Positions 1-64,000 of a DNA stretch of 64,000 nt are shown piece by piece. Numbering within the stretch: position 1 is the stretch's first letter; each line of letters opens with the position of its first letter. Source of the DNA: Roseivivax halodurans JCM 10272 (GTDB lineage: Bacteria; Pseudomonadota; Alphaproteobacteria; Rhodobacterales; Rhodobacteraceae); the NCBI RefSeq assembly GCF_000521785.1, contig NZ_JALZ01000001.1, forward strand, positions 434,001-498,000, given 5' to 3'. The position numbers and the translations under genes are program-made. The notes under the pieces were generated by a model, which saw only the letters and a program-made list of their open reading frames with translations, made no database searches and was not told where the DNA came from.

Positions 1-1092
1 CAGGCCGGCGAGGAGATCACCTTCACCGGCATCGGCGGCCCGCTGATGGAGGCGGAGGGCCTCAACTCGATCTTCCCCATGGACGAGATCTCGATCATGG
101 GCATCGGCGAGATCCTCTCGCAATATCGCTCGCTCAAGCGCCGTATCCGCCAGACCTCCGAGGCCGCCATCGCGGACGCCCCCGACGTCGTGATCACCGT
201 CGACCTGCCGGAATTCTCGCTCCGCGTCGCCGCGCAGATCAAGGAGAAGGCGCCGCAGCTGCGCATCGTGCATTACGTCGCGCCCACCGTCTGGGCCTGG
301 CGCCCCGGCCGCGCCGCCAAGATGGCGCCGCATATCGACCAGGTGCTCGCGCTCCTGCCGTTCGAGCCGCCCTACATGGAAGCCGCCGGCATGCGCTGCG
401 ACTTCGTCGGTCATCCCGTCGTCAGCGAGCCGGTCGCAGGCCCCGAGGCGATCCGCGCCTTCCGCGAGAGCCACGGCATTGGCGACGCGCCCCTCGCGCT
501 GATCCTGCCGGGGTCGCGCCGCGGCGAGGTCGCCCGCCTCGGCCCGGTCTTCGGCGAGGTCGCCCGCCGCGTCCACGCCGCCCGTCCCGAGATCCGCTTC
601 GTCATCCCCGCCGCGCCCGCTGTGGCTCAAACCGTGGCGGATCTCGCCGCAGGCTGGCCCGGCGATCCGGTCGTCCTCGACCCGCGCGCGCTCGGCGATG
701 CGGCGCTCGACACCAAGCGCGCCGCCTTCGGCGCCGCCGACGTCGCGCTCGCCGCCTCGGGCACCGTCTCGCTCGAACTCGCCGCCGCCGCGACGCCGAT
801 GGTCATCGCCTACGACATGAGTTGGCTCTCGCGCCAGATCATCGGCCGGCTCCTGCGCACCGACACCGTCACGCTCGTGAACCTCGTCGCCGAAAGCCGC
901 ACGATCCCGGAATTCATCGGCAAGTCCTGCCGCCCCGATCGCATCGCGCCCGCGCTCCTGTCGGTGCTGGGCGCGCCCGAACGTCAGGCGCAGGCGATGG
1001 AGCTCACCATGCAGCGTCTCGGCCGCGACGGCCCGGCGCAGGGCGACCGCGCCGCCGCCGCCGTGCTCGACGGCCTCAAGACCCGCCCATAG
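1..1092 (+). CDS. lpxB: Lipid-A-disaccharide synthase, 5' end missing
   Basis: LpxB joins UDP-2,3-diacylglucosamine and lipid X to make the disaccharide core of lipid A at the cytoplasmic face of the inner membrane. The frame is open from the first base (QAGEEITFTG...), so the true start lies upstream; about 363 residues are present against roughly 380-390 for the family, so some 20 residues are missing. GT-B features are visible: HYVAPTVWAWRPGRA, LPGSRRGEV at the domain junction, and SGTVSLELAAAATPMVIAY in the nucleotide-sugar binding half. It ends in TAG just before a strong hairpin and faces the next gene. Confidence 0.95.
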   Translation, partial: QAGEEITFTGIGGPLMEAEGLNSIFPMDEISIMGIGEILSQYRSLKRRIRQTSEAAIADAPDVVITVDLPEFSLRVAAQIKEKAPQLRIVHYVAPTVWAWRPGRAAKMAPHIDQVLALLPFEPPYMEAAGMRCDFVGHPVVSEPVAGPEAIRAFRESHGIGDAPLALILPGSRRGEVARLGPVFGEVARRVHAARPEIRFVIPAAPAVAQTVADLAAGWPGDPVVLDPRALGDAALDTKRAAFGAADVALAASGTVSLELAAAATPMVIAYDMSWLSRQIIGRLLRTDTVTLVNLVAESRTIPEFIGKSCRPDRIAPALLSVLGAPERQAQAMELTMQRLGRDGPAQGDRAAAAVLDGLKTRP

Positions 1093-1127
1093 AAAAGGCC
1101 CCCGCGGATCGCCGCGGAGGCCCTTTC
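1093..1127. terminator. Hairpin terminator between convergent lpxB and IalB-like gene
   Basis: A GC-rich inverted repeat (AAAGGCC...CCGCGG, loop ATCG, CCGCGG...GGCCCTTT) starts directly after the lpxB stop. A runs flank the left arm and T the right arm, so it could stop transcription from both sides. The two genes converge here. Confidence 0.7.
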
Positions 1128-1147
1128 GGCATACCGGAGAAGACCGC

Positions 1148-1831
1148 TTACTGCTGCGGCTGCTGCGCGGGCAGGGGCGTCGCCTCGAGGCTGTCGAAGC
1201 CCGCCGTGAAGCCCGACAGCGACATCTCCGCGCTCACCTGCTGATCCGGCGCGCGCACCGGCACGATCGAGATCCGCGCCGCGACACCGGCCTTCAGCTG
1301 GTTCAGCTCCGCATTCGTCAGGCCGAACCGCGCAACGCAGCCGTCCTGACGGCAGGTGGTGAACTCGTAGCGCTTCGCCTGGCCGCCATCGACCGCAAGC
1401 GTCAGGCGCTCGGTCAGCAGCGTCTCGAGCGGCACCACCACGTTCATGCCGGCGGCAAAGTTCATGCCGTCGGGAAGCTTGAACACCAGAGCCTCGGCCA
1501 GCGGCTGTCCGTCGCCCGCCTCGAGCAGCTGGTAGAGGCGGCAATCGCCTTCCTCGCCGTCCGGGAAGCGCACGCACTGGACCTGCCAGGCGCCCTCTTC
1601 GGACTTCACGAAGGCTTCGGGTCCCACCGGCTCTCCGCCCGACAGCCCCATCGGGTTGCCGTCCTGGCCGGTATCGGCGGTCTCTCCACCGCTCTCGGCC
1701 GCGGGCGCCTCGGTTTCCGGCGCCTCCGTGGTCGTCTCGCCTTCGGTCGCCTCGCCCTGGTCGTCCTGGGCAAACGCGGGCGCTGCAGCCAGCGCGGCGA
1801 TGAGCGAAAGGTGGGTCAGTCTGATCGTCAT
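1148..1831 (-). CDS. Invasion-associated locus B (IalB) family secreted protein
   Basis: A 227-residue exported protein. The first ~21 residues form a signal peptide ending APAFA|QDD, followed by an acidic, Thr/Glu/Gly-rich linker (about residues 22-70) and an IalB-type beta-rich domain. The domain shows the family pattern of a WQVQC strand, a CRLYQ segment, and the paired cysteines in FTTCRQDGCVARF. The start is fixed by GGAGGAG seven bases upstream. The function of IalB proteins in free-living alphaproteobacteria is not settled; the name comes from Bartonella. The C-terminus is Gln/Pro-rich (LPAQQPQQ). Confidence 0.85.
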   Translation of the reverse strand: MTIRLTHLSLIAALAAAPAFAQDDQGEATEGETTTEAPETEAPAAESGGETADTGQDGNPMGLSGGEPVGPEAFVKSEEGAWQVQCVRFPDGEEGDCRLYQLLEAGDGQPLAEALVFKLPDGMNFAAGMNVVVPLETLLTERLTLAVDGGQAKRYEFTTCRQDGCVARFGLTNAELNQLKAGVAARISIVPVRAPDQQVSAEMSLSGFTAGFDSLEATPLPAQQPQQ

Positions 1832-1962
1832 GAGCTCCTCCGAGCGGTCTCGTCACATACGTCTCGGCCGCGCATATCACGGGGGGCAGGGGCTGTCAGG
1901 GGGTGGTTTCACCTGCCGCCCGGGCAGGTCCGCCGAGGGCCCGCAAGTTGCCGCGGCGCATT

Positions 1963-1990
1963 AAAAAAGGAGCCTCGTCGAGGCTCCTTT
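1963..1990. terminator. Bidirectional intrinsic terminator
   Basis: Perfect 12-bp arms AAAGGAGCCTCG / CGAGGCTCCTTT around one base (a loop of a few bases in RNA), with an A run on the left and T run on the right, so it reads as a terminator on both strands. It sits 130 bases upstream of the IalB-like start. Confidence 0.65.
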
Positions 1991-2120
1991 CCATCGTACG
2001 GCCCGTGTTGCGGTGCCGCTATCTCCCTGCCGGACCGGCCGGCTTCATCATTGCACGCGACGCTACGATGCGCTTTTCCTTCGGTCAACAGGCAATATTC
2101 CGCCGTCCGCCCGGACGCGC

Positions 2121-2230
2121 AAAAAAAAGACCGCGCCCGTGGACGCGGCCAGTCTGACAGGGAGGAAGTCTGCCCGGACCCCGGAGAGGACATGGGGACC
2201 GGACGGGGACATCCATGACATCGACCCGTT
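2121..2230 (-). ncRNA. Candidate small RNA with anti-Shine-Dalgarno segment
   Basis: Read on the minus strand, the sequence ends in a 7-bp hairpin (GGCCGCG / CGCGGTC) followed by eight T (2128-2121), a textbook intrinsic terminator. Just upstream is CTTCCTCCC (2168-2160), complementary to a ribosome binding site, as in many alphaproteobacterial regulatory RNAs. No coding frame ends at this terminator. A weak promoter candidate, TTACAA-N17-TGTTAA, lies near 2230-2260. The 5' end is a guess. Confidence 0.35.
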
Positions 2231-2376
2231 AACAATTCCTTCTCGCACCGGTTGTAAGCGGCGCGCGCGCTCCATCACAGGCGGCAAGAGCGTAAAAATA
2301 TGCCGCGCGCCCGTCGCCTTTCTGCGCGCAAGCCTATCTGAGTGCAGTCAGGCTATCGCGAGATTGTGAAGGTGAC

Positions 2377-3006
2377 ATGGCTGCGGACCGAATGCTGACA
2401 CTCGATCATCTGGCCGTCGCGGCCGAGTCCCTCGAAGAGGCGACCGCTCACGCGGAGGCCGCGCTCGGCCAGCCGATGGAGCCTGGCGGCAAGCACGCCA
2501 GATATGCAACGCACAACCGCGTGGTCGGGCTCGACGGCAGCCTCTATCTCGAGGCCATCGCCGCCGATCCCGGCGCACCGCCGCCCGCCGCCCCGCGCTG
2601 GTTCGGGCTCGACACCTTCGCCGGGCCGGCGCGGCTCGACAAATGGATCTGCCGGGTGCCCGATATCGCCGCCGCCCGCGCCGCGCTGCCGATGGCGGGC
2701 GAACCGGTGGAGCTGTCGCGCGGCGCGCTGCGCTGGACGATGCTCGTGCCCGAAGACGGCCGGCTGCCCTTCGACGGGCTCTTCCCGGCCCTCATCGAAT
2801 GGCAGAGCCCGGTTCCCCCCGGCAACGCGCTCGCGCCGACGGGCTGGGCGCTGGACGAGCTCACGGTGGCCCATCCGCAAGCCGCCGAGCTGGCGGAGCT
2901 CCTTGGCCCGCACCTTGCCGACCCGCGGATTGCCTTCCTGACCGAGCCCGTCCCGGCCCTGCGCGCGCGCCTCTCGAATGGCGGGCGGGAGCGTATCCTG
3001 CAGTGA
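2377..3006 (+). CDS. VOC-family (glyoxalase-like domain) protein
   Basis: A 209-residue protein with a vicinal-oxygen-chelate fold: it begins with a classic first strand, LTLDHLAVAAESLEEATA, and has a second module from about residue 85 (LDKWICRVPDIAAARAAL). It resembles the glyoxalase-like domain family rather than GloA; the substrate cannot be told from sequence. GAAGGTGAC precedes the ATG; a second ATG lies five codons in. The stop overlaps the start of the next gene (GTGA), so the two are translationally coupled. Confidence 0.75.
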   Translation: MAADRMLTLDHLAVAAESLEEATAHAEAALGQPMEPGGKHARYATHNRVVGLDGSLYLEAIAADPGAPPPAAPRWFGLDTFAGPARLDKWICRVPDIAAARAALPMAGEPVELSRGALRWTMLVPEDGRLPFDGLFPALIEWQSPVPPGNALAPTGWALDELTVAHPQAAELAELLGPHLADPRIAFLTEPVPALRARLSNGGRERILQ

Positions 3007-3494
3007 TCATCCGTCCCGCCGAACAGAGCGACGCCGACGCGCTCGTCGCCATCGCCAACCCGATCATCGCCGAGACGACGATCACGTTCTCCAGCACGCT
3101 GCGGACGCGGCGGTCCATGCGCGCCTACATCGCCGCGCGGCGCGAGACGTTCTTCGTGGCCGAGACCGGCGGCGAGGTGACCGGTTATGCCACCTGCGCG
3201 CCGTTCCGGTCGGGCAGCGGCTACGTCCGGACCTTCGAACACACGATCCTCCTCGCGCCCGGAGCGCGCGGCCAGGGGCAGGGGCGCGCGCTGATGGAGG
3301 CGCTGACGCAATGCCTCGTTCCGCAAGGGGCCGGCTCGCTCGTCGGAGCGATCAGCGCCGAGAACGCGCAGGGCATCGATTTCCACGCCGCGCTCGGCTT
3401 CACGCAGGTCGGCCGCATCCCCAGCGCGGGCTGGAAGTTCGACCGATGGATCGATCTTGTGCTGATGCAGAAAATGCTGACCGCTTCGGCCTGA
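3003..3494 (+). CDS. GNAT-family N-acetyltransferase
   Basis: A 163-residue acetyl-CoA-dependent acetyltransferase. The GTG start overlaps the TGA of the VOC gene by four bases and gives a normal family length; the frame stays open further upstream, but that part is antisense-like shadow. Features: IIRPAEQSDADALVAIAN at the start, the central strand EHTILLAPGARGQGQGRALMEAL containing the acetyl-CoA pyrophosphate-binding Q/RGxGxG/A loop, and HAALGFTQVGRI near the end. It resembles the phosphinothricin/MnaT-type branch. The substrate is unknown. Confidence 0.8.
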   Translation: MIIRPAEQSDADALVAIANPIIAETTITFSSTLRTRRSMRAYIAARRETFFVAETGGEVTGYATCAPFRSGSGYVRTFEHTILLAPGARGQGQGRALMEALTQCLVPQGAGSLVGAISAENAQGIDFHAALGFTQVGRIPSAGWKFDRWIDLVLMQKMLTASA

Positions 3495-3525
3495 CACCGG
3501 GCGGTGGTTGCCCTACACTCCCCCC

Positions 3526-4209
3526 ATGTCGATCTGGACCAGAATATCCGAGGCGCTCGCGGCGCTTGCGGGCGGAGAAGGCCTCGGGGCCGTTTTCGAT
3601 CGCCTGCGCACGCCGCCCGAACGCTCCGTCGCGTTCGCCATCGCCGTCATCGCGCTCTCGGCCAAGATGGCCAAGGCCGACGGGCTCGTGACCCGCGCCG
3701 AGGTGACCGCCTTCCGCGAGGTCTTTCACATCGCGCCCGAGGACGAGGCGGGCGCCGCCCGCGTCTTCAACCTCGCCCGGCAGGACGTCGCGGGCTACGA
3801 GGAATATGCCCGCCGGATCAAGCGCATGTTCGGCGACCAGACCGACGTGCTCTGCGATCTCATGGAGGGGCTCTTCCACATCGCTCTGGCGGATGGCGGC
3901 TTCCATCCGGCCGAGGACGAGTTCCTCGAGACGGTGGCACGCATCTTTGATCTGGACGAGACCCGCTTCCGCGCCATCCGCTCGCGCTACGTGCCGGGCG
4001 CCGTGCCCGATCCCTACGCCGTGCTCGGCGTCGATCCGGACATGCCGCTGACCGAGATCCGGCGGGTCTGGCGCGGGCTCGTGCGCGACAGCCATCCCGA
4101 CCGGATGATCGCCCGCGGCCTGCCCGAGGAAGCGGTCAAGATGTCCGAGAAGCGCCTCGTCGCGATCAACGAGGCGTGGGAGGACATCTCGGCCCGTCAC
4201 GCCGCCTGA
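3526..4209 (+). CDS. TerB / J-domain co-chaperone-like protein (DjlA-like)
   Basis: A 227-residue protein with an N-terminal TerB-like helical domain (about residues 25-150, with two repeated acidic segments such as AKADGLVTRAEV and ALADGGFHPAEDEF) and a C-terminal J domain (about 160-225) carrying the HPD triplet in RDSHPDRM. J domains stimulate Hsp70 ATPase. I use the ATG at 3526; a TTG six codons upstream is in frame but has no support. Unlike enteric DjlA, no N-terminal membrane segment is visible. Confidence 0.85.
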   Translation: MSIWTRISEALAALAGGEGLGAVFDRLRTPPERSVAFAIAVIALSAKMAKADGLVTRAEVTAFREVFHIAPEDEAGAARVFNLARQDVAGYEEYARRIKRMFGDQTDVLCDLMEGLFHIALADGGFHPAEDEFLETVARIFDLDETRFRAIRSRYVPGAVPDPYAVLGVDPDMPLTEIRRVWRGLVRDSHPDRMIARGLPEEAVKMSEKRLVAINEAWEDISARHAA

Positions 4210-4247
4210 GCCTTTGCGCGGGGCCGATCGTCACCTATCTTCGGGCC

Positions 4248-4613
4248 ATGACACGCACGTTCCTCGCCGCCGCCTGCGCCCTCTCGCTCGCCGCCGCGCC
4301 GCTCCCGGCGCAGGAGGCCGAGGACGAGCGCGGCTTCGGTCTCATGGAACGCGGGGCGGAGCTCTTCTTCCGCGGCATCCTCGAGGAGATGGGCCCGGCC
4401 ATGCGCGATTTCCGCAACTTCGCCGAGGGCGTCGAACCGGCAATGCGGGATTTTCTCGCCGAGATGGGCCCGGCGCTCAAGGGCATCCTCGAGGAGGTCG
4501 AGGACTGGTCCGTCTATCACCCGCCCGAGATGCTGCCGAACGGCGACATCATCATGCGCCGTAAGGAAAAGCTCGATCCCGAAGAGGCGCCGGAGGGCGA
4601 GGTCGACATCTGA
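4248..4613 (+). CDS. Small secreted protein, unknown function
   Basis: A 121-residue protein with a clear signal peptide (residues 1-20, ending PLPAQ|EAED). The mature part is acidic and has two similar segments, EEMGPAMRDFRNFAEG and AEMGPALKGILEEVED, suggesting an internal amphipathic-helix repeat, then WSVYHPPEMLPNGDIIMRRKE. It follows the J-domain gene by 38 bases on the same strand. I do not recognise a named family; similar short proteins occur next to DjlA-like genes in related bacteria. Confidence 0.6.
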   Translation: MTRTFLAAACALSLAAAPLPAQEAEDERGFGLMERGAELFFRGILEEMGPAMRDFRNFAEGVEPAMRDFLAEMGPALKGILEEVEDWSVYHPPEMLPNGDIIMRRKEKLDPEEAPEGEVDI

Positions 4614-4628
4614 CCTCCCGCCCGCGCC

Positions 4629-6164
4629 TCAGATCCGGCGCACCTCGCTTCTGGCATCGAGGGAGCTTGCCAGCGAGTTGAACCGCGCCTCGGCCACCTC
4701 GCCGAACAGAGCCTCCGCATCCGAGGTCAGGTCGAGCCGCAGCGTCTTCTCCAGCGGATCCCAGTCGAGGCTCGCGCCGGCCTGGCTGTGTTCCGACATC
4801 CACAGCATCGCTCCGAAGCGCATCGCCTTGCCCAGGATCTCGGCCTCCCGCGTCTCCTCCGGCCCGATGAGCGCATGCAGGTTCTCGAACCGCGAACCCT
4901 CGCGCTTGTTGCGGTAGCGGTGCAGCAGAGCGAGCCCGAGAAAGATCCGCTCGGCATGCTTGAGCCCGCCGAGATTGGCGCGGGTCGCGTTGTCGAAACA
5001 GGTCTCGGCACGGTAATCGGGATGCGCCCGCCAGCTGACGTCGTGCAGCAGGCACGCCGCCTTCACGAGCCGCATCCGCGCCGGCCCCGCCTCGGGAAAG
5101 AGCGGGCGCACGAACTTGAAGAGCCGCTTGCCGAAACCTGGCAGCCGCGCGTCCTTCGCCTCGGCGAAGCGGCACGATTCGATCAGCGGATCTCGGTCGC
5201 GCAGATCCTGCGGCATCTGCTCGTAGAGCAGGCCCTCGCGGATCCCGTAGCTCGAGATCGCGATATCGGCGGGCTTGAACTGCTGCACCAGCCGCTTCAG
5301 CACCTCGACCGCGTAGGGCACGAGCGCCATGCGCGACGAGGAGAGGGAGCATTGCTTCCGCAGCGCCTCGAGATCCGCCTCCTCGATGAACTTTGCGGTC
5401 TCCATCACCGCGTCGGCATCCATCCGGTATTCGTGCAGGACATGCAGCGGATAGTTCTGCCGTTCCATGTCGATCCGCGCGATGGCACGCCACGAGCCGC
5501 CCACGAGAAACAGCCGGTCTCTCTGCGTGCCGAGCTTTTCGGCGAGGCCCTCGACCACGTCCTTGATGTGCTTCTCGCGCGCCTTCTTGGACTCCATGTC
5601 CCTCAGCTTGAGCGGACCGAGCGGCGACGACACCCGCCGTCCGACCTCGCCCCTCGAGATCGCGGCCAGCTCCATCGACGAGCCGCCGATGTCGCAGACG
5701 AGCCCGTAGCTGCCCGGCCAGCCGAGCAGAACGCCCTGCGCCGAGAGCCGCGCCTCTTCCTCACCGTCGATGACGTGGATCTGAAGCCCGGCCTCGCGAA
5801 GGACCTCCGCGCGGAACTCCGGCCCGTCCTCGGCGTCGCGCACCGCCGCCGTCGCGACCGCGGTCAGCGGGGCGATGCCCATGCCCTTCGCGAGCAGGGC
5901 GAAGCGCTTCAGGGCCGACAGGGCCCGCCTGCGCCCCTCGGGATCGAGCCGGCCGGTCTCGGACATGCCGCTGCCGAGCCCGCACATGATCTTCTCGTTG
6001 TAGAAATAGGCGGGCGAGCGCGCCGCCCCGTCGAACACCACCAGCCGGACCGAGTTCGACCCGATATCGACCACGCCGACGCGCGCCAGAGCGCGGGCCT
6101 TGGGATCGTGAAACAGCGGTTTCTCGAACGGAGCCCACTCGGCGTGATCCGCGTCCCCGTCCAT
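4629..6164 (-). CDS. ppx: Ppx/GppA-family exopolyphosphatase
   Basis: A 511-residue ASKHA-fold phosphatase that hydrolyses polyphosphate or pppGpp. Motifs: phosphate-binding loop VVDIGSNSVRLVVFD (about residues 31-45), AVATAAVRDAEDG, and the second loop CDIGGSSMELA. A C-terminal helical HD-like half (LLHDVSWRAHPDYRAET) follows. Position directly downstream of ppk on the same strand makes polyphosphate turnover the likeliest role. TAGGA lies ahead of the ATG. Confidence 0.88.
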   Translation of the reverse strand: MDGDADHAEWAPFEKPLFHDPKARALARVGVVDIGSNSVRLVVFDGAARSPAYFYNEKIMCGLGSGMSETGRLDPEGRRRALSALKRFALLAKGMGIAPLTAVATAAVRDAEDGPEFRAEVLREAGLQIHVIDGEEEARLSAQGVLLGWPGSYGLVCDIGGSSMELAAISRGEVGRRVSSPLGPLKLRDMESKKAREKHIKDVVEGLAEKLGTQRDRLFLVGGSWRAIARIDMERQNYPLHVLHEYRMDADAVMETAKFIEEADLEALRKQCSLSSSRMALVPYAVEVLKRLVQQFKPADIAISSYGIREGLLYEQMPQDLRDRDPLIESCRFAEAKDARLPGFGKRLFKFVRPLFPEAGPARMRLVKAACLLHDVSWRAHPDYRAETCFDNATRANLGGLKHAERIFLGLALLHRYRNKREGSRFENLHALIGPEETREAEILGKAMRFGAMLWMSEHSQAGASLDWDPLEKTLRLDLTSDAEALFGEVAEARFNSLASSLDARSEVRRI

Positions 6165-6272
6165 GTCGTCCTACCCCGTATCCCAGGTCCTTGCCCGCGA
6201 TGTCTCGCAAGACCGCGCGAGGGGGTCAAGCGCGCAGGACGGTCGGCGCCGATCCGACGTCAGGGCATCCCC

Positions 6273-8456
6273 TCACTCGTCGGCGCCGTGAGTCAGCGTC
6301 GGCACGTCCGCCGCGCCGGCCGATCCGCGCCCCGAGAGCGACGGGTTTTCCATGAAGAACCGGTGGCAGTTGAAGGCAAACTCGCCCTCCGGCACCGGCT
6401 TGCGCACGAAATGCCCGTCGGGCTGCATGACCCAGCTCTGCGCCACGTCGGCCAGGTTCGCCGCCATGATCTGGCTGACGATCTGCGCCTTCACCGTGTC
6501 GTTCTTGATCTCGACCAGATGCTCGACCCGCCGGTTGAGGTTCCGCCCCATCCAGTCCGCCGACGAGATGAAGACCCGCGCCTTCCGGTGCGGCAGCCCG
6601 TGCCCGTCGCCGAAGCAGACGATGCGCGAATGTTCGAGGAACCGCCCCACGATGGACTTCACCCGGATGTTCTCCGACAGCCCCTTCACCCCAGGCCGCA
6701 GCCCGCAGATGCCGCGCACAACGAGCTCGATTTTCACGCCCGCCTGGCTCGCCTTGTAGAGCGCGTCGATGATCCCGGGCTCGATCAGCGAGTTCATCTT
6801 GGCCCAGACATGCGCCGGACGGCCCTTCGCGGCATGCCCGGCCTCGCGCTCGAGCATCTCGATCAGCTTCGGCTTCAGCGAATGCGGCGAGATGGAAATG
6901 TTCTCGAGCCCCTCGGGATGGGCATAGCCCGACAGGTAGTTGAAGACCTTCGCCGCATCGCGCCCAAGCTGCGCATCGCAGGTGAAGAAGGACAGGTCGG
7001 TGTAGAACCGCGCGGTGATCGGGTGGTAGTTGCCGGTGCCCCAATGGGTGTAGGTCACCAGCTTGTCGCCCTCGCGGCGCACCACCGTGGCGATCTTGGC
7101 GTGGGTCTTCCACTCGAGGAATCCGTAGACAACGTGGGCGCCCGCGCGCTCCAGCCGCCGAGACTGGCGGATGTTGGCGGCCTCGTCGAACCGCGCTTTC
7201 AGCTCCACGAGCGCGGTGACCGACTTGCCGTCCTCCGCTGCCTCGCAGAGCGCATCGACGATCGGAGAGTTCTTCGAGGTCCGGTAGAGCGTGTTCTTGA
7301 TCGCCAGCACGTCGGGATCCTGCGCCGCCTGGGTCAGGAAGCGGATCACCATGTCGAAGGTCTCGTAGGGGTGGTGCAGCAGCATGTCCTTCTGGCGGAT
7401 CGCCGCGAACATGTCGCCGTCGTGATCCTGCACCCGTTCCGGCACCCGCGGCGTGTAATTCGGCCAGAGCAAATCGGGCCGCGCGTCGAGCACCAGCTCC
7501 TTGGTGTCGACGACGCCCACCATCCCGTCGAGCTCGACGATCTCGTCGTCGCGCACATGCAGCTCGCGCATGACGATCTGCTTGAGCCCCTCGGGCGCGC
7601 CCGCCGAAATGGTCGTCCGCACAACCTCACCGCGGCGGCGGCGCTTCAGCGCCACCTCGAATTCGCGCACGAGATCCTCGGCCTCTTCCTCGAGTTCGAG
7701 ATCGCTGTCGCGCAGAACCCGGAAGCCGAAATGGTCCTTGACCCGGTAGCCCGGAAAGAGCGCGGCGATATGCAGAAGCAGCACGTCCTCGAGGAAGATG
7801 AAGCGGTGCTGGCCGTCCTCCGCGGGCAGCGCCACGAAGCGGTCGATCTGCTGCGGGATCGGCAGCAGCGCTTGCAGCGCCTTGCCGCCCGACGCCTTCT
7901 GCTCGAGCTGCAGCGCGAGGCAGTAGCCGAGATTGGCGATGAACGGGAAGGGATGCGCGGGATCGATCGCAAGCGGCGACAGGACCGGAAAGATCTGCTC
8001 GATGAAGGTCTCGCGCAGGTGATCGCGGTCGGCCTCGGTGAGCTTGTCCCGCTCGCAGATATGGATGCCCTCGGCCTCCATCAGCTCGCGCAATTCGCCC
8101 AGAACCCGCTGCTGCGAATGCATGAGCTCCCGCGCGCGGGCATCGATCTCGCGCAGCTGCTGCGCCGGCGTCAGCCCGTCCGCGGCCGGCGTCGTGTTGC
8201 CCGCCTGCGTAAGCTCCCGCAGGCCCGCGACGCGCACGTTGTAGAACTCGTCGAGATTGCTGGCCGAGATCGACAGGAACCGCACCCGTTCGAGCAGCGG
8301 AACCCGCGGGTTCTCCGCCTCCTCGAGGACGCGCCAGTTGAAGCCGAGCCAGCTCAGTTCGCGATTGAAGAAGCGTCCGGGGCCGTTCGGGTCGAGGTCG
8401 GGCATCTCGACAGGCGCGGCAAAGGGAGCCTGCAGGAAGTTTGCGTCATGCGTCAT
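6273..8456 (-). CDS. ppk1: Polyphosphate kinase
   Basis: PPK1 reversibly transfers the gamma phosphate of ATP to polyphosphate. The 727-residue product shows NRELSWLGFNWRVLEEA and ISASNLDEFYNVRVAGL at the N-terminus, HPYETFDMVIRFL, the invariant THWGTGNYHP containing the autophosphorylated histidine, and a C-terminal NLNRRVEHLVEI. I chose MTHDANFLQ at 8456, which matches where related proteins begin. An alternative ATG at 8528 overlaps the hdaA stop (ATGA) and would add 24 residues; it cannot be excluded. Confidence 0.93.
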   Translation of the reverse strand: MTHDANFLQAPFAAPVEMPDLDPNGPGRFFNRELSWLGFNWRVLEEAENPRVPLLERVRFLSISASNLDEFYNVRVAGLRELTQAGNTTPAADGLTPAQQLREIDARARELMHSQQRVLGELRELMEAEGIHICERDKLTEADRDHLRETFIEQIFPVLSPLAIDPAHPFPFIANLGYCLALQLEQKASGGKALQALLPIPQQIDRFVALPAEDGQHRFIFLEDVLLLHIAALFPGYRVKDHFGFRVLRDSDLELEEEAEDLVREFEVALKRRRRGEVVRTTISAGAPEGLKQIVMRELHVRDDEIVELDGMVGVVDTKELVLDARPDLLWPNYTPRVPERVQDHDGDMFAAIRQKDMLLHHPYETFDMVIRFLTQAAQDPDVLAIKNTLYRTSKNSPIVDALCEAAEDGKSVTALVELKARFDEAANIRQSRRLERAGAHVVYGFLEWKTHAKIATVVRREGDKLVTYTHWGTGNYHPITARFYTDLSFFTCDAQLGRDAAKVFNYLSGYAHPEGLENISISPHSLKPKLIEMLEREAGHAAKGRPAHVWAKMNSLIEPGIIDALYKASQAGVKIELVVRGICGLRPGVKGLSENIRVKSIVGRFLEHSRIVCFGDGHGLPHRKARVFISSADWMGRNLNRRVEHLVEIKNDTVKAQIVSQIMAANLADVAQSWVMQPDGHFVRKPVPEGEFAFNCHRFFMENPSLSGRGSAGAADVPTLTHGADE

Positions 8457-8524
8457 GCCCGCCTTATTGCGGCCGCCCGTGACAGTTTCGTGACCCTTCG
8501 CACGGCCCTTCGCGTCACCTAGCG

Positions 8525-9232
8525 TCATGTCTCGCCCTCCGGGGTCATTCGGTCGAGACAGTCGCGGGCGATGGCGAGCGTGATCGGCCGCCGCCGGGCC
8601 AGCGCCGCGCCGTCGATCGCCGCGACCAGCCGCTGCGCGGTGTCGAAGCTGCGCCGCATCCGCGGAACGAGATAGTTGATGACCCGCGCATCCGGCGTCA
8701 GCTGCCGGTCGTCGAAGAGCTTGGCCAGCACCGCCGACAGCAGCACGTCGTCCGGCAGTTCGAGCTGCGCGAATTGCGTGCCCATAAGCCGGCTGCGCAG
8801 ATCGGGCAGGGCGAGCCCGAGACGCGCCGGCGGCACCTGCGCCGTCATGAGCAGCGCATGACCTTCCGAGAGCGCGAGGTTGTGCAGGTGAAAGAGCGCA
8901 TCCTCCCCGGCGCCATCCCCCGCGATCCTGTCGACGTTCTCGACGCAGACCGGGCGCGCGGCGAGCGCCGGGATGTCCGCGTGCGCCAATGTCTCCGCGC
9001 CGACGACGTCGCCCTCGCTCTCGCGCTGCCAGACATGGGCGAGATGCGTCTTGCCCGAGCCCTTGGGGCCGACGAGCATGAACTTGTTCCCGCTCCAGTG
9101 CCGCCACGCGTCGATCTGCGCGACCGCCATGGCGTTGGCCTCGGTCACGAAGAAATCCCCGCGCCCGAGCGCGGGTCGGACCGGCAGGTCGAGGATGAGC
9201 TGCTCCGCGGCCCGCATCCTATGCTGTCCCAT
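8525..9232 (-). CDS. hdaA: DnaA-inactivator HdaA (Hda-like, DnaA-related ATPase)
   Basis: A 235-residue AAA+ protein lacking the DNA-binding domain of DnaA. Walker A is [17 protein letters not shown] is the Walker B-type segment; [14 protein letters not shown] near the C-terminus is the DnaA-like lid. In alphaproteobacteria HdaA promotes DnaA-ATP hydrolysis with the sliding clamp; [10 protein letters not shown] near the N-terminus fits the clamp-binding motif. GGAGG ahead of the ATG at 9232 decides the start. It overlaps the upstream permease by 14 bases. Confidence 0.9.
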
Positions 9233-10295
9233 CGCCGCCTCCGCCCGAACTGCCGGTGTAGAGGCGGGAGGATTTGTATTGCGCGACGAGGAAGCGCATC
9301 ACGACGCCGAGCGCCGCCGCGACCGGCACCGCCACCAGGAGCCCGACAAAGCCGAAGAGCGTGCCGAAGACCGACATGGCGAGCAGCAGCCACACCGGGT
9401 GCAGACCGACCGAATCGCCCACGAGCTTCGGCGTCAGCACGTTGCCCTCGATCACCTGTCCGATCTGGAAGATCACCGCGACCGCGATGATCCAGATCCA
9501 GTCGCCCCAGAACTGGAAGAGCGCGAGCCCGATCGCCAGCGCACCGCCCACGATCGCTCCGACGTAAGGGATGAAGGTCAGCAGGCCGGCGATCACGCCC
9601 ACGACAAGGCCGAACTGCAGCCCCACCACCATGAGCGCCACCGCGTAATAGGTGCCGAGGATCACGCAGACCGTGCCCATACCGCGGATGAAGCCCGCGA
9701 GCGTGTGGTCGATGTCGCGCGCGAGCTGCCGGATCGTCGGCGCGTGCTGGCGCGGCAGCAACTCGTCGATGCGGGCAACCATCCGGTCCCAGTCCATCAG
9801 CAGGTAGACGGCGACGACCGGCACGATGACGAAGAGCAGCAGGATCGACACGAAGGACGCCGCACTCGTCAGCGCCGTCTGGATCAGCTCGCCGGCACGG
9901 CTCCGCAGCGCCTCGCCGAGATTGGTCATCGCCTCGCGGAAGGCCTCGTCGTCGAACTGCACCTGCGGGAATTGTTGCGAGAGCCAGCCCTGCACGTTCT
10001 GGAAAAGCTCCGGCGCCACCTGGATGAGCTGGGTCGTCTGCCGGAAGAGGGTCGGGATCACGAGCACGGCGATCAGGATGAAGAGCAGCACCGCCCCGAT
10101 CGTGATGATCGCCGTGGCCAGCCCGCGCGACGCGCCAGCCCTCTCCAGCCGGTCCGCCACCGGATCGAGCAGGTAGGCGATCGCCGCCCCGAGCACGAAG
10201 GGCAGGAGCACGTTACCGAGGAACCACAGCAACACGATCAGCACCAGCGCGCCGATGCCCCAATATTTCAGCTGTTCGCGGACGGGCAACTTCAT
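9219..10295 (-). CDS. AI-2E family transporter (PerM-like permease)
   Basis: A 358-residue inner-membrane protein with about eight hydrophobic segments, beginning [18 protein letters not shown] and [19 protein letters not shown], typical of the AI-2E/PerM family. AAGGA lies before the ATG at 10295. Substrates in this family are varied (some are Na+/H+ antiporters), so the name should not be read as autoinducer export. It is the first gene of a minus-strand run with hdaA, ppk and ppx; overlaps or short gaps suggest one transcript. Confidence 0.85.
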
Positions 10296-10470
10296 GTGTC
10301 CTTCCCTTGGGCTCCTCCTGCTCTTCTGCGGAAGGACGCAGCGCCTTGCAAGCGCTTCGGGCGCAATTGCGTCACTCGGCCCGCACGCACCGGCGACCGA
10401 GCGCCGCGAGTTCTGGCCGACATCGCCGAGACGACGCAAATTCGGTACGTTTTGGCGCCGGATTCTTACG

Positions 10471-10482
10471 TTTCGTACGAAA
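10471..10482. promoter_or_regulatory. 12-bp perfect palindrome between AI-2E permease and proS
   Basis: TTTCGTACGAAA is a perfect palindrome in the 276-bp divergent gap, about 90 bases upstream of proS. It may be an operator for either gene; no regulator family can be named from it. Confidence 0.3.
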
Positions 10483-10571
10483 GTCCGCCCCCGCCGATCG
10501 GATCGCGGCGCATTGCATGTGGCCGCGCGTTTCGCCTACATCGGCCCCAACACACCAGTCGAGGGACCTTC

Positions 10572-11915
10572 ATGCGCCTCAGCCGCTACTTCCTGCCCGT
10601 CCTCAAGGAAACGCCGTCCGAGGCCCAGATCGCCTCGCACCGGCTGATGCTGCGCGCCGGCATGATCAAGCAGGCCTCCGCAGGCATCTATTCCTGGCTG
10701 CCGCTCGGCTACCGCGTGCTGCGCCGGATCGAGCAGATCGTGCACGAGGAGCAGCAGAAGGCCGGCCATATCCCGATGCTGATGCCGACCCTGCAATCGG
10801 CGGATCTCTGGCGGGAATCAGGGCGTTACGACGCTTACGGCCCCGAGATGCTGCGTGTGCGCGACCGCCAGGACCGCGACCTTCTCTACGGTCCCACCAA
10901 CGAGGAGATGATCACCGACATCTTTCGCAGCCACGTCTCAAGCTACCGCGAACTGCCGATGACGCTCTACCACATCCAGTGGAAGTTCCGCGACGAGGTG
11001 CGCCCCCGCTTCGGCGTCATGCGCGGCCGCGAGTTCCTGATGAAGGACGGCTACAACTTTGATTTGACGTACGAAGACGCGATGCACGCCTACAACCGGC
11101 ATCTCGTCTCTTACCTGCGCACCTACGAGCGCATGGGCCTTCAGGCGATCCCGATGCGCGCCGAGAGCGGCCCCATCGGCGGCGACGACACCCACGAATT
11201 CCTGGTGCTGGCCGAGACCGGCGAGTCCGAAGTCTTCTACGATTCCGAGATCACCGAGCTGACCTTTGGCGAGCGCAAGATCGACTACGAGAGCCGTGAA
11301 GAATGCCAGGCCGTGCTCGAGGAATTCACCTCGCGCTACGCCCGCACCGACGACACCCATGTCGATACCGAGTTCGAAGAGCAGGTCCCGGAAGAGCGCC
11401 GCCGCCGTGCCCGCGGCATCGAGGTCGGCCAGATTTTCTATTTCGGAACAAAGTATTCCGAGCCAATGGGCGCCACGGTCGTCGACGACCAGGGCAACCA
11501 CGTCCCGGTCCACATGGGCTCTCACGGGATCGGTGTCTCGCGTCTTCTGGGCGCCATCATCGAGGCCAACCACGACGACAACGGCATCATCTGGCCCGAG
11601 GGCGTGACGCCCTTCCACGTCGGCATCGTGAACCTCAAACAGGGTGACGAGGCCGCGGACCTCGCCTGCGAGCAGCTCTACAACGCCGTCGTCGAGGCCG
11701 GTCTCGAGCCGCTCTACGACGACCGCTCCGAGCGGGCAGGGGCCAAGTTCGCCACAATGGACCTCATCGGTCTGCCCTGGCGCATCACCGTCGGCCCCCG
11801 CGGCCTCAAGAACGGCGTCGTCGAGCTGACCTCGCGCCGCACCGGCGAGAGCGAGGAGCTGACCCCAGATCAGGCCGTCACGAAGGTCGCGCAGATCTAC
11901 GCCGGCAAGCTCTGA
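10572..11915 (+). CDS. proS: Prolyl-tRNA synthetase
   Basis: Charges tRNA-Pro. At 447 residues it is the short alphaproteobacterial ProRS without the inserted editing domain. Class II motifs are present: [11 protein letters not shown], motif 2 in [21 protein letters not shown], and motif 3 [16 protein letters not shown], followed by the anticodon-binding domain from about residue 345. The ATG at 10572 is preceded by GAGGGA; the open frame extends far upstream only as antisense shadow. It converges on glmM across a hairpin. Confidence 0.96.
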
Positions 11916-11925
11916 TCGTCTGCTC

Positions 11926-11954
11926 TTGCGGCGGGACCCCACGCCCCGCCGCAA
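11926..11954. terminator. Hairpin between convergent proS and glmM
   Basis: Ten-base arms TTGCGGCGGG / CCCGCCGCAA around a 9-base loop, 10 bases after the proS stop. No long T run follows, but the placement between two converging genes supports a terminator. Confidence 0.6.
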
Positions 11955-11992
11955 TACTGATTTCCTATCTTTCGTAGACGATTAGGCGCTGC

Positions 11993-13336
11993 TCAAGCAG
12001 CGGATTCCACCTCGGCGACGATGCCGTTGACGACTTCGCTCAGCAGCCGTTCATCCTCGCATTCCGCCATCACCCGGATCAGCGGCTCGGTGCCCGACTT
12101 GCGGATGAGGACGCGCCCCTTCGAACCCATCTGCGCTTCTGCGGCCCGGATCGTCTCCTGCACGTTCGCGGCTTCGAGCGGCGCGCGCCCGGGGGCATAA
12201 CGCACGTTCTTCAGCAGCTGCGGCACCGGCTCGAAGACATGCGTGAGGCGGCTCGCAGGCTCGCCCGTGCGCACCATCTCCGCAAGGAACTGAAGGCCCG
12301 CCATCAGCCCGTCGCCCGTCGTCGCGAAATCGGTCATCACGATGTGGCCCGATTGCTCGCCCCCGAGATTCCAGCCGCCCCGGCGCATGGCCTCCACCAC
12401 ATAGCGGTCGCCCACCCCGGTCCGCTCGAGCGTCAGGCCGGCGCCCGCAAGGTGCTTCTCGAGCCCGAGGTTGGACATCACCGTCGCCACCAGGGTGCCG
12501 CCGTTAAGTCGCTCCTCTGCTGCCCAGCGGGTCGCCATCAGCGCCATCAGCTGGTCGCCGTCCGCGACCTCGCCGCGCTCGTCGATCAGGATCACCCGGT
12601 CCGCGTCCCCGTCGAGGCAGATGCCGAGATCCGCGCAATGCGCGACCACCGTCTCGGCCGCGACGCGCGGCTTGGTCGATCCGCATTCCTCGTTGATGTT
12701 GAAGCCGTTGGGCTGCACACCGACCGGGATGACCTCGGCGCCGAGTTCCCACAGAACCTCCGGCGCCGCCTTGTAGGCCGCGCCGTTGGCGCAATCGACG
12801 ACCACCTTCACCCCGTCGAGCCGGATGCCCGGGGGCAGGGTGGACTTCACCCGCTCCTGGTATCGGAAGCGCCCGTCATCGATCCGCCGGGCGCGGCCGA
12901 TCCGGTCCGCATGGGCCGGCTCGACGCCGGAAGCGACCAGCGCCTCGATCTCCGCCTCCGCCTCGTCCGAGAGCTTGTAGCCGTCGGGCCCGAAGAACTT
13001 GATGCCGTTGTCGCGGGCGGGGTTGTGCGAGGCCGAGATCATGATGCCGAGATCGGCGCGCATCGAGGGCGTCAGAAGACCCACCGCCGGCGTCGGCACG
13101 GGGCCGAGCAGGAGCACGTTCATGCCCGTCGAGGTGAGGCCCGCCGTGAGGGCGTTCTCGAACATGTAACCCGAGCGCCGCGTGTCCTTGCCGATTACCA
13201 CGCGGTGCACGCCGCCATGCTCGCGGCGGAAGTAGCGTCCCGCGGCGGCGCCGATGGCAAGCGCCACCTCGGCCGTCATCGGGTACGTGTTCGCCGTGCC
13301 GCGCACGCCATCGGTTCCGAAGAGCTCACGTGCCAT
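11993..13336 (-). CDS. glmM: Phosphoglucosamine mutase
   Basis: GlmM converts glucosamine-6-P to glucosamine-1-P for peptidoglycan and lipid A precursors. The 447-residue protein has the N-terminal LFGTDGVRG, the phosphoserine loop [17 protein letters not shown], the Mg-binding DGDADR, sugar-binding GGEQSGHI, and the C-terminal [19 protein letters not shown] precedes the ATG. The start overlaps the 3' end of folP by 11 bases; the folB-folP-glmM order is conserved in related genomes. Confidence 0.96.
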
Positions 13337-14345
13337 CGTAATTTCCCCTGCTCACTGCCTGCCATAGGTCGAGTGCGGCCCTTGTTTCGGCCACGTCATG
13401 AATGCGGAGAATCTGCACCCCCTGCGCGGCCGCGGCAAGCGCTACGGCCAAAGAGCCCGGCATCCGCGCGGCGGGATCCCGCATGCCCGAGATCACGCCA
13501 ATGAAACCTTTGCGCGATGCACCGAGAAGGACAGGGCACCCGATCCCGTGAAAGAGCGAAATTCCTTTCAATAGCGAGAGGTTGTGGCCAATCGTCTTGC
13601 CGAAGCCGATGCCGGGATCGATCACGATGCGGGCGCGCGGAATGCCCTGCGCCTCCAGGGCCTCGACGCGCTCCGCCAGCCAATCGTAGACGTCGAGCAA
13701 CACATTCTCGTAGCGGGGCTCATCCTGCATCGTCTTGGGATCGCCCTGGGCATGCATCACGCAGACTGGCAGTCTAGCCTCGGCGCAATAGGCGGGGAGC
13801 GTCTCATCGAAGGTCAGCCCCGACACGTCGTTGACAAGCGCGGCGCCAGCCTCGACCGCGGCCTCGGCGACCGGACGTTTCCGCGTGTCGATGGAGACCG
13901 GCGGCATGTCCGGGCCGGTGATCGCGGCGATGACCGGAGCCACCCGCTCCAGTTCCTCGTCCGCAGGAACGGTATCGGAGCCGGGCCGCGTGGATTCGCC
14001 CCCGACATCGATGAGGTCAGCCCCGGCCTCTCTCATCGCAAAGGCATGCGCCACGGCGGCATCGCGCCCGTCATGCTTGCCGCCATCCGAAAAGCTGTCC
14101 GGCGTGACGTTCAGGATCCCCATGAGCCGACTTCGATCCATCTCGAGCCCCGCGACGGGATCTCTCGGTACGGTCAATGCGCCCCGCCACGACGCCGGTA
14201 CTTCGGTTGCCCGCACGACGACCGGCTCCGCGTCTCGCGAAAGACGTTCGGCGTGGGTGAACCACAACGCTCCCCCGGCAAGCGGCAGGGCGTCGTCGGG
14301 GCGGGCAAGACCATGCTGGACCAGCGGTCGGAAGTAGACATTCAT
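13326..14345 (-). CDS. folP: Dihydropteroate synthase
   Basis: FolP condenses p-aminobenzoate with dihydropterin pyrophosphate in folate synthesis. Motifs: [40 protein letters not shown], and [11 protein letters not shown] with the sulfonamide/phosphate-binding residues. The protein is 339 residues, with an N-terminal extension of about 75 residues before the TIM barrel, common in this order. The ATG at 14345 is chosen because it starts the conserved extension ([10 protein letters not shown]); the frame is open further upstream into the folB 3' end. Confidence 0.94.
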
Positions 14346-14394
14346 GCCGCGCGGGATGTCCGAGCGGCGCCCCGAAGGCAACCGGCAAGTGCTG

Positions 14395-15321
14395 TCAGTC
14401 GAGCCTGTCGCCGATGTCGAGACGCCGGACGGGAATGTCGCAGCCGGCCGGAGCGCCGGCTCCGACAACAATGAGCTCCCGCGCGGAAAGTTGTTCGGCA
14501 AACCATGCCGCAAGTCCGGCGGCATCGCGCGCCGGGCCCTTTGGCCCCTGAGTGGCGTCGAGCACGATTTTCGACGGCGCCCAGATGCAGACCTGTCCGT
14601 TCTTCATCGCCCAGTCGAGCTCCGTGCGGGTGGCCACCACCTTGGCGCGGTGATCGCGGGCGGCCAGCCTCCAGCCGTTCTGCTCGATCGCGAGGAGGTC
14701 GATACGGCGCTGAACGAGCGCGTGTCCGGCCTGCGGCACGGGCAGATCGTGCGCGCCGACGCAGAAGATGAGCGGCGCACCCGAGGCCTCGAGAAGATCG
14801 GTCCAGCCCGGAAGACCCGGCGCATCGAGCGCCTCGTTCGCAAGGTAGACGACGCGGGGATGCGGTCGCTCCTCCGCGCGGGCGGCGTGTTGTGCACCCA
14901 GATCCCCGCGGGCGCGGACGATCTCGACCCCGAGCGCTCCCGGTCCGCGATCGAGCTTCTCGATCCGCACGAAGGCCCGCAGCGCCTGCGGCTCGACCAG
15001 AATGCGCTCCGCGATGCGTTCGGCAAGCGTTTCGAGGAGGTTGACCCGCTCCGCGGCAAGCTCCGAAGCGATGGCCTCGGTCACCCGGTCGTACGAGAGG
15101 ATACGGTCGACATCGTCGTCGAGCGGTCCGGTGAACGGCAGGACCTCCACCACGACGTTGAAGTTGATGCGCTGGGTTGTGCCGCGTTCCGCCTGGAAGG
15201 CACCGATCTCGACTTCGCGGATATGATCGCGCAGCGAGATGCGGTCACGCGGTTCGTCCCCTGCGGTCGCAACGCTGCGCTCGGAAGGATGGGAAAAGGC
15301 TAGTCGGATCTCAGAGGCCAT
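14395..15321 (-). CDS. folB: Dihydroneopterin aldolase with C-terminal FolB-like second half
   Basis: FolB cleaves dihydroneopterin to hydroxymethyl-dihydropterin in folate synthesis. At 308 residues it is more than twice the usual ~120. The N-terminal unit (about 25-130) has RISLRDHIREVEIGAFQAE, SYDRVTEAI and NLLETLAERIAE, the last carrying the family's Glu. The rest (about 150-300) is less conserved but occurs in Rhodobacterales homologues; its activity is not clear. CAGGAG lies before the ATG. It heads the folB-folP-glmM run, 49 bases ahead of folP. Confidence 0.85.
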   Translation of the reverse strand: MASEIRLAFSHPSERSVATAGDEPRDRISLRDHIREVEIGAFQAERGTTQRINFNVVVEVLPFTGPLDDDVDRILSYDRVTEAIASELAAERVNLLETLAERIAERILVEPQALRAFVRIEKLDRGPGALGVEIVRARGDLGAQHAARAEERPHPRVVYLANEALDAPGLPGWTDLLEASGAPLIFCVGAHDLPVPQAGHALVQRRIDLLAIEQNGWRLAARDHRAKVVATRTELDWAMKNGQVCIWAPSKIVLDATQGPKGPARDAAGLAAWFAEQLSARELIVVGAGAPAGCDIPVRRLDIGDRLD

Positions 15322-15441
15322 GGCGCAGCTCCTGACGGGGCGATTTGCGCGACGTTAACCACGGTCCAGGGCCAAGGGCCATCCGATAGCGGCGGGCCGG
15401 GGCGGAATGGCGACACCCTGCGCACTCAAGCCGAAAACGAC

Positions 15442-15474
15442 GTCGCCCGGAATTCCGACGAAATTCCGGGCGAC
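15442..15474 (-). terminator. Long-stem hairpin downstream of SleB-like gene
   Basis: Thirteen-base perfect arms (GTCGCCCGGAATT and its complement) around a 7-base loop, 42 bases after the stop of the minus-strand hydrolase. On the minus strand a GTCGTTTTC stretch follows, giving a weak T tract. Confidence 0.6.
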
Positions 15475-15516
15475 GGGCCTCTAAATTCGATGAGCCCGAG
15501 GGTGAGACCCTGCGTC

Positions 15517-16140
15517 TCAGTTCATCGAGATTTGCAGCGGCTGACGATAGAACCGGTGCACGCCGATCTGGGTCGTCATCGGAAACTCGCTTGCCCAGCG
15601 GGGATTGACCGCGACCGTGTGATAATGCGTTGCACCCTCGGTCAGCTCACGCGGCGCTCCTTCGAGCATCAGGGCGGCCACCTTGCCGACCTGCGCGCGC
15701 GCTGCCGTCTCGGACATCGATTCCGGATGGCCATCGCAGGTGTAGGAGAACTGGCAGCTCTGGTTGACGACCCCGCAGACGGTGCCCGGGTAGCGCGGGC
15801 TGTCCACACGGTTGAGGATGACCTCGGCGACCGCGAACTGGCCACGGAGCGTCTCCCCGCGGGCCTCGAAATACAGGGCCTCCGTCAGGCATTGCCACGC
15901 GTCACCGGTCGCCTCGATCGACTGATTTGCCAGCCATGCGGTGTCGTAGCGCATGGCCTTCACACTGCTGCCGTTGGCGCTCGCCGGCGTCACCAAGCGT
16001 TGCAGATGTGCCGCGCTCGCCGCATTGAGCGCGCGGGCTTCTTGGTTGAACAGAGCGGACATGTTCGAGTCATCGGTATCCGCCAGGAGCGGGGTGGCCA
16101 CGACTAGGGCAGCAAGTGCCTTGGACAGCACACGGAACAT
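15517..16140 (-). CDS. Cell-wall hydrolase, SleB-like domain
   Basis: A 207-residue exported protein with a signal peptide (KALAALVVATPLLA). The hydrolase-2 (SleB) domain occupies about residues 80-200: CLTEALYFEARGE holds the likely catalytic Glu, followed by AEVILNRVDSPRYPGTVCGVV, CQFSYTCDG and ATHYHTVAVNPRWA. Such enzymes are muramidase/transglycosylase-like and remodel peptidoglycan in the periplasm. The ATG at 16140 places the signal peptide at the N-terminus. A second SleB-like protein is encoded at 46838. Confidence 0.88.
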   Translation of the reverse strand: MFRVLSKALAALVVATPLLADTDDSNMSALFNQEARALNAASAAHLQRLVTPASANGSSVKAMRYDTAWLANQSIEATGDAWQCLTEALYFEARGETLRGQFAVAEVILNRVDSPRYPGTVCGVVNQSCQFSYTCDGHPESMSETAARAQVGKVAALMLEGAPRELTEGATHYHTVAVNPRWASEFPMTTQIGVHRFYRQPLQISMN

Positions 16141-16308
16141 TCGCACACCTCGTTTTGTTGTGAGTTTCGGAGCGGCGCATCCCCAAACCGCTCTGCGTTC
16201 GCGAGGGGGTAAAAAATTTGTCCCCGTGTGTCCACAAAGTGCATTCCGTTTAGGCAACCTATTGCCGAGCGGATTCCTGCCGTGCGCATATGTTGTGAGG
16301 TATTACGG

Positions 16309-18879
16309 TCAGCCCGCCTCGATCTTGTCCCGGATGGCGAATTGTGCGGCGGCGAGCCGCGCCACCGGCACGCGGAACGGAGAACAGCTGACATAGTCGA
16401 ATCCCGCATCGCGGCATATCCCGAGGGACTCCGGGTTGCCTCCGTGCTCGCCGCAGATCGACATAGTGATTCCCTTTCGGCCCCGACGACCACGTGCGAC
16501 GCCGATGCGCAACAACTCGCCGACCCCCTCGCGGTCGAGGAGGTGGAAGGGATCCTCTTCGAACACGCCCATCCCAACATAATCGGACATGAAACGGCCG
16601 GCATCGTCGCGCGATAGACCATAAGTCATCTGCGTCAGGTCGTTCGTGCCGAAGCTGAGAAAATGCGCGTGCGCCGCGATCTGGTCGGCCAGCAGACAGG
16701 CGCGGGGCGTTTCGACCATGACACCCAGTCGATAGGTGAAGTCACGACCACGCTCTGTCTTCACCGCCGCCGCCACGGCGTCGATGCGGGTCTTCACGAT
16801 CTCGACCTCGCGCGGCGTCGAGACGAGCGGGATCATGACTTCGGGCACCACCGGGTCATCCTCGCGCGAGGCCTCGAGCGTCGCCTCGAAGATCGCGCGG
16901 GCCTGCATGTCGTAGATCTCCGGTACGGTCAGGCCGAGCCTTACGCCCCGCATGCCCAGCATCGGGTTGTATTCCCCCATTTGTTCCACCCTGCGGGTGA
17001 CGTCGGACACCGCCATCCCGAGCGCTTCGGCAAGCTCGCGCAGACCTGCGCGGTCGGTCGGAAGAAACTCGTGGAGGGGCGGATCGAACAGGCGAATGCA
17101 GACGGGCAGGCCGGTCATAATCCGGAAAAGCTCCGTGAAGTCCGCCCGTTGCATCGGCAGAAGCTGGTCGAGCGCGGCGCGACGGTCTTCGGGGCCGTCC
17201 GCAAAGATCATCTCTCGCATGACCGTCAGGCGGCCCGGCTCAAAGAACATGTGTTCGGTGCGGCAGAGCCCGATTCCCCCGGCGGCGAAGTTCCGGGCGG
17301 TTTGCGCGTCCGCCGGCGTATCCGCGTTGGCGCGTACCCCGATGTCGCGCTCCGCATCGGCCCAGGCCAGAAGGGTCTGGAACGAATCGTCGAGCAGCGC
17401 TTCCACCATGGCCGGAGCCCCGGAGAGAATGGTCCCGTTGGTCCCGTCGACGGTGATGATGTCACCCTCGCGGAAGAGACGGCCGTCCTCCGCGAGGAGC
17501 TCGCGCCGGCGCAGGTGAAACCGCATCCGGTTCGCGCCGACGACGCAAGGAAGCCCGAGGCCCCGTCCAATCACCGCCGCGTGGCTCGTCATGCCGCCGC
17601 GTTCGGTCAGGACCGCCGAGGCGGCATGCATTCCGCGCACGTCCTCGGGCGAGGTCTCGCGGCGGACCAGAATGCAGGGCTCGTTGCGGGCGGCCGAGGC
17701 CTGGGCTTCGGCGGAAGAGAACACGATCCGCCCCGAAGCGGCGCCGGGCGATGCGGCGATCCCGCGACCGATCGGATCGCGCGCGGCCTCGGGGTCGACC
17801 TGACGGTGCAGAAGCTCGGACAGCGCCCGCGGCTCGACGCGCATGAGCGCTTCCTGGCGGGTGATGATGCCGTCTTCCGCCAGCCGAACCGCCATGCGCA
17901 CGGCGGCTCGCGACGTTCCCGTCACCACGACGCCGTCGAGGATGAAGAGCCGTCCGTTCTCTATGGTGAATTCCATCTGCATCTCGGCGCGCAGGCGCTT
18001 TCGGGCGAGCGCGGCATGCGAGAGAAGCTCGGAGAACGCTTCGGGCGCCAGGTCTTCGAGCGAGGGGCCCCGCGGATCGCGCTCGAGATAGAGCGAGGCT
18101 GCACCCTTGGCGAGGGCTTCGCGTCCCTGGCTCTGGCTGAGGTAGCGGCCGGTGATCTGGGGCAGGCCGGTGCTTTGGTTCACCAGCTGCAGAACGCCGG
18201 AGCCGCATTCGCCGTGGCCGAGCCCGAGCGCCATTTCCTGAACGACGAGGCCGAGACCCGCATCGGCAGGCGCTCCCTTTGCCTGTCGGAGGATACGGGC
18301 GGTCGTGCCTTCCCAGGCCCGGGCCATGGAGCGCAGAACCTGCGAAAGCTGAACCGCGCGGTCCTGCGGAAACGGCTCTTCCGCTTCTTCCTCGTAGGCG
18401 GCGAGGGCGGCGGCGAGCCCTTCCTCCCCCTCGGCCTCGATACCGGCGAAGGCGTCGGCATCGAGCCGGGCGACATCGACCGCATAGGCGTGAACGAAGC
18501 GGGTGTAGAGGGCTGTCGCAGCCGCGCGGCCTATCTGCTCGGCGAGAGACGCGTGGGTGTCGTCGGTAATGCCGATATTGAGCACCGCTCCGGGGCCGCC
18601 CCAATCGGGATCCTCGGAGGAGGGCCGGACGCAGAGCACGGCGTCGGGCGCGAATTCCCCCAGAAGGGCCTCCACGTCCGGCATCCGCTCCGCCGCTATT
18701 CCCTTCACCGCGCCGAATGACAGGGCCACGGTGCGTGGAACCGGCAGATCGAGACGCACGAGTCTCTGCAGGCACTTCGCCCGTCCGCCGTGGGTCGGCG
18801 ACTGCACGGGGGCTGTCGGCGTTATCAGTGTCACGTCCCGGCTGGTCTCGCCGGGTTGCTGCGGTGCGGCATCTTCCAT
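16309..18879 (-). CDS. ppdK: Pyruvate phosphate dikinase-like PEP-utilising enzyme
   Basis: The 856-residue protein has the PPDK architecture: ATP-grasp half, central phospho-His domain (TERGGMTSHAAVIGRGLGLPCVVG), and C-terminal PEP/pyruvate barrel (GICRTEHMFF-like LCRTEHMFFEPGRL, LSFGTNDLTQM, SICGEHGGNPES with the active-site Cys). The C-terminal two thirds look fully functional. The ATP-grasp N-terminus is divergent: HGGRAKCLQRL replaces the usual GGKGANL, so the nucleotide-contacting Lys is Arg, and WGGPGAV sits where MPGMMDT is normal. It may not use ATP/AMP like standard PPDK. It follows glyS on the same strand. Confidence 0.82.
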   Translation of the reverse strand: MEDAAPQQPGETSRDVTLITPTAPVQSPTHGGRAKCLQRLVRLDLPVPRTVALSFGAVKGIAAERMPDVEALLGEFAPDAVLCVRPSSEDPDWGGPGAVLNIGITDDTHASLAEQIGRAAATALYTRFVHAYAVDVARLDADAFAGIEAEGEEGLAAALAAYEEEAEEPFPQDRAVQLSQVLRSMARAWEGTTARILRQAKGAPADAGLGLVVQEMALGLGHGECGSGVLQLVNQSTGLPQITGRYLSQSQGREALAKGAASLYLERDPRGPSLEDLAPEAFSELLSHAALARKRLRAEMQMEFTIENGRLFILDGVVVTGTSRAAVRMAVRLAEDGIITRQEALMRVEPRALSELLHRQVDPEAARDPIGRGIAASPGAASGRIVFSSAEAQASAARNEPCILVRRETSPEDVRGMHAASAVLTERGGMTSHAAVIGRGLGLPCVVGANRMRFHLRRRELLAEDGRLFREGDIITVDGTNGTILSGAPAMVEALLDDSFQTLLAWADAERDIGVRANADTPADAQTARNFAAGGIGLCRTEHMFFEPGRLTVMREMIFADGPEDRRAALDQLLPMQRADFTELFRIMTGLPVCIRLFDPPLHEFLPTDRAGLRELAEALGMAVSDVTRRVEQMGEYNPMLGMRGVRLGLTVPEIYDMQARAIFEATLEASREDDPVVPEVMIPLVSTPREVEIVKTRIDAVAAAVKTERGRDFTYRLGVMVETPRACLLADQIAAHAHFLSFGTNDLTQMTYGLSRDDAGRFMSDYVGMGVFEEDPFHLLDREGVGELLRIGVARGRRGRKGITMSICGEHGGNPESLGICRDAGFDYVSCSPFRVPVARLAAAQFAIRDKIEAG

Positions 18880-18981
18880 CTCGCGCGCAGGATACGCCTC
18901 AGCGGCCTGCATACAAGGGCAAGCTCTCGTGCCGGACGGCGAGCGGCAATTGCACTCCAAGCTGGAGCGCGATCGTCCGGC

Positions 18982-21072
18982 CTAGCCTTCGAGCCGCGTG
19001 AGGTCGGCCACCTGACCGCAGACCTGCCGGATGCGGCTGATGAGGTTGAGCCGGTTGCGCCGCACGATCTGGTTGTCGGAGTTCACCTGGACCGCGTCGA
19101 AGAAGGCATCGACCGGCCCGCGCAGACGCGCCATTGCCGCCATGGCCGCGGCGAAATCCTCGTTCTCCATCGCAGGAGTGATCTCGGTCTCGGCCGCGTC
19201 GAGGGCTGCGAAGAGCGTCTTCTCCTCCTCGGTCTCGGCAAATTTCGGATCCGCGCCAAAGCTGTACTCGACGCCATCCTTTTCCTCGGCCTGGCTGAGG
19301 ATGTTGTTGGCCCGTTTGAATCCCTGGATGAGGTTCTCACCGTCCTCCGTGGCCCGGATGGCCTGAAGCGCCCGGGCCCGCTTCATGAGCAGGGTAAGAT
19401 CGTCCGAGCCGGGCATGGCGAGGCACGCGTCGATCACGTCGTGGCGGATACCCTCGTCGCGCAGATGCACCTTCAGGCGGTCGTGGAAGAAGGCGAGAAG
19501 ATCCGTGATCGCCTCGTCCTTTTCCGGCCCGCCGGGCCAGGAATGCACCTTCGCTGAAGCTTTCATTGCTGATTCAAGCGGCAGTCGGAGCTGGTTCGAC
19601 AGCACCAGCCGGATCACCCCGAGTGCCGCGCGGCGGAGCGCGAAGGGGTCTTTCGAGCCAGTGGGTTTCTCGTCGATGGCCCAGAAGCCGGTCAGTGTGT
19701 CGAGCTTGTCAGCGAGCGAGACGGCGACCGATACCGGAGCGGTGGGCACCGCGTCTGCTGGTCCGAGGGGCGAGTAATGCTCCTGGCAGGCCTGCGCGAC
19801 TTCCGCCGGGAAGCCAGCGGCTTCGCTGTAATAGCGGCCCATAAGCCCCTGCAGCTCCGGGAATTCTCCGACCATCTCTGAGGAGAGGTCGGCTTTGGCG
19901 ACATGTGCGGCCTGCTCGGCGAGGTCCGCGTCGGCGCCCATCTGCGGAGCGAGCTCGCGCGCGAGGGCGGCTATGCGGTCCACCCGAGCCGCCTGGCTCC
20001 CGAGCTTGTTGTGAAAGGTGACCGAGGCGAGCTGGTCGATCCACGGCTGCATTTTGGCATTAACGGCGACCCGCAAGTCATTGTCCCAGAAGAACTTCGC
20101 ATCCGAGAGGCGCGCGGCGAGAACCTTGCGGTTGCCGGCGAGGATTGTCGCGCCGCCATCGTCCGTCTCGCGGTTGGCAACGGTCACGAAGCGCTCAATG
20201 CGGCCGGTGCCCGGGTTGCGCACCGAGAAGAACTTCTGGTGCTCCTTCATTGAGGTCATCAGCACTTCGGGCGGCAGACCAAGGAACTCGTCCTCGATTT
20301 CGCCCATCAGCACGACGGGACACTCGACGAGCCCGGCGACCTCGGCAAGCAGGACCTTGTCCCCGACCATCTCCATGCCAGAGGCAAAGGCGCGCTGTTC
20401 GGCATCGTGGCGGATGATTTCGGCGCGCTCGGCGGGGTCGAGCACGACATGCGCCTGCTTCAGCTTTGCCGCGTAATCCTCGAATCCGGTGACCTTGATC
20501 TCGCCCGGCGCCATGAACCGGTGGCCTTCGGTCACGTCGCCTGCCTTGATACCATCCACGTCGAGCGGCACAACGCGATGCTCCGCCTCGTCCGAGATCA
20601 CGCAGAGGATCCGGTGCAAGGGCCGCACCCAGCGCAGGCTGCCCGTGCCCCAGCGCATCGATTTCGGCCAGGGGAAATTGCGGATGGTCGCCTCCAAAAC
20701 CTCCGCCACGATCTCGTCCGCGGGGCGGCCGGGGGTCGTCACCGTAGCGAAGTAGAAGCTGCCCTTCTTTTCCTCGCGCTCGACCAGATCCTCGCGCGCT
20801 ACCCCTGCGCCGCGAAGGAAGCCTTCGATGGCCTTCTCCGGCGCGCCGACTTTCGGCCCGCGACGCTCTTCCTTCAGGGTGGGCGACTGCGCGAGCATGC
20901 CCTCGACGGCGAGCGTCAGCCGGCGCGGTGTCGTGAAGGCGGCGGCGTGGGCGTAGGTGAGGCCCGCGTCGACCAGGCCGTCGGTCATCCGCGCCTTGAG
21001 ATCCTCGGCCGCGCGGGTCTGCATCCGGGCGGGAATTTCCTCGGAGAAAAGTTCGATCAGGAGATCGGGCAT
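18982..21072 (-). CDS. glyS: Glycyl-tRNA synthetase beta subunit
   Basis: The 696-residue beta subunit of the alpha2beta2 class II enzyme. It begins MPDLLIELFSEEIPARMQ, a near-invariant family start, which fixes the ATG at 21072 although the frame is open upstream. EFLGLPPEVLMTSMKEHQKFF and a C-terminal DALR-type anticodon domain (about 580-690; FFDAVQVNSDNQIVRRNRLN) are visible. It lies downstream of glyQ, separated by DUF6446 and DUF1206 genes on the same strand. Confidence 0.95.
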   Translation of the reverse strand: MPDLLIELFSEEIPARMQTRAAEDLKARMTDGLVDAGLTYAHAAAFTTPRRLTLAVEGMLAQSPTLKEERRGPKVGAPEKAIEGFLRGAGVAREDLVEREEKKGSFYFATVTTPGRPADEIVAEVLEATIRNFPWPKSMRWGTGSLRWVRPLHRILCVISDEAEHRVVPLDVDGIKAGDVTEGHRFMAPGEIKVTGFEDYAAKLKQAHVVLDPAERAEIIRHDAEQRAFASGMEMVGDKVLLAEVAGLVECPVVLMGEIEDEFLGLPPEVLMTSMKEHQKFFSVRNPGTGRIERFVTVANRETDDGGATILAGNRKVLAARLSDAKFFWDNDLRVAVNAKMQPWIDQLASVTFHNKLGSQAARVDRIAALARELAPQMGADADLAEQAAHVAKADLSSEMVGEFPELQGLMGRYYSEAAGFPAEVAQACQEHYSPLGPADAVPTAPVSVAVSLADKLDTLTGFWAIDEKPTGSKDPFALRRAALGVIRLVLSNQLRLPLESAMKASAKVHSWPGGPEKDEAITDLLAFFHDRLKVHLRDEGIRHDVIDACLAMPGSDDLTLLMKRARALQAIRATEDGENLIQGFKRANNILSQAEEKDGVEYSFGADPKFAETEEEKTLFAALDAAETEITPAMENEDFAAAMAAMARLRGPVDAFFDAVQVNSDNQIVRRNRLNLISRIRQVCGQVADLTRLEG

Positions 21073-21130
21073 CGGGCTATCCACAAACAGGCGAAAGGTC
21101 AGTCGCGGCGGTGGATACCGGGCCGGGGAG

Positions 21131-21159
21131 GCGCCGTCCAGCAGGTCGCGGGACGGCGC
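21131..21159 (-). terminator. Hairpin between DUF1206 gene and glyS
   Basis: Nine-base arms GCGCCGTCC / GGACGGCGC begin 10 bases after the DUF1206 stop. T's flank it only on the plus-strand side, so on the minus strand it may be an mRNA-stabilising or attenuating stem rather than a full terminator. Confidence 0.4.
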
Positions 21160-21169
21160 TTTTCCGTCA

Positions 21170-22033
21170 TCAGCTTGTGGCGGCGCGGGCCTTGCTCTCG
21201 GCCTTCGCCTTGGCGCGCATCGCCAGCGTCTCGACATCGCTGCCCGCGCGGGCAGGGACGATCCGGTAGATCGCCTCAACGAGGTTCTCGAGCGCGAACC
21301 CCAAGACGCCAAGCGCGATCACACCGAGCAGCAGGCGGCCATGCGGCGCGGACTGGATCTCGCCGAGCGCCTTGCCGATGCCGCCGGCCTGGCTCGGATC
21401 CGACGTCAGCGCGGCGTAGCCGATCAGCGCACCGATGATGGCAATCAGCGTTCCTTGGGCGATGAAGCCTGCCTGAAGGGCCGGATCGAGCTTTCGCGTG
21501 GTCGGCGTGACCCGCAGGTTCTCTTTGTATTTCTGCTGGATGCCCTTGTAGATGTAATAGATGCCCGCGCCGATGGTGCCGAGCGCGATGGCTGCAACGA
21601 TCCATTTGCCGTAGGGCAACTGCATCAGCTTCGCTGTCCAGTTCTGCGTGCCGTTCCCGCCGCCCGAGGAGCTTCCCATGGCGAGGGTCGCGACCGACAC
21701 CCCGAGGGCCGCGTGGATCGCGCCGGTCACGATGAGACCGCCCCGAGCGAAGAGACCCGAGCCGTCGTCGCCGCGCCGCTCGAGGTCATAGGCCGCTGCG
21801 ATGAAACGCCAGACCGCATAGCAGACGAGACCGATCGCGATCACCCAAAGCAATACGGTGCCGAAGGGCGCCGATTTGAGGTTCGAGAGCGCGTCGGTGG
21901 TTCCTTCGGTGCCGCCGCCTCCCTTGATCGCGGCGGTCAGGGCGAGGCCGCCGACAACCGTATAGACGAGGGCGCGCGCGGAATATCCCGCGCGCATTAC
22001 TGGAACCACCCATGCAGGTGCGGTCTTGGCCAT
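21170..22033 (-). CDS. DUF1206 membrane protein
   Basis: A 287-residue integral membrane protein with three repeated two-helix units (each opening like WVVPVMRAGYSARALVYTVVGG, GLFARGGLIVTGAIHAALG and AGFIAQGTLIAIIGALIGYAAL), the hallmark of DUF1206. Function unknown. AAGGAG sits ahead of the ATG at 22033. The C-terminus is Lys/Ala-rich (MRAKAKAESKARAATS) and cytoplasmic by the positive-inside rule. Confidence 0.85.
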   Translation of the reverse strand: MAKTAPAWVVPVMRAGYSARALVYTVVGGLALTAAIKGGGGTEGTTDALSNLKSAPFGTVLLWVIAIGLVCYAVWRFIAAAYDLERRGDDGSGLFARGGLIVTGAIHAALGVSVATLAMGSSSGGGNGTQNWTAKLMQLPYGKWIVAAIALGTIGAGIYYIYKGIQQKYKENLRVTPTTRKLDPALQAGFIAQGTLIAIIGALIGYAALTSDPSQAGGIGKALGEIQSAPHGRLLLGVIALGVLGFALENLVEAIYRIVPARAGSDVETLAMRAKAKAESKARAATS

Positions 22034-22107
22034 GGCGCTCTCCTTTGCGTTACCGGCAAAGCGCGTGGGGCTGCTGGGAAGTTCCTGTATTTCTGCGTTG
22101 CTGGCGT

Positions 22108-22629
22108 TCAGCCCGCCGGTTGTGCGGGGCAATCCTCCCCGAGGGGCGTTCCGTCATAGGATTTGTCGCCGCACTCGTTGATCTCGTGCCAGACATAGCC
22201 GAACCCATCCTCGGTGATCGCGACGACCCGATCGATGCCGAACTCGATGTTACGCTCCGAGAGGAAGACGTCTGCGCGGCCGTCCTCGATCATCTGGCCG
22301 ATCTCCTCCGCGTCGAAGCACGAGAACCAGCCCGGGGCGACCCGCGGCACGGCGTCCGGATAGAGCTTGTAACTCTGTGCCGCCTCTTCGAGCGTGAGGT
22401 CGGTGCGGAAACAGGCGCGGTACCGGATGGGCGAGGAGCCGGCGTCGATCCCCTCGAAGCCCTCGAACGGGAGCGGCTCGGGGGCATCCGACCCCATTGG
22501 CGTGAGCGATATCTGCGCCTCGTCTTCGGGCACTTCGTCGTAGAAGGCGTAGACCTGAAGGTAATACATCGCTCCGCCGGCGACGATCGCGACGACGAGG
22601 ATCAGGGCGGCAAGTATCTTTCCGGTCAC
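22108..22629 (-). CDS. DUF6446 family membrane-anchored protein
   Basis: A 173-residue protein with one N-terminal membrane helix (ILAALILVVAIVAGGAMYYL) and a periplasmic domain with three or four cysteines (YRACFRT, FSCFDAEE, NECGDKS, EDCPAQ). It starts with GTG, preceded by GAGGA. The gene lies between glyQ and glyS, an arrangement seen in many Rhodobacterales; function is unknown, and its constant place beside the GlyRS subunits is unexplained. Confidence 0.8.
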   Translation of the reverse strand: MTGKILAALILVVAIVAGGAMYYLQVYAFYDEVPEDEAQISLTPMGSDAPEPLPFEGFEGIDAGSSPIRYRACFRTDLTLEEAAQSYKLYPDAVPRVAPGWFSCFDAEEIGQMIEDGRADVFLSERNIEFGIDRVVAITEDGFGYVWHEINECGDKSYDGTPLGEDCPAQPAG

Positions 22630-22668
22630 GGTGTCCTCATCGATTCATCTCGATCGCGGGATTCTCCA

Positions 22669-23595
22669 TCAGGCCGCCGCTCCGGCGGCGTCGGTCGTCA
22701 CGAACGCATCCGCGCAGGCCTTTGCCAGGGCCCGGACGCGGCCGATATAGGCCTGCCGCTCGGTCACGGATATGACCCCGCGTGCGTCGAGCAGGTTGAA
22801 GAGGTGAGAGGCCTTGATGCACTGGTCGTAAGCGGGGTGGGCCATCACGATCCGTTGACCGGATTTGGGGTCGATCTCATCGGCGTCGAGGATCCGGCGG
22901 CACTCGGCCTCGGCGTCCTCGAAATGCCGGAGCAGCACCTCGGTATCGGCGATGTCGAAGTTCCAGCGGGAATATTCCTGTTCGGTCTGGCGGAACACGT
23001 CGCCGTAGAGAAGGGGCTGCGGCGAATCCGGAGAGTTGAACGGCATCTCCATCACATGGTCGATGCCGAGCACATACATCGCCAGCCGCTCGAGACCATA
23101 GGTCAGCTCGCCCGAAACCGGGTGGCAGTCATGACCGCCGACCTGCTGGAAATAGGTGAACTGCGACACTTCCATGCCGTCGCACCAGACCTCCCAGCCG
23201 AGGCCCCATGCCCCGAGCGTAGGGCTTTCCCAATCGTCCTCGACGAAGCGGACGTCGTGATGGGCCATGTCGATGCCGATGGCTTCGAGACTGCCGAGAT
23301 AGAGCTTCTGCAGGTCCGGCGGCGACGGTTTCACGAGGACCTGGAACTGGTAGTAATGCTGAAGACGGTTGGGGTTCTCGCCGTAGCGGCCGTCCGTGGG
23401 CCGGCGCGAGGGCTGAACATAGGCCGCCGCCCAAGGCTTGCTCCCGAGCGCGCGCAGCGTCGTCGCCGGATGGAACGTGCCGGCGCCGACCTCCATGTCG
23501 TAGGGCTGGAGGATCGCGCATCCCTTGGCAGCCCAGTAGGTCTGCAGGCGCACGATGATCTCCTGAAAGCTGGTCGGTTTGTCGCTCGCGCCCAT
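22669..23595 (-). CDS. glyQ: Glycyl-tRNA synthetase alpha subunit
   Basis: The 308-residue catalytic alpha subunit. Diagnostic segments: [20 protein letters not shown] near the N-terminus, [40 protein letters not shown], and [10 protein letters not shown]. It heads the minus-strand run glyQ-DUF6446-DUF1206-glyS-ppdK. A good promoter lies at 23627-23653. Confidence 0.96.
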
Positions 23596-23626
23596 CTCGC
23601 ATCCCCTTTGTCCGGTCGCCGCGTTG

Positions 23627-23702
23627 ATTATGGGGCCACAGGGCCCGGGTCAATTGCGCGGCTCGCCACAAATTGACGTGCGCGCAATTCGCGCTCTGAT
23701 AG
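23627..23702. promoter_or_regulatory. Divergent promoters for glyQ and the protease-like gene
   Basis: On the minus strand TTGACC (23653-23648) and CATAAT (23632-23627), 15 bases apart, suit glyQ. On the plus strand TTGACG (23673-23678) and TGATAG (23697-23702), 18 bases apart, suit the gene starting at 23764. Confidence 0.45.
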
Positions 23703-23763
23703 TCGTGCTGGAAAAGGGCAGAGACCCGCTCAAAACAAATCATTCGAGGGACGACAGCAGCGC

Positions 23764-25509
23764 ATGGCAACCAAGCTCTGGACACTCGGCGCCGCACTGG
23801 TGCTTTCGACAGGAATGGCGACGGCACAGCAGCAGCCCGCTTTCATCCAGATCGAGGCGCAGCCCTCCCTCTCGCGAGCGGAGGACAGGGTCCGAGATTA
23901 CGCAAGTTATCTCTCAAACGTAAACGGCTTCGCACTCGGAAGCGGATGGTACGGAATAGCGCTAGGACCGTTCTCCCCTGAGGAGGCGGCAGCGCGGCTG
24001 AGCCAGCTTCGCGCAAACGGACAGATCCCGCGCGATTCCTACGTCGAGGAGCCAGATCGTTATCGCAGCCGGTTCTATCCGGTCGGGGCGGGCGCGATCA
24101 TTTCGCCCGAACCCTCTGTGGAGCCGAGCGAGCAGCAGGACGAGGCCGAGACCCCGCCGCAAGACGACCAGAATGCCGAGCCGAGCCGCGAGACCGTGCG
24201 CGAGGCGCGCGCCAACGAGCGGGACCTGTCGCGCGCAGACCGGGAGCAGATCCAGGTGGCGCTGAAATGGGCGGGTTTCTACGACGGTCCGATCGACGCC
24301 GCCTTCGGCCAGGGGACGCGTCGCTCCATGGCCGGATGGCAGGGCGAGAACGGCTTCGAGACGACCGGCGTGCTGACCACTCGCCAGCGGCAGGAGCTTC
24401 TCGGCCAATACAACGCCGTGCTCGACGGAATGGGCCTCGAGACCATTACAGACAACCGCGCAGGCATCACGATCGCCATGCCGCTCGGGGTCGTGGAGCC
24501 CGGCGAGGCCGCGAGCCCTTTCGTGCGCTACGAGCCGACGGGTGACCTCGACGCCCGCGTATTGCTGATCTCCGAGCCGGGCGACCGGGCCACGCTGAAC
24601 GGCCTCTACGAGATCATGCAGACGCTCGAGATCGTTCCCCCCGAGGGCGAGCGCTCGCGCAACGAAAACAGTTTCACGCTGACGGGGGCAAACGACCGCA
24701 TCGTCAGCCACACCGAGGCGCGGCTCGTGGACGGCGCGGTGAAGGGTTTCACCCTGATCTGGCCTGCGGGCGACGAGGAACGGCGCACACGTGTCCTGAG
24801 CCAGATGCAGGCCAGTTTCGACCCGGTGCCGGGGGTGGTTCTCGACCCGGCCACGCTCGAAGCCGAGGAACAGGCCGTGGACCTCGTCTCCGGGCTGCAG
24901 ATCCGGCGGCCGAGGGTCTCCGCATCCGGCTTTTACATCGACGGCTCCGGCACGGTGCTGACCGCGCTAGATGCAGTCGAGGGCTGCGGCAACATCACGC
25001 TCGATAGCGCACATGAGGCGGAGATCGTGGCCCGGGACACCGGGATCGGCGCGGCCATCTTGAAGCCCGAGGCTCGGCTCGCGCCCCGCGAGGTTGCCGC
25101 ATTTCGGACCGATCCGCCACGGCTTCAATCCGAGGTCGCGGTTTCGGGCTATTCCTTCGGCGGCGTGCTTCCCGCCCCGACGATGACATGGGGCAAGCTC
25201 GAGGACGTGCGCGGGCTTAGCGGCGAGGAAAACCTCAAGCGTCTCGCCCTCTCTGCCGAGCCGGGGGATGTGGGTGGACCGATCCTCGACTCGCAAGGCG
25301 CGGTTCTCGGTATGCTGCTGCCGCGCGAGACCGGCGGGCGGCAATTGCCCGAAAGCGTGAGCTTCGCCGCCAAGGCCGAAGCGCTGGAAAGCCTGATCAC
25401 CGAAGCGGGTCTGCGCGCCAAAACGACCCGCGGCTCAGCCGAGATGCGCCCGGAAGATCTGACCTCGATGGCAACCGCGATGACGGTGCTCGTCAGCTGC
25501 TGGGAATGA
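23764..25509 (+). CDS. Periplasmic SPOR/peptidoglycan-binding protein with degenerate trypsin-like domain
   Basis: A 581-residue exported protein. A signal peptide (to about residue 22, TGMATAQ) is followed by a SPOR-like segment (30-95), an acidic Glu/Gln/Pro-rich linker (120-160), a peptidoglycan-binding helical domain (QVALKWAGFYDGPIDAAFGQGTRR, about 165-215), and a chymotrypsin-fold domain (380-540). The protease domain has lost its triad: the His site reads TALDAV (Asp403), the Asp site GAAIL, and GDSGGP is GDVGGP (Val503). It is therefore probably a binding or scaffold protein at the cell wall. It ends one base before the convergent DMT gene. Confidence 0.8.
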   Translation: MATKLWTLGAALVLSTGMATAQQQPAFIQIEAQPSLSRAEDRVRDYASYLSNVNGFALGSGWYGIALGPFSPEEAAARLSQLRANGQIPRDSYVEEPDRYRSRFYPVGAGAIISPEPSVEPSEQQDEAETPPQDDQNAEPSRETVREARANERDLSRADREQIQVALKWAGFYDGPIDAAFGQGTRRSMAGWQGENGFETTGVLTTRQRQELLGQYNAVLDGMGLETITDNRAGITIAMPLGVVEPGEAASPFVRYEPTGDLDARVLLISEPGDRATLNGLYEIMQTLEIVPPEGERSRNENSFTLTGANDRIVSHTEARLVDGAVKGFTLIWPAGDEERRTRVLSQMQASFDPVPGVVLDPATLEAEEQAVDLVSGLQIRRPRVSASGFYIDGSGTVLTALDAVEGCGNITLDSAHEAEIVARDTGIGAAILKPEARLAPREVAAFRTDPPRLQSEVAVSGYSFGGVLPAPTMTWGKLEDVRGLSGEENLKRLALSAEPGDVGGPILDSQGAVLGMLLPRETGGRQLPESVSFAAKAEALESLITEAGLRAKTTRGSAEMRPEDLTSMATAMTVLVSCWE

Positions 25510-26460
25510 TCACCGCCGCATGATGGTCCGCCGCAGGGCGGGCCATTGACTGATCCCGATTCCCGAGAGGATCAGCGCGAGGGCGAGGAAGAGCTTGGCT
25601 TCGACCGGCTCGTCCAGGATCACGATGCCGAAGATCACCGACCAGCAGGGCACCTGGTAGTTGGTGAGGCTCATGAATACCGGACCCGCGCGACGGATCA
25701 CCAGCACCCGAAGGAGATTCGCGCCCGCCGTGGGTACAAATCCGAGGAGGGCGATCCAGCCGAGCGTCTCGGGGGCTGGCAGGGGCGGCGGTCCTTCGAG
25801 GAGAAGCGCTAGGGGCACGATCATGCAAGAGCCGATCAACAGCGGCACGGCCGCGAGACCCAACGGATCGGCGGGTGGCAGACGACGCATCGTGACCGAA
25901 CTCACTGAATAGGAAAGCGCGGCACCGAGGCAGGCGAGCCGGCCCAGTGGCTCGAGCGGATCGCCGGTGGACCGGAAGGCGCCGCCACCGATCAGAATCA
26001 TGACGCCGACGAAACCGATGCAGAGACCTGCGCTGCTGCGCCACGTCATCTTCGCGTCGGGCAGGGCGAAATGACTCAAGGGCAGAACGATGAGCGCGAT
26101 GGCGGCCATCGATACGCCGGCGAGGCCCGAACTCACATGCGTCTGGGCCCAGGCTAGGCAAAGATAGGGCACGGCAGTCGAGAGCGCGCCGATGAGGCAG
26201 AGCCCGGGCCAGTTCCGGTCCCGACCGCTCCAGAGCCGCCCGCCCGTTAATGCGATCCAGATGACCAGCGTGAGTGTCGCTGCGAGCGTGACACGTCCCG
26301 CGGCGAGCCATGCCGGGCTGATGCCGGCGAGCGCAAGCTCGATCACGAGGAAGGTCGCGCCCCAGACGATCCCGAGCGTCCCGACCATGGCCCAGTCCCG
26401 AGCGGCGGGCGTCGCAGGACCTCTGGTCCGGTCCGCCGGTGCAAACGTGGCATGCTGCAT
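25510..26460 (-). CDS. DMT-superfamily (EamA) transporter
   Basis: A 316-residue inner-membrane exporter with about ten helices in two EamA repeats; the first opens MVGTLGIVWGATFLVIELAL and the second around LACLGAALSYSVSSVTMRRL. The family exports amino acids or other metabolites; substrate unknown. Its stop abuts the stop of the convergent gene, with no room for a terminator between them. Confidence 0.88.
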   Translation of the reverse strand: MQHATFAPADRTRGPATPAARDWAMVGTLGIVWGATFLVIELALAGISPAWLAAGRVTLAATLTLVIWIALTGGRLWSGRDRNWPGLCLIGALSTAVPYLCLAWAQTHVSSGLAGVSMAAIALIVLPLSHFALPDAKMTWRSSAGLCIGFVGVMILIGGGAFRSTGDPLEPLGRLACLGAALSYSVSSVTMRRLPPADPLGLAAVPLLIGSCMIVPLALLLEGPPPLPAPETLGWIALLGFVPTAGANLLRVLVIRRAGPVFMSLTNYQVPCWSVIFGIVILDEPVEAKLFLALALILSGIGISQWPALRRTIMRR

Positions 26461-26575
26461 ATCGGGAGGGCCTTTCGGGCAGAGTTACGCGCGCCATACC
26501 GCAATCGCGCGCACGGGACTTGCGGGATAAGGCAACTTGGATAGGGTGAATAGGCGTGACGTATCGGAGGACGCC

Positions 26576-26659
26576 ATGGACGCCTTTTTCATTCTGCCCG
26601 TTTTCATCCTTCTCGTTCTGCTCGGCTGGTGCATCTATCAGCTCAAAAACGACATGTGA
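26576..26659 (+). CDS. 27-residue single-helix membrane microprotein
   Basis: ATG with a near-ideal ribosome binding site (GGAGG, 5-base spacing) opens a 27-codon frame encoding MDAFFILPVFILLVLLGW then CIYQLKNDM. It is one continuous hydrophobic helix with a short polar tail. The strong RBS and the following similar small gene at 26730 argue that it is real. No family is recognised. Confidence 0.5.
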   Translation: MDAFFILPVFILLVLLGWCIYQLKNDM

Positions 26660-26729
26660 TGGCCGCACGCGGAACGTGTTCCACCCAAGTGGTGTTCAGC
26701 CTCATTCGCATCCAGAAGAGGAAGACACC

Positions 26730-26915
26730 ATGGAAGCAGGATTCATCGTTCCCGTTCTTGCACTGATCACTTTGCTGGCAGGGATCGTCTACGCGATCTG
26801 GTCGAAACGGGAGACCGAGCGGCAGCTGCGGGATCCCAACGATCCGAAAAGTTCGCTCGCAGTGGACGGACCAAGCCATCAGAACAAGGACGAGCGCAAA
26901 GAAACCGCAAGCTGA
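26730..26915 (+). CDS. 61-residue small membrane protein
   Basis: One transmembrane helix (about residues 4-23, GFIVPVLALITLLAGIVYAI) followed by a charged, probably cytoplasmic tail rich in Arg/Glu/Asp/Lys. AGAGGAA precedes the ATG. It follows the 27-residue frame by 70 bases and is closed by a strong terminator at 26955, which supports a short transcript made of these two genes. Function unknown. Confidence 0.6.
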   Translation: MEAGFIVPVLALITLLAGIVYAIWSKRETERQLRDPNDPKSSLAVDGPSHQNKDERKETAS

Positions 26916-26954
26916 TCGCCGCGATGACGGTGACTAATTGCGGACAAACATCGT

Positions 26955-26986
26955 AAACCCGCCGCGTTTCGCGCGGCGGGTTTTTC
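26955..26986 (+). terminator. Strong intrinsic terminator
   Basis: CCCGCCGCG / CGCGGCGGG arms with a TTTCG-type loop, A's before and TTTTTCGTTTT after. It closes the small-membrane-protein transcript and could also serve the convergent OpgC-like gene. Confidence 0.85.
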
Positions 26987-27066
26987 GTTTTAAAGGTTCC
27001 AGATGTCGTCAGGCGGCAGACGATCGGCGTGCGGAACAACGGCCCGCCGTCCGCATCGCCAGTAGA

Positions 27067-28308
27067 TCAGCGTCCTGCGGTCGCCGGTTCCACCGTCGGA
27101 GAGATCTTGAGATCGGGTGCTCCGCGGGTGGCGGACACGTCGCGCTTGGCCTTCTTCGCGGCGACGCTCCGGGCATGGATCCATGCCACCGCGTAGAGCG
27201 GCAAGATCGACGCGAGTACTGCGATGTTCGAGACGAGCGGCCCGGCCCGGTGTCCCTCCATCAGCCACATGATGAGATAGACGACGACCACGTGAGCGGT
27301 GAAGACCTGCAGCGAATGCTGCCCCAGAAAGACCAGCGGCTTGCGTGAGAACACCCAGGCGATCGCGTTCCCAACGGCCTCGAGCGCGCGGTTGCCGCTT
27401 TCGCGTCCGACCATCAGCAGCCAGGACACCACGTAGAGGTCGAGCGCGAAGTTCGTGAGGTAGACAGCATCCATGTTCCCGCGGTCAAGCGCGTCCCACA
27501 CCATCGGGCGGATATTCTCCGGCAGCCAGCCGAGGTGGATCGACCGGTCGAAGAGCGCGAAGGCCACCATGCCGCCGAGAGCGGCCCAGAAGGCGTGACG
27601 CGCGAGACGCGTCTTCATCCACGCCGGATCGAAACGGTCCGTCGCGAAGACGAAGCCGAGGTAGAGCGCGCCGAAATAGATCACCTGCCAGGCGAAAACG
27701 TTGAAGTAGATGCCGATGTTGATGCCGTGGCCCGTACTGCGCAGGGCTCCCTCGATCGGACCCTGCGCCGCGTCCGGCATCCCGGTCTGTGCAAAGATCC
27801 ATGACGCGGCGCTGAGGGCGAAGACCCACTTTGCATGACCCTCGCGGAACGCCCAGAGCACGAAGGGCGTCAGCAGCATCATCCAGATGTAGAGCGCGAG
27901 GATGCCGAGATGCATGGAGCCCGTGACGAGCCCGAGCGAGGCGAGGGTGAAGACGACCGGTTCCTCGACATATTGGCGAAGGACGTTCGGATACATTCCC
28001 CATTGTGCCAGCAGCAACGCGGCAGCGGCAAAACCGACGATCATGCCTGCCTGATAGGTATAGATCGTCTTGATCCGCTTCAGCACGCCGCTGCGCATGC
28101 CCTGCATGCCCTTCTTCATCAGCAGCTTGGTGTAGACGAGGCCGACGACGAAGCCCGAGATGAAAACGAACCCCTGCGCGTCTTCGACGAAGCCGAGCGC
28201 GTGATGGTTGTACTGACCCGGAATCGATCTGAATTGTCCGGTCGTATGGGCAATCATCATGAACAGAAGAAAGTATCCTCTGAACCCGTCCAGCAATGTC
28301 AGGCGCAT
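27067..28308 (-). CDS. opgC: OpgC-family membrane acyltransferase-like protein
   Basis: A 413-residue integral membrane protein with about ten helices. LTLLDGFRGYFLLFMMIAHT at the N-terminus, FVFISGFVVGLVY and the C-terminal FLGQHSLQVFTAHVVVVYL are typical of OpgC, which succinylates osmoregulated periplasmic glucans. Partners opgG/H are not in the window, so another acylated glycan is possible. The ATG at 28308 (GGAGA upstream) is preferred over one 22 codons earlier. The tail after the last helix is Lys/Arg-rich. Confidence 0.82.
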   Translation of the reverse strand: MRLTLLDGFRGYFLLFMMIAHTTGQFRSIPGQYNHHALGFVEDAQGFVFISGFVVGLVYTKLLMKKGMQGMRSGVLKRIKTIYTYQAGMIVGFAAAALLLAQWGMYPNVLRQYVEEPVVFTLASLGLVTGSMHLGILALYIWMMLLTPFVLWAFREGHAKWVFALSAASWIFAQTGMPDAAQGPIEGALRSTGHGINIGIYFNVFAWQVIYFGALYLGFVFATDRFDPAWMKTRLARHAFWAALGGMVAFALFDRSIHLGWLPENIRPMVWDALDRGNMDAVYLTNFALDLYVVSWLLMVGRESGNRALEAVGNAIAWVFSRKPLVFLGQHSLQVFTAHVVVVYLIMWLMEGHRAGPLVSNIAVLASILPLYAVAWIHARSVAAKKAKRDVSATRGAPDLKISPTVEPATAGR

Positions 28309-28544
28309 CTTATGGTCTCCGTCGGGCCCCGCACATGCTCGCGATTCGGGGCAAGTCCTTAAGACAATGCGCAAGAGCGGAAAAAGTGCCGGAGGGGGAG
28401 AGCAATTCTAGCGTCAGCCCGCGAAATCGTCTGTCGCCGCCGATGAAGACGGGCAGGTCCGGCGGAATCATGCCAGCCGGCAGAAGCCGCGCGGTCCGCG
28501 GTCTCTTCCGGACGCTGGTCTGATGCGGCGTGAGGAAGAGGTGT

Positions 28545-28572
28545 GCCGCACCCCTCCGTAAAGGGGTGCGGC
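28545..28572 (-). terminator. Hairpin downstream of ilvC
   Basis: Eleven-base perfect arms GCCGCACCCCT / AGGGGTGCGGC with a 6-base loop, 20 bases after the ilvC stop on the minus strand. The following CTCTTCCTC is only weakly T-rich. Confidence 0.6.
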
Positions 28573-28592
28573 CATGGCTGGCTGAAACGAGC

Positions 28593-30658
<2,066 letters not shown>

Positions 30659-30734
30659 TACGCGGACGGACCGCCGACTTGGAGCGGCCCGGCTTTGGGG
30701 CTAGGGTCCGCGCGATCCAAGCAGGAGAAACCTC

Positions 30735-31862
30735 ATGGCACCGCTGCATCCCGACATCGACCCTGGCGGCCTCGACGAATTCTCGGTCGTCTTCACCGAC
30801 CGTTCTCTCAACCACATGTCCGCAAACTTCCAGCAGGTGATGCGCGACATCTCCTCCTCGCTTCGAGAGGTCTACGGCGCCGACGCGGTCGCGGTCGTGC
30901 CCGGCGGCGGAACCTTCGCGATGGAGGCGGTCGCGCGCCAGTTCGGTCAGGGCGCCGACATGCTGATCGTGCGCAACGGCTGGTTCTCCTACCGCTGGAC
31001 GCAGATCTTCGAGGCTGGCGGCTTCGGCGGAGAGACAACCGTCTGCACCGCCCGGCAGCAAGGCAACACGCCCGACGCACCCTTCGCGCCCCCGCCCATC
31101 GAGGAGGTGGAGGCCCGCATCGCCGAGGTCCGGCCGTCCGTGGTCTTCGCGCCGCACGTGGAAACTTCGGCGGGGATCATCCTGCCCGACGATTACATCA
31201 CGCGCCTCGCCGCGGCCGCGCACGAGGTGGGCGGGCTGATGGTGCTCGACTGCATCGCGTCTGGCTGCGCCTGGGTCGACATGACGAAGACCGGGGTCGA
31301 CGTCCTGATCTCGGCGCCTCAGAAGGGCTGGTCCTCGACGCCCTCGGCGGGGCTCGTGATGCTCTCGAACCGTGCGGTAGAGCGCATGGGCGAGACCGCG
31401 TCGAACTCCTTCGCGGCCGACCTCAAGAAGTGGCGCGCGATCATGGCCGCCTACGAGGACGGCGGGCATGCCTATCACGCCACGATGCCCACCGACGGGC
31501 TGCGCGCGTTTCGCGACGCGATGAACGAGACGCGAGAGTTCGGCCTTGCCGCGGCACGCAACGCGCAGTTCGACCTTGGAGCACGGGTCCGCGCGATGCT
31601 GAGCGACCGCGGTGTAAACTCGGTCGCTGCCGACGGCTACGGCGCGCCCGGCGTGGTGGTCGGCTACACGTTCGATCCCGAAGTGAAATCGGGCAAGGCC
31701 TTCGCCAAGGCCGGAACCCAGATCGCTGCCGGCGTGCCGCTGCAGGTCGGCGAGCCCGAGGGATTCTCGACCTTCCGGCTGGGCCTTTTCGGCCTCGACA
31801 AGCTCAAGGATGTCGACGGCACGGTGTCGCGCCTTGAGCGCGCACTCGACGCCGCACTCTGA
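30735..31862 (+). CDS. PLP-dependent class V aminotransferase-fold enzyme
   Basis: A 375-residue fold-type I enzyme resembling alanine-glyoxylate/serine aminotransferases. AVVPGGGTFAMEAVARQF is the PLP phosphate-binding loop, VETSAGIILPDDYI and LDCIASGCAW carry the ring-stacking and Asp positions, and ISAPQKGWSSTPSAG contains the Schiff-base Lys. AGGAG precedes the ATG. Coupling to two Lrp-type regulators suggests an amino-acid substrate; the exact one is not evident. A TTGGAG-N16-CTAGGG promoter candidate lies in the gap after the second regulator. Confidence 0.82.
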   Translation: MAPLHPDIDPGGLDEFSVVFTDRSLNHMSANFQQVMRDISSSLREVYGADAVAVVPGGGTFAMEAVARQFGQGADMLIVRNGWFSYRWTQIFEAGGFGGETTVCTARQQGNTPDAPFAPPPIEEVEARIAEVRPSVVFAPHVETSAGIILPDDYITRLAAAAHEVGGLMVLDCIASGCAWVDMTKTGVDVLISAPQKGWSSTPSAGLVMLSNRAVERMGETASNSFAADLKKWRAIMAAYEDGGHAYHATMPTDGLRAFRDAMNETREFGLAAARNAQFDLGARVRAMLSDRGVNSVAADGYGAPGVVVGYTFDPEVKSGKAFAKAGTQIAAGVPLQVGEPEGFSTFRLGLFGLDKLKDVDGTVSRLERALDAAL

Positions 31863-31876
31863 TGGCATCCGAGAAT

Positions 31877-31927
31877 GTGGGGGCTTTCTGCCCCCACGCC
31901 CCCGAGGATATTTCCGTCAAGAAGAAG
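31877..31927 (+). repeat. Dispersed intergenic hairpin repeat, copy 1
   Basis: A GTGGGGG...CCCCCAC hairpin followed by GCCCCCGAGGATATTT and TCAAGAAGAAG, just after the aminotransferase stop. A second copy with the same layout lies at 35725-35771. The G/C stem with a following ATATTT run could act as a terminator. Confidence 0.6.
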
Positions 31928-32010
31928 GCGAGGCCAGCGTTCGCCCCTCTCGGTGGATGAACTCCCACACCGATAAGACACTCAGCGTACGGATCGACGA
32001 TGCCGTGATT

Positions 32011-32033
32011 GCGCCCTCTGGCCAGAGGGGCGC
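32011..32033. promoter_or_regulatory. Near-perfect palindrome upstream of the cox operon
   Basis: A 23-bp inverted repeat centred on TCTGGCCAGA, with GCGCCC / GGGCGC outer arms and one bulged base, ends about 78 bases before coxG. It could be an operator or a stem in the leader. Confidence 0.35.
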
Positions 32034-32111
32034 CGGTCTAGGAGTATGGTCTAATATCGCGCCCGGGTCCGGGTGCCTAACGTCGTTGCGACACGAGGAG
32101 GACACGACCCC

Positions 32112-32654
32112 ATGCAGATGAGCGATTCCCGCGAGATCCAGGCGGACCGCGAAACGGTCTGGGCCGCAATTCTCACCCCCGAGGTGCTCAAGACCTGCGT
32201 TCCGGGCTGTCAGGAGCTGACCGGCACACCCGAAGAGGGCTTCGAGGCGACGGTCGTGCAGAAGGTCGGGCCGGTGAAGGCGACGTTCAAGGGACAGGTC
32301 AACGTCTCGGACATGGACAAGCCCGAAACGCTGAAGCTTTCGGGCGAGGGCAAGGGCGGGGCCGCCGGATTCGCCAAGGGCGCGGCGGTCGTCAGGCTCG
32401 AAGAAGCTGGCGAGGGAGTCACGCGGCTTCATTACGATGTCGAGGCGAATGTCGGCGGCAAGCTCGCACAGCTCGGCTCGCGGGTGATCGACGGCTTCGC
32501 CAAGAAGATGGCGGATCAGTTCTTCACACGCCTTCAGGAAGCCATCGAGGGCCCGGCGAACGAAGCGGACGCCCCCGAGGCCGAGGCGACGCCGGGCGAG
32601 GCCAAGAAGGGCTGGTTCCGCCGCATGGTCGGCGCCGGTGGTGGAGCCGCTTGA
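32112..32654 (+). CDS. coxG: CoxG-like SRPBCC protein
   Basis: A 180-residue protein of the carbon-monoxide dehydrogenase subunit G family (SRPBCC fold). It starts MQMSDSREIQADRETVWAAI, then LKTCVPGCQELT and VGPVKATFKGQV, all typical CoxG strands; the last 40 residues are an acidic linker ending in KKGWFRRMVGAGGG, a possible membrane-contacting tail. CoxG proteins help anchor CODH to the membrane. GAGGAGG precedes the ATG at 32112. It leads the coxG-S-L-M run. Confidence 0.85.
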   Translation: MQMSDSREIQADRETVWAAILTPEVLKTCVPGCQELTGTPEEGFEATVVQKVGPVKATFKGQVNVSDMDKPETLKLSGEGKGGAAGFAKGAAVVRLEEAGEGVTRLHYDVEANVGGKLAQLGSRVIDGFAKKMADQFFTRLQEAIEGPANEADAPEAEATPGEAKKGWFRRMVGAGGGAA

Positions 32655-32732
32655 CAGGGGCGGGGTCCGCCGGGTCAGGTTTGACGCGGCGGAGAGACAG
32701 ACAGCACAAGAGCTATCCAAGGGGAGGATGTC

Positions 32733-33224
32733 ATGAGTGACGTGACGATGACGGTGAACGGCAAGACCGTGAGCCGTGCGGTTCGGGGCAACGAATTGTT
32801 GGTTGAGTTCCTGCGCGAGCAGCTGCGTCTCACCGGCACCCATGTGGGCTGCGACACCAGCCAGTGCGGCGCGTGCTGCGTCCATGTGAACGGTGAGCTT
32901 GTGAAGGCCTGCACGATCTTCGCGGCAGAGGCCGACGGCGCCGAGGTCTCGACGATCGAGGGACAGGCCAATCCGGACGGCTCGCTGAACGTGATCCAGC
33001 AGGCGTTCCAGGATCACCACGGGCTTCAGTGCGGTTTCTGCACGCCGGGCATGGTCATGGCGGCGGCATCGCTCCTTAAGGAAAACCCGAAGCCCTCCGA
33101 ACAGGAGATCCGGCATTACCTGCAGGGCAACATTTGCCGCTGCACCGGGTACCACAACATCGTCAGGGCGATCATGGCCGCATCGGGCCAGGAGGTCGAG
33201 GGCGGCGCGATCGCGGCCGAGTAG
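32733..33224 (+). CDS. coxS: Molybdenum hydroxylase small [2Fe-2S] subunit
   Basis: A 163-residue iron-sulfur subunit. The plant-ferredoxin-type cluster ligands are in [17 protein letters not shown]...C, and the second cluster ligands in [12 protein letters not shown] and [11 protein letters not shown]. It passes electrons from the Mo site to FAD. GGGGAGG precedes the ATG. The S-L-M order of this operon is the one described for form II CODH-like enzymes. Confidence 0.94.
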
Positions 33225-33340
33225 GCCGGCCTTCGGTTGCGGGAGGTGACGACGTGAGGCTCGGGTGAGGCCCGCGGTCCACGAAGGATGCAGACGGATC
33301 CGGCGGGCAGGAGCCCGCCACCCCAGGGAGGATTAGGCAC

Positions 33341-35707
<2,367 letters not shown>

Positions 35708-35724
35708 GGTCGGAGAGGATGGGA

Positions 35725-35771
35725 CCGGGGGCCAGCCCCCGGACCCCCGGAGTATTTTCGCCAAGAAGAAG
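35725..35771 (+). repeat. Dispersed intergenic hairpin repeat, copy 2
   Basis: CCGGGGG...CCCCCGG hairpin followed by ACCCCCGGAGTATTTTCG and CCAAGAAGAAG between coxL and coxM. It matches copy 1 at 31877 in layout and much of its sequence. Within the operon it might reduce read-through into coxM. Confidence 0.6.
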
Positions 35772-35810
35772 CAACGGCTTCGGCTTGGCCGGTTCGAGGA
35801 GACCGACACG

Positions 35811-36602
35811 ATGTATGCATTCGAGATCGAGCGCCCGAAGAGCGTCGACGAAGCCTTGGCAGCGCTGGGAGCCGAGGAGGCGCAACCCATCTCGGGCGGA
35901 CAGACCCTGATCCCGACACTGAAGCAGCGGCTCGCCATGCCGTCGAAGCTGGTGTCGCTGTCCGGGATCGACGAATTGCGCTACCTGCGGCGCGAGGGCG
36001 ATGCGCTGATGATCGGCGGCGGGGCGACCCACGGGATGGTGGCGCGCGAGGCGGCGACGGACTTTCCCGGGCTCGCCAAGCTCGCCGGCAAGATCGGCGA
36101 TCCGGCGGTGCGCAATCGCGGCACGATCGGCGGATCGATCGCAAACAACGACCCCTCGGCATGCTATCCGTCCGCGGCGATGGCCTGCGGAGCGACGATC
36201 GTGACCAACAGCCGTGAGATCGCCGCCGACGAGTATTTCCAGGGCATGTTCATGACCGCTCTGGAGGAGGGCGAGATCGTCACAGGCGTGCGCTTCCCGA
36301 TTCCGCAAGCCTCCGCCTACATGAAGTTCGAGCAGATCGCCTCCCGCTTCCCCCTCGTCGGCGTGTTCGTCGCGCGCTTCGCCGATCGTGTCGGCGTCGG
36401 CGTGACCGGGGCCTCGAACAACGGGGTGCTCCGCTGGAGGGAGGCGGAAGAGGCGCTTGCCGCCAACTTCTCGCCTGATGCGCTGGCCGATGTGACGGCT
36501 CCGAGGGCCTCGGATATGATCGCGGATCTCCACGGGACGGCCGAATATCGCGCGCATCTCATTCCGGTGATGACGAAGCGCGCCGTCGCTGCCGCGGAGT
36601 GA
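35811..36602 (+). CDS. coxM: Molybdenum hydroxylase medium FAD-binding subunit
   Basis: A 263-residue flavoprotein subunit. FAD-binding signatures [18 protein letters not shown] and [19 protein letters not shown] are clear, with the CO-dehydrogenase flavoprotein C-terminal domain from about residue 165. It accepts electrons from CoxS. GAGGAG lies ahead of the ATG. No coxD/E/F-type maturation genes follow; they may be elsewhere. Confidence 0.92.
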
Positions 36603-36606
36603 CGGC

Positions 36607-37143
36607 TTAGGCGGCGAGGCGGGCGAGCAGCCAGTCGGCGCGCTCGGCCGCTTCGGCATCCGGCATCTCGAGCACCCGGTAGCCGAAGCGCCGGTGGGTC
36701 GCGGCAAGGCGGTCCGCCGCCTGAGCGGAATCTGTGCGGCGAGCCAACTCATCGTCATCTCCGGTCACGGGCCTAGGCGGCAGCGCAAAGATCACGGGAT
36801 TGGCGTAGGGATGCTGGTCGACAAGCATGTCGAGGAAGGGCCCGCCAGCCGCGTCCTGCCGCGCCACCAGCGCATCGATCAGTCCGCGGTCGAAGAAGAC
36901 CGGACCCTGGAACGTTCGGGCGCGGGCATGGTCTTCGACAGCCATACGCACCGCCGCTTCTGCCGCCCTGACAGGATCGGTGGCCGGCGATCGCACGCGG
37001 TCCCCGGCGTCGATGCGCGCGGGATCGCGGATCGTCGCAAAGCCACGTGCGGCCAGTTCCTCAATGAGTGCCGAGGCACCTCCACCGGGTGCACCGGTGA
37101 TCAGGAAAAAACGGCGATGCGGAGCTCGATCGCGCACGGACAT
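36607..37143 (-). CDS. AAA-type ATPase-like protein with degenerate P-loop
   Basis: A 178-residue P-loop-fold protein. The Walker A position reads FFLITGAPGGGASALIEEL: the invariant Lys is Ala23 while the rest of the loop is kept. GPVFFDRGLIDAL supplies the Walker B-type Asp, and TDSAQAADRLAATHRRFGY a lid region. Related proteins of this size normally read GxPGSGKT/S. ATP binding may be lost or altered. Its ATG shares one base with the DUF2252 stop, so the two are co-translated. Confidence 0.7.
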   Translation of the reverse strand: MSVRDRAPHRRFFLITGAPGGGASALIEELAARGFATIRDPARIDAGDRVRSPATDPVRAAEAAVRMAVEDHARARTFQGPVFFDRGLIDALVARQDAAGGPFLDMLVDQHPYANPVIFALPPRPVTGDDDELARRTDSAQAADRLAATHRRFGYRVLEMPDAEAAERADWLLARLAA

Positions 37144-38702
37144 CAGCGATACCTCTTCAGCGTCATGTCGAACGCGCCGAGCTTCCAGTCCTGAACGAAG
37201 AAGGCGTGGTCCCGGGCCAAGCGTTCCACCGCTTCCTCGGCGAAGGACAGGACATCGTCGATGAAGAGTTCGATAGGCTCCATCGCCTCGTCGATGCGCG
37301 GCTCGATCCGGTAGTCGAGCTGGCCGGCATCGTCTGAGCGTGCATGTGCTTGGGCGAGCGCGATGCCGCAGGAATGGGCGTATTCCTTCCAGCTCTTCTT
37401 CGACAGGTCGTCGAGATCGATGTCGTTCCTGAACGGGGCACGTTCGCGGGACATGAAGCTTTTCCCGTCGATGTCGACATTGCCGTAGAACACGTCACCG
37501 GCGGCGAGGTGCACCGACTGGCCATGCGCGATACGGTCACCCTTGTCTCCGGCGTCAAAATCGTTCGCCGGCACCAAGCCCTCGAGCGCAGATCGGCGAG
37601 CGCGCTTGAACTCGATGATGAGATCGTCGGTCGCATCCTCTCCGGGGCCCTCGAGGAGGCAATAGTAGCGCCCGAGACCCAGCGACGCCGTGCCTTGTCC
37701 GTGCCGCATCGCGACGTCCTTGACGCGCAATGTCCCGGCGCGGCCTCCTTCCTTTATACCGTTCGTCTTTGCGAGATCGTCGATCAGCTTCTGGAATTCG
37801 TCGAGTCGGCTCGAGACCGGGGTCAGTTCCTCGTTGGCGCGGAAGCCGCGCCCGGTCTCATCCAGATAGCGGTCTCGCAGCCAGCTTTCGCGCGACTTTT
37901 CGGATTTCTCGAACAGACGCCTGATTACCTTTGGCGCGTTGTCCGCCCGCATCTGCTCGGTGGATTCGGTCTGGTGCCGGGCATAGTATTCTATGCCCTC
38001 GTGGTAGCCCTCGATGAACTTCCGCGCGATCTTGAGCTGGTGCTTGCGCCCCATGCCGCCTTCCTCGGCGACGGCCAGAAGGAACCCTGTCGCACCGCGC
38101 TTGAGGTCCCAGGTGAAGGGCCCGTAGATGACGTCGTCAAAGTCGTTTACGCCGAAGATGGGCACGTTATCTGCGTTCGGCATGACCCCGAAATTCTCGG
38201 GATGAACATCCCCGAGCACCAGCACCGTCGGCATGCGCGCATCGTCGCCCGCTATGTCGCGGTGGAACAGGAGCGATGAGCCCCGGAAGAACGAGAAGAG
38301 CGAGCCCGCAAGCTTGTCGAACTTCTCGTCGGCTCCCTGCGCCTGATGATCGATCCGCACGGCGTGGTCTTCGATGATCGTCTCGCGGACGTGCAGTCTG
38401 CGTTCGTGGCCGGTGTACTTGTCCGGTCGCATGACGCAGGCGTTCGTGGCATACATCTGTGCCAGTTTCCGGAACTCCTCGACCCGGCTTTGCAGGGTCT
38501 CGACCGGGGCGTCGCCGGTGCGATCGGCCTCGGGCCCGTTCGGCGTTGTGGATTTCGCGCTCTTTGACGAATTGGCGCCGCCCCGGTTCTTCGCAGATCC
38601 ATCGCTCTTGCCGTTCGCGCCGGACTTGGTCGACGCACCGCCATTCCCCGGCGTCTTGCGCGTTTGACTGCTCTTGCTGGTTTCGCTCTTCGTCCGGGCC
38701 AC
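37143..38702 (-). CDS. DUF2252 family protein
   Basis: A 519-residue protein. About 80 N-terminal residues are low-complexity Lys/Ser/Gly/Thr-rich, then the DUF2252 domain with LGDVHPENFGVMPN, FGVNDFDDVIYGPFTWDLKR and the C-terminal CGIALAQAHARSDDAG. The domain is related to phosphotransferase/kinase folds, where HxxN and D residues bind nucleotide, but no activity is assigned. I prefer the GTG at 38702 because AGGGAG precedes it; an ATG six codons upstream (38720) has no ribosome binding site. Confidence 0.8.
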   Translation of the reverse strand: MARTKSETSKSSQTRKTPGNGGASTKSGANGKSDGSAKNRGGANSSKSAKSTTPNGPEADRTGDAPVETLQSRVEEFRKLAQMYATNACVMRPDKYTGHERRLHVRETIIEDHAVRIDHQAQGADEKFDKLAGSLFSFFRGSSLLFHRDIAGDDARMPTVLVLGDVHPENFGVMPNADNVPIFGVNDFDDVIYGPFTWDLKRGATGFLLAVAEEGGMGRKHQLKIARKFIEGYHEGIEYYARHQTESTEQMRADNAPKVIRRLFEKSEKSRESWLRDRYLDETGRGFRANEELTPVSSRLDEFQKLIDDLAKTNGIKEGGRAGTLRVKDVAMRHGQGTASLGLGRYYCLLEGPGEDATDDLIIEFKRARRSALEGLVPANDFDAGDKGDRIAHGQSVHLAAGDVFYGNVDIDGKSFMSRERAPFRNDIDLDDLSKKSWKEYAHSCGIALAQAHARSDDAGQLDYRIEPRIDEAMEPIELFIDDVLSFAEEAVERLARDHAFFVQDWKLGAFDMTLKRYR

Positions 38703-38872
38703 GTTGCGTCTCCCTGTCATGACATTCAGGGAACAGAACCCATCCGCCACGCGGCGCGTTCCACCTTGCGGCCTTTCCATCGGTTCGGGGGGGGCGGGCA
38801 GGGTGAACGCCACCTCCAAGCAACGGCCGGCCAATGGACATGCTCTTTGCCCCGCGTCCCTAGCCGGCCTTC

Positions 38873-38908
38873 ACCACCTCAGTAGAGACCACCACCTCAG
38901 TAGAGACA
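38873..38908. repeat. Two tandem 18-bp repeats
   Basis: ACCACCTCAGTAGAGACC is followed directly by a copy that differs in the last base. No further copies are seen in the window. It may be a simple slippage duplication. Confidence 0.6.
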
Positions 38909-39110
38909 GCGCGCTATCTGGTGGCCCGGGTCTTCTGCATCGGACGCTGCCACACACGAGGCAGAGAAAGGCGGCGCGATCGATCGGGAGCGACCATTCA
39001 GCTTAAGCAAATCCTGACACCACCTTGCGCAGACCGGTTCAACGCTCGCCTATCCTTCCGATACCAAGGTTTGTCACCGCGATGTCGAGCTGACAGTCTC
39101 CGAGACTCGC

Positions 39111-39156
39111 TTGACAGCGGGCACGCCACCGTCAACGATAATTTTCGCGCGTAAAA
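39111..39156 (+). promoter_or_regulatory. Promoter and operator of the LacI-type regulator
   Basis: TTGACA at 39111 and GATAAT at 39137 are 20 bases apart, longer than ideal. TTTTCGCGCGTAAAA (39142-39156) directly after the -10 closely matches the palindrome in front of smoE, indicating autoregulation. Confidence 0.5.
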
Positions 39157-39197
39157 CAGAAGGCGTTGCCGTGGTCGAAGCAGGAACAGGGAAGGCG

Positions 39198-40229
39198 ATG
39201 CGCCAGGATCGTGTGAGGACGATGGAGGAATTCGCCTCGCTCAGCGGCATCTCGCGTCCGACCCTGTCTAAATACTTCAACGATCCGGGTTCGGTCCGGG
39301 CTTCGACCCGCGCGCGGATCGAAGCCGCGCTCGAGAGATACGACTACACGCCGAATGTCTACGCGATCAATCAGAACCGAGCGCTCACCAGGAACATCGG
39401 CATCATCGTTCCCTATCTGGCCGACCCGTTCTTCGCCGAGGTGGCGCGCAATCTCGAGCCGCTCTGTGCGCAGGCGGGGTACAACCCGATCCTGCTCAGC
39501 TCCCACGGCGATCGCGATCGCGAGATCCAGAATCTCGAGGGCCTGCGGGCCATCCGTCCCGCGGGAGTGCTGCTCGCGCCGCTCGGGCGCCGCTCTCGCC
39601 GGGACGATGTCGCCGCGTTCTGCGAGGAGGTGCCGACCGTGCTCTTCGATTGCGACATCGAAGGCGTGGGCGATGCGTATTACGGAAACGATAATGGCAA
39701 AAGCATCGCTCTGATGGTGGATTATCTCTGCCGGACGGGTGAGCCGCCCGCGTTCTTCGAGATGCGTGACGCGCCCAACCCAAATGCCAACAAGCGCCGG
39801 ACGGCTTACGACGAGGCCATGCGCAGCCATGGGCACGAGCCGATGATCGTCTCGGTCGAGGGTACGGGATGGGCATTCGAAGAAATTGCCTGCAGGGCCG
39901 CTGCGCCGATGATGTGCAAGGGCCAGCTGCCGTCGAACACGGTGCTCTGTAGCAACGACCGCCTCGCCATCGGCTTTCTCGCCGCGGCATACGAAAACGG
40001 CCTTCGCGTTGGCATCGGGCACGGCCACGCGCTGCGCGTCGCGGGGCATGACGACCACCCTTATGCCCGCTTCACTTGTCCCTCCCTGACGACAGTGGCG
40101 CAGAGCTACGATGCGATCGCGGGTCAGAGCATCGATTGCCTCCTGTCGATCATCGATACGGGCGAGCGCCCCGAGGAAAAGCGCGCCATCCATTTCGAGG
40201 GTGGGCTGGTCATGCGCAAATCGGCCTAA
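39198..40229 (+). CDS. LacI-family regulator of the polyol operon
   Basis: A 343-residue regulator with an N-terminal HTH (MEEFASLSGISRPTLSKYFND, then VRASTRARIEAALERYDYTPN hinge) and a periplasmic-binding-protein-like sensor domain (about 60-340). I start it at ATG 39198, preceded by GGGAAGG; an in-frame GTG lies nine codons upstream. It is next to and co-directional with the smo/mtl genes, and matching palindromes lie before both. The likely inducer is a polyol or sugar product. Confidence 0.88.
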   Translation: MRQDRVRTMEEFASLSGISRPTLSKYFNDPGSVRASTRARIEAALERYDYTPNVYAINQNRALTRNIGIIVPYLADPFFAEVARNLEPLCAQAGYNPILLSSHGDRDREIQNLEGLRAIRPAGVLLAPLGRRSRRDDVAAFCEEVPTVLFDCDIEGVGDAYYGNDNGKSIALMVDYLCRTGEPPAFFEMRDAPNPNANKRRTAYDEAMRSHGHEPMIVSVEGTGWAFEEIACRAAAPMMCKGQLPSNTVLCSNDRLAIGFLAAAYENGLRVGIGHGHALRVAGHDDHPYARFTCPSLTTVAQSYDAIAGQSIDCLLSIIDTGERPEEKRAIHFEGGLVMRKSA

Positions 40230-40233
40230 AACA

Positions 40234-40282
40234 TTACGCGCGTAAAATATCCATTGACCGAGCGTCATGACGCGCCTAATCA
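40234..40282 (+). promoter_or_regulatory. smoE promoter with LacI-type operators
   Basis: A perfect palindrome TTACGCGCGTAA (40234-40245) lies just upstream of a promoter, TTGACC (40254-40259), 17 bases, TAATCA (40277-40282). A related TGACGCGCCTAA (40268-40279) overlaps the -10, 34 bases from the first. Binding at both would block RNA polymerase. Confidence 0.6.
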
Positions 40283-40316
40283 TGCGACAATAACATCCAA
40301 GCCAGGGAGGATACGG

Positions 40317-41636
40317 ATGTCACTCAAGCGCGTACTCGGCGCCACCACGGCGCTTACGCTCTGCTCTGCCGCGGCCTTCGCGCAGGACACCACCATCACA
40401 ATCGCCACCGTAAACAACGGCGACATGATCCGCATGCAGGGTTATACGGATCAGTTCACCGAGGAGACAGGCATCGGCGTCGAGTGGGTCACGCTCGAGG
40501 AGAACGTGCTGCGTCAGCGCGTCACGCAGGACATCGCGACCGGCGGCGGACAGTTCGACGTGATGACCATCGGCACCTACGAGGTTCCGATCTGGGCGAA
40601 CCAGGAGTGGCTGGCGCCGCTCGACGACCTGCCCGAAGATTACAACGTCGACGACCTTCTGCCGGCGGTGCGCGAAGCGCTCTCGGTCGACGGCACGCTC
40701 TATGCCGCGCCGTTCTATGGCGAGTCGGCGATGATCATGTACCGGACCGATCTGGCCGAAGAGGCCGGGATCGACATGCCGGACAGCCCGACCTGGTCCG
40801 AGGTCATGAGCGCCGCCGAGGCGATGACGGACAAGGAAAACGACATCTACGGCATCTGCTTGCGCGGCAAGCCAGGCTGGGGCGAAAACATGGCCTTCCT
40901 CACGGCCATGGCGAATTCCTACGGCGCACGCTGGTTCGACATGGACTGGAAGGCCCAGTTCGACAGCGAGGACTGGACTGCCACCCTCAACGACTATCTC
41001 ACGATGATGAACGAGTACGGCCCTCCGGGCGCGTCTTCGAACGGCTTCAACGAGAACCTGTCGCTGTTCCAGCAGGGCCGCTGCGGCATGTGGATCGACG
41101 CGACCGTCGCGGCGGGCTTCGTGACCGACCCCGACGAGTCGACCGTGGCCGACAGCGTCGGCTTCGCGCAGTTCCCGAACAAGGAAGGCGTGGACAACCA
41201 CGGCAACTGGCTTTGGGCGTGGTCGCTCGCAGTCCCGGCGTCGTCGGATGACACCGATGCGGCCAAGCAGTTCGTCGCTTGGGCCACGAGCCAGGAATAC
41301 ACGCAGCTCGTCGCCGAGGACGAGGGCTGGCGCGCGGCACCTCCGGGCACCCGCACCTCGCTCTACGAGAACGAGGAGTACCAGGAAGCGGCACCCTTCG
41401 CAGAGATGACGCTGGAATCGATGAACGCCGTCGATACGCAGGCGCCGTCCGTGCAGGAGATCCCCTACACCGGAGCCCAGTTCGTCGCGATCCCCGAGTT
41501 CCAGGGCATCGGTACGGCGGTCGGTCAGCAGTTCTCGGCCGCGCTCGCGGGCCAGGTCGACGCCGAGACCGCACTGTCGAACGCGCAGACATCGACCCAG
41601 CGCGAGATCGACCGCGCCGGCTACGGCGAGAACTGA
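40317..41636 (+). CDS. smoE: Polyol ABC transporter substrate-binding protein (SmoE-like)
   Basis: A 439-residue periplasmic binding protein. Signal peptide MSLKRVLGATTALTLCSAAA ending at AFA|QDT. The mature protein follows the family-1 solute-binding pattern (VTQDIATGGGQFDVMTIGTYE, LYAAPFYGESAMIMYRTDL). GGGAGG lies before the ATG. Gene order binding protein-permease-permease-ATPase-SDR-mannitol dehydrogenase equals the Rhodobacter sphaeroides smoEFGK-smoS-mtlK operon, so sorbitol/mannitol is the likely ligand. Confidence 0.92.
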   Translation: MSLKRVLGATTALTLCSAAAFAQDTTITIATVNNGDMIRMQGYTDQFTEETGIGVEWVTLEENVLRQRVTQDIATGGGQFDVMTIGTYEVPIWANQEWLAPLDDLPEDYNVDDLLPAVREALSVDGTLYAAPFYGESAMIMYRTDLAEEAGIDMPDSPTWSEVMSAAEAMTDKENDIYGICLRGKPGWGENMAFLTAMANSYGARWFDMDWKAQFDSEDWTATLNDYLTMMNEYGPPGASSNGFNENLSLFQQGRCGMWIDATVAAGFVTDPDESTVADSVGFAQFPNKEGVDNHGNWLWAWSLAVPASSDDTDAAKQFVAWATSQEYTQLVAEDEGWRAAPPGTRTSLYENEEYQEAAPFAEMTLESMNAVDTQAPSVQEIPYTGAQFVAIPEFQGIGTAVGQQFSAALAGQVDAETALSNAQTSTQREIDRAGYGEN

Positions 41637-41655
41637 GCCAAGCGCAAAGTTGCGG

Positions 41656-41671
41656 GCCGCCCACGGGCGGC
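41656..41671 (+). other. Intercistronic stem-loop after smoE
   Basis: GCCGCCC-AC-GGGCGGC forms a compact GC stem in the 110-base gap between the binding-protein and permease genes. Such stems often stabilise the binding-protein mRNA or reduce read-through, giving more binding protein than permease. Confidence 0.45.
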
Positions 41672-41746
41672 TCCGCTCCGCGTCACCAGCAATAAGACCG
41701 AATGACCGATCCGGGGCGCAACCCCGGTGCCGACTTGGGGGGAGAC

Positions 41747-42619
41747 ATGGCGACCCAGCATTCCCGATCCGCGGCCCGCGTGATGATCGCACCGTCGGTG
41801 ATCCTGCTTCTTCTGTGGATGCTCGTGCCGCTCGGCATGACGATCTACTTCTCGCTTCTCCGCTACAACCTGCTGATGCCGGGGGCGAACCCGTTCATCG
41901 GCTTCGAGAATTACGCCTACTTCCTGACCGACCCGGCCTTCCAGGCAGCGATCTGGAACACGCTGATCCTCGTTGCGGGTGTCCTGTTCATCACGGTGGT
42001 CGGCGGCATCCTGATCGCGCTTCTGCTCGACCAGCCGATGTGGGGGCAGGGGCTCGTCCGAATCCTCGTGATCTCACCTTTCTTCGTGATGCCCACCGTC
42101 TCGGCGCTGGTCTGGAAGAACATGTTCATGAACCCCGTGAACGGGCTCTTCGCGCATCTCTTCGAATTCATCGGATTGCAACCATTCGACTTTCTCAGTC
42201 AGGCGCCGCTCGCCTCGATCATCGGGATCGTCTCGTGGCAGTGGCTGCCCTTCGCGACGCTGATCCTCCTGACGGCGATGCAGTCGCTCGACAGCGAGCA
42301 GATCGAGGCGGCCGAGATGGACGGGGCGTCGCCCTTCAGCCGCTTCTGGTACATCGTCCTGCCGCATCTTTCGCGCGCGATCACCGTCGTGATCCTGATC
42401 CAGACGATCTTCCTTCTGTCGATCTTTGCCGAGATCTTCGTGACGACCGCGGGCGGCCCGGGCACGGCATCGACCAACCTCACGTTCCTGATCTACCTCG
42501 AATCCCTGCAAAGGTTCGACGTGGGCACGGCTTCGGCAGGCGGCGTCGTCGCGATCATCCTCGCCAACATCGTCGCGATCTTCCTGATGCGGATGATCGG
42601 CAAGAACCTGGACGCCTGA
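41747..42619 (+). CDS. smoF: Polyol ABC transporter permease (SmoF-like)
   Basis: A 290-residue MalF-type permease with six helices and the EAA loop EQIEAAEMDGASPFSRFWYIVLP (about residues 200-220, quoted in part) that docks on the ATPase. The ATG at 41747 is chosen because GGGGGGAG precedes it; an ATG 15 codons upstream lacks a site. It pairs with SmoG to form the membrane channel. Confidence 0.9.
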   Translation: MATQHSRSAARVMIAPSVILLLLWMLVPLGMTIYFSLLRYNLLMPGANPFIGFENYAYFLTDPAFQAAIWNTLILVAGVLFITVVGGILIALLLDQPMWGQGLVRILVISPFFVMPTVSALVWKNMFMNPVNGLFAHLFEFIGLQPFDFLSQAPLASIIGIVSWQWLPFATLILLTAMQSLDSEQIEAAEMDGASPFSRFWYIVLPHLSRAITVVILIQTIFLLSIFAEIFVTTAGGPGTASTNLTFLIYLESLQRFDVGTASAGGVVAIILANIVAIFLMRMIGKNLDA

Positions 42620-42635
42620 GGGAGACACCCGGCAC

Positions 42636-43466
42636 ATGGCACGCGCAGTCTCGAACCAGCGCAAGGCGATCAACACGGCGGTGGCCTGGATCATCGCCCT
42701 GTTGATCTTCTTCCCGATCCTCTGGACCATCCTCACCTCGTTCAAGACCGAGGCCGAGGCGATCGCCGATCCACCGAGCTTCCTGTTCTTCAACTGGACG
42801 CTCGACAACTACACCACGGTGCAGGCGCGGTCGGACTACTTCGGCCACTTCTGGAACTCGGTGGTGATCTCGGTGGGCTCGACCATCCTCGGCCTGATCA
42901 TCGCGATCCCGTCGGCTTGGGCGATGGCCTTCGTGCCGGGCAAGCAGACGAAGAACGTCTTGATGTGGATGCTCTCGACCAAGATGCTGCCGCCGGTGGG
43001 CGTGCTAGTGCCGATCTACCTGATCTTCCGCGACGTCGGGCTTCTCGATACGCGGTTCGGCCTGGTGATCGTCCTGATGCTAATCAACCTGCCGATCATC
43101 ATCTGGATGCTCTACTCCTACTTCCGCGAGATCCCGGGCGAAATCCTGGAAGCGGCGCGGATGGACGGGGCGGGGCTTCGCTCCGAGATCCTCTACGTGC
43201 TGACGCCGATGGCGGTGCCGGGTATCGCTTCGACGTTGCTGCTCAACATCATCCTCGCGTGGAACGAGGCGTTCTGGACGCTGACCCTCACCGCCGCCAA
43301 CTCGGCGCCGCTGACGGCGTTCATCGCCAGCTACTCGAGCCCCGAGGGCCTCTTCTACGCCAAGCTCTCCGCCGCATCGACCATGGCGATCGCGCCGATC
43401 CTCATCATGGGCTGGTTCAGCCAGAAGCAACTCGTGCGCGGCCTCACCTTCGGCGCGGTCAAGTAA
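42636..43466 (+). CDS. smoG: Polyol ABC transporter permease (SmoG-like)
   Basis: A 276-residue MalG-type permease with six helices and an EAA loop ILEAARMDGAGLRSEILYVL. It starts 16 bases after smoF with GAGGGAGA upstream. Second half of the channel. Confidence 0.92.
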   Translation: MARAVSNQRKAINTAVAWIIALLIFFPILWTILTSFKTEAEAIADPPSFLFFNWTLDNYTTVQARSDYFGHFWNSVVISVGSTILGLIIAIPSAWAMAFVPGKQTKNVLMWMLSTKMLPPVGVLVPIYLIFRDVGLLDTRFGLVIVLMLINLPIIIWMLYSYFREIPGEILEAARMDGAGLRSEILYVLTPMAVPGIASTLLLNIILAWNEAFWTLTLTAANSAPLTAFIASYSSPEGLFYAKLSAASTMAIAPILIMGWFSQKQLVRGLTFGAVK

Positions 43467-43478
43467 GGGAAAGAACAC

Positions 43479-44480
43479 ATGGGACAGATCACGCTCGAGA
43501 AGGTGACCAAGAGCTTCGGCGACGTCGAAGTCATCCCCCCTCTGGACCTGACCATCGAGGACGGCGAGTTCTGCGTCTTCGTGGGCCCCTCCGGATGCGG
43601 CAAGTCCACGCTGCTGCGGCTCATCGCGGGGCTCGAGGACATCAGTTCGGGGGCCATCAAGATCGACGGCAGCGATGCCTCGGACGTGCCGCCGGCAAAG
43701 CGCGGCCTCGCGATGGTGTTCCAGTCCTACGCGCTCTATCCGCACATGAGCGTGCGCAAGAACATCGCGTTCCCGATGAAGATGGCCGGTGTCTCGCAGG
43801 ACGAGCAGAACCGCCGGATCGAGAGCGCTGCGAAAGCGCTGAACCTGACCGACTACCTTGAGCGCCGGCCCGGCCAGCTTTCCGGTGGCCAGCGACAGCG
43901 CGTCGCGATCGGCCGCGCCATCGTGCGCGAGCCCGCCGCCTTCCTCTTCGACGAGCCGCTCTCGAACCTCGACGCAGCCCTGCGCGTCGGCATGCGGCTC
44001 GAGATCTCAGAACTGCACGAGCGGTTGAAGACCACGATGATCTACGTGACCCACGACCAGGTCGAGGCGATGACCATGGCCGACAAAATCGTCGTTCTCC
44101 GCGCCGGCAATATCGAGCAGGTCGGCTCTCCGCTCGATCTCTACAAGCACCCGCGCAACCTCTTCGTGGCGGGCTTCATTGGCTCGCCCAAGATGAACCT
44201 GATCGAGGGCGAGGCCGCCGCGCGTCACGACGCAAAGACCATCGGGATCCGGCCGGAGCATATCGAGGTGACGGAGGCCGGTGAGTGGCAGGGCCGTGTG
44301 GGTGTCGCAGAGCATCTGGGGTCCGACACCTTCCTGCACGTGCACGATACGGGCCTCACCGACATCCTGACGGTTCGCTCGACAGGAGAGATGGGGCTGC
44401 GGCATGGCGACTGCGTGAGCCTCAGCCCGCGCCACGATCAGATCCACCGCTTCGACGCGTCCGGCCTGAGGATGGCGTGA
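43479..44480 (+). CDS. smoK: Polyol ABC transporter ATP-binding protein (SmoK/UgpC-like)
   Basis: A 333-residue MalK-type ATPase. Walker [15 protein letters not shown]-loop [10 protein letters not shown], signature [14 protein letters not shown], Walker [13 protein letters not shown]-loop [12 protein letters not shown], then a TOBE/regulatory domain from about residue 235 ([10 protein letters not shown]). Its stop shares one base with the start of the SDR gene (TGATG), linking transport and first oxidation. Confidence 0.95.
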
Positions 44481-45250
44481 TGCGCCTCGACGGAAAGACG
44501 GCCCTGATCACCGGCGCGGCGCGGGGGATCGGCCTCGCCTTCGCCAGGGCCTATGTCGCCGAGGGTGCGCGCGTCGCCATTGCCGACATCGATATCGGCA
44601 GGGCACGGGGAGCGGCGGACGAGATCGGCGAAGGCGCGATCGCGGTCGAGATGGACGTAACCAGTCAGTCCTCGATCGACACGGGGGTCGAAGCCGCCGT
44701 CGAAGGCCTCGGCCGGATCGACATCCTGATCAACAACGCGGCGATCTTCACCGCGGCGCCGATCACCGAGATCACCCGCGAAGATTATGACCGGGCTTTC
44801 AGCGTCAACGTCTCCGGCACGCTCTTCACACTTCAAGCCGTCGCCCGCCACATGATCGACCGTGGCATCAAGGGCCGGATCATCAACATGGCGAGCCAGG
44901 CCGGCCGCAGGGGCGAGCCGCTCGTCGCGGTCTATTGTTCCACCAAGGCGGCGGTGATCAGCCTGACCCAATCAGCGGGTCTCAACCTCATTTCTCACGG
45001 CATCAACGTGAACGCGATCTCGCCGGGCGTGGTCGACGGAGAACACTGGGACGGTGTTGACGCCTTCTTTGCCAAGTACGAAGGCAAGGCACCGGGGCAG
45101 AAGAAGGCCGAGGTCGGCGTCGCCGTGCCCTTCGGCCGGATGGGCACGGCCGATGACCTGACCGGCATGGCCGTGTTCCTCGCGAGCGACGAGGCCCGCT
45201 ACATCGTCGCGCAAACCTACAATGTGGATGGCGGCCAATGGATGAGCTGA
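44480..45250 (+). CDS. smoS: Sorbitol dehydrogenase, SDR family (SmoS-like)
   Basis: A 256-residue short-chain dehydrogenase. Cofactor loop TGAARGIG, NNAAIF, catalytic Ser in NMASQAGRRG, and YxxxK in VYCSTKAAVISL. In Rhodobacter this enzyme oxidises D-glucitol to D-fructose (also L-iditol/galactitol) with NAD+. The start overlaps smoK; the end overlaps mtlK by 13 bases. Confidence 0.9.
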   Translation: MRLDGKTALITGAARGIGLAFARAYVAEGARVAIADIDIGRARGAADEIGEGAIAVEMDVTSQSSIDTGVEAAVEGLGRIDILINNAAIFTAAPITEITREDYDRAFSVNVSGTLFTLQAVARHMIDRGIKGRIINMASQAGRRGEPLVAVYCSTKAAVISLTQSAGLNLISHGINVNAISPGVVDGEHWDGVDAFFAKYEGKAPGQKKAEVGVAVPFGRMGTADDLTGMAVFLASDEARYIVAQTYNVDGGQWMS

Positions 45251-46731
45251 AGAACACCCCCGTGCCCCTGCGCCGCGACCGCCTGTCCGAAGTGCCGGCC
45301 GAGATCGGGACTCCGGACTATTCCGCCTCTGAGCTGACGCCGGGCATCGTCCATATCGGCACCGGCAACTTCCATCGGGCCCACCAGGCCTGGTACCTCC
45401 ACCGCCTGATGCAGGACGGACAGGCCCGCGATTGGGCCATCGTCGGCGCGGGCGTCCGTCCGGGCGATGCGGCCATGCGCGAGAAGCTCCTCGCGCAGGA
45501 ATGCGTCACGACCCTCATAGAACTGAGCCCGGAAGGCACCTCGGCCGAGATCACCGGCTCCATGATCGATTTTGTTCCGGTCGACGAGGACAACGCCTCG
45601 CTGGTCGCGTGCATGGCCGATCCGGCCATTCGCATCGTGTCGCTGACCGTGACCGAAGGCGGGTATTACGTGGACCCGTCGACCGGCAAGTTCGACCCGG
45701 ATCACCCCGACATCCTCCACGATGCGGCGCATCCGAGCGAGCCTCGAACCGCCTTCGGCGCCATCATCGAGGCGCTCCGTCAGCGGCGAGATGCAGGGCA
45801 GGGCCCGTTCACCGTCCAGAGCTGCGACAACCTCCGCGGCAACGGCGACATCACCCGGGACACCGTTCTGTCGCTCGCGCGGCTCATCGACAAGGATCTC
45901 GCGGACTGGATCGAGGCGCACTGCACCTTCCCGAACTCTATGGTCGATTGCATCGTGCCCGCGACCGGACCGGACGAGATCGCAGCGGCCCGCGCGCTCG
46001 GCGTCGATGACGCCGCGCCAGTAACCCACGAGAACTTCCGTCAGTGGGTGATCGAGGATTCCTTCTGCGCCGGCCGGCCGGACTGGGACCGTGTCGGCGC
46101 GACCTTCACCGACCGCGTCCACGATTACGAGACGATGAAGATCCGCATTCTCAACGCCGGTCACCAGGTTCTCGCGAATGCGGGCGAAGTGCTGTCGGTG
46201 CCGACGATTGCGGATTGCATGGCCCATCCCGATATCTCCGCCTTCTGGCGCAAGGTCGAGCGGGACGAGATCGTGCCGCATGTGGACCCCGTTCCGGGCA
46301 TGACCCCCGAGGATTACGTCACCCTCATCGAGGAACGGTTTGCCAATCCTGCGATTCGCGATACCACGCGCCGCGTTGCGTTCGACGGCTCGTCCCGGCA
46401 TTCCGGCTTCGTGCTGCCCATCCTGCGGGACGCGCTCGCGTCCGGCGCGCCGGTGGAGGGCTTGATCCTGGTAGAGGCGCTCTGGGCCCGGATGTGTCAT
46501 GGGACGCGCGAGGACGGCAGCGAGATTGCGCCCAACGATCCCAACTGGCCCGCTTTGATGGCCGCGTCTGCGGCTGCGAGGGAGGACCCGCAGGCCTGGC
46601 TCGAGCAGCGCGGGATCTATGGCGATCTCGCCGAGGACAGGCGCGTGTCCGAACCCTTCGCACGCTGGCTCGAAACGATCTGGCAGCAGGGGACAGAGGC
46701 GGCGCTCCGGGCATATGTGAACGCTCGATAG
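45238..46731 (+). CDS. mtlK: Mannitol 2-dehydrogenase
   Basis: A 497-residue polyol-specific long-chain dehydrogenase that oxidises D-mannitol to D-fructose (and D-arabinitol to xylulose) with NAD+. N-terminal cofactor motif IVHIGTGNFHRAHQAWYLH; catalytic KxxxxNxxH in MKIRILNAGHQVLA. It is the last gene of the operon here: the xylulokinase (xylB) found next in Rhodobacter sphaeroides is absent from this spot. Confidence 0.94.
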   Translation: MDELKNTPVPLRRDRLSEVPAEIGTPDYSASELTPGIVHIGTGNFHRAHQAWYLHRLMQDGQARDWAIVGAGVRPGDAAMREKLLAQECVTTLIELSPEGTSAEITGSMIDFVPVDEDNASLVACMADPAIRIVSLTVTEGGYYVDPSTGKFDPDHPDILHDAAHPSEPRTAFGAIIEALRQRRDAGQGPFTVQSCDNLRGNGDITRDTVLSLARLIDKDLADWIEAHCTFPNSMVDCIVPATGPDEIAAARALGVDDAAPVTHENFRQWVIEDSFCAGRPDWDRVGATFTDRVHDYETMKIRILNAGHQVLANAGEVLSVPTIADCMAHPDISAFWRKVERDEIVPHVDPVPGMTPEDYVTLIEERFANPAIRDTTRRVAFDGSSRHSGFVLPILRDALASGAPVEGLILVEALWARMCHGTREDGSEIAPNDPNWPALMAASAAAREDPQAWLEQRGIYGDLAEDRRVSEPFARWLETIWQQGTEAALRAYVNAR

Positions 46732-46837
46732 GCGGAGAACCCTAGGACGGACGTTGGGAACGTTGTTGCCGTTGCGTGAACCGGCTCGACGCGATTACTC
46801 TGCGCCTCGCAGGCACACAAAAGAAACGGTCGAGGCA

Positions 46838-47359
46838 ATGGGACAGAAACGGGTACTGAGAGCGACTCTCATGTCGCTTACGCTGGCGGCGCTTGCGGCA
46901 TGCGGCGGCGGACGCAGCGACGAGGGAATGCGGTTCAGAGGCAACGATGTCGACTGCCTCGCACGCGCGATGTATTTCGAATCCATCCGCTCTAGCCGCG
47001 ACGGCATGATCGCGGTCGGCAGTGTCGTGATGAATCGCGTTGAGTCGGGAGATTTCCCGGACACCGTTTGCGGAGTCGTGGGCCAACGCGGTCAGTTCGC
47101 GCCGGGCGTGCTGTCGCGCTCGATGTCGAGCCGAGCGGCGCCCCTGGCGCGGGACAGCGCCACCGCGGTCCTGCGAGGCGAGCGCCATCCTCTGGTCGGC
47201 AACTCGCGGTTCTTCCACGCTGCGACCTACCACGCGGGCTACAACAACATGCACTATACGGTGACCGCGGGGGGCAACGCATTCTACGAAAAGCGCGATC
47301 CGGCCCGGGTGACACGCCCGAACCCGATGCCCCCGATCGAGGGTCTTACGGGGCGTTGA
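46838..47359 (+). CDS. SleB-like cell-wall hydrolase lipoprotein
   Basis: A 173-residue lipoprotein: signal with lipobox LAALAAC (Cys about residue 22), then a SleB-type domain with DCLARAMYFESIRSSRDG (likely catalytic Glu), GSVVMNRVESGDFPDTVCGVV, and FFHAATYHAGYNN. The ATG at 46838 puts the lipobox in place; an ATG 28 codons earlier would bury it. It is a paralogue of the protein at 15517, differing in membrane attachment. Confidence 0.85.
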   Translation: MGQKRVLRATLMSLTLAALAACGGGRSDEGMRFRGNDVDCLARAMYFESIRSSRDGMIAVGSVVMNRVESGDFPDTVCGVVGQRGQFAPGVLSRSMSSRAAPLARDSATAVLRGERHPLVGNSRFFHAATYHAGYNNMHYTVTAGGNAFYEKRDPARVTRPNPMPPIEGLTGR

Positions 47360-47489
47360 CCGCAACTCGCCAGGACCCGCCCCTTGCGCGTAGCTGCAAC
47401 CGGGGCCTTCCGCGCGACAGCCGCGAAACAGGAGCCACGGATCGGCGCTTCGACGAAGTCGCCGTCCGGGCCGTCCTTCGGTTGCGGGA

Positions 47490-48176
47490 CTAGGTCAGCC
47501 AGGCTTCATAATCGCTGACCAAGAGGTGGAGCGGGTCTGTATCTTCCTCGATCGTCGCGAAACGGCCGATCTTTTCGCGGAAGATATTGTCTGTCTCGTC
47601 GTCGTTGACCGTCGAAACCTCCCCGATGAGCACGTCGCCCCCCTCGCCCCAGAAGGCGTGCCAGTCGCCCGGCATGAGCGTGATGCTTTCGCCCGGGGCG
47701 AATCTCAACTTTTCACCCGGCTCAAAGGATCGCACCACGCCGTCGCACATCACGGTGCCGCCACGGTCTTCGGCGAACGCGCCGTCGACGTCAGAGCCGT
47801 AGAGTTCGACCACCATCGTCGCTCCGCCGCGATTGATGATGTCCTCGGCCTTGATGGCATGGGTGTGCAGCGGCGACAGCTGATCCTGTCGCGAGATCAG
47901 CAGTTTCTCGGCATAACACATGCCGCGGCCCGCAGTCAGATCGTCGAGCCGGCCGTTCCGGAGCGTGAAGAGGAAGAGACCCATCTCGTCGAAGCGGCCT
48001 TCGCCGTAATCGGTGATGTCCCAGCCGCAGCGGCTGTCGACGACGTGACGCGCTTCGCCGGCGCGGGCGCGGAACGCTTCGGGGCTCCAATAGGCGAAGG
48101 GGGGGAGGGAACAGCCGTGGCGGCGGATCATCTCGTCCGCCGCCGCCAGGATGTCGTTGATCTCGGATCGTTTCAT
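47490..48176 (-). CDS. D-lyxose / D-mannose isomerase family protein
   Basis: A 228-residue cupin-fold sugar isomerase. Metal ligands are in LHTHAIKAEDIINRGG (two His and a Glu) and the later GDWHAFWGEGGD. The family interconverts D-lyxose/D-xylulose and D-mannose/D-fructose. It lies near, but opposite to, the polyol operon, whose products are fructose and xylulose, which fits such a role. GGGAGGG precedes the ATG at 48176. Confidence 0.8.
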   Translation of the reverse strand: MKRSEINDILAAADEMIRRHGCSLPPFAYWSPEAFRARAGEARHVVDSRCGWDITDYGEGRFDEMGLFLFTLRNGRLDDLTAGRGMCYAEKLLISRQDQLSPLHTHAIKAEDIINRGGATMVVELYGSDVDGAFAEDRGGTVMCDGVVRSFEPGEKLRFAPGESITLMPGDWHAFWGEGGDVLIGEVSTVNDDETDNIFREKIGRFATIEEDTDPLHLLVSDYEAWLT

Positions 48177-48237
48177 GTCGCCCTCCCGCAGCATCCGGAT
48201 CCCTCGATAGCGGGCGCCGGGGCGGGAGGGAAGTGGT

Positions 48238-48831
48238 TCAGGACGCGGCGCTCGTCGGGCGTTTCGGATAAAGGACCACGAGCGAGTTCATCGGCACCTT
48301 GTCGTAGAGATGCGTCATGTGCTCGTTGACGAGACCGGCGCAGCCGTTCGAGACCGCCCGTCCGATGGTCGCCGGATCGTTCGTGCCGTGAATGCGGAGG
48401 AACGTGTCCCCCCGCTCCTCGGTGAAGAGATAGAGCGCCCGTGCCCCAAGCGGATTGTCGGGCCCGCCGGGCATGCCGTCCTCGTATTGCTTGTACTTCT
48501 CGGGCTCGCGCTCGATCATGCCGGGGGTCGGTGTCCAGGAGGGCCATTCCTTCTTTGCACCGACATAGAAGGTGCCCGTCTCGTAGAGATTGTCGCGGCC
48601 GACGCGGATGGGATAGACCCACGCGAAGCCGTCCGGGAGTGTCCAGTAGAGCCGGAAGGCATCGGGAAAGACATGGACCTGGTAAGGCGGCAGAGGCTGG
48701 GCGAGCTCGACGATGTGGGGCGCCATCAGTCCGGGAACTTCGGCCTCGGTTTGGACCTGGTTCTGTGCCCGCACCAGCGCGGGCGTGCCCGCCAACGCCA
48801 GGCCTCCGGCGATCATCTCTCTTCGATTCAT
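48238..48831 (-). CDS. L,D-transpeptidase (YkuD domain)
   Basis: A 197-residue exported enzyme that cross-links peptidoglycan or attaches proteins to it. The signal MNRREMIAGGLALAGTPALV has a twin-Arg and may use Tat. The YkuD catalytic block is intact: RIHGTNDPATIGRAVSNGC, with the nucleophile Cys and upstream His. The ATG at 48831 follows AGGCAGG; earlier ATGs would add a non-signal leader. Confidence 0.9.
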   Translation of the reverse strand: MNRREMIAGGLALAGTPALVRAQNQVQTEAEVPGLMAPHIVELAQPLPPYQVHVFPDAFRLYWTLPDGFAWVYPIRVGRDNLYETGTFYVGAKKEWPSWTPTPGMIEREPEKYKQYEDGMPGGPDNPLGARALYLFTEERGDTFLRIHGTNDPATIGRAVSNGCAGLVNEHMTHLYDKVPMNSLVVLYPKRPTSAAS

Positions 48832-49009
48832 GTCCTGCCTCAAATCACGGGTACTGAAGATGTAATTGTGGGAACTGCCCCAGAGTTCCGGCGCAACCCT
48901 ATCACAGAAACGGTGACGTCGCGGTCTCTTTCGAGCGAGCAGCCGATCCGGCGGGACTGACATGCACCTGCGCGGTGGCATGTGACACGCCCGCAAGCAG
49001 CTCCCATCA

Positions 49010-49642
49010 TCAATCCTGGCGCAGCCGGATATCGGGTTTTCGGCTCCGTGTGGCGACGAGACGACCGTTGGGCAGGTCGTTATCCTCCAGCTTTGAGTGG
49101 ATCTCGGGTTCGGCCAGACCGTGGCCGGTCCAGCGTTCCACGAGGCGCGCGCGCAAAATGTCTTCTGGCACGTCGATCAGCACGGTCAGATCGAAGAGGG
49201 GGGCGAGCCGGTCCCATGGCCTCTCGTCCAGCAGGAGGTAGTTTCCTTCCACCAGGACGATTTCGACGGTTTTTGGGATCGTCCGGGCCCCCGCGCGCGC
49301 GATCTCGATCTTTCGATCGAAGACCGGGACGGCGATCTCGTCATCGGCATTCTCGCGCAGCCGGCCGATCATGTGCGCAAGTCCTCCGACGTCGAATGTG
49401 TGTGGTGCGCCCTTGCGCGCGCGCCATCCGCGATCCTCGAGCAGCAGGTCATCGTAATGGTACCCGTCCATCGCCAGGATGGAGGCCCGACCGGGTCTGT
49501 CACTGTTGATCGTAGCGGCCAACCTCTCGGCGGTTGTGGACTTGCCCGACCCCGGCGCTCCGACGATGGCCACCAGCTGGCGGCGCGGCGGCAGGTCGGA
49601 AAGGCGGGCGGCGAGATCGTCTTGCGAGAGTGTTTCTGTCAT
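49010..49642 (-). CDS. Nucleoside/sugar kinase-like P-loop protein (FrcK-like)
   Basis: A 210-residue P-loop kinase of the uridine kinase/phosphoribulokinase fold. Walker A is VAIVGAPGSGKSTTAERL; MDGYHYDD and EGNYLLLDERPWDRLAPL are typical of the FrcK/PanK-like branch. Homologues often sit beside sugar ABC transporters. The substrate is unknown; fructose or a nucleoside-like sugar is possible given the neighbouring polyol genes. Confidence 0.8.
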   Translation of the reverse strand: MTETLSQDDLAARLSDLPPRRQLVAIVGAPGSGKSTTAERLAATINSDRPGRASILAMDGYHYDDLLLEDRGWRARKGAPHTFDVGGLAHMIGRLRENADDEIAVPVFDRKIEIARAGARTIPKTVEIVLVEGNYLLLDERPWDRLAPLFDLTVLIDVPEDILRARLVERWTGHGLAEPEIHSKLEDNDLPNGRLVATRSRKPDIRLRQD

Positions 49643-49769
49643 CGGATCGGCCGGTACTGACTCGCATTTGACGTGAGGGGCTTCGAAAGATCTCGGATAG
49701 CTTGCGGCAGATCGCAAGTCCCTGGATCAGTCTCGGGCGCGGATTTCTCCAAGGGACCGAGCACGGCGG

Positions 49770-50582
49770 CTATGCGCGGTAGCTCGAGGGAGCGCCGATC
49801 GCGGCGCTCAGCGATTGCGCCGCGCCCACCACATGAACGGCAATGTTCGCGATCCGGTCCCGGCCGAAACGTGCGACCGGACCCGAAACCGAGATCCCCG
49901 CCGCGGCATCGCCCGAGGCGTCGAAGACCGGGGCGGCGACGCAAAACATGCCTTCGGTCTTTTCCTCCTCGTCCACCGCGTAGCCGCGTTCGCGGGTGAG
50001 GTCGCAATCCGTCAGAAGCGCGGCGCGCGTGGTCAGGGTGGAGGCGGTGAAGCCGGGCAGCGGCACGGAGAGAAACGCGTCGAACCGCTCCTGCGGCATG
50101 TGGGCGAGAAGGGCCTTTCCGATGCCGGAGGCGTGGAGCGGCGAGAGTGTGCCGGGAGGAAAGAAGGCACGGATCGGCGCGTGCGTCTCGGCCTGGCTGA
50201 CGAAGAGAACCGAGCGTTCCCGAACCATCCCGAGATTTGCGGTCTCGCCGGTGGCTTCCATCAGGCGGCGCAGGATCGGCTTCGCCCGTTCCACGATGGA
50301 GGTGCGACGCAGGAACTGCGCCCCGATCACGAAGGCCTGCGCACCCATCGACCAGGTCTGAAGATCGCGGTCGAACTCGACGAGCCCGCGCCCTTCGAGA
50401 GTGACGAGGGTCCGGTAGACGGTCGCCGGGGCCTGCCCGAGCCCAGCGGCAAGATCCGAGAGCGTCAGACCCTGATGCGCGCTCACATATTGCAGCACCT
50501 CCATGGCCCGGTCGAGCGACTTGATCATGTACTCGCCGCGGTTGTCGCGCCAGCCGCGCGGACGCCCTCTAGTCCGACGCAT
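49770..50582 (-). CDS. bhcR: IclR-family regulator of the beta-hydroxyaspartate cycle
   Basis: A 270-residue IclR regulator: basic N-terminal tail (MRRTRGRPRGWRD), winged HTH (LTLSDLAAGLGQAPATVYRT), and an effector domain (about 95-265; GKALLAHMPQERFDAFL, ERGYAVDEEEKTEGMFCVAA). In Paracoccus denitrificans BhcR senses glyoxylate and controls bhcABCD. It is divergent from bhcA with a 192-base gap holding a palindrome. The ATG at 50582 keeps the basic tail seen in relatives; one 18 codons later lacks a ribosome binding site. Confidence 0.9.
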   Translation of the reverse strand: MRRTRGRPRGWRDNRGEYMIKSLDRAMEVLQYVSAHQGLTLSDLAAGLGQAPATVYRTLVTLEGRGLVEFDRDLQTWSMGAQAFVIGAQFLRRTSIVERAKPILRRLMEATGETANLGMVRERSVLFVSQAETHAPIRAFFPPGTLSPLHASGIGKALLAHMPQERFDAFLSVPLPGFTASTLTTRAALLTDCDLTRERGYAVDEEEKTEGMFCVAAPVFDASGDAAAGISVSGPVARFGRDRIANIAVHVVGAAQSLSAAIGAPSSYRA

Positions 50583-50635
50583 CCGAGGTGTCGCTTCCTC
50601 GCCCAATGTCGTTATCTCCGCCGCATGAATTCGAG

Positions 50636-50690
50636 TTTCACATTGTGAAAAATATAAGGCGTTGACAGGACAGGAGCAATTGCAAATATG
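50636..50690. promoter_or_regulatory. bhcR/bhcA divergent promoters with BhcR-type palindrome
   Basis: TTTCACATTGTGAAA (50636-50650) is a perfect 15-bp palindrome of the IclR type. On the plus strand TTGACA (50662) with a weak AATATG 17 bases on suits bhcA. On the minus strand TTGCTC-N17-TATATT places the bhcR -10 against the palindrome, consistent with autoregulation. Confidence 0.55.
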
Positions 50691-50774
50691 TCCGTGATGG
50701 TGATTGCTGCGAAATAATTGTGCGCACTCGTTGCCGTTCGTATGGTCGAACTCCGTCCCGTGCGAGGTGCCAGA

Positions 50775-51962
50775 ATGCATTTTCAGAATCCGGTCTTCAT
50801 CCCCGGCCCGACGAACATCCCGGAAAGGTTGCGCCGCGCCTGCGACTTGCCGACCATCGACCACCGCTCGCCGCGCTTCGGCGACATCCTGCATCCCGCC
50901 CGCGAGGGCGTGCGTCGGGTAATGAAGTCCGAGACAGCCGAGATCTTCCTCTTTCCGGCGTCCGGAACAGGCGGCTGGGAGGCGGCGATCACCAACACTC
51001 TGTCTGCCGGCGATCGCGTCCTCGTCTCGCGCTACGGGATGTTCAGCCATCGCTGGATCGATCTCTGCCAACGTCACGGGCTCGACGTCACGATCATCGA
51101 TGCCCCCTGGGGAGACGCGCTTCCCGTGGAGCGCTGCGCCGAGGTTCTGGCTGCGGATAAGTCGCACGAATACAAGGCCGTTCTCGCCACCCACAACGAG
51201 ACGGCGACGGGCGTGAGGTCGGATATCGCGGGCCTCAGGCGCGCGATGGACGGGGCAGGGCATCCGGCGCTGCTCATGGTCGACGGCGTGAGCTCCATCG
51301 CCTCCATGGACTTCCGGTTCGACGAGTGGCGGGTCGACGTGGCGGTCACGGGCTCGCAGAAGGGCTTTATGCTGCCTCCGGGTCTCGCGATCCTCGGCTT
51401 CAGCCAGAAGGCGATGGCCGCATCGAAAGAGGCGCGTCTGTCGCGGACCTATTTCGACGTCCACGACATGGCCAAGGGATACGCCCAGAACGCCTATCCC
51501 TACACGCCGACGCCGGGTCTTCTGAACGGGCTGGCGATGGCCTGCGACATGCTTCTAGACGAGGGACTCGAGAACGTCTTCGCCCGGCACCACCTTATTG
51601 CCGAGGGCGTGCGCGCGGCGGTGCGGGCCTGGGGTCTCGAGCTCTGTGCCACCGCCCCCGAGATCTCGTCCGACACGGTCAGCGCCATCCGCACGCCCGA
51701 GGGGTTCGACGCGTCCCGGATCGTCGCACATGCGGCGCAGACTTACGACGTCGCCTTCGGCGCCGGTCTCGGGGAAGTTGCCGGAAAGGTGTTCCGCATC
51801 GGACATCTGGGCAGCCTGACCGACGTCATGGCTCTGGCTGGCCTCGCGACCGCCGAGATGTGCATGGTGGATCTCGGCCTCGACATCCGGCTGGGGTCCG
51901 GAGTCGCTGCGGCACAGGAATTTTACCGGACCGAGCAGGGCCTTCGCGCGGTGGCGGCATGA
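50775..51962 (+). CDS. bhcA: Aspartate-glyoxylate aminotransferase
   Basis: A 395-residue class V aminotransferase. In the beta-hydroxyaspartate cycle BhcA moves the amino group of aspartate to glyoxylate, giving glycine and oxaloacetate. N-terminal NPVFIPGPTNIPERLRRA, PLP loop PASGTGGWEAAI, LMVDGVSSIASMDF, and Schiff-base Lys in VTGSQKGFMLPPG. GAGGTG precedes the ATG at 50775. Its stop overlaps bhcB (ATGA). Confidence 0.93.
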   Translation: MHFQNPVFIPGPTNIPERLRRACDLPTIDHRSPRFGDILHPAREGVRRVMKSETAEIFLFPASGTGGWEAAITNTLSAGDRVLVSRYGMFSHRWIDLCQRHGLDVTIIDAPWGDALPVERCAEVLAADKSHEYKAVLATHNETATGVRSDIAGLRRAMDGAGHPALLMVDGVSSIASMDFRFDEWRVDVAVTGSQKGFMLPPGLAILGFSQKAMAASKEARLSRTYFDVHDMAKGYAQNAYPYTPTPGLLNGLAMACDMLLDEGLENVFARHHLIAEGVRAAVRAWGLELCATAPEISSDTVSAIRTPEGFDASRIVAHAAQTYDVAFGAGLGEVAGKVFRIGHLGSLTDVMALAGLATAEMCMVDLGLDIRLGSGVAAAQEFYRTEQGLRAVAA

Positions 51963-52936
51963 GCGAAGCGGTCATCGACCTTGTCGTCCCGACCTATGAC
52001 GACATGCTTGCAGCGCGCGACCGGATTTCTCCGCATGTCACGCGCACCCCCGTTTTGCGATCTGACTATCTCGATGAGCTGTCGGGCGCCGAGCTCTTCT
52101 TCAAGTGCGAGAATTTCCAGGAGGCCGGCGCATTCAAGGTACGGGGGGCGACCAACGCGGTCTTCGGCCTGCCGGACCGGCAGATGGCCAAGGGCGTCGC
52201 GACACATTCCTCGGGCAACCATGCCTTGTCGCTGAGTTGGGCCGCGGGGCGTCGCGGAATTCCATGCAACGTGGTGATGCCGAGAACGGCACCGCAGGCC
52301 AAGAAGGACGCGGTGCGCCGCTACGGCGGGACGATCACCGAGTGCGAGCCGTCGACCTCGTCGAGAGAAGAGGTCTTTGCCAAGGTGCAGGCTCGCACCG
52401 GGGCCGAGTTCGTCCATCCCTACAACGACTCGCGCGTGATCGCGGGGCAGGGCACATGCTCGGCCGAGCTCATGGAGCAGACCGACGGGCTCGATATCGT
52501 CACCGCGCCCATCGGCGGCGGCGGCATGATCTCGGGCACCTGCCTCACGCTCTCGAGGCTCGCGCCGGAGGTGCAGATCATCGCCGCCGAGCCGGAGCAG
52601 GCGGATGATGCCTGCCGCAGCTTCAAGGCCGGGCGCATCATTGCCGACGATGCGCCCGAGACCATCGCGGACGGTCTGAAGGTGCCGCTCAAGGAGCTGA
52701 CCTGGCATTTCGTCTCGCGCCACGTGACCGACATCCTGACCGCGTCCGAGGACGAGATCGTCGAGGCGATGAAGATCACGTGGAAGCACCTGCGGATCGT
52801 GATGGAGCCCTCCTGTGCGGTACCGCTCGCGATCATTCTCAAGAACAGGGACCGGTTCGCGGGCAAGCGGGTCGGCGTGATTGTCACCGGTGGCAACGTC
52901 GATCTCGACCGCCTGCCGTGGATGAAGGGAATCTGA
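51959..52936 (+). CDS. bhcB: beta-Hydroxyaspartate dehydratase
   Basis: A 325-residue PLP enzyme of the serine/threonine dehydratase fold. BhcB dehydrates erythro-beta-hydroxyaspartate to iminosuccinate. Schiff-base Lys in NFQEAGAFKVRGATNAV, SSGNHALSLS, phosphate loop APIGGGGMISG, and GVIVTGGNVD. It overlaps bhcA by four bases. Alone it would be called threonine ammonia-lyase-like; the context makes the bhc role clear. Confidence 0.93.
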   Translation: MSEAVIDLVVPTYDDMLAARDRISPHVTRTPVLRSDYLDELSGAELFFKCENFQEAGAFKVRGATNAVFGLPDRQMAKGVATHSSGNHALSLSWAAGRRGIPCNVVMPRTAPQAKKDAVRRYGGTITECEPSTSSREEVFAKVQARTGAEFVHPYNDSRVIAGQGTCSAELMEQTDGLDIVTAPIGGGGMISGTCLTLSRLAPEVQIIAAEPEQADDACRSFKAGRIIADDAPETIADGLKVPLKELTWHFVSRHVTDILTASEDEIVEAMKITWKHLRIVMEPSCAVPLAIILKNRDRFAGKRVGVIVTGGNVDLDRLPWMKGI

Positions 52937-52939
52937 CCC

Positions 52940-54100
52940 ATGAAGGATCTCAACTTCGACGAGCTGGAGGTGGGTTTTGATGTTCCCGCTGTGCCCGGCA
53001 TGGCCGAGGCCGACATCCAGACCCCCTGCCTTGTCCTCGATCTCGACGCGCTCGAGCGCAACATCAGGAAGATGGGAGATTATGCCCGTGCGCACGGGAT
53101 GCGCCACCGGGTTCACGGCAAGATGCACAAGTCGGTGGACGTCGCGAAACTGCAGATGGAGCTCGGCGGTGCGGTCGGCGTCTGCTGCCAGAAGGTCAGC
53201 GAGGCCGAGGTCTTCGCCCGCGGCGGGATCCGCGACGTGCTCGTGTCGAACCAGGTGCGGGATCCGCAGAAAATCGACCGGCTCGCGCGGATGCCGAAGC
53301 TCGGCGCGCGGACGATCTGCTGCGTCGACGACTTTGCCAACGTGGCCGAACTCTCGGCGGCAGCTCAGAAACACGGCACCCAGATCGAATGCCTCGTCGA
53401 GATCGATTGCGGCGCGGGGCGCTGCGGCGTGACGACGACCCCCGCAGTGGTCGAGATCGCCAAGGCGATCGATGCCGCGCCGGGGCTGAAGTTTGCCGGT
53501 CTCCAAGCCTATCAGGGCGCGATGCAGCATCTCGACAGCTACGAGGACCGCAAGGCCAAGATCGACATCGCGGTCGAGATGGTGCGGTCCGCCATGGAGG
53601 GGCTGAAGGACGAGGGATTGACCTGCGACATCGTAGGCGGCGGCGGCACGGGCTCGTATTATTTCGAGAGCGCGTCCGGCGTCTACAACGAGCTGCAATG
53701 CGGCTCCTATGCCTTCATGGACGCCGATTACGGGCGCATCCTCGACCAGGACGGCAAGCGCATCGACCAGGGCGAATGGGAGAACGCGATGTTCCTCCTC
53801 ACCCAGGTGATGAGCCACGCCAAGGCCGAAAAGGCGATTTGCGACGCGGGCCTCAAGGCGCAATCGGTCGACAGCGGCCTGCCGGTTGTCTTCGGGCGCA
53901 CGGATGTCGAATACGTCAAATGCTCCGACGAACACGGCGTCATTTCCGACCCGGGCAGCGCGCTGAAGGTGGGGGACAAGCTGCGGCTCGTGCCCGGGCA
54001 CTGCGACCCGACCGCCAATGTGCACGACTGGTATGTGGGCGTGAGGAACGGAAGCGTCGAAACGCTCTGGCCCGTCAGCGCGCGCGGGAAGGCCTACTGA
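52940..54100 (+). CDS. bhcC: beta-Hydroxyaspartate aldolase
   Basis: A 386-residue DSD1/D-threonine-aldolase-type enzyme (alanine racemase N-terminal barrel). BhcC joins glycine and glyoxylate to form erythro-beta-hydroxyaspartate. QTPCLVLDLDALERNIRKM, the PLP-Lys region HRVHGKMHKSVDVAK, EIDCGAGRCGV, and metal-binding HCDPTANVHDWYVG at the C-terminus. It starts three bases after bhcB. Confidence 0.93.
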   Translation: MKDLNFDELEVGFDVPAVPGMAEADIQTPCLVLDLDALERNIRKMGDYARAHGMRHRVHGKMHKSVDVAKLQMELGGAVGVCCQKVSEAEVFARGGIRDVLVSNQVRDPQKIDRLARMPKLGARTICCVDDFANVAELSAAAQKHGTQIECLVEIDCGAGRCGVTTTPAVVEIAKAIDAAPGLKFAGLQAYQGAMQHLDSYEDRKAKIDIAVEMVRSAMEGLKDEGLTCDIVGGGGTGSYYFESASGVYNELQCGSYAFMDADYGRILDQDGKRIDQGEWENAMFLLTQVMSHAKAEKAICDAGLKAQSVDSGLPVVFGRTDVEYVKCSDEHGVISDPGSALKVGDKLRLVPGHCDPTANVHDWYVGVRNGSVETLWPVSARGKAY

Positions 54101-54104
54101 CCGA

Positions 54105-55070
54105 ATGATCATCGTTCCGGAGAAAGACATCGCGGACCTTATGACGCGCGAGGCCGCCTTCGCGGCAGTGGAACAGGTCTTTGCCGCCATGGCGTCGGGG
54201 GATGCCTACAATTTCCCCGTGGTGCGCGAGGCGATAGGCCATGCCGACGCGCTTTACGGGTTCAAGGGTGGGTTCGACAGGTTGGGTGGCGTTCTCGGCC
54301 TGAAGGCGGGCGGCTACTGGCCGCACAACCTCGAGACGCACGGGATCATCAACCACCAGTCGACCGTGTTTCTCTTCGATCCGGACACGGGGCGCGTCGC
54401 TGCAATGGTCGGCGGCAATCTCCTGACTGCGCTGCGTACCGCCGCGGCCTCCTCCGTGTCCATCCGCCATCTGGCCCGGGAGGACGCCGAGGTGCTTGGC
54501 ATGATCGGCGCCGGCCATCAGGCGGCATTCCAGCTGCGCGCGGCGCTCGAGCACCGCAGCTTCGGGAAGGTCGTCGGCTGGAACTACCACCCCGAGATGC
54601 TGCCGAACCTCGAGAAGGTCGCAGCAGAGGCAGGCGTGGCCTTCGAGGCGGTCGATCTGCCGGGGATGAGAGAGGCCGACGTGATCGTCACCATCACCTC
54701 GTCTTTCGACGCGACGCTCATGGCGGAACACGTTGCCCCCGGCACACATGTCGCCTGCATGGGGACCGACACGAAGGGCAAGCAGGAAGTCGATCCGGCC
54801 TTGCTCGCCGCCGCGACGGTCTTCGCCGACGAGATCGCCCAATCGGTCAGCATAGGCGAGGCGCAGCATGCGGTAAGCGCCGGACTGATTTCGGAGAGTG
54901 ACATCGCCGAACTCGGCGCGGTCATCAACGGCAGCCATCCGGGTCGCCGCTCGGACGAGGAGATCACGCTCTTCGACGGGACCGGCGTCGGGCTGCAGGA
55001 CCTTGCCGTCGCGGCGGCGGTGGTGGCGCTCGCCAGGGCCAACGACACTGCGATCGAGGTGGAGGTCTGA
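54105..55070 (+). CDS. bhcD: Iminosuccinate reductase
   Basis: A 321-residue ornithine-cyclodeaminase/mu-crystallin-family reductase. BhcD reduces iminosuccinate to L-aspartate with NADH, closing the cycle. GNLLTALRTAAASSVSIRHL and the Rossmann loop LGMIGAGHQAAFQLRAAL are typical; CMGTDTKGKQEVDP follows. It starts four bases after bhcC. The next gene in the same direction follows after 22 bases. Confidence 0.93.
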   Translation: MIIVPEKDIADLMTREAAFAAVEQVFAAMASGDAYNFPVVREAIGHADALYGFKGGFDRLGGVLGLKAGGYWPHNLETHGIINHQSTVFLFDPDTGRVAAMVGGNLLTALRTAAASSVSIRHLAREDAEVLGMIGAGHQAAFQLRAALEHRSFGKVVGWNYHPEMLPNLEKVAAEAGVAFEAVDLPGMREADVIVTITSSFDATLMAEHVAPGTHVACMGTDTKGKQEVDPALLAAATVFADEIAQSVSIGEAQHAVSAGLISESDIAELGAVINGSHPGRRSDEEITLFDGTGVGLQDLAVAAAVVALARANDTAIEVEV

Positions 55071-55092
55071 TGCCAAGGCGGGGAGAGAAATC

Positions 55093-55947
55093 ATGTTGAC
55101 CAACATCCTCGTCCCGGTGCGCGGCGACGGCATGGTCGGGACGGTCCTCGGACACGCGGCCGCGCTCGCGCGGCACCACAAGGCGCATGTGATGGTTGTG
55201 CATTGCCGTCCGCCGCCACGCGACCTCATCCCGCATACCACGATGCTTCCGGGCTTCGCGCGGCAGACCTTCCTCAGCCAGGCTGAGGAATTGGCCGACC
55301 GTCAGGAGGATCACCTTCGCCGCAGCCTGCATGTTCTCGCGGCCGAATACGGTCTCGAAGAGGGAGATCCCCGGCCGGGTCAGGCAGCGACCTGCGAATT
55401 CATCGAAGAGCCCGGCAAGATGGCGGACGTCGTGAAGCACAACGGGCGCCTTGCCGACCTCATCGTTGTGGCCAAGCCGCAGCGGGAGCGGAATCTCGGG
55501 GAGACGACGCTGAAATCGGCCATCTTCGGTTCGGGTCGTCCGGTGATGGTCTGCCCGGGACAGGTGCAGCCCGACGCCGGCTTCGGCCGGCACGTGGCGA
55601 TCGGCTGGAATGGCTCGCTGCCGGCCTCGCGAGCCGTCGCGATGACCCTTGATCTCGTGTCGGCCGCCGAGACCGTCACGATCCTGACGGGCAACAAGGG
55701 TCAGCCGCACGGCGCCTCCACCGAAGAGCTGGTCAAATACTACGCCCTTCGCGGCGTGGAGGCAGCGATCGTCCCCTTCGAGTCGCGGTCGCCGGCCAAG
55801 GCGCTGCTGCGGCTGGCGAAGGAATGCGGGGCCAGCCTGCTGATCACCGGGGCCTACAGCCACAGCCAGGGCTCGGACATGCTCTTCGGAGGCAACACCC
55901 AGGTGCTCGTGGACGAGCTGACGCAGCCGGTTGTCATGGCGCATTGA
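55093..55947 (+). CDS. Tandem universal stress protein (UspA family)
   Basis: A 284-residue protein with two Usp domains: the first from MLTNILVPVRGDGMVGTVLG, the second from about residue 155 (GRHVAIGWNGSLPASRAVAM) ending SHSQGSDMLFGGNTQVLVDE, with a GxxGS/G-type ATP-binding segment. Usp proteins are often cotranscribed with TRAP and TTT transporters. Here it joins bhcD (22-base gap) to tctC, and may monitor energy state for the importer. Confidence 0.88.
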   Translation: MLTNILVPVRGDGMVGTVLGHAAALARHHKAHVMVVHCRPPPRDLIPHTTMLPGFARQTFLSQAEELADRQEDHLRRSLHVLAAEYGLEEGDPRPGQAATCEFIEEPGKMADVVKHNGRLADLIVVAKPQRERNLGETTLKSAIFGSGRPVMVCPGQVQPDAGFGRHVAIGWNGSLPASRAVAMTLDLVSAAETVTILTGNKGQPHGASTEELVKYYALRGVEAAIVPFESRSPAKALLRLAKECGASLLITGAYSHSQGSDMLFGGNTQVLVDELTQPVVMAH

Positions 55948-56068
55948 GCGCCGCATCGGCGGTTTCGGAACGGGGCGGCGGGGAGGCCGCGACCCGACAG
56001 GATCTCCGCCCGGAAGCGGGCGGTACGACGGAGGCCCGCGAAGGCGGGGACAAAAAGGGAGGAAAGAC

Positions 56069-57040
56069 ATGATCATCACCAAGCGCACCTTCATCGGCGC
56101 TGCCGCAGCCGCCATGCTTGCGGCCCTGCCGATCTCGGCCTCGGCGCAGGGCTGGGAGCCGAGACGGCCCATCGACTTCGTCATCATGGCCGGTCCCGGA
56201 GGTGGCGCCGACCAGATCGCCCGCTTCATCCAGTCGGTGGCCGAGAAGAACGACATGACCAGCCGTCCGCTAGTTCCGAACAACAAGGGCGGCGGCTCTG
56301 GCGCCGAGGCTCTGCTCGCGCTCAAGGATGCGCGCGACAAGGATCATACGTTGCTGGTGACGCTGAACTCGTTCTTCACGACGCCTCTCAGGCAGGAAGG
56401 GCTCGGCGTCGATGTGCAGGAGTTCACTCCGATCGCGATGATGGGCGTCGATCCGTTCGTGCTTTGGGTCCATGCGGATTCCGGCATCACGACGTTCGAG
56501 CAGTTCGTCGAGGAGGCGAAGGCGATGGACGGCGAGTTCGTCATGGGTGGCACCGGAAAGGGACAGGAGGATTCCATCGTCATCGCGTACCTCGCGGGGG
56601 CCTACGGGCTCACTCTCAAGTACATTCCCTATGACGGGGGCGGTGCGGTCGCCAAGGATCTGGCCGGCAAGCAGATCATGGCGACGGTGAACAACCCGGC
56701 AGAAGCCAAGGGCTTCTACGAGTCGGGCGACTTCGTGCCGCTTCTCGCGTTCTCGGACGAGCGCATGGAGTCCTTTCCGGACGTGCCGACCTTGAAGGAG
56801 AAGGGACACGACTTCTCCTATTACAACCAACGGGCCATCGTCGGCGCCCCGGGCATGTCGGAGGAAGCGGCCGAGTATTACCGGACCCTCTTTGCGCAGG
56901 TCTACGATAGCCCGGAATGGCAGGGCTACCTCGAGTCCGAGAGCCTCTCGCCGATGCCGATGAATGCGGAGGAGACGCGCGCCTATTGGGACACGCAGCT
57001 CCAGAACCATCGCGATCTGCTCCAGCAGGTCGACGGCTGA
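56069..57040 (+). CDS. tctC: TTT transporter substrate-binding protein (TctC family)
   Basis: A 323-residue periplasmic protein of the Bug/TctC family. Signal peptide to about residue 28 (AALPISASA|QGW), then WEPRRPIDFVIMAGPGGGADQ, PNNKGGGSGAEALLAL and GGTGKGQEDSI, the ligand-anchoring loops. GGAGGAAAGAC precedes the ATG. The 121-base gap from the Usp gene contains a small stem (CCGCCC/GGGCGG, 56006-56023). The ligand is unknown; a small carboxylate is likely. Confidence 0.9.
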   Translation: MIITKRTFIGAAAAAMLAALPISASAQGWEPRRPIDFVIMAGPGGGADQIARFIQSVAEKNDMTSRPLVPNNKGGGSGAEALLALKDARDKDHTLLVTLNSFFTTPLRQEGLGVDVQEFTPIAMMGVDPFVLWVHADSGITTFEQFVEEAKAMDGEFVMGGTGKGQEDSIVIAYLAGAYGLTLKYIPYDGGGAVAKDLAGKQIMATVNNPAEAKGFYESGDFVPLLAFSDERMESFPDVPTLKEKGHDFSYYNQRAIVGAPGMSEEAAEYYRTLFAQVYDSPEWQGYLESESLSPMPMNAEETRAYWDTQLQNHRDLLQQVDG

Positions 57041-57059
57041 GCCGGGCGAGGGGGGCGGA

Positions 57060-57563
57060 ATGCGCAAGGGTGAAATCTCTCTGGCGGGTCTTCTGACCCT
57101 CCTTTCCCTCTATCTGATGTGGAAGAGCACGGAATTGCCGGTCGGCTACATCCGGGGCGAGGGGCCGGGCGGCGGAGCCTGGCCGTTCTGGCTGTCGGTG
57201 ATCATGCTCCTGTCCTGCATCGCTATCGCCGTGAACTGGTGGCGGGGGACAAGCCCGCCATCACGCTCCGAGGAGGCGATGCTCGACAGCTACGGTTGGC
57301 GCACGCTTCTGCTGGTGGGGGGCGGGGTCGCGGTCTTCGTGGCGCTCATCAACATCGTGTCCATGTACGGCGCGATCGCGATCTTTCTCTTCTATTACAT
57401 GCGCCTGCTCGGTCGGCATTCGCTGCTTCTGACATCGACGATCGCACTGGTCACGCCTGTCGCCATGTTCTTCTTCTTCGAAGGCGCGATGCAGATCCCG
57501 ATGCCGCAGGGCATGGCGTTCACGCAGCCGGTCTTCGACGTGCTCTACGACATTCTCTACTGA
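57060..57563 (+). CDS. tctB: TTT transporter small membrane subunit (TctB family)
   Basis: A 167-residue membrane protein with four helices, of which LLTLLSLYLMWKSTELPVGY opens the protein and FFFFEGAMQIPMPQG lies near the end. It starts 19 bases after tctC with AGGGGGGCGG upstream. Poor sequence conservation is normal for TctB; position between tctC and tctA supports the call. Confidence 0.88.
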   Translation: MRKGEISLAGLLTLLSLYLMWKSTELPVGYIRGEGPGGGAWPFWLSVIMLLSCIAIAVNWWRGTSPPSRSEEAMLDSYGWRTLLLVGGGVAVFVALINIVSMYGAIAIFLFYYMRLLGRHSLLLTSTIALVTPVAMFFFFEGAMQIPMPQGMAFTQPVFDVLYDILY

Positions 57564-57584
57564 CGAAGGTTCCGAAGGGTCGCG

Positions 57585-59102
57585 ATGGAAATCCTATCAC
57601 TGCTTGCCGGCGGCGTGCTCACGGCGCTCGAGCCTCTCAACCTGATGCTGATCATCGCCGGGGTGTCCGTCGGGCTCTTCATCGGCGCGATGCCGGGGCT
57701 CGGATCGGTCAACGGCGTCGCGATCCTCTTGCCGATCACCTTCCTGGTGCCGCCGGGCTCCGCGATCATCTTCCTCGCGGCGATCTATTACGGGGCGATG
57801 TATGGCGGCGCGATCTCGTCGGTGACGCTCGGCATTCCGGGAGCCTCGACCGCGGTCGCAACGACCTTCGACGGCAGGCCCCTTGCGCTGCAGGGGCGCG
57901 CAAGCCTGGCGCTGGTCACCGCCGCGCTGGCGTCCTTCGTCGGCGGATCTGTGGCCAATATCCTGTTCACGCTCTTCGCACCGGTCCTCGCCACGCTTGC
58001 GCTGTCCTTCGGTCCGCCCGAGATCTTCGCGCTGATGCTTCTCGCCTTCGCGACCTTCGTCGGCCTCGGCGGCGACGACATCCCGAAGACGGTGTTCTCG
58101 ATCTGCCTCGGCCTCGTTCTCGCCTCCGTCGGATTCGACACGATCTCGGGCGAGCCGCGGCTGGTGCTCTTCGACATCCCCGGCTTCCTGCGCGGCATTG
58201 GCTTCATCGTGCTGGCCATCGGCGTCTATGGAATCGGAGAGATGCTCTGGACCATCGAGCAGACCCGCGGAGAGGTCACGACCACGAATCCACGCATGAC
58301 CGCGCGCGGCATGATGAACGACACCCGCGAGGCAGTGCAGCGCGGCTGGAAGGGCACGACGATTGGCTCGTTCCTCGGCTTCTTCGTCGGGATACTGCCG
58401 GCGGCCGGTGCTACGCCCGGATCGCTCATGTCCTACGGCGTCGCCAAGATGGTCTCGCGGCGCCCCGAGCTCTTCGGCCGTGGCAACCCCGACGGCGTGG
58501 CCGCGCCCGAGGCCGCGAACAACTCCGCCTCGACGGGCGCCATGCTCCCGATGCTGACGCTTGGCATTCCGGGCTCTCCGACGACGGCGATCCTGCTAGG
58601 GGGAATGGTGATCTGGGGTCTCGTGCCTGGCCCGCGGCTCTTCGTCGATCAGCCGGACTTCGTTTGGGGGCTCATCGGGTCGTTCTACATTTCGAACTTC
58701 GCCGCGGTGCTGATCAACCTCGCCTTCATCCCGCTCTTCGTCTGGATGCTGAGGATGCCGTTCACGATCCTCGCGCCGATGATCTTCGTCCTCTCGATCG
58801 TCGGCGGATACGCGGCCTCGCGGAGCATACACGACCTCTGGCTCATCGTGATCTTCGGGATCAGCGCGTTCTTCCTGCGCAAGTTCGACTACCCGCTGGC
58901 TCCCGCGGTGCTGGCCATCGTGCTCGGCCCGATCGCCGAGCCGACACTGCGGCAATCGCTTCTCCTCTCTTCGGGAGATCCCTCGATCTTCTTCACGCGG
59001 CCGATTTCGGCACCGATCATGGTGTTTGCGATCGTTCTCATCCTGCTGCCGGCGGTGAAGCTGTTCCGGAGGCGCAAGACCGAAACCGCGGCCGCGGAAT
59101 AG
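57585..59102 (+). CDS. tctA: TTT transporter large membrane subunit (TctA family)
   Basis: A 505-residue permease with about twelve helices. The conserved cytoplasmic/membrane signatures are clear: FIGAMPGLGSVNGVAILLPI, YYGAMYGGAISSVTLGIPG, and the inverted second half with GILPAAGATPGSLMSYGVAK and LTLGIPGSPTTAILLGGM. It ends the bhcA-to-tctA plus-strand run and is convergent with the KPR-like gene only five bases away. Confidence 0.93.
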   Translation: MEILSLLAGGVLTALEPLNLMLIIAGVSVGLFIGAMPGLGSVNGVAILLPITFLVPPGSAIIFLAAIYYGAMYGGAISSVTLGIPGASTAVATTFDGRPLALQGRASLALVTAALASFVGGSVANILFTLFAPVLATLALSFGPPEIFALMLLAFATFVGLGGDDIPKTVFSICLGLVLASVGFDTISGEPRLVLFDIPGFLRGIGFIVLAIGVYGIGEMLWTIEQTRGEVTTTNPRMTARGMMNDTREAVQRGWKGTTIGSFLGFFVGILPAAGATPGSLMSYGVAKMVSRRPELFGRGNPDGVAAPEAANNSASTGAMLPMLTLGIPGSPTTAILLGGMVIWGLVPGPRLFVDQPDFVWGLIGSFYISNFAAVLINLAFIPLFVWMLRMPFTILAPMIFVLSIVGGYAASRSIHDLWLIVIFGISAFFLRKFDYPLAPAVLAIVLGPIAEPTLRQSLLLSSGDPSIFFTRPISAPIMVFAIVLILLPAVKLFRRRKTETAAAE

Positions 59103-59106
59103 GAGA

Positions 59107-60084
59107 TCAGGCGTAGAGGCCGGCCACCCTCGCGCGTAGCTGGACGAGCGCCAGCACCGTGTCGATGGTCGATGTCGGCGTGTCGGTGACACGGCCGAGC
59201 TCCTGCACGGATCCGACGAGCGCGTCGATTTCCATGGGCCGCCCCTGATCGAGATCCTGGAGCATCGAGGTCCGGTGCACGCCCACGTCGGCGCCGCCCT
59301 GGATGCGGCGGTCGACATCTATGGGGAACTTGACGCCGAGCTTCTCTGCGATCTCCTGCGCCTCGAGCATCATGCTGCGCGCCACCTCCCGCGTGCCGGG
59401 ATCGGTGCAGAGCACGTCGAGCGTCGCATGAGTCAGGGCCGAGATCGGGTTGAACGAGAGGTTCCCCCAGAGCTTCACCCAGATCTCGTCGCGCAGCTTA
59501 GGGCGGACCGGCGCCTTCAGACCGGCGGCACCCAGGGCCTTGGACAGCGCCGTCGCGCGATCCGATTTCGAGCCGTCCGGCTCACCGAGGGAAAAGCGGT
59601 TACCCTCGATATGTTTGACGACCCCGGGCTCGATTACCTCGGCGGCGGGATATACCACGCAGCCGAGCACCCGGTCGGGGCCGAAGCCGTCCCACTGGGC
59701 ATTGCCGGGATCGACGCTTTCGAGCCGCGTGCCTTCGAGATCGCCACCGATCTTGTGGAAATACCACCATGGCACGCCGTTCACGCCCGAAACGATGGTG
59801 GTGTGTTCGCCGATCAGGGGCTGCATCTTCGGTACGACCGGCGGCACCGAATGGGCCTTGAGCGTCACGATCACGTAATCCTGCGGGCCGAGCTCCGCAG
59901 GATCCTCCGAGGCGGTGACGTCGACGACCGTCTCCTCGCCCTCCTCAATGAGCTTCAGGCCGTTTTCACGCATGGCCTTCAGATGCGGGCCACGGGCGAC
60001 GAGACTGACATCCGCGCCCGCCTGCGCCAGCTTGGCTCCCATATAGCCGCCGATGGCGCCGGCTCCGAACACACAGATCTTCAT
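59107..60084 (-). CDS. 2-Dehydropantoate 2-reductase family protein
   Basis: A 325-residue NADPH-dependent ketopantoate-reductase-fold enzyme. N-terminal Rossmann loop MKICVFGAGAIGGYMGAKL, VTLKAHSVPP, SGVNGVPWWYFHKIGG, catalytic-Lys region RDEIWVKLWGNLSFNPISAL. Many genomes carry several paralogues; its place next to the C2 module and an oxalyl-CoA-ligase-like gene suggests another 2-keto acid or a related reduction instead of pantothenate synthesis. Minus strand, 23 bases after the ligase. Confidence 0.82.
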   Translation of the reverse strand: MKICVFGAGAIGGYMGAKLAQAGADVSLVARGPHLKAMRENGLKLIEEGEETVVDVTASEDPAELGPQDYVIVTLKAHSVPPVVPKMQPLIGEHTTIVSGVNGVPWWYFHKIGGDLEGTRLESVDPGNAQWDGFGPDRVLGCVVYPAAEVIEPGVVKHIEGNRFSLGEPDGSKSDRATALSKALGAAGLKAPVRPKLRDEIWVKLWGNLSFNPISALTHATLDVLCTDPGTREVARSMMLEAQEIAEKLGVKFPIDVDRRIQGGADVGVHRTSMLQDLDQGRPMEIDALVGSVQELGRVTDTPTSTIDTVLALVQLRARVAGLYA

Positions 60085-60107
60085 ATCGGTTTCCTTTCCG
60101 GGGTGTC

Positions 60108-61631
60108 TCAGGCCGTGAGCCCAAGCTTTTCGGCGAGGCCGATACGCTGCAGCTTGCCCGTCGCCCCCTTGGGAATCTCGTCGAGGATGAGCACCTTGCG
60201 CGGCACCTTGAACGCCGCGAGCCGCTCCGCCGCGAAGTCGCGGATCTCGCGCTCGGTCGCCTCGGCGCCGTCGGCAAGGACCACGGCAGCGGCAACTTCC
60301 TCGCCCAGCTTGTCGTGGGGCAGGGCGAAGGTCACGCATTGCGCGATCGCGGGGTGGTCGGACAACACGCCGTCGACTTCGAGCGGGCTGATCTTCTCGC
60401 CGCCGCGATTGATGATCTCCTTCAGCCGGCCGGTCAGCGTCAGGTAGCCCTCGTCGTCGAAGGCGCCCTGATCGCCGGTGCGGAACCAGCGCTTGCCGTC
60501 GGCCTCGAAGAAGTTCTTGGCGTTGGCGTCGGGATTGCCCTCGTAGCCGGGCGTGACGTTCGGCCCCGAGATGACGACTTCGCCAACGCCCTCGATGAGG
60601 TGGTTCTCGGTTTCGTGGGCGATGCGGACCTCGGGACCCGCGGCCAGCCCCACCGCGCCGGGCTTCTGCTTGCCGGGAGCGATCGGGTTGCAGCACATCT
60701 GGTGCGCCGCTTCGGTCATGCCGTAGGCCTCGACCACGGGCGCGCCGAAAGTCTCGGAGAGCTTGGTCATCACCGGGCCGGGCAACGACGACGACGACGA
60801 GCGCAGCAGCCGCAGCCGCGCTTTCTCGATGGTCTCCTTGTTCCGCGCCGCGCGGGCGAGGATGGCCTGGTGCATGGTCGGCACCGCCGTGTACCAGGTC
60901 GGATCGGTCTCCTCGATCCAGCCGAAGAACTTCAGCGCGTCGAAGCCGGGCGCGCAGGAGATCGAGGCCCCCGACGCGAGGGACGCGCTCACTGCCGCGA
61001 TCAGGCCGTGGATGTGAAAGAGGGGCATCACGTTGAGGCAGCGATCCTCGGACGTCAGGTCCAGCGACGCCTCGACGTTCTTGGCCGACGCCGCCACGTT
61101 CGATTGCAGGAGCGGCACGATCTTGGGCCGCGACGTGGTACCCGAGGTGTGCAGGATGAGGGCGACGTCACCGGGGCCCGGCATCGTCTCGGAGCTTGTC
61201 GGGCTGGGATCGCCGACGGGCGAGAGCGTGAATGCGCCAGCCGGTTCGTCGGCTATCAGTTCCAGCACCGCGAGGCCGAACCGATCCGCGGCGGCACGAG
61301 CGGGCCCGTCATATCTGGCTTCGACGACGATCGCCTTCGCCTTGAGGTCTTCGAGGTAGAACGCGAACTCGTCCTCGCGGTAGGCAGGATTGAGCGGCGC
61401 GGTCGTGGCGCATTGCGCAATGGTGACGAACGCCGTCGCCATCTCGGGTCCGTTCGGCAGGACGATGGCCACACGGTCGGACGACGCGATGCCGGCGGCC
61501 CGCAGCGCCGTACGCACGCTGTCGGTCAGGCGCCTCAGCCCGTCGTAATCCATCCAGTCGCGCCCCGGTGCGCCGATGGCCGGTGCCGAGCCGGGATGCG
61601 CAAAGATGAGATCCGAAATCGTATCCGCCAT
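60108..61631 (-). CDS. AMP-forming acyl-CoA ligase, oxalyl-CoA-synthetase-like (AAE3/Pcs60 type)
   Basis: A 507-residue ANL-superfamily ligase. Motifs: HTSGTTSRPKIVPLLQSN (P-loop), MPLFHIHGLIAAVSASL, WYTAVPTMHQAIL, PVVEAYGMTEAAHQM, FRTGDQGAFDDEGYL, and the C-terminal catalytic Lys in KGATGKLQRIG. The FHxHGL, WYTAVPTxHQ and TSRPKxVPL combination matches oxalate-CoA ligases of the AAE3/Pcs60 group rather than fatty-acid ligases. GGGAGGA precedes the ATG at 61631. It likely cotranscribes with the KPR-like gene. Confidence 0.8.
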   Translation of the reverse strand: MADTISDLIFAHPGSAPAIGAPGRDWMDYDGLRRLTDSVRTALRAAGIASSDRVAIVLPNGPEMATAFVTIAQCATTAPLNPAYREDEFAFYLEDLKAKAIVVEARYDGPARAAADRFGLAVLELIADEPAGAFTLSPVGDPSPTSSETMPGPGDVALILHTSGTTSRPKIVPLLQSNVAASAKNVEASLDLTSEDRCLNVMPLFHIHGLIAAVSASLASGASISCAPGFDALKFFGWIEETDPTWYTAVPTMHQAILARAARNKETIEKARLRLLRSSSSSLPGPVMTKLSETFGAPVVEAYGMTEAAHQMCCNPIAPGKQKPGAVGLAAGPEVRIAHETENHLIEGVGEVVISGPNVTPGYEGNPDANAKNFFEADGKRWFRTGDQGAFDDEGYLTLTGRLKEIINRGGEKISPLEVDGVLSDHPAIAQCVTFALPHDKLGEEVAAAVVLADGAEATEREIRDFAAERLAAFKVPRKVLILDEIPKGATGKLQRIGLAEKLGLTA

Positions 61632-61949
61632 GACAATCCTCCCTCGTAGATCTTGGCCGCCACGGAACGCGCGGGACGGCACTGCATCATTGCGGCCCGG
61701 CTCAGTCTCCGCAACGCTTAAGAGCGGGACGCGTCCTGTGTCGGGCTATGGACCGCGATGAAAGCCAAGCGTGACGGCCGCGAACAAGAGCGACCTTCGG
61801 CGAACCGACGACAGATGCAGGGTTCCGCGGGAGATACTAGAGATGAACCGAAAATTCGTGGCAAATGTTCTCGTAAGGTTCTAATCTGCGATTGGCATCC
61901 GGAGAACCCGCGACTAAGTAGCGGCATTGGCGCAGGAACGAGAGCAGAC
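61632..61949. other. 318-bp divergent gap before uvrA
   Basis: Upstream region shared by the acyl-CoA ligase and uvrA. Apart from the SOS box at 61867-61881 and the ligase ribosome binding site I see no gene or structured element. Confidence 0.6.
61867..61881 (+). promoter_or_regulatory. LexA (SOS) box before uvrA
   Basis: GTTCTCGTAAGGTTC fits GTTC-N7-GTTC, the LexA recognition pattern of alphaproteobacteria, 69 bases upstream of the uvrA start. Confidence 0.8.
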
Positions 61950-64000
61950 ATGCCGGAACTGAAGCACATCGAGGTACGCGGCGCGCGCGAGCACAACCTC
62001 AAGGGCATCGACGTCGACATCCCCCGCGACCAGCTCGTGGTCATCACGGGGCTGTCCGGGTCGGGCAAGTCGAGCCTCGCCTTCGACACGATCTACGCCG
62101 AGGGGCAGCGGCGATACGTGGAATCGCTTTCCGCCTACGCTCGCCAGTTCCTCGACATGATGGAGAAGCCGGACGTCGATCACATCTCGGGTCTCTCGCC
62201 CGCGATCTCCATCGAGCAGAAGACCACGTCGAAGAACCCGCGCTCGACCGTCGGCACGGTGACTGAAATCTATGATTACCTGCGTCTGCTCTTCGCCCGC
62301 GTCGGCACGCCCTATTCACCCGCGACCGGCCTGCCGATCGAGGCGCAGCAGGTGCAGGACATGGTCGATGCGGTGATGAAGATGGAGGAGGGCACCCGCG
62401 GCTACCTCCTCGCGCCCATCGTGCGGGACCGGAAGGGCGAGTACCGCAAGGAATTCCTCGAGCTGCGCAAGCAGGGCTTCCAGCGTGTGAAGGTCGACGG
62501 GCAGTTCCACGAGCTCGACGATCCGCCGACGCTCGACAAGAAGTACCGCCACGACATCGACGTCGTGGTCGACCGCATCGTCGTGCGCGAGGGCATGGAG
62601 ACGCGGCTCGCCGACAGCTTCCGCACCGCGCTCGACCTCGCCGACGGGATCGCGGTGCTCGAGACCGCTCCGCGCGAGGGTGAAGGAGAGTCCGAGCGGA
62701 TCACCTTCTCGGAAAACTTCGCGTGTCCGGTCAGCGGCTTCACCATCCCCGAGATTGAACCGAGGCTCTTTTCGTTCAACGCGCCCTTCGGCGCGTGCCC
62801 CGATTGCGACGGCCTCGGGGTGGAGCTCTTCTTCGACGATCGGCTCGTTGTCCCGGACGCGAACCTCACGATCAAGAACGGCGCCATCGCGCCATGGCGC
62901 AAGGGCAAGTCACCGTATTTCACCCAGACGATCCAGGCGATCGCCAAGCATTACGAGTTCGACGCCAATACCAAGTGGGTCGATCTCCCGGAGCACGTCA
63001 AACAGGTGTTCCTCTTCGGTTCGGGCGAGGAGGAGATTCCCTTCCGCTACGACGAGGGCGGGCGCGTCTACAATGTCACCCGCGTCTTCGAAGGCGTGAT
63101 TCCGAACATGGAACGGCGCTACCGGGAGACGGATTCGAGCTGGGTGCGCGAGGAATTCGAGCGCTACCAGAACAACAAGCCCTGCTCGTCCTGCGGCGGC
63201 TACCGCCTGCGCGAAGAGGCGCTCGCGGTGAAGATCGGCAAGCTGCATATCGGCGAAGTGGTCGAGATGTCGATCAAGGGCGCCTACGACTGGGCCGGCG
63301 GCGTGCCCGAGAACCTCACCCAACAGAAGAACGAGATCGCCAAGGCGATCCTCAAGGAGATCCGAGAGCGGCTCGGCTTTCTCAACAATGTCGGGCTCGA
63401 ATACCTGACGCTGTCGCGAGCCGCCGGGACGCTTTCTGGCGGGGAAAGCCAAAGGATCCGGCTCGCCAGCCAGATCGGTTCGGGCCTCACCGGCGTTCTC
63501 TACGTGCTCGACGAGCCCTCGATCGGTCTCCACCAGCGCGACAACGACCGCCTCCTCGGAACGCTCAAGAACCTGCGCGACCAGGGCAACACGGTCATCG
63601 TGGTTGAGCACGACGAAGAGGCCATCCGCGAAGCCGATTACGTCTTCGACATAGGCCCAGGCGCGGGTGTGCATGGCGGGCAGGTGATCGCCCACGGCAC
63701 GCCGCAGGAGGTCGCGGCGACCGAAGGCAGCATCACAGGCGAGTACCTCTCGGGCGTGCGCGAGATCGCGGTGCCCAGCGTGCGCCGCAAGGGTAACAAG
63801 AAGAAGCTGCGGATCGAGAAGGCGTCGGGCAACAACCTGCGCGACGTCTCGGTCGACTTCCCGCTCGGCAAGTTCGTCTGCGTCACCGGCGTGTCGGGTG
63901 GCGGCAAGTCGACGCTTACCATCGAGACGCTCTACAAGACGGCCGCGACGCGCCTCAACGGTGCGCGCGAGACGCCGGCGCCCTGCCAGACGATCAAGGG
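61950..64000 (+). CDS. uvrA: Excinuclease ABC subunit A, 3' end beyond the window
   Basis: UvrA recognises damaged DNA and loads UvrB in nucleotide excision repair. The frame runs open from ATG 61950 to the last base; 683 of about 950 residues are present. First nucleotide-binding site: Walker [20 protein letters not shown]; signature [20 protein letters not shown]; Walker [15 protein letters not shown]; second Walker [11 protein letters not shown] near the end. In the first zinc module the usual CPVCG reads CPVSG, with CPDC retained, as in many alphaproteobacterial UvrA proteins. An SOS box lies upstream. Confidence 0.97.

Follow-up and report, generated by a model that had tools for sequence, protein, structure and literature searches.

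Roseivivax halodurans genes predicted to import oxalate and feed it into the beta-hydroxyaspartate cycle

The window, a stretch of 64,000 nucleotides from Roseivivax halodurans JCM 10272, carries a bhc cluster followed by genes for a universal stress protein (Usp) and a TctCBA importer, which face a KPR-like gene and a ligase gene. We consider it likely, with a probability of about 0.8, that these genes together serve to take up oxalate and assimilate it through the beta-hydroxyaspartate cycle. TctC would capture periplasmic oxalate and TctAB would import it, with the importer probably tuned by the adjacent Usp. The ligase would convert oxalate, ATP and CoA to oxalyl-CoA, which the KPR-like enzyme would reduce to glyoxylate. 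This would be consumed by BhcA and BhcC, and the cycle would turn two glyoxylate into one oxaloacetate with no loss of CO2. Co-transcription of the genes and flux through the module are presumed. The initial annotation had left the importer ligand and the roles of Usp and the KPR-like enzyme unassigned; because of gene neighbourhoods and phylogeny, they can now be assigned.

The four Bhc enzymes are encoded by contiguous genes on the forward strand and all score above their NCBIfam equivalog cut-offs. They are bhcA (50775-51962; L-aspartate--glyoxylate aminotransferase, NF045640, 727 bits against a cut-off of 650), bhcB (51959-52936; beta-hydroxyaspartate dehydratase, NF045641, 584 against 550), bhcC (52940-54100; 3-hydroxy-D-aspartate aldolase, NF045642, 761 against 690) and bhcD (54105-55070; iminosuccinate reductase, NF045643, 573 against 500). 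Start codons are our choice, and bhcA has an alternative start at 50718 (TTG). These matches in one run show, as far as homology can, the identities of the enzymes, and the bhc part is established as originally claimed. The divergent bhcR (49770-50528, reverse strand) encodes a probable IclR-type regulator of the bhc cluster with IclR domains; it scores 348.7 bits against the NCBIfam BhcR cut-off of 350, and this is by far its best family.

The run continues in the same direction with usp (55093-55947; a two-domain protein with PF00582 in two stretches), tctC (56069-57040; periplasmic binding protein, PF03401, probable ligand oxalate), tctB (57060-57563; small membrane subunit, PF07331) and tctA (57585-59102; large membrane subunit, PF01970); all three subunit families score above their gathering thresholds. 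The gaps of 22, 121, 19 and 21 bases after bhcD agree with those first reported. The KPR-like gene (59107-60084, reverse strand), a candidate oxalyl-CoA reductase of the PanE2/ApbA2 kind, converges with tctA, with 4 bases in between, and the ligase gene (60108-61631, reverse strand), a candidate oxalyl-CoA synthetase (oxalate--CoA ligase of the AAE3/Pcs60 kind) with an AMP-binding Pfam domain, is codirectional with it at a distance of 23 bases. Coordinates and strands thus confirm that the importer run faces this pair.

The four best solved relatives of the ligase are all oxalate-CoA ligases (5ie0, 6qjz, 8aff and 8atd; best E-value 4.8e-121), followed by a malonyl-CoA synthetase at 3.4e-57. 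Of these, 5ie0 is AtAAE3, 6qjz the Lathyrus enzyme and 8aff yeast Pcs60. The window ligase differs from these three in being bacterial and paired with a reductase. A histidine, His310 in the window ligase, is common to it, the solved oxalate-CoA ligases and all 77 further distinct homologues of at least 50% identity (78 distinct sequences with the window ligase). His310 may take part in oxalate binding. The gene very probably encodes an oxalate--CoA ligase of the AAE3/Pcs60 kind, as the initial annotation had proposed from motifs.

The KPR-like protein belongs to the ApbA/PanE domain family (PF02558, PF08546), which says nothing about substrate. It is 62% identical to a Cupriavidus metallidurans homologue and 54% identical to those of Oxalobacter paraformigenes and Methylorubrum rhodesianum, the last being a sister species of M. 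extorquens, from the genus of PanE2, that stands in here for M. extorquens PanE2 itself. In the tree it falls in a group separate from the Methylobacterium-Oxalobacter group. Passages of PMC8411744 report the characterisation of M. extorquens PanE2 as a putative oxalyl-CoA reductase and its use in that role, and C. necator without its ApbA2 homologue grows more slowly on oxalate, according to passages of PMC7486775. Linkage of PanE2/ApbA2-type reductases to oxalate genes was found across lineages. Of 34 further loci of the same family, 32 have the ligase gene next to that of the reductase, and among 81 loci from the best 80 of 589 relatives (retrieved with a Methylobacterium protein, so that side of the family was sampled; M. 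extorquens may be among the remaining relatives), 63 have a ligase, OxlT, OXC or FRC in the fetched flanks, or 66 when Tct is counted too. Methylobacterium and Methylorubrum loci are arranged oxlT-reductase-ligase. In the same neighbourhood search, no oxalate enzyme genes were found around five relatives of 39-43% identity in other contexts. The gene thus most probably encodes an oxalyl-CoA reductase of the PanE2 kind, which may use NADPH.

Importer homologues in other genomes sit after GntR-oxc-frc-formyltransferase genes, often with FTHFS, and usp; in locus L094, for example, the TctC encoded after oxc-frc-fhs-usp shares 73% identity with the window TctC. In the tree, the window TctA is nested in a mostly OXC-linked (oxc-frc) clade that excludes nine other TctA proteins with 100/99 support, six of the nine outgroup proteins having very long branches. 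Across 149 genomes, TctA is present in 12 of 15 with OXC (p = 1e-7), and OXC or the reductase in 26 of 29 with TctA (p = 1.5e-12); the statistical tests in this analysis count related genomes as independent, and the window genome is one of the 149. Beside PanE2-type genes, 21 loci have OxlT, 20 have Tct, none has both and nine have neither (n = 50, p = 2e-7; full-flank loci only, with 31 of the 81 loci from the best 80 of 589 relatives omitted as shorter than 12,900 bases). Phylogeny and genomic context together suggest oxalate as the importer ligand. Tct neighbours are no proof of oxalate, since a TctC-type gene also lies close to a 40% identical reductase relative whose surroundings differ (L261).

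Among the fetched loci, 14 have a usp homologue directly ahead of tct (L085, L089, L091-L094, L096, L097, L101-L103, L266, L267 and L270); none was detected in clusters L098-L100, which are linked to oxc or frc. Neighbourhood and phylogeny suggest that Usp is associated with the importer, and it probably regulates TctCBA. A possible parallel is the ectoine transporter TeaABC of Halomonas, where, as in the window, a Usp-superfamily protein (TeaD) is encoded with a binding-protein-dependent secondary transporter and is reported, in passages of PMC9006882, to modulate its activity; TeaABC is a TRAP transporter, whereas the window importer is of the Tct family and would carry another substrate.

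What recurs across genomes is usp-tctCBA, accompanied either by ligase-reductase or by oxc-frc. That bhcABCD-usp-tctCBA forms a conserved transcript, as had been suggested, is not supported, and we rejected conservation of the whole run from bhc to tctA: of 66 genomes with both bhcC and the reductase, 5 have the two less than 12 kb apart, and bhc is apart in three congeners. Congener G150 has usp-tctCBA and the KPR-like and ligase genes laid out as in the window, but its bhc genes are on a different contig; in G155 bhc and reductase are about 1.2 Mb apart, and in G151 they are on different contigs (reductase places in the three are approximate). The proposed neighbourhood survey bore out the importer with ligase-reductase and found bhc linkage uncommon. 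The oxalate part of the wider module is supported by neighbourhoods and phylogeny, and its conserved bhc-import transcript is not. The idea that oxalate is fed in through oxalyl-CoA and glyoxylate is strengthened and sharpened by the reductase neighbourhoods, the ligase relatives, the TctA clade and the mutual exclusion of OxlT and Tct.

Five linked genomes are still more than the roughly 0.4 expected at random (p = 6.6e-4 when the window genome is left out), a figure computed for a genome of 4 Mb and disregarding contig breaks. They represent three importer settings: the window type, another Tct type (G098, G115 and G328, the last assigned by identity and coordinates) and an ABC type (G024). 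Distances are differences between listed first coordinates; the first of two bhcC copies was used for G055 and G181, and a second, 60% identical copy for G382 (40 kb count only). The reductase alone was sought in 394 genomes (E-value cut-off 1e-115, against 1e-60 in another search), and bhcC and TctA further in 56 genomes, i.e., 53 reductase-positive ones outside the 149 (G152 included) plus G150, G151 and G155. Co-occurrence was tested on the 149 genomes instead, and at genome level that of reductase and bhcC was not significant (23/35 vs 55/114, p = 0.083) and was rejected.

A rival view is that a bhc operon for glycolate or glyoxylate and an oxalate unit, each working as described, are in chance contact, neither transcribed together nor coupled by selection. 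We regard this as a serious, if less probable, explanation: the arrangements in G150, G155 and G151 favour it, as do glcDEF-like glycolate oxidase genes, which the window genome has on a different contig, so that bhc can have its own feed. It sits poorly with the five close pairs in three importer settings and with the 22-base bhcD-usp gap, in which a consensus scan found no terminator-like site. The scan, which covered some promoter types, found no promoter-like site there either and says little about promoters. It is unlikely that Tct imports another small acid suited to the bhc cycle, such as glycolate, glyoxylate or a C4 dicarboxylate, and that only the facing pair handles oxalate. The nearest solved TctC relatives are distant (best E-value 1.7e-24), a terephthalate binder among them, and receptors of this type are believed to accept a range of carboxylates (passages of PMC2864759), but genes neighbouring members of the importer's clade are oxc-frc and ligase-reductase rather than bhc, and Tct alternates with OxlT. 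A dedicated glycolate importer was rejected, given the different contig of the glcDEF-like genes.

For the facing pair, two further readings seem very improbable. Ligase and reductase might run in reverse, with excess glyoxylate overflowing to oxalyl-CoA, the direction proposed for the C. necator enzyme during growth on glycolate (passages of PMC7486775); OXC and FRC, on which the C. necator route relies, are below cut-off in the window genome, and an oxalate importer would then lack an evident use. Slightly more remote still is a true ketopantoate reductase of pantothenate synthesis, unrelated to the ligase. The NCBIfam subfamily model names the protein 2-dehydropantoate 2-reductase (548 bits, cut-off 223), but we rejected a pantothenate role on gene neighbourhoods, namely the adjoining ligases, the oxalate genes around the distant relatives and the finding of none around the five relatives in other contexts. 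Curated models for OXC, FRC and GCL found nothing above cut-off in the window genome. The lack of a GCL match, with the BhcA-D matches, favours the bhc cycle as the glyoxylate sink. With no OXC or FRC above cut-off, the cell is predicted to use oxalate as a co-substrate for carbon while taking its energy from some other source. Oxalate thus probably gives carbon and not energy, and is probably not a sole source of both.

Oxalate is a common plant and fungal acid. Its assimilation by oxalyl-CoA reduction in Methylobacterium/Methylorubrum was reportedly described by Schneider in 2012 (cited in PMC8411744 and PMC7486775). The window has the same reductase family, with Usp-TctCBA in place of OxlT; its glyoxylate sink would be the bhc cycle, where M. 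extorquens uses the serine cycle. C. necator, with a homologous reductase (ApbA2), grows on oxalate by the glycerate pathway, needs frc-oxc and lacks beta-hydroxyaspartate aldolase (passages of PMC7486775); the window genome, unlike it, has OXC, FRC and GCL below cut-off. In a 2026 survey, OxlT is the oxalate transporter named, assimilation goes through Gcl or serine, and the word hydroxyaspartate is absent (passages of PMC12927642). Passages of open papers covering both subjects do not name the hydroxyaspartate cycle as a fate of oxalate, and those on oxalate and tripartite tricarboxylate transport hold no oxalate assignment or test for Tct. Searches of the open literature found nothing pairing oxalate with tctC and oxalyl-CoA decarboxylase, with Tct transport and oxalyl-CoA, or with Roseobacter and oxalyl-CoA. 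A C. metallidurans paper names oxalate among the acids that TctC-type receptors might bind (passages of PMC2864759), so the general idea has already been voiced. Each part resembles known kinds; the combination and the oxalate importer type look new.

We lean towards a broader proposal, that the beta-hydroxyaspartate cycle is a carbon-conserving oxalate sink fed by a Usp-TctCBA importer class that replaces OxlT in many Proteobacteria and is exchanged between oxc-frc and ligase-reductase operons. This would name a second oxalate importer class by gene context and give oxalate a further way into cell carbon, in addition to the serine cycle and the glycerate pathway. Oxalate would join glycolate and ethylene glycol, the substrates for which this efficient glyoxylate cycle has been described so far. 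Many genes now annotated as 'ketopantoate reductases' or AMP-binding ligases, in many genomes, could then be read as oxalate genes.

The bhcRABCD cluster of Paracoccus denitrificans likewise has four enzyme genes, with a divergent bhcR where the window has a probable one, but, unlike that of the window, is not joined to importer and oxalate enzyme genes. According to passages of PMC11323563, oxalate does not support growth of this model organism for bhc, and in vitro binding by BhcR is tightened by oxalate and loosened by glyoxylate; both observations count against the main reading. The module would give a reason for such oxalate sensing. Position 50583, where the initial annotation began this stretch, falls inside the bhcR-bhcA intergenic region.

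The eleven genes from bhcR through the ligase occupy 49770-61631 of the window, and their coordinates bear out the gene order and intergenic gaps that the initial annotation had claimed for the bhc-to-ligase stretch. BhcA, BhcB, BhcC and BhcD match curated NCBIfam equivalog models, and BhcR scores 1.3 bits short of its NCBIfam cut-off. Co-directional and downstream of bhcD are usp, tctC, tctB and tctA, and a consensus scan found no terminator-like site in the bhcD-usp gap. The KPR-like gene and the ligase are oriented against the tct genes, and 4 bases separate the KPR-like gene from tctA. The proposal that oxalate would be fed into glyoxylate assimilation through this module is strongly supported and extended by homology, gene context and trees, on which the predicted functions rest. 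Upstream of bhcR, the region 47490-49717 holds genes for a D-lyxose isomerase family protein, a YkuD-type L,D-transpeptidase and, at 49010-49717, a small P-loop kinase-like product, with no evident link to the oxalate/bhc module. Past the ligase, none of four ORFs tested in 62402-63695 had a Pfam match.

Family models classify the KPR-like protein no more closely than as a ketopantoate reductase relative. A member of the same family, PanE2 of Methylorubrum extorquens, has been characterised as a putative oxalyl-CoA reductase and has served to convert oxalyl-CoA to glyoxylate (PMC8411744), and panE2 was engineered into yeast for this role (PMC12686821). The C. necator homolog ApbA2 is 51% identical to PanE2 and encoded near frc-oxc, and with oxalate its deletion was reported to lengthen the doubling time from 6.5 h to 10 h (PMC7486775). 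The KPR-like protein shares 54% identity with the homologs of Methylorubrum rhodesianum and Oxalobacter paraformigenes and 62% with that of C. metallidurans. Annotated plasmid records place oxlT and an NAD(P) transhydrogenase (Azospirillum), gcl, a transhydrogenase and frc (Phyllobacterium), or a transhydrogenase alone (Skermanella) near reductase homologs.

We collected 81 reductase loci (one on a Methylobacterium plasmid, the rest being the best 80 of 589 relatives in a scan of named genomes), of which 63 have a gene for the ligase, the oxalate antiporter OxlT, oxalyl-CoA decarboxylase (OXC) or formyl-CoA transferase (FRC) in the fetched flanks, or 66 when Tct is counted; the other 15, among them Oxalobacter paraformigenes, have none of these there, and by type the counts are ligase 42, OxlT 29, TctA 24, FRC 15 and OXC 10. 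Five relatives at 39-43% identity occur in other settings, where the same search detected no oxalate enzyme genes; two lie in homoprotocatechuate-type clusters, and at one (L261) a TctC-type gene is annotated close by. Phylogenetically, the window protein falls in a Rhodobacter-side group beside, not within, the Methylobacterium-Oxalobacter group. Of the five distant relatives, four are outside and the fifth is long-branched among the main set.

The four best solved relatives of the ligase are oxalate-CoA ligases (top E 4.8e-121), followed by malonyl-CoA synthetase (3.4e-57); nothing exceeded the cut-off among the NCBIfam matches listed. His310, after the MTEA motif, is common to the ligase and the solved oxalate-CoA ligases and is kept in all 77 further distinct homologs at at least 50% identity, whereas malonyl-CoA synthetase has no histidine aligned to it. 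The reductase is present in 35 of 149 genomes from a family search that included the window genome (E 1e-60 or better), and the ligase adjoins it in 32 of 34 fetched loci besides the window (exceptions L085 and L087).

Close relatives of usp-tctCBA in other family genomes come after genes for a GntR regulator, OXC, FRC and a formyltransferase-like protein, and in many also formate-tetrahydrofolate ligase (FTHFS). Complete runs in this order were seen at L094:123-10600, L101, L102, L270 and others; the L094 proteins score 974 bits for OXC (cut-off 739) and 698 bits for FRC (cut-off 504). The formyltransferase-like and FTHFS genes suggest that oxalate C1 is also assimilated through tetrahydrofolate. 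At nine of the 34 reductase loci, a second Tct sub-group immediately precedes ligase-reductase and is accompanied by a divergent ScfRs-type regulator. A tenth locus, L085 (genome G004), encodes frc, formyltransferase-like, FTHFS, usp, tctCBA and a reductase homolog (57%), with oxc at the edge just upstream of frc by coordinates and no adjacent ligase; it has both oxalate routes together. Among betaproteobacterial loci, same-direction ligase-tct-reductase runs contain a Tct that is more distantly related (TctA 44-48% identical). Because usp directly precedes the tct genes in 14 fetched loci, in both oxc-frc and ligase-reductase settings, Usp goes with the importer rather than with bhc; in L098-L100 no usp was detected. 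The TeaABC transporter of Halomonas is reported to be modulated by TeaD, itself of the Usp type (PMC9006882), and by analogy Usp may modulate the Tct importer. Some oxc-frc-tct clusters have nearby an aminotransferase that resembles BhcA, with 52-55% identity to the window protein (L097:13573-14763, L102:14841-16031, L270:3200-4360), possibly another glyoxylate aminotransferase; it occurs with a conserved 350-residue protein, c16, that has a weak ApbA match.

Among the 149 genomes, 29 have a window-kind TctA (E 1e-150 or better) and 15 have OXC above cut-off. In tests that count the window genome and ignore the non-independence of the genomes, TctA is associated with OXC (12 of 15 genomes, p 1e-7) and with the reductase (15 of 35, p 2e-4), and at least one of the two is present in 26 of the 29 TctA genomes (p 1.5e-12). 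Window-kind TctA is missing from three OXC genomes (G037, G054, G109). The three remaining TctA genomes are G140, without OXC or reductase, and G014 and G059, with an frc-type cluster adjoining tct. In the latter two (L099/L100, Tct-frc-FTHFS clusters), a ThDP enzyme is encoded between GntR and frc, where oxc is expected; it scores 194 and 204 bits, far under the OXC cut-off, and its substrate may differ. The TctA tree places the window protein beside its counterparts from two other Roseivivax genomes and G066, within a 20-row clade. Nine other TctA were included, drawn from the window genome, from its congeners and from one additional genome of the family; they lie outside (100/99), and several have very long branches. 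Twelve rows of the clade are oxc-frc-linked, and a gammaproteobacterial row is beside frc. Four have no adjoining oxc/frc in the fetched stretch; one of these, L093, starts with formyltransferase-like and FTHFS genes at the contig start. OxlT and Tct never occur together in 50 full-flank reductase loci (OxlT 21, Tct 20, neither 9; p 2e-7, treating non-independent genomes as independent, window genome included), the plain reading of which is that Tct takes the place of OxlT.

No OXC, FRC or GCL above curated cut-offs was found in the window genome; glcDEF-like genes lie elsewhere in it, with GlcF above cut-off and GlcD and GlcE below. Converting two oxalate to two glyoxylate costs two activations and two NADPH, and BhcD uses one further reduced cofactor per oxaloacetate, therefore little net energy is left. 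Loss of frc-oxc in C. necator was reported to abolish growth on oxalate, presumably through missing reducing power (PMC7486775). We predict that oxalate is co-assimilated alongside another energy source. In vitro, oxalate was reported to strengthen the binding of P. denitrificans BhcR to its promoter, and the strain is described as unable to grow on oxalate (PMC11323563); such sensing could matter in an organism like R. halodurans.

The initial annotation also envisaged bhc and the importer as one transcript; our survey did not support conservation of such a transcript. Among 66 examined genomes with both bhcC and the reductase (three of them congeners added by genus search), the two lie within 12 kb in five (G115, G000, G098, G024, G328). 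This linkage exceeds the random expectation of ~0.4 (p 5e-5; p 6.6e-4 when the window genome, selected because it has the join, is left out), and it fails in the congeners G150, G151 and G155, where bhc and reductase lie ~1.2 Mb from each other or on separate contigs; the distance in G152 is 25 kb. The importers at the five joins are of the window's type, the second Tct type (G115, G098, and G328 by identity and coordinates) and an ABC type (G024), and the joins may have been assembled repeatedly. Genome-wide, bhcC is not significantly associated with the reductase (23 of 35 genomes with it vs 55 of 114 without, p 0.083), and is associated with OXC (14 of 15 vs 64 of 134, p 7e-4). The bhc-oxalate join is real and not widely conserved.

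With the bhcD-to-ligase DNA as query, we searched the window genome and eight others of its genus. G150 has a window-like arrangement (usp-tctCBA facing kpr-lig), and in G155 the order is usp-tctCBA-lig-kpr, all co-directional. In G152 lig-kpr occurs with the second Tct type and in G151 with ABC, GntR and FAH-type genes, and G154 has the oxc-frc-usp-tct type; by this search G149, G153 and G156 have no such module. Given these differing layouts, several kinds of oxalate module exist within one genus. Ligase-reductase pairs also occur with ABC importer genes, a GntR-type regulator and a FAH-family hydrolase at L037:7458-14981, L071:6605-14210 and L269:1060-9990, and these ABC genes are a candidate third type of oxalate importer.
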